The notes under the pieces were generated by a model. The model was not told the origin of the DNA and did no database searches. It was given only the letters and a program-made list of their open reading frames with translations. Below, one piece after another: positions 1-24,053 of a stretch of DNA of 24,053 nucleotides (within the stretch, counting starts at the first letter, position 1; each line of letters opens with the position of its first letter). Both the position numbers and the translations under genes were made by a program. Source of the stretch: Anaerolineae bacterium (GTDB lineage Bacteria; Chloroflexota; Anaerolineae; B4-G1); NCBI GenBank assembly GCA_030612585.1, contig JAUWNP010000053.1:1-24053 (forward strand), read 5' to 3'.

Positions 1-1043
1 GCAACCCGCTGGCGCTGACCGAGGGGCCTCTGACCGGCAGTGCAGACCGTATCCGCCGCGCTGCCGAACACAGCATCGGCATCATGTTCACCAAGGGCAT
101 CCGCCCCCAACCGGCTACCTCGCCCAACCCCTTCATCGCCAAAACCGGACGCAGCAGCCTGATGAACGCCGATTGGTCGGACATCGGCTTTGAGCAATGG
201 TTGGAAGAGATCGAGTCGCTCCGCGAGCGGGACTTTGTGCTGGTGACCAGCATTGCCAAGAACTACGTCACGCCCCAGGAAGCGGCCGACATGGCCGAGG
301 AGATCGCTAAACGCGGCCCCGACGCCATCTCCCTGGTGGATTACGATCCCGACGACCTGATCCGCGCCGTGAAACTGGCCCGTCCCCGGGTCAATCTCCC
401 GCTGATGGTGAAACTGTGTCCCTTCATGCCTCGGCTGGAGGAAGTGCTCAAAGAACTGGTGGCGGCCGGGATAGATGCGGTGGCGGCGATGGATTCCATC
501 GGCCCGGTGCTCGTGGTGGATGTGGAGACCGGGTTGCCCAGCATGGGTAGCGAGGATGGGAGCGGTTATCTTTCGGGCGAGGCCATCAAGCCGGTTTTGG
601 TCAAATACGTGTACGAAATCTCTCGCTTTGTGGACCTGCCGGTGGTTGGCGTGGGCGGGGTGAACAAGGCCGAGGATGTAGTCGAGGTGACGATGGTCGG
701 CGGGACAGTGGTGGGGATGGTGGCCGCGCCGCTGTTGCGCGGTCTGCAAGTCTTCGATCGGGTTGAGGACCAACTGCGCAAGCACCTGGCCGGCCGGGGT
801 CTTGCGGACATCAACACTCTGCGCGGCCTCACCCACCGCAGGGTGGCGCAAGCGGAGATGCGCTACGACGCCCGGGCCGCGATTGACCCGGAGAAGTGCA
901 CGAACTGCGGCCTGTGTTCAAGGGTCTGCTTCAAGCAGGCGCCACTCGAAGAAAATGGCAGTACCCGCATCCGTGCCGCCCGCTGCGTCGGCTGCGGCCT
1001 ATGCGCAAGCGTCTGCCCCCAAAACGCCATCGCTTTGATTTGA
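1..1043 (+). CDS. preA: PreA-type dihydropyrimidine dehydrogenase subunit (dihydroorotate dehydrogenase family), 5' truncated by window
   Basis: The frame is open from base 3, so the first ATG in view (84) is internal and the true start lies outside. About 346 residues are visible; the family is usually a little over 400. Seen: a TIM-barrel flavoprotein sequence with the FMN-site type motif VVGVGGVNKAEDV, and a C-terminal ferredoxin domain with two CxxCxxCxxxC motifs (first cysteines encoded at 897 and 984). Known for the family: PreA, working with PreT, uses NAD(P)H to reduce uracil and thymine to dihydropyrimidines in the cytoplasm. The dihydropyrimidinase gene directly downstream would carry out the next step, which supports this over a biosynthetic dihydroorotate dehydrogenase, since PyrD enzymes lack this ferredoxin tail. 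PreT is not in view and may lie upstream. Confidence 0.85.
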   Translation, partial: NPLALTEGPLTGSADRIRRAAEHSIGIMFTKGIRPQPATSPNPFIAKTGRSSLMNADWSDIGFEQWLEEIESLRERDFVLVTSIAKNYVTPQEAADMAEEIAKRGPDAISLVDYDPDDLIRAVKLARPRVNLPLMVKLCPFMPRLEEVLKELVAAGIDAVAAMDSIGPVLVVDVETGLPSMGSEDGSGYLSGEAIKPVLVKYVYEISRFVDLPVVGVGGVNKAEDVVEVTMVGGTVVGMVAAPLLRGLQVFDRVEDQLRKHLAGRGLADINTLRGLTHRRVAQAEMRYDARAAIDPEKCTNCGLCSRVCFKQAPLEENGSTRIRAARCVGCGLCASVCPQNAIALI

Positions 1044-1071
1044 GATTTGTTGATTTCAGATTTGGAGATTT
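1037..1071 (+). repeat. Left copy of a 35-bp inverted repeat around the hydantoinase gene
   Basis: This stretch, built on the unit AGATTTGTTGATTT, matches the reverse complement of 2490-2524 at about 30 of 35 positions by hand alignment. It covers the preA stop codon, the short gap and the ribosome-binding site of the next gene. It is AT-rich, unlike the coding sequence on both sides. Confidence 0.75.
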
Positions 1072-1075
1072 AACT

Positions 1076-2482
1076 GTGGACGTCGTCATTAAAGGCGGCA
1101 CGCTGGTGCTGGGAGAGGGCGTCTTCCCGGCCGACGTCGGGATCGTCGGCGAGAAGGTCGCCGCCGTCGGCCAATCGCTCGACGGCGAGCGGGTGATTGA
1201 CGCCACCGGCTGCCTGGTGCTGCCGGGCGGGATTGACGCCCACACTCACCTGGCCCTGTCTCTGGGGCCGGACCTGGCCGTGAGCGACGACTTTGAATCC
1301 GGCACCATCGCCGCCGCCTGCGGGGGCACGACAACCGTCATCAACTACGCCGAGCAGTGTGGTTACGCCAACTTGTTGGAGGCACTCGACGCATGGCAGG
1401 CCAAGGCAGCAGGCCATGCCGTCATTGACTATGGTTTCCACATGCTCATCGCTGACCCACGCCCGGACGTGATCGATGAGATGGCAGCCGTTGTCGAACG
1501 GGGCATCACTAGTTTTAAGGCTCTGCTGGCGTATAAGGACATCGTCATGCTGGACGATGCGCAACTATTCCGCGTGCTTGAGCGCGCCAGAGACCTGGGC
1601 GCATTGGTCAACGTGCACGCCGAGAACGGGCACTTGGTGGATGAATTGGTCGCTGCCTGCCGGGCGGCCGGGCAGACCGCGCCGCGTTACCACGCGCTCA
1701 CGCGGCCAGAGGTGGCCGAGGCCGAAGCGACGGAGCGGGCGTTGGCGCTGGCCGAAGCGGCCTCTGCGCCCATCTACATCGTGCACATGACCTGTGCGCG
1801 GGCGGTGGAAACTTTGCGGCGTGCCCAGGCCCGCGGCCAGGTGGCCTTCGGCGAGACCTGTCTCCAGTACCTCCTGCTCGACGAGCGGGTCTACGAGAGC
1901 GAGGATTTCGACACTGCCGCCGGATATGTACTCTCCCCACCGCTGAGGGAGCGGAGCAATCAGGATGCGCTTTGGACGGCGCTGGCTGCGGGCACGATCC
2001 AGACTGTCGGTACCGATCATTGCCCTTTCACGCGGGAGCAGAAAGCACGCGGGCGGGATGATTTCACGCTCATTCCCAACGGATTACCGGGGATTGAGAC
2101 GCGGGTGGGGTTGCTTTACCACTACGGTGTGGGTCAGGGTCGCCTGTCCCTGTCCGATTGGGTGCGCTTGACGGCCACCAATCCGGCGCGTCTCTTCGGC
2201 CTTTACCCGCGCAAGGGCACCCTGGTTCCCGGCAGCGACGGAGACGTGGTCATCTTCGACCCGGAGAAGCGCAAGACCCTGGACGCCGCATCTCTGCACA
2301 TGCGCACCGACATCTCGCCGTATGCCGGTTGGGAGGTGCGCGGCTGGCCACGCCACGTGCTGCAGCGGGGGCATTTCGTCGTCGAGGATGGAGCCTTTGT
2401 TGGCCGGCCCGGTGTTGGGAAATTTATTCCCCGCCGGCGCTTCGCATTTGAGGTAAAACGTAACTTGACAGTGTCAGATTAG
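1076..2482 (+). CDS. hydA: Dihydropyrimidinase / D-hydantoinase (cyclic amidohydrolase)
   Basis: This is a 468-residue amidohydrolase, the normal length for the family. It would hydrolyse 5,6-dihydropyrimidines (or hydantoins) to N-carbamoyl-beta-amino acids in the cytoplasm. Seen: HTH metal motif at H56/H58 (after PGGID), the lysine expected to be carbamylated at K148 in TSFKALLAYK, metal-ligand histidines H181 (NVHAENG) and H237 (IVHMT), and D314 in GTDHCPF. This is the complete binuclear-metal site. GTG at 1076 is chosen because GGAG lies at 1064-1067 with an 8-nt spacer and the protein then begins in family style (VDVVIKGGTLV). The frame extends upstream to 896, but that part overlaps the preA ferredoxin domain and shows no family sequence. 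Allantoinase is the main alternative; the preA neighbour favours dihydropyrimidinase. Confidence 0.87.
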   Translation: MDVVIKGGTLVLGEGVFPADVGIVGEKVAAVGQSLDGERVIDATGCLVLPGGIDAHTHLALSLGPDLAVSDDFESGTIAAACGGTTTVINYAEQCGYANLLEALDAWQAKAAGHAVIDYGFHMLIADPRPDVIDEMAAVVERGITSFKALLAYKDIVMLDDAQLFRVLERARDLGALVNVHAENGHLVDELVAACRAAGQTAPRYHALTRPEVAEAEATERALALAEAASAPIYIVHMTCARAVETLRRAQARGQVAFGETCLQYLLLDERVYESEDFDTAAGYVLSPPLRERSNQDALWTALAAGTIQTVGTDHCPFTREQKARGRDDFTLIPNGLPGIETRVGLLYHYGVGQGRLSLSDWVRLTATNPARLFGLYPRKGTLVPGSDGDVVIFDPEKRKTLDAASLHMRTDISPYAGWEVRGWPRHVLQRGHFVVEDGAFVGRPGVGKFIPRRRFAFEVKRNLTVSD

Positions 2483-2489
2483 CCTTCCC

Positions 2490-2524
2490 CAATCAACAAA
2501 TCTTAAATCAACAAATCTAAAATC
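2490..2524 (-). repeat. Right copy of the 35-bp inverted repeat
   Basis: Read on the minus strand, this matches 1037-1071 with about five mismatches. It carries two direct copies of AGATTTGTTGATTT. It lies in the short gap between the hydantoinase stop and the Shine-Dalgarno of the next gene, so the two copies bracket exactly one gene in opposite orientation. Confidence 0.75.
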
Positions 2525-2542
2525 ACCTCTCAGGAGGTCATA

Positions 2543-3439
2543 ATGAACAAACCAACAGTAGGATTTATCGGACTGGGCATCATGGGGAAACCCATGGCCC
2601 TCAACGTGTTGAAAGCGGGCTTCCCTCTGGTCGTACACAACCGCAGCCATGGACCGGTGGAAGAGTTGGTCGCGGCCGGGGCGGAGGATGGTGGCTCGCC
2701 AGAGGGTGTGGCCCAGCGGGCGGAGATCACCCTGCTGTGCTTGCCCGATTCCCCGGACGTGCAACAGGTGTTGGAGGGTTCTGGAGGCGTCTTCGAAGGG
2801 ATCGGCCGGGGCAAGGTCATCGTGGATATGAGCACCATCTCGCCGGTGGTGGCGCGAGACCTGGTGGCCAAGGCGGAGCAGTTGGGGGTCGAGATGCTGG
2901 ATGCGCCGGTCTCCGGTGGGGACGTCGGCGCTAAGCAGGGCACACTCTCCATCATGGTCGGTGGTAAACCGGAGGTGTTCAATCGCGTGTTGCCGGTGTT
3001 CCAGGCGCTGGGGAAGAACATCGTCCGCGTTGGGGACGCGGGCGCGGGCCAGGTGACCAAGGCGTGCAATCAGATCGTGGTAGCGTTGACCATCGAGGCC
3101 ATCAGTGAGGCATTAGTGCTGGCAACGAAGGCGGGCGTGGACCCGGCCCGGGTGCGAGAGGCGCTCCTGGGCGGCTTTGCACAAAGCCGCATCCTGGATG
3201 TGCACGGCCAGCGCTTTCTGGACCGCAACTTTCAACCGGGGTTCAAGGCCCGTCTCCATCACAAGGATCTAAAGATTGCCCTGGAGACTGGGCGGACGTA
3301 CGGCGTGCCACTGCCCGCCACCAGCCTGGTGCACGAGTTCTATGGATCGCTGGTGGCGACCGGCAAGGCTGAACTCGACCATTCGGCTTTGGTCACGTTG
3401 ATTGAGGAACTGTCCGGGGTAAAGGTGGACGTTAAATAG
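2543..3439 (+). CDS. NAD(P)-dependent 2-hydroxy-3-oxopropionate reductase-type beta-hydroxyacid dehydrogenase
   Basis: This 298-residue protein is full length for the 3-hydroxyisobutyrate / tartronate-semialdehyde reductase family. Seen: N-terminal Rossmann motif FIGLGIMGKPMA (residues 8-19), substrate-binding motif DAPVSGGDVGAKQGTLS, the catalytic lysine region GAGQVTKACNQ with K173 and N177, and HHKDLKIALE. AGGAGG at 2532-2537, five nt before the ATG, is the strongest Shine-Dalgarno in this part of the window. The family reduces short beta-aldehyde acids (tartronate semialdehyde, methylmalonate or malonate semialdehyde) in the cytoplasm. A malonate semialdehyde-type substrate would suit the pyrimidine genes upstream, because beta-alanine breakdown passes through it, but substrate cannot be read from sequence alone. 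It probably shares a transcript with the hydantoinase gene. Confidence 0.85.
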   Translation: MNKPTVGFIGLGIMGKPMALNVLKAGFPLVVHNRSHGPVEELVAAGAEDGGSPEGVAQRAEITLLCLPDSPDVQQVLEGSGGVFEGIGRGKVIVDMSTISPVVARDLVAKAEQLGVEMLDAPVSGGDVGAKQGTLSIMVGGKPEVFNRVLPVFQALGKNIVRVGDAGAGQVTKACNQIVVALTIEAISEALVLATKAGVDPARVREALLGGFAQSRILDVHGQRFLDRNFQPGFKARLHHKDLKIALETGRTYGVPLPATSLVHEFYGSLVATGKAELDHSALVTLIEELSGVKVDVK

Positions 3440-3459
3440 GGATCTGGGGTTGTTCGCGG

Positions 3460-3663
3460 TTAGCGGAGGTGTGATTTCCCCAGCGTGATCTGGCGCTGTA
3501 ATGCCCGGCGTTCCCCGTTGGAACGGTTGATCGCGCGCCACATCCGCGCCTCAGCGCGGGCTGCCAGAACGCTGAATGACACAATGCCGATGAGCACGAC
3601 GACGCCAAACAGGATATCATAGACTGTCAGCGAGTTGGGGGTGCACCACATACACTCGGCCAT
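3460..3663 (-). CDS. Small probable single-span membrane protein, hypothetical
   Basis: This 67-residue frame is convergent to the dehydrogenase gene. It has one hydrophobic segment (about residues 14-34, YDILFGVVVLIGIVSFSVLA) followed by a basic, probably cytoplasmic tail rich in Arg (residues 35-67). I do not recognise the family. Support for a real gene comes from its signals: GGGAGGG at 3668-3674 a few bases before the ATG, and a perfect TATAAT with extended-10 TGG upstream at 3698-3706. The frame continues upstream to 3858, but that part runs through a palindromic repeat and looks non-coding, so the internal ATG at 3663 is preferred. Confidence 0.5.
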   Translation of the reverse strand: MAECMWCTPNSLTVYDILFGVVVLIGIVSFSVLAARAEARMWRAINRSNGERRALQRQITLGKSHLR

Positions 3664-3697
3664 CGTACCCTCCCGACTACAGTTCTCTTCCACTGCT

Positions 3698-3726
3698 ATT
3701 ATACCACATTGGTAACTGCTCGACCA
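3698..3726 (-). promoter_or_regulatory. Extended -10 promoter for the small membrane protein
   Basis: On the minus strand TGGTATAAT is encoded at 3698-3706, a perfect -10 with TGn extension. A weak -35 (TGGTCG, three of six matches) lies 17 bp upstream at 3721-3726. Transcription would start near 3691, giving a leader of about 28 nt before the ATG at 3663. Confidence 0.55.
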
Positions 3727-3729
3727 TCT

Positions 3730-3832
3730 ACAAATGGGACACGGATCAACACGGATCGCACGGATGTACACAGATAAAGATAAAGAATCCGTGAGAATCC
3801 GTTTCATCTGTGTGTATCCGTGTTCTATTTGT
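3730..3832. repeat. Large imperfect palindrome of CACGGAT-type units
   Basis: The left arm contains three spaced CACGGAT units; the right arm contains their complements (ATCCGT/ATCCGTG). The ends ACAAAT and ATTTGT pair. The two arms of roughly 45 nt align as an imperfect inverted repeat about an AAAGATAAAG centre. A related half-element lies at 6325-6367. The remaining DNA from 3833 to 3931, ahead of the transketolase gene, shows no clear gene or strong promoter. Confidence 0.7.
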
Positions 3833-3931
3833 GCCTGTTTTGGTAAGAGCGTAGTCACTCACGTTGCTTGTTAGAGTTCAAGCGCATCACGCGACCCGCT
3901 GCCGTAGCATGCCAAATGAAAGGAATCCAAT

Positions 3932-6292
3932 ATGAATCACGTTACTGAAGAGCGTATTGCCCAACGCCACGAGGAACTGGCCCAGCACTTCGACCACTGG
4001 GAGAAGACCAAAGACCTGATTGACCAACTCATTGACCTAATCCTCAACTACCGCCAGAGCGGTCACCCCGGAGGGTCGCGCTCCAAGGTGCACGCCCTGG
4101 TCGTCACACTGCTCAGCGGTTGTATGCGCTGGGACATCCGCCATCCCGAAAAACGATTTGGCGACCGGTTTATTCTGGGCGCGGGCCACACGATTCCGCT
4201 CGTCTACTGCACGCTGGCCGTGCTCAACGAGACGTTACGCATCAAGTACCAGCAGACCGGTGACGAACGTTACGCCATCCCCAACCCCGAGGAACGGGCC
4301 TTGCACTGGGAGGACCTGCTGGACTTCCGGCGTCGTGGCGGATTGTCGGGGCACGCCGAGATGGAGGGCAAGACGCTGTTCCTCAAGTTTAACACCGGAC
4401 CATCGGGGCATGGCAGCCCGGCGGCGGCCGGTGTGGCACTGGCGCTCAAGCGGGCCGGTGCTGAGGGCGTGAAGGTGTTTATCTTCGAGGGTGAGGCGGG
4501 CCTGACGCCCGGTGGTACTCACGAGACGCTGAACTCGGCCTGGGGATTGGGTCTGGATAATCTATACTACGTGGTAGACTGGAATGACTTTGGCATTGAC
4601 GATCATCCTGTCAGCAGCGCTGTCTATGGCACACCCACCGACTGGTTTGGGTCGCACGGATGGCGCGTGTTCAACGCACAGTCTGGCAGTGAGTGGGGCC
4701 CGGTGGCGCAGGCTATCCTGTCCATGGTGCTGGGGGACAATCCCGATCGCGTGCCCAGCGTAGCCTGGGTCAAGACGCGCAAGGGGCGTGAATACCTGAA
4801 GTACGATAACCTGTCGCACGGTTCACCGCACAAAATCAATTCTGAGTTGTTCTGGGAAACCAAACGTCCGTTCGCCGAGAAGTATGGCGTAACGTTCGCC
4901 AATTTTGGTGGTGCTGCGCCTGACGCTCCCGCCGAACAACGAGCCGAGTTCGAGGCTAATTTGAGGGCCGTGATAGGTGTGCTCCATCGAGACCAGGCGC
5001 TGGTAGACTACCTGGCCGATACACTCGTGGCGCTGGGCGATAGCGTGCCCGAGGAGATACCCGCGTTCCGACTGGGTGGGCGCGGTACTCCCTATCAGGA
5101 CGAGCGGTTGTACGACTATCGCAATTACCCGGCCGAACTGTACGTCAAACCCGGTACGTCCGTCGCCAATCGAGCGGCGCTCGCCAAATGGGGTGGGTGG
5201 GTCAATGCATTCGGCGCGCAGGAGTATGGCCGGCCGTTGGTTCTGGCCTGTTCGGCCGATCTGGCTGGTTCAACGAATGTCAGCGGCTTTGCCAAGGGCT
5301 ATGGAGATTTTCCCGGATACGGCTGGTACGAACGATATGGCACTCCAGAGGGGGTGCTGCTGCCGCAGGAGATCACCGAGTTTGCTAACGCTGGCATTCT
5401 GGCAGGCATGGCCACGGTCAACTTTGCGCCCAATCCAGAAGATGTATTCGATGGTTTCTGGGGCGCGTGTTCGACGTACGGATCATTTTCCTATCTCAAG
5501 TACGGGATGTTTCGCCTGTTCAGCCAATTGGCGCAGGACTGCGATTGGAAAGTGGGCAAGGTGATTTGGATAGCGGGCCATTCCGGGCCAGAGACGGCCG
5601 ACGACAGCCGCACGCACTTTGGCATCTTCTCGCCTGGCGTGACACAACTTTTCCCCGCAGGGTCTATCATCAACCTGCATCCGTGGGAGCACAACGAAGT
5701 GCCGGTGCTCCTGGGCGCGGGGCTGAGGCAAGCCGCGCCGATTGTCGCCCTGCATCTGACCCGCCCGGCGATCAAGATCCCGGACCGTGACAAGTTGGGC
5801 CTGCCGTCGCACTTCGAGGCGGCGCGCGGCGCGTACGTGGTGCGTGATTTTAGCACACAGCGGCCTGACCAGCCACGCGGCGGCGTCCTGATCGTGCAGG
5901 GGACCAGCGCCATGGTCAGCGTCGTTCATATCCTGCCGGAATTGGAGAAGCGGGGCCTCAATGTGAAGATCGTCTGCGCGACCAGCCCGCAACTGTTCGC
6001 GCTTCAGCCAGAGGAGTATCGCCGGCGAGTGCTTTCGCCCAGCGACCGTGCCGATTCGACCGTTATCACCACACAAGCACGCTGGCTGATGCACGATTGG
6101 CTGTTCAACAAGGTGGCTGAGGAGTACGCTTTGTCGGCCGATTGGGACAATCGCTGGCGCACTGGTGGCACGCTGGACGACGTACTCGACGAAGCGCACC
6201 TATCACCACGTTGGGTGTTGGAGGGCATCGAGCGTTTCGTGCGCGATCGAGACGCCCGCCTGGCCTCGTTGAGGATGGTCGGCGCCGGTTGA
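3932..6292 (+). CDS. Transketolase-family thiamine-diphosphate enzyme, long variant
   Basis: The protein is 786 residues; ordinary transketolases have about 660. Seen: GHPGGS at 44-49 and GHTIP (N-terminal TPP-binding region), GPSGHGSPAAAGVA, then EGEAGLTPGG around 186-195 with DWNDFGID following (N218). These correspond in position to the GDG...N metal/TPP motif of the family, but GDG reads GEA here. The C-terminal half has the pyrimidine-binding type region PQEITEFANAGILAGMA, then AGHSGPETADDSRTH and a transketolase C-terminal domain. Known for the family: transfer of two-carbon ketol units in the pentose-phosphate or Calvin pathways. The substrate of this divergent form is uncertain. AAAGGA lies 7 nt before the ATG. 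Phosphoketolase was considered because of length, but its motifs are absent. The gene appears monocistronic, between repeats and followed by a terminator. Confidence 0.8.
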   Translation: MNHVTEERIAQRHEELAQHFDHWEKTKDLIDQLIDLILNYRQSGHPGGSRSKVHALVVTLLSGCMRWDIRHPEKRFGDRFILGAGHTIPLVYCTLAVLNETLRIKYQQTGDERYAIPNPEERALHWEDLLDFRRRGGLSGHAEMEGKTLFLKFNTGPSGHGSPAAAGVALALKRAGAEGVKVFIFEGEAGLTPGGTHETLNSAWGLGLDNLYYVVDWNDFGIDDHPVSSAVYGTPTDWFGSHGWRVFNAQSGSEWGPVAQAILSMVLGDNPDRVPSVAWVKTRKGREYLKYDNLSHGSPHKINSELFWETKRPFAEKYGVTFANFGGAAPDAPAEQRAEFEANLRAVIGVLHRDQALVDYLADTLVALGDSVPEEIPAFRLGGRGTPYQDERLYDYRNYPAELYVKPGTSVANRAALAKWGGWVNAFGAQEYGRPLVLACSADLAGSTNVSGFAKGYGDFPGYGWYERYGTPEGVLLPQEITEFANAGILAGMATVNFAPNPEDVFDGFWGACSTYGSFSYLKYGMFRLFSQLAQDCDWKVGKVIWIAGHSGPETADDSRTHFGIFSPGVTQLFPAGSIINLHPWEHNEVPVLLGAGLRQAAPIVALHLTRPAIKIPDRDKLGLPSHFEAARGAYVVRDFSTQRPDQPRGGVLIVQGTSAMVSVVHILPELEKRGLNVKIVCATSPQLFALQPEEYRRRVLSPSDRADSTVITTQARWLMHDWLFNKVAEEYALSADWDNRWRTGGTLDDVLDEAHLSPRWVLEGIERFVRDRDARLASLRMVGAG

Positions 6293-6324
6293 GATGTTGG
6301 CGCGAGTTCAGATTCCAAGTCCAG

Positions 6325-6367
6325 AAAAAAAACCGTGAAATCCGTGTTTGCCCGTGTCCGATTTTCT
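6325..6367. repeat. Partial copy of the CACGGAT palindrome family
   Basis: Contains ACCGTGAAATCCGTG and CCCGTGTCCGATTT, which resemble the right arm of the element at 3730-3832 (CCGTGAGAATCCGT...ATCCGTGT...ATTT). The left arm is missing. The transketolase gene therefore lies between a full and a half copy. Confidence 0.6.
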
Positions 6368-6431
6368 GATAGTGTCCCCCTCGCTTGGGTGTTGTTGGTT
6401 TGATGGTGTCTGAATATGACATCGAATCTTG

Positions 6432-6471
6432 AGGATTTACCGAATTTGGCTCCACCAATTCGGTAAATCCT
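6432..6471 (+). terminator. Strong hairpin terminator after the transketolase gene
   Basis: AGGATTTACCGAATTTGG (6432-6449) pairs with CCAATTCGGTAAATCCT (6455-6471), a 17-bp stem with one bulged T and a 5-nt loop. A short T-rich run (TTTCTATT) follows. The U-tract is short, so factor-independent termination is likely but not certain. The high symmetry could also mean a palindromic repeat. Confidence 0.65.
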
Positions 6472-6534
6472 TTCTATTCGTTGTCATACGTTGCTTTTGG
6501 CAGCCTTTTTGGTGAGGCAATTCGCTCGTGCTAG

Positions 6535-6563
6535 TTGACGGATGGTGCTGCCTGCTGTAGAAT
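6535..6563 (+). promoter_or_regulatory. Sigma-70-like promoter of the secreted protease gene
   Basis: TTGACG (6535-6540, five of six) and TAGAAT (6558-6563, five of six) are separated by exactly 17 bp. Expected transcription start is near 6570, leaving a leader of about 50 nt to the GTG at 6621. The gap 6293-6620 otherwise holds only the half repeat and the hairpin listed separately. Confidence 0.7.
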
Positions 6564-6620
6564 AAGCCACATACCCCTTATACTAATTTGCCAGTGGCTT
6601 ATTTGAAGGGAGATTCCAAA

Positions 6621-9600
6621 GTGAGCAAACGTACGACATTCCTCTACTTGTTGATCGTGGGGGTCGCTCTGCTGAGCTCAATGATCTTGCCCACGCGGGC
6701 AGCGACCCAGACCCCGGGACCAGGGGAGCCTGAGCCCAGGGAGAAAGCCACATCCCCCGTTCGCCCGTTTGTACCTGCACCCGCAGGCCTCCCGCCAACC
6801 GGGCACCCGTCGCAGACGGAAGCAGAGAAACTCAGAGCCGTGGCCCAAAACGAGGGTGCCGTGCCGCTGATTGTCGGGGTAGAGACTGATGTGCCTTTTG
6901 TGCCTGAAGGAAGACGTGCGGCCCCCCAATCTGTGCAGCGGCAACGACAATCTATCAATACAGCCCAAGAAACGCTGCTCGATAGCCTGTCGAGATTTTC
7001 GATTACCATCAATGCCCGCTATAAGTATATCCCCTACATCGCTTTGACCGTGGACGCGGCTGGCCTGGAGGCTCTGCTGGATTCGCCGCTGGTGACCGGT
7101 GTCTACGAGGACAGTCTCGATGAGCCGCTGCTCGATAGCAGCGTTCCCATCATCGGCGCAGACGACGTCTGGGCTGCGGGCTACGACGGTAACGGATATG
7201 CCATAGCCGTGCTGGATACCGGCGTCCAGTGGAACCACGAGTTCTTCGGCGGGGTCTCCAGTAGCCGCGTGATCACTGAGGCGTGTTACTCGAGAGGGGA
7301 GGATTGGTATAATCCAGGCGCACAAGGCTCGCTCTGCGCCCCTGAACCGCACGTGGCGGATCCCGACGTACCCCTGTGTTGGGCTGGGGCGAGCAACATC
7401 TGCTCGCACGGCACGCACGTAGGGGGCATCGCCGCTGGGAGCCACGCCAGCGCCACCGTTGCCTACGACGGCGTCGCCCCGGGCGCGGACATCATAGCCA
7501 TCCAGGTCTTTAGCTATTTCGAGAGTGAACAGGACGTCTTGAGCTGGAACTCGGATCAACTCCTCGGCCTGGAACGCGTGTATGACATGAGCTTCACCTA
7601 TAACATCGCCGCGGTCAATATGAGCCTGGGCGGAGGGCGCTACACCGACTACTGTGACTCTGATCCCCGCAAGGCTGCCATAGACAACCTGCTTTCGGTG
7701 GGGATCGCCACCGTCATTGCTTCAGGAAATGGATACTATACCGACGGCATCAACGCGCCCGCCTGTATCTCGTCGGCGGTCGCCGTCGGGGCCACCCAGG
7801 ACGACGACACAGTCGTCCCATTTTCTAATAGTAGCGAGATGGTTGACCTGCTGGCGCCTGGCGTGGGCGTAAACTCCTCCATCCCCGACAACGCCTATGC
7901 CGAGAAAAACGGCACCTCGATGTCAGCACCCCACGTCGCTGGGGCCTGGGCGTTGCTCAAGCAAGCCGCTCCCGCGGCCACGGTAGGCGATACCATTGCC
8001 GTGTTGCAGGATACCGGCGTACCCGTCACCGACGCCCGCAACGGCGTCACCAAGCCCCGCATCCAGGTTGACGCGGCCCTGCCCTATATGACGGGGGGAT
8101 TCCTCAGCGGCACCGTGAAGGAGGACGCAGCTGGCTATCCTCCCATCGCTGGCGCCATCGTCCGCGCCAGCAACCCGACCTACATCTTGCAGACCACGAC
8201 CGATACCAGCGGCGCGTACCACCTGCGTGCTCCTGTCGGGACGTATACTGTTACCGCAGCAGACTACGGCTATGAACCTGCGACTGTGACCGGGCTGTCC
8301 GTTTCATCCGGCGCTACTACGACACGGGACCTCACCCTCACCGCCTACACCAATTACTATACCGTCTCTGGTGTCATCAGCGACACCAACAACGGCTGGC
8401 CGCTGTATGCCAGCATCGCCGTTGAGGGCGACCCCGTTAGCCCGCCCGAAGGTACCCTCTGGAACGATCCCGTGACAGGTTACTACAGCCTGACCATTGT
8501 CGAAGGGGTGACCTACACCTTTAACGTGAACGCCTGGGTGGCCGGTTACGTCCCCGTCACTCGCACCATTGGGCCGCTGACGATGGATATCACCCAGGAT
8601 GTCGCGCTGGACGTTGACGCGGTGGCGTGTACTGCGCCGGGGTACACGGTGACGGTGAACGCCCTCCTCCTCGACGAGGACTTTGAGACCTGGCCGTTGA
8701 GCGGCTGGAGCATTGTAGACAACACCGATAGCGGCTGTGTCTGGTACGGCGATGACGACCTGGAAGACGACTCTGAGGGCAACCTCACGGGCGTCTCTGG
8801 CAACTTTGCCGACGCCGACAGCGACAACTGCGGCATGCAGAGTATGGACACCGAGTTAATATCACCGTCCTTCGATGCTTCGCCCTATGAGGCGATCCTG
8901 GCTGAATTCTCGTACAACCATATGACAATTCTCGGCAGCGCTGCCTCCGACGTGGATATCTTCGATGGCACTGACTGGAACACGATCTGGACGGCCCCTG
9001 CCGACACGGGCGGCAGGGGCAGGGCAATAGGTGCTAGGTCCGGGGCCGATACCAGGGTTCGCTTCCACTACCACGATGCCTACTGGGAATACTGGTGGCA
9101 GGTGGACGAGGTGCGTATCAGTGGTGCGACCTGTGTCCCGCTCGCAGGCGGTGGCCTGGTGGTTGGTAACGTCTATGATAACAACACCGGCGACGAACTG
9201 AACGGCGCGACTGTGAGCAACGAGAGCGGCTATTCGACCACGACGGGACCGACACCCGACCCGACTGTGGACGAAGGGTTCTACACGCTGTTCTCACCAC
9301 AGGGCTCGCACGTCTTTACCGCTACCAGGAGCGGCTACGTCTCGGACGTACAGACGCCAACCGTGTCCCTGAGCAGCACCGTCCGGCAGGAATTTTACCT
9401 GGAAGCACCGGCTATAGAGGTGACGCCATCTGACTTGAGCGCCGTGCTGGGAGGAGCAGCGACATCCGAGCAGACCTTGACCATCACCAACACGGGCACT
9501 CTCGACCTGAATTGGGATATCAGCGAGGCCGTTCCCTGGGCCAGCGTCTCCCCTGTCAGCGGGACGGTCGCGCCTGGCCCGGGGGCCATCGTCGACGTGA

Positions 9601-11060
9601 CCATCGACTCTACCGGCCTGGCTCCCGATACCTACTTTGGTAGCCTGGTCATCAGCAGCACCGCCCCGACCGACCCGCAGGTACTGGTGCCGCTGACGCT
9701 GACCGTGGAGAGTGGTACGCTGCAAGGCCGGGTCACCGAGATTGGCAGCGGTGTTCCGATCAGCGGGGCGTTGGCTACAGCCGATCCGGGCGGCTTTACG
9801 ACTCTCACAGACGTGAACGGCGACTATAACTACGACCCGCCGGCTTACGACGACTACACCGTGACCGTGGATGCCTTTGGGTATGAGAGCGGTGTGGCTA
9901 CCGGTGTCAACGTATCCCAAGGCGTAACCGTGACCCGGGACTTTCAGCTTATCCCCATCCCCCCTGCAATCGTAGACGGCACGGTGCGCGATGGTTCTGA
10001 ACACGGCTGGCCGCTCTACGCCCGCCTGGAGATGGAGGGGTTCCGGTTCGAAGACGTGCTCTTTACCAACCCAGCCAGCGGTTACTACTCTACCACCTTA
10101 CCGCAGGGCCTACCGTTCACCTTTACCGTGAAAGCGGAAAGCGATGGCTACATTGAGGTCACGCGCGTCATCACGCCGGGCGCTTCCGAGAACTTTGCGC
10201 TGGACATTGACTCGGTGGCGTGCACTGCGCCGGGGTACACGGTGACGGTGAACGCCCTCCTCCTCGGCGAGGACTTTGAGACCTGGCCGCTGAGCGGCTG
10301 GAGCATTGTAGATAACACCGATAGCGGCTGTGTCTGGTACGGCGATGACGACCTGGAGGGCGACTCTGAGGGCAACCTCACGGGCGTCTCTGGCAACTTT
10401 GCCGACGCCGACAGTGACAACTGCGGCCTGCAGGATATGGACACCGAGTTGATATCACCGCCCTTCGATGCTTCGCCCTATGAGGCGATCCTGGCTGAAT
10501 TCTCGTACAACCAGATGACACTTTTCGGCGACGATGCTGCCGACGTGGATCTCTTCGATGGCACTAACTGGAACACGATCTGGACGGCCCCTGACAACAC
10601 TGGCGGCAGGGTTAGGGCAGGAGGCTCAAGTTCCGCGGCCGATACCAGGGTTCGCTTCCACTACCACGATGCTTTCTGGTACTGGTGGTGGCAGGTGGAC
10701 GAGGTGCGCATCAGTGGCGCGACCTGCGTCCCGCTCGCGGGCGGCGGCCTGGTCGTTGGCAACGTCTACGACCGTGACACCGGCGACGGACTGAACGGGG
10801 CAAAGGTCACCAGCGTCCATCACGTGACCGACACCACAACCACGTGGGCCACGCCGGATGATGCGGCTGTGGACGATGGCTTTTACACCCTCTTCTCGTC
10901 GCTCACCGGCGATCACCCCTTTGAGGCCAGCGCACCTGGCTACATCACCAACGTGCAGACGCCTACCATCGTCGCCAGCGCCGTCGCTACCCAGGATTTT
11001 AGCCTGCTGCCCAGAAGGTGTGATATCTTCTTCCCACTGGTTTTCTCGTCGGTTCAGTAA
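6621..11060 (+). CDS. Secreted subtilisin-family (S8) serine protease with repeated C-terminal beta modules
   Basis: The protein has 1479 residues. GTG at 6621 is chosen over the TTG at 6588: GGGAGA lies 8 nt upstream, and the product then starts with a compact signal peptide (SKRTT, hydrophobic FLYLLIVGVALLSSM, cleavage near TRAA). Seen: an I9-like propeptide (about 65-165), then the S8 triad D199 (AVLDTGV), H263 (HGTHVGG) and S433 (GTSMSAPHVAG), with the oxyanion N370 (ASGNG). After about 490 come carboxypeptidase-regulatory-like beta domains, a MAM/choice-of-anchor-J-like domain (about 680-840), and a BACON-like domain (about 932-1032, TLTITNTGTLDLNW). The beta-module set is then repeated (about 1030-1470). 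The C-terminus reads CDIFFPLVFSSVQ. It is probably an extracellular or surface protease; the repeats may bind polymer or the cell surface. Confidence 0.88.
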   Translation: MSKRTTFLYLLIVGVALLSSMILPTRAATQTPGPGEPEPREKATSPVRPFVPAPAGLPPTGHPSQTEAEKLRAVAQNEGAVPLIVGVETDVPFVPEGRRAAPQSVQRQRQSINTAQETLLDSLSRFSITINARYKYIPYIALTVDAAGLEALLDSPLVTGVYEDSLDEPLLDSSVPIIGADDVWAAGYDGNGYAIAVLDTGVQWNHEFFGGVSSSRVITEACYSRGEDWYNPGAQGSLCAPEPHVADPDVPLCWAGASNICSHGTHVGGIAAGSHASATVAYDGVAPGADIIAIQVFSYFESEQDVLSWNSDQLLGLERVYDMSFTYNIAAVNMSLGGGRYTDYCDSDPRKAAIDNLLSVGIATVIASGNGYYTDGINAPACISSAVAVGATQDDDTVVPFSNSSEMVDLLAPGVGVNSSIPDNAYAEKNGTSMSAPHVAGAWALLKQAAPAATVGDTIAVLQDTGVPVTDARNGVTKPRIQVDAALPYMTGGFLSGTVKEDAAGYPPIAGAIVRASNPTYILQTTTDTSGAYHLRAPVGTYTVTAADYGYEPATVTGLSVSSGATTTRDLTLTAYTNYYTVSGVISDTNNGWPLYASIAVEGDPVSPPEGTLWNDPVTGYYSLTIVEGVTYTFNVNAWVAGYVPVTRTIGPLTMDITQDVALDVDAVACTAPGYTVTVNALLLDEDFETWPLSGWSIVDNTDSGCVWYGDDDLEDDSEGNLTGVSGNFADADSDNCGMQSMDTELISPSFDASPYEAILAEFSYNHMTILGSAASDVDIFDGTDWNTIWTAPADTGGRGRAIGARSGADTRVRFHYHDAYWEYWWQVDEVRISGATCVPLAGGGLVVGNVYDNNTGDELNGATVSNESGYSTTTGPTPDPTVDEGFYTLFSPQGSHVFTATRSGYVSDVQTPTVSLSSTVRQEFYLEAPAIEVTPSDLSAVLGGAATSEQTLTITNTGTLDLNWDISEAVPWASVSPVSGTVAPGPGAIVDVTIDSTGLAPDTYFGSLVISSTAPTDPQVLVPLTLTVESGTLQGRVTEIGSGVPISGALATADPGGFTTLTDVNGDYNYDPPAYDDYTVTVDAFGYESGVATGVNVSQGVTVTRDFQLIPIPPAIVDGTVRDGSEHGWPLYARLEMEGFRFEDVLFTNPASGYYSTTLPQGLPFTFTVKAESDGYIEVTRVITPGASENFALDIDSVACTAPGYTVTVNALLLGEDFETWPLSGWSIVDNTDSGCVWYGDDDLEGDSEGNLTGVSGNFADADSDNCGLQDMDTELISPPFDASPYEAILAEFSYNQMTLFGDDAADVDLFDGTNWNTIWTAPDNTGGRVRAGGSSSAADTRVRFHYHDAFWYWWWQVDEVRISGATCVPLAGGGLVVGNVYDRDTGDGLNGAKVTSVHHVTDTTTTWATPDDAAVDDGFYTLFSSLTGDHPFEASAPGYITNVQTPTIVASAVATQDFSLLPRRCDIFFPLVFSSVQ
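8604..9209 (+). repeat. Internal duplication copy A within the protease gene
   Basis: These 202 codons (residues about 662-863) align without gaps to copy B at a constant 1593-nt offset. I count about 28 amino-acid differences, unevenly spread: the first third is almost identical. Confidence 0.9.
10197..10802 (+). repeat. Internal duplication copy B within the protease gene
   Basis: Second copy of the choice-of-anchor-J-like segment and the start of the following beta domain (residues about 1193-1394). Weaker similarity continues on both sides (GWPLY domain before, GNVYD domain after), so a whole module of roughly 440 residues was duplicated. Confidence 0.9.
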
Positions 11061-11083
11061 TTCCCGTTATCCAACGTCTGTTC

Positions 11084-11739
11084 ATGCGGCGCATCGGGAT
11101 GTTTCGCAGTGAGCCGTTCATCCTGGTGGGAGACGTGATCCGCCGCGAGACGCAGACGTACGAGGCCGTGTTGAAGGCCATAGCGGCCGGCCGCCGGACG
11201 CCGCAGGAGATCGGTGCTATGCTGGGCCTGACGTCTTCCTACCTGCGCTTCTACTTCCGCTTCATCCAACCCAACCTGGGTTTGGTGGAGCAGGAGTTAA
11301 CCGATGTTCTCTGGCAACGCATCGCCGAACAATTCCGCGCCTTCGTGGGTCTGACCGCCTTTGAGGAATTGTGCCGCGAGTGGACGTTGGTCCAGGCCCG
11401 CGCCGGACGATTGCCTTTCCCGCCGGAGATCGTGGGCAGCCATTGGTCAAAGGACGTGCAGGTGGACGTGGTGGCGCTCAACTGGCGGGAGCAGGCCATC
11501 CTGTTGGGGGAATGCAAATGGGGGGGGTGAAGGCAGTAGGGCGCTCCGTGATCCGGGAGTTGGTGGGGAAGGCGCAGCGCGTCATCCCAGGGGAGGGCTG
11601 GCGGGTTCACTATGCCTTCTTCGCCCGCGCCGGGTTCACCGACGCTGCCTGCGCCGAGGCCAAGTCGCTGGGGGCGTCGTTGGTGGATTTGGAGATGCTG
11701 GACGCGGATTTGAGACGGGCGTTAGAATGGGATAGGTAG
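11084..11739 (+). pseudogene. Decayed C-terminal remnant of an archaeal-type ATPase (DUF234-like)
   Basis: Frame 1 (11084-11530) encodes MFRSEPFILVGD, a winged-helix-like stretch (YEAVLKAIAAGRRTPQEIG), RFYFRFIQPN and, near the stop, LLGECKWGG. The reading continues in the -1 frame from the G8 run at 11520-11527 with VGRSVIRELVGKAQ to 11739. Joined, the two parts match the C-terminal part and PD-(D/E)XK-like tail (ECKW) that I recall for archaeal-type ATPases with a DUF234 end, normally around 450-480 residues. Missing are the whole N-terminal P-loop domain and, apparently, about 40 residues between TSSYL and RFYFRF. It lies 23 nt after the protease stop with no clear ribosome-binding site. 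Most likely a non-functional fragment; a frameshifted functional fragment is less likely. Confidence 0.7.
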
Positions 11740-11746
11740 CGTGCTC

Positions 11747-11775
11747 TTGCCCTTCCCCGCCAATGCACATATAAT
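11747..11775 (+). promoter_or_regulatory. Promoter of the mre11-rad50-nurA-...-herA operon
   Basis: TTGCCC (11747-11752, four of six) and a perfect TATAAT (11770-11775) are separated by 17 bp. Transcription would start near 11782, giving a leader of nearly 240 nt before mre11. No comparable promoter was seen inside the operon, including ahead of the AT-rich insert. Confidence 0.65.
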
Positions 11776-11823
11776 TACCATGTCCCACGCTGACCGGAAC
11801 CGTCGTTCAATGACAGGAGTGTG

Positions 11824-12042
11824 ATGCCTAGAGGATACCTGACGCTGGAGAACCTCCGCCTGGCTCATGACTCTGGCTGTCTGTTGCCTCTCTTCCATGA
11901 ACTGGCCTGTCAGGTTGAAGCAGACCTGGTTTCCTTCGGCTCCGCTTACGCACTGGAGCAGTCTGTATGTGTTTGGTGTACTACATACCGACCCACAAAT
12001 AGTGACGGAGGTTGTAGTTATGCATTTCATGCACGTTGCTGA
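11824..12042 (+). CDS. Small leader ORF overlapping the mre11 start, hypothetical
   Basis: A 72-residue frame (MPRGYLTLENLRLAHDSG...) begins after AGGAG at 11815-11819, though the spacer is only 4 nt. It ends 23 nt inside mre11. I recognise no family. The region 11740-12019 has no other gene. It could be a translated leader peptide coupling to mre11, or chance open frame in GC-rich DNA; the opposite strand is also open here, which weakens the case for coding. Confidence 0.25.
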   Translation: MPRGYLTLENLRLAHDSGCLLPLFHELACQVEADLVSFGSAYALEQSVCVWCTTYRPTNSDGGCSYAFHARC

Positions 12043-13288
12043 CATCCACCTCGGCTACCAACAATACGGCTCCAAAGAGCGCTTCAACGACTTTAGCCAG
12101 GTCTTTCTGTACATCGTCGAACAGGCCATCGAGCAGCAGGTGGACTTTGTCCTGCTGGCCGGCGATCTCTTTGAGAAACGCACCGTAGATCCACTGGCTA
12201 TGCGCGTGGCCATCGAGGGGTTCAGACGGTTGCGCGAGGCCAGCATCCCCGTCGTCGCCATCGAAGGCAACCACGAAAAGGCCCACTATCGTGACCAGTA
12301 TTCGTGGGTGGACTTCCTGGATGGATTGGGCTATCTGTGTCTGCTCAACCCGCGCTTTGAGGACGGACGTGCCATCCTGGAGCCATACGGTGACACCGGA
12401 GGGGCCTATCTGGATCTGCCCGGTGGTGTCCGCGTTTATGGCCTCAAGTACTATGGCGCTTCCACTGGCAAGGTCTTTGGCCTCTTTGCCGACGCTTTGG
12501 CCGATATGGATCATGGCGACGTAGAATTCGCTATCTTGATGTCCCATGCCAGCCTGGAGGGGCAAGTGCCACGCTACTCCGGCACGCTTACCTACAATGA
12601 CCTGGTTCCGTTGCGGGAGCGCATCAACTATCTCGCTTTAGGACACATCCACAAGCCTTACACTATAGATGGGTGGATCTATAACCCCGGTTCGCCAGAG
12701 ACCTGGCGCAACGAAGAGGTCGCCTGGCCGGAGCGGGGCTACTACCTGGTCGAGGTTCATCCGGGATGCGACCCCGATCACCAGGCCAAGTTGATCACGA
12801 CCCCACGCCGTCCCTTCCATCGCTTTCGCCTGGAGGTAGACACTTTAACCGATCCCAACCTCGTCTACGACGCGGTGCGCGCATTGGTGAGGCGTGAGGA
12901 GAGCCGCGTTGCCCGAGATCCGGCTCCCGTCATCGAACTCACACTGGGCGGGGTGCTCCCCTTCAGTCGCTACGACCTCGACCTGGACTACATCAAAGGT
13001 TTGCTGGACGATGCCTGGTCGCCCCTCGTGACCCGGGTGCGAAACATGACCACTCCAGCCGAGTTCGAGATCGCCGTGGACGTCGAGGCCAGTCGCCCGG
13101 AACTGGAGCGCACCATCGTGCGCGAGTTACTGGAGCGAGATGCCCGCTTCCGACCGGCCGCTGACGACTGGACGCGCGTTGCCCTCGACGTGAAGCGGTT
13201 GGTCTTGGAAGACAGCCCCCCGGAGACCGTGATAGACTACCTGCGTCGCTCGCGAACCGAGTTAGTCAGAAACCGGGTTTTTTCTTGA
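12020..13288 (+). CDS. mre11: Mre11/SbcD-type DNA double-strand-break nuclease
   Basis: This 422-residue protein has the full calcineurin-like phosphoesterase metal site: D8 and H10 (ADIHLG), D49 (LLAGDLFEKR), N84/H85 (EGNHEK), H176 (MSHASLEG), and H209/H211 (GHIHKP). The family forms a heterotetramer with Rad50 that resects and cleaves DNA ends using Mn2+. ATG 12020 is chosen because GGAGG lies at 12007-12011 with an 8-nt spacer and the protein then starts MHFMHVADIH. The open frame reaches back to 11867 but that part is not family-like. The last residues (VRNRVFS) are encoded by a palindromic repeat, so the natural C-terminus has probably been altered. First main gene of the operon; rad50 follows after 30 nt. 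Confidence 0.92.
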   Translation: MHFMHVADIHLGYQQYGSKERFNDFSQVFLYIVEQAIEQQVDFVLLAGDLFEKRTVDPLAMRVAIEGFRRLREASIPVVAIEGNHEKAHYRDQYSWVDFLDGLGYLCLLNPRFEDGRAILEPYGDTGGAYLDLPGGVRVYGLKYYGASTGKVFGLFADALADMDHGDVEFAILMSHASLEGQVPRYSGTLTYNDLVPLRERINYLALGHIHKPYTIDGWIYNPGSPETWRNEEVAWPERGYYLVEVHPGCDPDHQAKLITTPRRPFHRFRLEVDTLTDPNLVYDAVRALVRREESRVARDPAPVIELTLGGVLPFSRYDLDLDYIKGLLDDAWSPLVTRVRNMTTPAEFEIAVDVEASRPELERTIVRELLERDARFRPAADDWTRVALDVKRLVLEDSPPETVIDYLRRSRTELVRNRVFS

Positions 13289-13301
13289 AAACCCGGTTTC
13301 T
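13268..13301. repeat. Perfect 14-bp palindromic repeat across the mre11 stop codon
   Basis: AGAAACCGGGTTTT (13268-13281) and AAAACCCGGTTTCT (13288-13301) are exact inverse complements around a 6-nt loop. The type closely resembles abundant GAAACCGGGTTTC palindromes I recall from Chloroflexi and cyanobacterial intergenic DNA. It encodes the mre11 tail, carries its stop, and ends just before the rad50 Shine-Dalgarno. Confidence 0.85.
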
Positions 13302-13318
13302 CAGGAGAGGCACGTAAG

Positions 13319-16045
13319 ATGCGGATTGCCCAGATAGACCTGGAAAACGTCAAGAGCTACCGGCGGGAGAGTGTGGTCTTTACCGAGGGTACCAATGCCA
13401 TCTGCGGGCCGAATGGCGCGGGTAAGAGCACACTGCTGGAGGCCATCGGTTTTGCGCTCTTTGACTCTGTGCCCTACATACGACGCAATTTCGTCCGCGA
13501 GGGAGAAAAGACAGCCACCGTCACCGTTCACCTGGTCAGCGACGATGAGCGAACCTACCAGGTGGTTCGCAAGTGCGGCAGCAGTAGCCGTTACTACGTC
13601 TACGATTCAGAGATTGACCAAAATCTCACAAGCGGTAAAGAAGAGACGCAGGCCTGGCTGTACGAGTTTATGGAGGTGGAGGAAACTACCAGTTTATCCG
13701 CCCTCTTCGAGGATGCGGTCGGCGTGCCCCAGGGCCTGCTGACAGCGGCTTTCCTGGACAAGGCAGGCAATCGCAAGAACACCTTCAACCCCCTTCTCCG
13801 CGTGGATGAGTACGAGAAAGTCTGGAAGGCACTGCTCGATCCACGAAGTCATCTCAAGAAGTGGATCGCCGAGCAAGAGAAGAGCATCGCCGGCTTCGAG
13901 GCTGAGGTCAAACCGCTGCCGGCCTTGCGGGAGAAAGTGGCCGGCCTGCAGGCTGAGATTGAGGTCGGTGAAAAGCGCCAGGCTGTCTTGCAGGTCGAAT
14001 TGCAAGACGTGACTCAGCGTAAGGAAGCCCTCGAGTCTATCAAGGAACGTCTGGATGCGCTGAAGCAAACGGTTACCCAAGCCGAGGCAGAGGTCAAGAC
14101 CCTCGGTGCGCGACTGGCCGATGCTCAGGCCGCCGTCGAACGGGCCGAGCAAGCTCAGACCGTAGTGTGCGAGACGGAGGTTGGGCACCAAGCCTATCTG
14201 GCAGCCCAGGCGAATCTGGCCGAGTTGGAGAAACGGCGGCGAGAGCGCGACCGTCTGAACGACACGCTCCAGCGACACGTCACCGATCTGGCCCTGGCCC
14301 AGCAGAAAGTCGTCGGGCTGGAATCGGATCTAAAGGCCATCGCCGTAGCCGAGGCCGAGATGGAGGCGCTGCGCCCACAGGTAGAATCCCAGGAACGGTT
14401 GGAGGGCGAACTTGCCGAGGCACGGCGCCTCGCCGACCGGCTGGCCGACGCGGAGCGAAATCTACATCAAGAGCAGATGCGACTGGCTGACCTGGAGACC
14501 AGGCTCTCAGGTATCCAGGCTGGCTTGGTCGAACTGGCCGAGGTCGAAGGGGAGATCGAAGCGCTACAAGCGGAACTGGAGGAACTGGACGGGCAACGCG
14601 ATGCGCTGACGGCTCAAATCGCTGCACACCAGGCGGAACTGGATCAACTGAAAGAGCAAACCGTCACTCTGGAAGCGGTTGAGACGGCGGTGTGCCCCGT
14701 GTGCGAAGGCGCGCTGACGCCGGAACATCGGTCCGAGTTGCTGGCGCGCAACCAGGTGCGTCAAGCAGAACTGGAGGCGGCGCTGGATGAAGCGATATCC
14801 CGGCAAGATACAGCAGAGAAAAGCCGGCACCAGAAACAGAGGGCGCTGCGCAATCTGGAAAAGCAGGTCAAAAAACTCCCTCGCCAGGCGGAGGCAGATG
14901 ATCTCGCGGCGCAGATAGACGCTCAACAGAAAGCCCTGTCAGGGGTCGAAGCGACGGTTGCCGAGCTAGCCGGCGCGCCCGCCGAGGTCGAACAGCTGAC
15001 GGCCGATCTTGAGGCACTGGGAGATCCTCGACGTGACTACCAGCGCGCTGCCGATACCGCCAGCCAACGGGAGGTCGTGGAGAAGGATTTGACGGCGACG
15101 AAGGAGCGCATCGCCGAGTTGAAGGGGTATAAGGACGCGCTCGAGGGGGAGTTGGCAAACTACGCCAACCTGGATGAGCAAATCGAGGCTGGGCGAGCGG
15201 CGCAGGCCGCTCACGAACCGGGTCACCAGCGCTACCTGGAGCACATCCGCGAGGCAGAAACGTTGGGAGAGCGCCAGGAAAGCGTCGCTGCCCTGAGCGA
15301 TGAACGGAAGGTTGCTCATGCTGAGTGGGAGCGCCTAGTCTGGGAGCGAGACCAGGTTGCAGCGGGCTATGATGCCAAAGCCTACGCGCAACTGCTGGAG
15401 GCGTTTACCGCGTTGAGCAGTGAGATGGCGACTTTGAGCGAGCGGATTCGTATGCAGCGCGATCAGGTAAACGAAGGACAGGCTGAGATAGAGCGGCTGG
15501 TGCACGTGCAGGAGGCCCTCGAGACAGTCCGCATCGAGCACGCCGAATTGGTCGAGGTGTTGGCCCTCCTGGACTACCTGCGCCAGGTGTTGCGGGACGC
15601 GGGACCGAAGGTGACCCAGGCATTGGTCGAGGTCATCTCGCTGCAGGCGGCTCGTCTCTATGCCGACATTATGGCCGACCACACTGCCCGGCTGCGCTGG
15701 ACGGAGGACTACGAGATCGTCCTGATGGCAGGCGGTCGGGAGCGCACCTTCAAGCAACTTTCTGGCGGTGAGCAGATGGCAGCCGCTCTTGCCGTGCGCC
15801 TGGCACTATTGCGCGAGGTCTCGGCAGTTGACGTCGCCTTCTTCGACGAGCCGACGGCCAACCTGGACGACCACCGGCGTGACAACCTGGCCGAGCAGAT
15901 CCTGAACGTCAAGGGCTTCTCCCAGCTCTTTGTCATCAGCCACGACGACACCTTTGAGCGGAACACCGACAACGTGGTGCGGGTGGTCAAAGAGAACGGC
16001 GTCAGCCGGGCCGGCCCTGAGTCCGTCGAACGGGTGGAGGTTTGA
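13319..16045 (+). CDS. rad50: Rad50/SbcC-type SMC ATPase
   Basis: The 908-residue protein is typical in size for Rad50. Seen: Walker A GPNGAGKS at 30-37 (K36), two long coiled-coil arms rich in Glu/Gln/Leu/Arg (about 180-780), a zinc hook CPVC at 459-462 exactly mid-protein, ABC signature LSGGEQ at 814-819, Walker B with D843-E844 (FFDEPTANLDD), and H875 in the switch loop (VISHDD). It binds Mre11 at the base of the coils, tethers DNA ends through the hook, and gates nuclease access by ATP. AGGAGAGG (13303-13310) with an 8-nt spacer supports the ATG. The stop TGA overlaps the nurA ATG by one base (TGATG), so translation is probably coupled. Confidence 0.93.
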   Translation: MRIAQIDLENVKSYRRESVVFTEGTNAICGPNGAGKSTLLEAIGFALFDSVPYIRRNFVREGEKTATVTVHLVSDDERTYQVVRKCGSSSRYYVYDSEIDQNLTSGKEETQAWLYEFMEVEETTSLSALFEDAVGVPQGLLTAAFLDKAGNRKNTFNPLLRVDEYEKVWKALLDPRSHLKKWIAEQEKSIAGFEAEVKPLPALREKVAGLQAEIEVGEKRQAVLQVELQDVTQRKEALESIKERLDALKQTVTQAEAEVKTLGARLADAQAAVERAEQAQTVVCETEVGHQAYLAAQANLAELEKRRRERDRLNDTLQRHVTDLALAQQKVVGLESDLKAIAVAEAEMEALRPQVESQERLEGELAEARRLADRLADAERNLHQEQMRLADLETRLSGIQAGLVELAEVEGEIEALQAELEELDGQRDALTAQIAAHQAELDQLKEQTVTLEAVETAVCPVCEGALTPEHRSELLARNQVRQAELEAALDEAISRQDTAEKSRHQKQRALRNLEKQVKKLPRQAEADDLAAQIDAQQKALSGVEATVAELAGAPAEVEQLTADLEALGDPRRDYQRAADTASQREVVEKDLTATKERIAELKGYKDALEGELANYANLDEQIEAGRAAQAAHEPGHQRYLEHIREAETLGERQESVAALSDERKVAHAEWERLVWERDQVAAGYDAKAYAQLLEAFTALSSEMATLSERIRMQRDQVNEGQAEIERLVHVQEALETVRIEHAELVEVLALLDYLRQVLRDAGPKVTQALVEVISLQAARLYADIMADHTARLRWTEDYEIVLMAGGRERTFKQLSGGEQMAAALAVRLALLREVSAVDVAFFDEPTANLDDHRRDNLAEQILNVKGFSQLFVISHDDTFERNTDNVVRVVKENGVSRAGPESVERVEV

Positions 16046-17235
16046 TGTTTCACCGAGAACGAGTGATCGCCGCACTGGAGGCCCAAGATGATCGCTTCGC
16101 TGGCTATGAGACAGAGCTGAGCGACACCATCGCGGGCTATGAGCAGGCATTGATAGAGCTGGTCGGTCTCAATCGGGCCGAGATTGAGGCTCGACTGGCT
16201 GGTGTCCCCTGGCCCGGTGCCCGGCCCACCGTCGAGCACGATCAACATCCTGGCATTGTCGTGCCCTTCAGCCAGACCTGGGCCAATCACGAGCAGGCAC
16301 GGGCCTGGGCGCGGGATGTGCTGACCGGTGTACCGACCGTCGCCGTGGATGGCTCACAGATCACGCCCAGCAAGGACATCTCGGTGCCGGTGGGCGCAGT
16401 GCAGATCGGCTGGTTCGTCAATCCTCACGACGGCGACCAGGGTTACGTCAAAGACATCACCTTTGAGGTTCTGGCCCCCGACGAGTTGGCCGACGAAGGC
16501 GAAGAGGATGTCTCTGCCTTTGGTTTCCCCGACTGGCGCGTCAACGCACGGCGCTTCATCCTGGAATGTGAGAAACTGGTGGAGAGTATGCAGGCCGCCT
16601 GCGATGACGAGGTCAAGCCGGTCTGCTTCTTCGATGGCTCGCTGGTCATCTCTTTCGTCCAGCACATGCTACCGGAGCGCCAAAAGCAATACATCAAGGC
16701 AGTGATGTCGCTGCTGGCGGCGTCCGAAGAGTGTCGCGTGCCGTTGGTTGGCTACGTGGATACGAGCTATGCCAACGACCTGGCAGCGATGCTAGATGCG
16801 CTGGCCGGCCGGCGCACGCGCCAGCGCATCAGCGATGGCGCGCTGCTACGCCCCAGGATGCAATGGGGCGACCGCACGGTGGCCTACGTCTGCGCCCGCG
16901 ACGACAAGGTGCTGCCGGTCGGTGGTGGCAAGTACTACGACCGCGTCTGTTTCGTTTACCTGAAGACGACGGCCGACCGCCCACCATCTCGGTTGGACCT
17001 GCCCTGCTGGCTGCTGGAGGCCGGCGAGTTAGAGCACACATTGGACGTGGTGCGGGCAGAGTGCGTTGTGGGCAATGGCTATCCCTACGCGCTGGAGACC
17101 GCCGACGCGGTAGCGGTGATCACGATGCAGGACCGAGAGCGGTTTTATCGGGCGTTTCAGGAGTTTGCGGAGAAGAGGAGTTTGCCGTTTCGCTTCAGCC
17201 GGAAGATGATCAGCAAAGATAGACGGAGACAGTAG
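16045..17235 (+). CDS. nurA: NurA 5'-3' nuclease
   Basis: This 396-residue protein belongs to the NurA family, the nuclease that works with the HerA hexameric translocase to degrade the 5' strand at DNA ends. Seen: the RNase-H-like active-site segment AVDGSQITPSKD with D102, a second acidic strand FFDGSLVISF with D197, GYVDTSYANDLA with D239, and the conserved C-terminal GNGYPYALETADAVAVI. ATG 16045 overlaps the rad50 stop; GGAGG sits at 16036-16040. A TTG one codon earlier is possible but less likely. Strongly GC-rich, like rad50 and herA, in contrast to the next two genes. In canonical clusters herA follows directly; here two foreign-looking genes intervene. Confidence 0.9.
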   Translation: MFHRERVIAALEAQDDRFAGYETELSDTIAGYEQALIELVGLNRAEIEARLAGVPWPGARPTVEHDQHPGIVVPFSQTWANHEQARAWARDVLTGVPTVAVDGSQITPSKDISVPVGAVQIGWFVNPHDGDQGYVKDITFEVLAPDELADEGEEDVSAFGFPDWRVNARRFILECEKLVESMQAACDDEVKPVCFFDGSLVISFVQHMLPERQKQYIKAVMSLLAASEECRVPLVGYVDTSYANDLAAMLDALAGRRTRQRISDGALLRPRMQWGDRTVAYVCARDDKVLPVGGGKYYDRVCFVYLKTTADRPPSRLDLPCWLLEAGELEHTLDVVRAECVVGNGYPYALETADAVAVITMQDRERFYRAFQEFAEKRSLPFRFSRKMISKDRRRQ

Positions 17236-17239
17236 AATT

Positions 17240-18130
17240 ATGGACCAGTTTCCTTCCCTTGATCGATGGTTTGATATACACGTTAACGTACCGAATTCGC
17301 ACGGATACACAAGATATGACTTGATTGTCAAAAACGACTTGGAGGTTCAGGAATGGGATGAGTTCTTAGATGAACTTGCTCTTGTTATTGCACGCTTAAG
17401 ATTGCATCGGAATTGGTATAAGCAATGGCTCGAATACTGGAAAAACTCGATACCTATTCCCCCCGAGTGGAAAGAGAAGTTTAGAGATCAATTCTGGCGC
17501 GGATTTGTGAGTAGTAAAGCGACCAAAGAAGAAATGGGGAGCATACAATTTGATGAAACTGCGCTTCAGGGCTATGTAGGTGAACTAATCTTGTACCTTG
17601 TGCAATCGCAGTTTTACGATCAGAGAATTGATGCTGTTCCACGAAAGCCTAAACAACATTCCAAAGATAGTGGCATCGATTGTCTCGAGTTGTGTGGAGA
17701 TCAAGATGATTACGATTCACTTCATTATATTGCTTGGGAATGCAAAGGAACAACCGATAGTACCCCGGATAATTTCCCCGGCAAGATTTACAGAGGACAT
17801 TTAGAAGAAACTTCCAAGTCTTTTGGGGAGATGATCGGTTTGCTTTTCGATTTACATAGCAATGATGATGTGCTAAAAAGATTTATCGATGAAATGATCG
17901 ATGATTTTTATTCTCCTACGCCGTCACTTAGAAAGAGATTTGGAGGATGCGTTACATACAGTGCCAGTTGCATTATGCACTCTGGTGCGTTTTCAAGGTT
18001 TGCCTCTAGGTTTAGGGGGAAATTGGCAGAAGATGCAATGTGTCGCCAGATCCGACTTTGTGCAGTGGGTGATTTTGCGAAAATCATCGAACAGGTGCGG
18101 GATAGAATATGGATCAAATTGCTTCCGTAG
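17240..18130 (+). CDS. PD-(D/E)XK nuclease resembling HamA (DUF1837) of Hachiman antiphage systems
   Basis: The protein has 296 residues. Seen: a helix with YVGELILYLV (E115), then SGIDCLEL (D147) and, 20 residues later, IAWECKG (E167, K169). E...GID...ExK is a PD-(D/E)XK nuclease core. The GELI...GID...EcK layout and overall length match what I recall of HamA/DUF1837 effector nucleases, which pair with an SF2 helicase (HamB) encoded next door, exactly the arrangement here. The first 100 residues are not recognised. GGAG at 17225-17228 lies 11 nt before the ATG, inside the end of nurA; the gene begins 4 nt after nurA and overlaps the helicase gene by 22 nt. The sequence is AT-rich (24 of 60 G+C in 17281-17340, against 43 of 60 in 16861-16920), suggesting transfer. 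Other nuclease families remain possible. Confidence 0.65.
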   Translation: MDQFPSLDRWFDIHVNVPNSHGYTRYDLIVKNDLEVQEWDEFLDELALVIARLRLHRNWYKQWLEYWKNSIPIPPEWKEKFRDQFWRGFVSSKATKEEMGSIQFDETALQGYVGELILYLVQSQFYDQRIDAVPRKPKQHSKDSGIDCLELCGDQDDYDSLHYIAWECKGTTDSTPDNFPGKIYRGHLEETSKSFGEMIGLLFDLHSNDDVLKRFIDEMIDDFYSPTPSLRKRFGGCVTYSASCIMHSGAFSRFASRFRGKLAEDAMCRQIRLCAVGDFAKIIEQVRDRIWIKLLP

Positions 18131-21100
18131 AAAAACTAAAGAAATGTCTCGACGCAATCAAAATCAGTGATACCTACACTGATTTGCAGAACTTGATCAC
18201 CGAGTTGCATTTCGCCTACGAGTCTTACCGATTCAAGAGAGATGTACCTGGTCTTTCGGATCAGCGAACACTATGGGACACCGCATACTATCTGCTCACG
18301 GCCTTGACTAATCCTCGGAGACGATCAAGGATGCCGAGTTCTGATGTGCAAGATGGGTTAGCCATTTCAGGGCTTGTATTTGAGTTACTGGGGCGTTACG
18401 CGGAAGCACGTGCAGACCTTGCTCTTCAAAGAGATTGTTTTCTCAACGCAGCAATTGTCAACACGTTATCACGGTATGAGGCCAATTCGGCGGTTCTGGC
18501 AAGGTCGTATTTCAAAGATGATTTGCTGCCTGAGAACAAACAGGACTTCTTATCCAGACCTGCCGAGTATGGAATGAATATGACTCTTGCACTGCTGGCA
18601 CGTGAATTCTTCTGGATTCATCATCATGAGCCCATATTCTCGAAACTTCTTGATCCACCTGAGAAAGTCAATAGAGAACTGGATGATATTGACAGGCAAT
18701 ATGGTGAGGAAACAGGTTTTTGGGTATTGGTCTGCAGAGCGGTTATCCAATTCGTTGGTTTCATGATAAGTGGTGAAGAGCGAGCCTATCGTGCAGCGTT
18801 GACAACCCTAAGCAATGGTCGTCAAATCGCCCGCGACTATGAACTCCTCTCAGAACACTGGCTGGCGTCCAGGCTGCTCGATTGTCTCGAACGGATGGAA
18901 GAACGTTCAACCTGGCGCGTATTACGAGCCCATGGATTCTCCGAAGACTACATCTCAACATTGACGAGATTCCCTTGGAACGCAGTTCATGAGCTTTGGC
19001 AATCGCAGATCGACGCCTTGACCAGGGTAGAGACTCCGGATCAGCCTGAACGGAGTAGCATTTTGTCAGATGACGTAAATCGAGTTGTTGTCAGCATGCC
19101 CACTAGCGCAGGCAAAACCCTGCTGGCAGAAATGGTGATTGTCCAAACACTCCAGCACAAACCAGGATCGAAATGTGTGTACGTTGCACCTACCAGAGCA
19201 CTCGTGGACGAAATAGAGACAAAACTTCACCGTCGCCTTCGGTTTCTTGGCTACCGTGTCACGAGCGTTGTTGGAGCTTTTGAAATCAGTACCATTGAAC
19301 AGGATTACCTTGAAACAGTTGATGTAGCTGTATTGACCCCAGAGAAACTGGATTACCTGTTCAGAAAACGTGATCCATTTGCTGATCAAGTTGAGCTAAT
19401 CATCTTTGACGAAATACACAAGGTGGGCGAAGGTAACCGTGGTTGGTTTCTCGAAACTCTTGTTACTTGGCTTCTCTTGAAACCGAACCTGAAGGATGCC
19501 AAAATGGTCTTTATGACCGCAGTGCTACCGCGCTCACAGCAACCTCTTGTAAGACTGTGGCTTGGACAAGAGAGTATTGCTCCAATTGTTGTGAGCAACT
19601 GGTCTCCGACCCGACAATTGATCGGTGTACTGTGGTATCCTCAACTGACACCTGATTGGGATCATCCAGTTGATTTGGATAGCCAAGGAAATCGTTGTTA
19701 TTGGGGAACTTGCGCTGATTTGACTTTCAGATACGACATCGGAACAGAACACAGAACCTTGGAGGGACTGTACAGACTGCGTTTCTGGGTGAATGATGAT
19801 TTCAAGAGAGTTCGTCGTGACGAAGAAACTAGATATGATCGCTGTTTGAAACTGATTGCACTTCTTGGTTCAGAGAACTCAACACTCGTCTACTTTCAAG
19901 AGAAGAAGGACCTGGTTCGGTTCTGCAAACATGCTCAAAAGGAACTTGACCGTCTCAAGGATCCCAATCTTGACAGACTCGTGCAATATGTTTCTGCGAG
20001 ACTTGGCCCCGATTTCCCAATAGTAAGAAGTTTGCCTTACGGAGTTGCCTTTCATCATGGGGATTTACCCGTTGATGTGCGGAACGAGATCGAGAGCGCG
20101 TACCGTGACAAGGTCATCCGTGTCTTGGCATGTACCACGACTCTAGCAGAAGGTGTCAACCTTCCAATTCAGACCTTCATTCTAGGCTACCATCAGACTT
20201 GGAGCAAGCACCGACTCTCTGTCAGTGACTTTAAGAACATCATAGGCCGAGCTGGTCGCGCTCTTATTGAGACTGAGGGGAAAATCATCGCAATTCGCCA
20301 TCCTGAATTCGCAAGAGATGATGATGATGCAAAGTACTTCGAGTCTCTGGTAAGTCTGGATGAGAGTGAGTTAGTAATCAAGAGTGAATTCCCACCACGC
20401 AGACTCCAGGATGAGAGGGAGCGTGTCGTTGATGAACTCAGTGCGCTAACTCAAACCATTAAAGATGCTCAGGCATTGGCTCAGGTGGAATATGTAGAGG
20501 AGTTGGCAGATGTACTGCAACGACTGCAGGTGTTTATTTTCACCATTTACGAAGACAGGATAATCGATCATACACCTGAGTTGGTTGACAATGCGTTGAA
20601 AAGCACGTTCCTCTTTATTCAAAACCCTGATCCGGAAATTCGGCAAGCGGTTAGCAGACTGAGCCAAAGGTTTGCGACGATTTGCAGTCAAATGGATTCG
20701 ACCAAGTTGAGAAGGTTCAACACATCGGGCCTACGTTACAAGTCCAACATTTTGCTAGAACAACTTGCCGAACGAATCGCGAAGAGGTGCGCGGGATTGA
20801 AGGCCAAGCAATATACCTTTAAAAAAGTAATTTCTCGCGAAGATATTCAGTTCATACTCGACAATATTCGTGAAGCAAGACCTCAACGTTCTGAGTATCG
20901 CAAAAATCAGTACAGGGTGGTAGAGGGACTTGATCATTATAGTGTCTTGATTGATTGGCTTAATGGCGGGAGCTTTTCAAGTATTAGGGATACTTACTTT
21001 GGGGAGCTTGATAGCATAGCAGTCAGAACGGAAACCTGTCAAAGCTATATCTCCAAGCAGTTTACTTTCAAACTGCCTTGGGCTTTAGCAGCTCTGCACA

Positions 21101-21783
21101 CGCATGCTGAGAGGTTGGGCAATCCAACTCTGATCCTGTGGTTGGAAGCTGCTCCAGCGCAGGTGAAATACGGAGTTGATACCCCTGAGGCAGTATATTT
21201 CTCCTCGGTAGGCGTGCAGTCGAGATTTCTAGCCAGAGCCTTGGGTGAATTATATCGTGAAGAGCGGGGGGCAATGTCCGCATCGGATTGGCAGCCATTG
21301 GGGGACTGGTTCCTTGGCTTGAGTCCATTCTATCTGCGGGATAAGATATCCCACTTGCCAGAATTGGCAATAAGGCAAGCCATCCGACGTGCTAACGTAA
21401 TCCGCCGCCCGAGTAGAACGCTTCGGAGAACTGGACGAGTCATATTCAACATTGCAGGGTGGCAATACTATAGTGGTGAGAAGCTCATTGATGAGCTTTT
21501 TGAGAGATCTTGGGGAGAAGAAAAGCCACTTGCACAACTGCAACACGAACTGGACAATGAGTACGACGAGTATGCAGTAGCCATACACTGGGGACAACCA
21601 ACACCGGACAGCAAGCTGGGATACGTTCCTCGAAGATATAATGAGGAAATCGCTATTTTGCTTGCGCTGGGAAGAAGACTTGAGGCCAGAGTTATAGCTG
21701 TAGGTTCTTCCCTTCAGCCGAGCGGCTGGCGGCGAGTCGAAGTGCGAGTGGAGCTTATTACAGATCGGAGAATAGAATGGTGA
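18109..21783 (+). CDS. Ski2-like SF2 DNA/RNA helicase with C-terminal HIRAN domain (HamB-like)
   Basis: The protein has 1224 residues. Residues 1-320 are largely helical and unrecognised, perhaps TPR-like. Helicase motifs: I, PTSAGKT with K336; II, DEIH at 434-437; III, MTAVLP; IV, TLVYFQEKKD; V, CTTTLAEGVNLP; VI, NIIGRAGRA with R714 and R717. Motifs V-VI are Ski2/Hel308-like. About 350 residues of helical DNA-binding or ratchet-type sequence follow. From about 1108 to 1215 there is a HIRAN-like domain: IAGWQYYSG (from 1115), the conserved LQHELDNEYDEYAVAIHW and KLGYVPRRYNEEIAILL. HIRAN domains in HLTF bind DNA 3' ends. With the overlapping nuclease gene this fits a HamAB-type pair in which the helicase senses DNA and licenses the nuclease. 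AT-rich throughout (20 of 60 G+C in 20821-20880). It ends overlapping the next gene by 7 nt. Confidence 0.8.
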   Translation: MDQIASVEKLKKCLDAIKISDTYTDLQNLITELHFAYESYRFKRDVPGLSDQRTLWDTAYYLLTALTNPRRRSRMPSSDVQDGLAISGLVFELLGRYAEARADLALQRDCFLNAAIVNTLSRYEANSAVLARSYFKDDLLPENKQDFLSRPAEYGMNMTLALLAREFFWIHHHEPIFSKLLDPPEKVNRELDDIDRQYGEETGFWVLVCRAVIQFVGFMISGEERAYRAALTTLSNGRQIARDYELLSEHWLASRLLDCLERMEERSTWRVLRAHGFSEDYISTLTRFPWNAVHELWQSQIDALTRVETPDQPERSSILSDDVNRVVVSMPTSAGKTLLAEMVIVQTLQHKPGSKCVYVAPTRALVDEIETKLHRRLRFLGYRVTSVVGAFEISTIEQDYLETVDVAVLTPEKLDYLFRKRDPFADQVELIIFDEIHKVGEGNRGWFLETLVTWLLLKPNLKDAKMVFMTAVLPRSQQPLVRLWLGQESIAPIVVSNWSPTRQLIGVLWYPQLTPDWDHPVDLDSQGNRCYWGTCADLTFRYDIGTEHRTLEGLYRLRFWVNDDFKRVRRDEETRYDRCLKLIALLGSENSTLVYFQEKKDLVRFCKHAQKELDRLKDPNLDRLVQYVSARLGPDFPIVRSLPYGVAFHHGDLPVDVRNEIESAYRDKVIRVLACTTTLAEGVNLPIQTFILGYHQTWSKHRLSVSDFKNIIGRAGRALIETEGKIIAIRHPEFARDDDDAKYFESLVSLDESELVIKSEFPPRRLQDERERVVDELSALTQTIKDAQALAQVEYVEELADVLQRLQVFIFTIYEDRIIDHTPELVDNALKSTFLFIQNPDPEIRQAVSRLSQRFATICSQMDSTKLRRFNTSGLRYKSNILLEQLAERIAKRCAGLKAKQYTFKKVISREDIQFILDNIREARPQRSEYRKNQYRVVEGLDHYSVLIDWLNGGSFSSIRDTYFGELDSIAVRTETCQSYISKQFTFKLPWALAALHTHAERLGNPTLILWLEAAPAQVKYGVDTPEAVYFSSVGVQSRFLARALGELYREERGAMSASDWQPLGDWFLGLSPFYLRDKISHLPELAIRQAIRRANVIRRPSRTLRRTGRVIFNIAGWQYYSGEKLIDELFERSWGEEKPLAQLQHELDNEYDEYAVAIHWGQPTPDSKLGYVPRRYNEEIAILLALGRRLEARVIAVGSSLQPSGWRRVEVRVELITDRRIEW

Positions 21784-22385
21784 TAGGTAAAGTTGTCAAG
21801 TCCAGCTTCCATATTGACTATGTCTGTCAGGTCTACGGCCCTGGTGAGGTTGAATCGCCCCCATCTCCCGCCGACTACGCCTTCGGCACCTTCGTCCGCA
21901 TCCCATTGAGCGAGGGCAACGGTCACCTGGTCGGCGTGATCTACGACACCGTCCTGCTTAACCCCGAGTTCGGCAGCCTCGGTCCGCGTCTCTCCCCCGC
22001 GCCCGACCTGGCCGTCTTCTCGCCCGACTATCTGGCCGAAAAGGTCACGCTGGTTGGCATCACCGCCGTGGGCACACTGGGGGCGGATGGTAGCGTCACC
22101 CACGGCGTGCCATCTTTGGCCGCCCAGATTGACGCGCTGGTTGAGCGAATGGACAACGATGTGATTCGCACGTTCCATCATCCAGCCAGCCGCAACCCGG
22201 CTGGTGTCCATCTGGGCTATGCGCCGCTGCTTCTGGCCTTGGGCAGCCCTCTGGCCCGTCACCTGTTGCTGCGCGTCGTTGACCGGCTGATCGCCCTCTT
22301 TCCTGGCCATGTGGCCCATCTCTCCGTGCTGCGCGGCGAACTGGCCTGGCAGGCGGTCATCGGGCCAGTAGGAGGTGCGTCGTGA
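21777..22385 (+). CDS. HAS-barrel-like protein preceding HerA
   Basis: The protein has 202 residues and starts at ATG 21777, or at the adjacent GTG 21780. The N-terminal half (MVIGKVVKSSFHIDYVCQV..., AFGTFVRIPL..., HLVGVIYDTVLLNPEFGSLG) has the short-strand pattern of a HAS barrel, the beta-barrel found at the N-terminus of HerA-type ATPases. The second half is helical (LAAQIDALVERMDNDVIRTFH, LLLRVVDRLIALF) with no catalytic motif visible. It overlaps the helicase gene by 7 nt and the herA start by 4 nt (GTGA). GC-rich sequence resumes within its first 60 bases. It is probably an accessory subunit for HerA or NurA docking; it may be the older partner that directly followed nurA before the AT-rich pair arrived. 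Confidence 0.65.
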   Translation: MVIGKVVKSSFHIDYVCQVYGPGEVESPPSPADYAFGTFVRIPLSEGNGHLVGVIYDTVLLNPEFGSLGPRLSPAPDLAVFSPDYLAEKVTLVGITAVGTLGADGSVTHGVPSLAAQIDALVERMDNDVIRTFHHPASRNPAGVHLGYAPLLLALGSPLARHLLLRVVDRLIALFPGHVAHLSVLRGELAWQAVIGPVGGAS

Positions 22386-24053
22386 GCCCAGTCATCCCCA
22401 TCGGCACGACCAAAGGTCCTGGTGAAACAGTCCACGAGTACATCTTCATCACGCCGGACCGCGAACGGACCGCCAAGGTCGGCGAGTTCGTCTACTATGA
22501 AACATCAGTGGTTGGCCAATCCCGCCGCGTGCTGGGGCGTATCACCGGGCGGCGTCCAGTGCGCTTGTTTCCCGATGGCTTTCTGGCTGATCCCAATGTC
22601 CCCCCAGCCGAGGTCGCGGCGATGATCGGCTACACCGGACAGGATCACGAATTGTTTGAGGTCGGCGTCGTGGTCTTGGGCTATTACGATGAAGCGTTGG
22701 GCGACTTTATCAATCCCCGGCTGCCACCCCGCGCCGGCGTGCCCATCTACGTGGCCGAGGACGATATGCTGGCCCGTGTCCTCAGCAAGCGAGCCATGGG
22801 CGAGATCGGGGCTGCACATGTTGGCTCGCTCCTCAGCCGTCCGGTCGGTGAGGTGCCTATTGCCATTGACCTGCGGGCGGTTACCAGCACCCACTTGGCG
22901 ATCATCGCCAGCACTGGATCCGGCAAAAGCTACCTGGCTGGCGTGCTCATCGAAGAGTTGATGTCCCCTCGCAACCGGGCAGCCGTGCTCATCGTGGATC
23001 CCCACGCTGAGTACGACACGCTGACTCAGATGCAGGGATTGGATGCCTTTGCCAGTGATGCAGGTTATCGGCCACAGGTCGAGATCATCCATCCCGAAGA
23101 CGTCAAGGTGCGCATTTCATCCCTGACACTGGGCGACTTACGCTACCTGCTGCCCGAGATGTCAGAGCGGATGCACTATGTCCTGGGCCGGGCTTATAGG
23201 CTGGTTGGGCGTAAGTACGGTGAAAAGTGGACGCTGGCGCAGCTTCGGCTGGCGGTACGCGAAGCCGAGAGGCAAATGAACCGCAAAGCTGGACAGAGCG
23301 TCGAAGAACAAATGGAGGAACTGTCTCAGGACGATGATTTTGTCTCCGCCGGTGCGGTGATCTGGCGGATCAACTCGCGTCTGGAAAACTCTGCCATTTT
23401 CAACGATTTCCAGAGTTTGCCTCTCGACCGACTCTTTCGGCCAGGGCAGTGTACCGTGTTGCAGCTCAACGAGGTAGATCATCGAGAGCAGCAGGTCGTC
23501 GTGGCCACGTTGCTGCGACGGCTGCTCTACGCGCGCACGCAGACGGAGAAACGGCTGGCCGTCGAGGGCGACGAGACGTATTTGCCCTACCCGACGTTTG
23601 TGCTCATTGAGGAGGCGCACAATTTCGCACCAGCCGCGGCCGACCTGGTGAGCTCGCAGGTCCTCAAGACCATCCTGTCCGAAGGGCGCAAGTTCGGCGT
23701 GGCCGTGGGGCTCATCAGCCAGCGCCCTGGCAAGCTGGACGCCGACGTGCTCTCCCAGTGCATGACTCAGTTCATTCTGCGCATCGTCAACCCGGTGGAT
23801 CAGGCCCGCGTGGCGGAGAGTGTCGAGAGCGTGGGGCGCGATCTGTTGAAGGAATTGCCAGCGTTGTCCAAAGGCCAGGCCATCATCGCCGGTGCAGCGG
23901 TCAACACGCCGATGCTGTGCCGGGTACGTCGCCGCATCACCGATCACGGTGCCGAGGACATGGACGCTCCGGCGTGCTGGCTGGAATGGTTTGCGGATGA
24001 TCGGGCAAGCCAGCGCGAACGTGATTTGGCGCTACCTTCCGAGCCAGAGACGC
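22382..24053 (+). CDS. herA: HerA-type FtsK-like DNA translocase, 3' truncated by window
   Basis: The frame opens at GTG 22382, overlapping the preceding TGA by four bases, and stays open to the window edge (557 codons). Seen: an N-terminal HAS barrel (about 1-140), Walker A ASTGSGKSYL with K182, Walker B FVLIEEAH with E410/E411, then the HerA-specific run GLISQRPGKLDADVLSQC followed by TQFILRIVNPVDQ. HerA forms a hexameric ring that pumps duplex DNA into NurA, in concert with Mre11-Rad50, during end resection. The canonical wording of these motifs makes this the housekeeping-type HerA rather than the variants fused to or paired with SIR2 or DUF4297 defence effectors. The C-terminus is not seen. 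Confidence 0.92.
   Translation, partial: MSPVIPIGTTKGPGETVHEYIFITPDRERTAKVGEFVYYETSVVGQSRRVLGRITGRRPVRLFPDGFLADPNVPPAEVAAMIGYTGQDHELFEVGVVVLGYYDEALGDFINPRLPPRAGVPIYVAEDDMLARVLSKRAMGEIGAAHVGSLLSRPVGEVPIAIDLRAVTSTHLAIIASTGSGKSYLAGVLIEELMSPRNRAAVLIVDPHAEYDTLTQMQGLDAFASDAGYRPQVEIIHPEDVKVRISSLTLGDLRYLLPEMSERMHYVLGRAYRLVGRKYGEKWTLAQLRLAVREAERQMNRKAGQSVEEQMEELSQDDDFVSAGAVIWRINSRLENSAIFNDFQSLPLDRLFRPGQCTVLQLNEVDHREQQVVVATLLRRLLYARTQTEKRLAVEGDETYLPYPTFVLIEEAHNFAPAAADLVSSQVLKTILSEGRKFGVAVGLISQRPGKLDADVLSQCMTQFILRIVNPVDQARVAESVESVGRDLLKELPALSKGQAIIAGAAVNTPMLCRVRRRITDHGAEDMDAPACWLEWFADDRASQRERDLALPSEPET

What the first reader, a model, noticed from the sequence alone, without database searches (positions are those of the whole stretch)
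17240..21783. Hachiman-like nuclease-helicase pair embedded inside a Mre11-Rad50-NurA-HerA operon
Seen: a PD-(D/E)XK nuclease (E115, D147, E167-x-K169) overlapping by 22 nt an SF2 helicase (PTSAGKT, DEIH, GRAGR), lying between nurA and the HAS-barrel/herA genes and sharing their operon. Known: HamA (DUF1837 nuclease) and HamB (SF2 helicase) form the Hachiman antiphage system. Inferred: a defence module has been wired into the host end-resection machinery, so that DNA-end processing and a genome-integrity-sensing nuclease are made together. I do not recall this combination being described.
Basis: partly seen in the sequence, partly recalled or inferred. Interest (0 to 1): 0.88.

Follow-up and report, generated by a model that had tools for sequence, protein, structure and literature searches.

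The report
Hachiman defence inside a DNA-repair operon
A borrowed two-gene anti-virus system that is expected to sense broken DNA and then destroy all DNA sits exactly between two genes of the cell's own DNA-break repair operon, at a spot where a relative carries a different borrowed defence-type gene.

Summary

New here: the nurA|202-aa-gene junction may be an insertion slot. A same-order genome carries a low-GC GmrSD-type gene there. A second contig (31,436 bp, not read) probably links HamA, HamB and NurA again.

Most likely it works as ordinary Hachiman: HamB senses free 3' DNA ends and unleashes HamA, here made together with enzymes that produce such ends. Functional coupling is inferred, not shown. 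I found no such arrangement in the papers searched.

The parts
11699..11775 (+). two promoter-like matches (11699-11728, 9 of 12; 11747-11775, 10 of 12), candidate promoter of the operon
   Evidence: consensus scan of 11000-24053, 8 such sites on both strands against 5.6 (sd 2.2) expected: weak
11867..13288 (+). mre11-like phosphoesterase
   Evidence: PF00149 4.7e-16; NF041029 1.1e-29, below its curated cut-off
13319..16045 (+). rad50
   Evidence: SMC_N 1e-25, Rad50 zinc hook 5.3e-6; NF003034 3.8e-75, below its curated cut-off
16042..17235 (+). nurA nuclease
   Evidence: PF09376 7.8e-33; 2936 relatives at E <= 0.001 among 7997 scored
17236..17239 (+). left junction: 4 nt between the nurA stop and the hamA ATG
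   Evidence: sequence
17240..18130 (+). hamA, PD-(D/E)XK effector nuclease; GC 0.42, GC3 0.41
17582..17746 (+). stretch with the active-site codons E115, D147, E167-x-K169
   Evidence: invariant in 22 of 22 aligned rows
18109..21783 (+). hamB, Ski2/Hel308-type SF2 sensor helicase; GC 0.47, GC3 0.46
18181..18891 (+). N-terminal helical region of HamB, counterpart of the HamA-binding NAH domain (extent approximate, inferred)
   Evidence: aligned in range with E. coli HamB; 45 of the 47 other rows shown begin at model residue 237-251
21433..21729 (+). C-terminal HIRAN domain of HamB (residues 1109-1207)
   Evidence: PF08797 2e-7
   Evidence: no family match; follows nurA on the same strand in 41 of 80 named loci
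22382..24052 (+). herA, running off the window
   Evidence: PF01935 1.9e-36; NF040819 1.5e-58, below its curated cut-off

Best explanation
A horizontally acquired Hachiman (HamAB) system has inserted precisely between nurA and the next gene of a conserved mre11-rad50-nurA-HAS-herA operon, probably of an Anaerolineae (Chloroflexota) bacterium (host inferred from NurA relatives), and is expressed from the operon's transcript (inferred from spacing). [quoted passage not shown] coli; inferred here from conserved parts). The position is best explained by a permissive site at the nurA|HAS junction that takes cargo without breaking the operon. A consequence, not shown to be an adaptation, is that sensor and effector are made together with the NurA-HerA machine that produces 3' tails.
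For: Identity; active site. Foreignness: GC; GC3 0.41/0.46 against 0.71-0.83 and Karlin codon distance 0.70/0.59 against 0.15-0.48 for the 11 other genes. Empty junctions: tblastn finds HamA or HamB in 0 of 80 fetched nurA stretches; in the seven closest, L001-L007, nurA and HAS are about 13-99 nt apart. The HamA profile matches 0 of 48 genomes of their order and 1 of 396 of the class. Site: same-order genome G360 has a GmrSD_N gene of GC 0.43 (PF03235 2e-31; PADLOC HEC-05 2.1e-30) in the same junction. Mobility: the one class relative of HamAB lies beside ORFs that look by eye like conjugation ATPases, a primase and a transposase (not searched). Against a chimera: both flanks belong to one operon in the conserved order, and contig length 31436 is shared by a HamA, a HamB and a NurA cluster. 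Mechanism: Tuck et al. 2024 PMC12278908; 3'-tail production by bacterial NurA-HerA, PMC9960219 abstract.
Against: HamA sequence profiles are weak: no Pfam match at E 0.1 for the window protein, PADLOC HamA E 0.033. Of 22 family members, one reaches PF08878 at 0.097; two reach PADLOC HamA PDLC00171 (best 0.033) and one PDLC00158 (0.0021), and one matches PglX at 0.0013. hhalign against five PF08878-positive HamAs of the class: P 0.26. PF08878 labels listed for three relatives were not reproduced by direct scans. No expression, phage or transcript data. GmrSD is a single clear low-GC parallel. Equivalence of E167/K169 to E. coli E138/K140 is by motif, not by a residue-level structural map. Some fetched nurA stretches end shortly after nurA, so '0 of 80' is weaker than 80 complete operons.
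Confidence: 0.8

Rival explanations
1. Functional fusion of pathways: HamAB is placed under the repair operon by selection, so that the suicide nuclease is made only where the resection machine is present, and NurA-HerA action or coating of 3' ends keeps HamB from firing until repair fails (a repair-first, die-later switch).
For: 3' ends activate HamB and NurA-HerA makes 3' tails; very tight coupling on both sides, with the HAS ATG and a GGAG inside the hamB end; a probable second embedded HamAB on the 31436-bp contig with NurA 81%, HamA 59% and HamB 70% identical to the window.
Against: The same junction carries unrelated cargo elsewhere: GmrSD_N, Uma2, DNA-alkylation and radical-SAM genes. 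A HamAB relative exists outside this operon. Two long HamAB contigs (59611, 39300 bp) match no listed NurA contig length, although only the best 120 of 2936 NurAs were listed.
Confidence: 0.25
2. The pair is not antiviral but a repair helicase-nuclease recruited as a further subunit of the resection complex.
For: HamB is of the Ski2/Hel308 kind, with Hel308 repair helicases among the next best folds; position in the operon.
Against: Foreign composition; no match in 80 of 80 fetched stretches of relatives; whole-length match in range to E. coli HamB including the N-terminal region outside the Hel308 alignments; HamA fold; a mobile-element-like setting of one relative, judged by eye.
Confidence: 0.08
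3. Assembly artefact joining a foreign contig into the operon.
For: No whole genome is held for the window, which is probably a metagenome record; no reads could be examined.
Against: Both sides continue the same conserved operon in order; genes overlap at the right junction; the 31436 coincidence, with about 0.0025 HamA-NurA matches expected by chance for contigs over 20 kb.
Confidence: 0.03

Closest known systems
Hachiman HamAB of E. coli ECOR31 (PDB 8VX9, 8VXA, 8VXC, 8VXY)
   Same: Two genes hamA-hamB; PD-(D/E)XK HamA fold; Ski2-type HamB over its whole length, in range, including the N-terminal helical region and the C-terminal barrel region (paper)
   Different: HamA 9% identical in the structural alignment and missed by Pfam; the HamB C-terminus is recognisable as HIRAN; the genes lie inside a double-strand-break repair operon
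AbpAB (PDB 8ZUE, whose chain B is named Anti-bacteriophage protein B), proposed by Tuck et al. as a Hachiman variant
   Different: AbpA has an extra N-terminal nuclease and an inactive HamA site; here the HamA motif is intact and the protein has no such extra domain
HamMAB, protease-HamA Hachiman (PMC12799240, passages read)
   Same: Hachiman core with new partners
   Different: There HamA is fused to a protease and in virtually all cases has lost its motif; here HamA is unfused with the motif intact, and the new element is the operon around it
Mre11-Rad50-NurA-HerA end-resection operon
   Same: Gene order and families conserved
   Different: No HamA or HamB in the relatives' stretches read
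PADLOC PDC-M23B candidate defence helicase
   Same: HamB scores 255 bits to it
   Different: Scores higher to HamB1 (280 bits); not pursued

Membership tests
Hachiman (HamAB) | hamA and hamB adjacent, as a nuclease-helicase pair | tested here: met
   Overlapping genes in the window; 9 of 23 HamA clusters share a contig length with one of 34 HamB clusters (the 34 best of 120 listed), about 0.02 expected
Hachiman (HamAB) | HamA/DUF1837 (PF08878) by sequence profile | tested here: inconclusive
   Window protein: no Pfam match at 0.1, PADLOC HamA 0.033. Of 22 members: 1 at PF08878 0.097; PADLOC HamA in 2 (best 0.033) and 1 (0.0021). hhalign P 0.26
Hachiman (HamAB) | HamA fold | tested here: met
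Hachiman (HamAB) | D-E(X)K active-site motif | tested here: met
   E115, D147, E167-x-K169 invariant in 22 aligned sequences; GxxGE, GxD, ExK line up with a PF08878-positive HamA from the same class, where the more distant G356 HamA has Q in place of the first E
Hachiman (HamAB) | HamB: SF2 Ski2-like helicase with intact motifs | tested here: met
   PADLOC HamB1 1.1e-83; best PDB sequence match is HamB; PT-AGK, DE and R-GR residues invariant in 38 aligned rows
Hachiman (HamAB) | N-terminal NAH domain that binds HamA | tested here: met
   Model residues 1-1196 align in range with E. coli HamB 19-1165, while 45 of 47 other rows shown start at 237-251; ranges only, no residue map; HamA binding itself not tested
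Hachiman (HamAB) | phage defence and DNA-damage-triggered DNA degradation | not testable with these tools
   needs experiment
HIRAN domain (PF08797) | profile match over the curated cut-off | tested here: met
   2e-7, 31.1 bits against 24.7; also in the class relative, 1.3e-12
Chromosomal repair operon component | present in relatives' operons with host-like composition | tested here: not met
   No HamA/HamB in 80 of 80 named stretches or 41 of 41 further stretches, three of which are probably repeats; GC3 0.41/0.46 against 0.71-0.83

The most novel reading that the evidence does not exclude
The nurA|HAS junction is an operon-internal defence slot: genome-integrity-sensing defence genes are repeatedly loaded into the end-resection operon, so that a sensor of unprocessed 3' DNA ends and a DNA-destroying effector are made in proportion to the repair machine that makes and consumes those ends. 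The cell then runs a repair-or-die switch in which resection capacity sets the trigger threshold of Hachiman.
Probability: 0.25. Interest if true: 0.85.

Novelty: new variant of a known kind. Interest (0 to 1): 0.62.

Why it matters
Tuck et al. [quoted passage not shown] Here both sit in one gene cluster, so the question can be tested by co-expression and deletion. If the junction is a real slot, defence genes can be found by looking inside repair operons and not only in defence islands. The HamA here is nearly invisible to PF08878 and PADLOC models, so relatives of this branch are probably missed by current defence annotation.

Tried and rejected
HamA profile against solved chains by sequence: no significant match (best E 0.23, a portal protein). 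HamA pattern scans of genome contigs and viral contigs: 45 and 17 stretches matched a pattern, none confirmed. HamA profile in the 20 genomes behind L001-L020: 0 of 20; phylum sample: 1 of 400, the same genome G356 as in the class sample; order of G010: 0 of 25. tRNA near the site: ARAGORN finds none in the window.

Imperfect direct repeat at the two junctions (CGGAGACAGTAGAAT against CGGAGAATAGAAT): score 11.5, reached by 40 of 5000 random ATG pairs and 85 of 4987 RBS-like pairs; but the hamB start scores 10.5 against both junctions, and the HAS start of the empty locus L001 scores 11.5 against the left one. I treat it as shared ribosome-binding sequence, not as an insertion scar.

HIRAN as a novelty: rejected as a headline. 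It is listed for the 22 best-scoring HamB clusters, window included, and E. coli HamB has a C-terminal OB-like barrel that falls in the aligned range. That the two are the same domain is inference; by sequence the stretch finds only an uncharacterised protein, 3k2y_A, E 5.6e-4. HIRAN in other defence proteins: 10 papers listed, not read.

HamB on plasmids: 192 of 72,556 records match, all under 60% identity, one covering 80% of the query. Suggestive of recombination; not pursued. Inserts with host-like GC: Uma2 at L030 (0.67 against 0.68) and L012 (0.65 against 0.63) do not show recent import.

Not a result: 12 of the 71 NurA places were neither fetched nor among the named loci.

Full report
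What is there. Junctions are tight: 4 nt between nurA and hamA, 22-nt overlap hamA/hamB, 7-nt overlap hamB/HAS, 4-nt overlap HAS/herA. Promoter-like matches on this strand lie before mre11 (11699-11775) and inside hamB, none between nurA and hamA; such matches are only slightly above chance (8 on both strands against 5.6, sd 2.2).

Foreign origin. In 1000-bp windows GC falls from about 0.6 to 0.44-0.47 over this stretch. GC3 is 0.41 (hamA) and 0.46 (hamB) against 0.71-0.83 in the 11 other genes; codon distance is 0.70 and 0.59 against 0.15-0.48, where the highest of the others are the two shortest genes.

Empty junctions. A NurA alignment found 80 named loci (best 80 of 95 kept), the closest from Chloroflexota, mostly Anaerolineae; the window's host is inferred from this. 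HamA and HamB are in 0 of 80 stretches (tblastn E 1e-5); some stretches end shortly after nurA. In 41 of 80, HAS follows nurA on the same strand: 26 have 6-119 nt between them and 15 have 393-1939 nt. The seven closest (L001-L007, NurA 64-72% identical) have about 13-99 nt. The HamA profile matches 0 of 48 genomes of their order, 1 of 396 of the class and 1 of 400 of the phylum; both hits are genome G356, which shows that the profile can ring. PF08878 finds HamA in 5 of 298 class genomes. G356 carries hamA-hamB, with HIRAN, beside ORFs that I read by eye, without a search, as conjugation ATPases, a primase-like protein and a transposase: a mobile-element-like setting, not a repair operon.

The junction as a site for cargo. 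In the order of L004, 16 of 48 genomes match the NurA profile, 8 of them closely (E 2.4e-30 or better). Seven have nurA and HAS adjacent. The eighth, G360, has a 596-aa GmrSD_N gene (PF03235 2e-31; PADLOC HEC-05 2.1e-30) between nurA (78% identical over the 55 residues present) and HAS. Its GC is 0.43 and GC3 0.45; the flanks have 0.61. HAS there breaks off after about 45 residues at a sequence with a DDE_5 transposase match. Other cargo at the same junction: Uma2 in L030 (8.6e-29; PADLOC PDC-S03 8.3e-16); DNA_alkylation and radical-SAM/HHH ORFs in L012; DUF1801 in L058 and a DUF4287 match just under its cut-off in L044. Nine Acidobacteriota loci have a 574-821 nt gap; the ORF of the one scanned (L080) has only a sub-cut-off zinc-ribbon match. 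A further class survey gave 71 places in 69 of 396 genomes. I fetched 41 of them: HAS follows in 22, of which 21 have a 3-103 nt gap and one (G360) has cargo; in 19 no HAS was found in the stretch fetched; HamA/HamB in 0 of 41. Inserts are thus uncommon in the class, and the other junctions of the operon were not counted, so 'slot' is a hypothesis with one strong low-GC parallel.

A second case. Contig length 31436 is shared by HamA P0005, HamB P0148 and NurA P0045 (81% identical to the window's), all from the same two sources; expected chance matches for contigs over 20 kb are about 0.0025 (HamA-NurA) and 0.0055 (HamB-NurA). Length 5348 is shared by HamA P0007 and NurA P0031, but short lengths coincide more easily (about 0.15 expected over all lengths). 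Gene order on these contigs is unknown. HamA contigs of 59611 and 39300 bp match none of the 120 NurAs listed (of 2936).

How it most likely works. Known for E. coli (part 1 of the results and the discussion read): HamAB is a 1:1 complex; HamB prefers 3' overhangs; a free single-stranded end inserted in HamB induces ATP hydrolysis and activates HamA, which degrades host and phage DNA; DNA-damaging agents also activate it without phage (abstract). Known for Deinococcus: NurA-HerA resects the 5' tail and makes a 3' tail (abstract). Inferred: in this bacterium the same transcript makes both. Either the resected ends are coated and used too quickly to trigger HamB, or the embedded position sets the trigger. 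Nothing here decides between them.

Novelty. In the held library no paper contains 'Hachiman' with NurA, with Mre11, or with HerA, NurA and Rad50 together. 'Hachiman' with 'HIRAN' gives 12 papers, 11 listed; the one among these on defence systems holds 'Hirano', not HIRAN. The Tuck paper's main text does not hold HIRAN, HerA, Mre11, resection or operon. Of 28 papers with 'Hachiman' and 'HamB' (20 listed) I read sections of one and passages of two. A search on repair-operon and hotspot terms gave one E. coli defence-island paper (listing and start of abstract only). Most subscription papers, and bioRxiv, are not in that library, so absence from it is not absence from print.

Noticed in passing
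L106 (G360), 4635-6425 minus strand: A low-GC GmrSD_N gene (PADLOC HEC-05) sits in the same nurA|HAS junction; HAS then breaks off at a sequence with a DDE_5 transposase match.
   Followed up: yes
window 21777-22385: Conserved 202-aa gene of NurA-HerA operons (36-73% identical in the 41 loci where it follows nurA, Chloroflexota and Acidobacteriota among them) without a Pfam, NCBIfam, PADLOC or PHROG match: an unnamed companion of HerA.
   Followed up: partly
window 11084-11530: A 148-aa ORF with only a DUF234 domain (PF03008 1.1e-21); it may be the tail of a longer ATPase gene (recalled, not tested).
   Followed up: no
L030 10154-10825: Uma2 (putative restriction endonuclease) between nurA and HAS in a Chloroflexota genome, with host-like GC.
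   Followed up: partly
L012 2230-4169: DNA_alkylation and radical-SAM/HHH ORFs between nurA and HAS.
   Followed up: partly
L100 7056-11285 (Nostoc plasmid NZ_CP117771.1): A single CDS of 4230 nt annotated HamA that covers a HamB match: apparently a HamA-HamB fusion, on a plasmid typed as conjugative.
   Followed up: no
L010, L021, L025 and 19 of 41 stretches: NurA without a detectable HAS or HerA in the stretch fetched: a different arrangement in part of the class, or short stretches.
   Followed up: no
P0001/P0147 against the window: HamA 95% but HamB 75% identical on what is probably one contig (length 5949); suggests recombination within hamB.
   Followed up: partly
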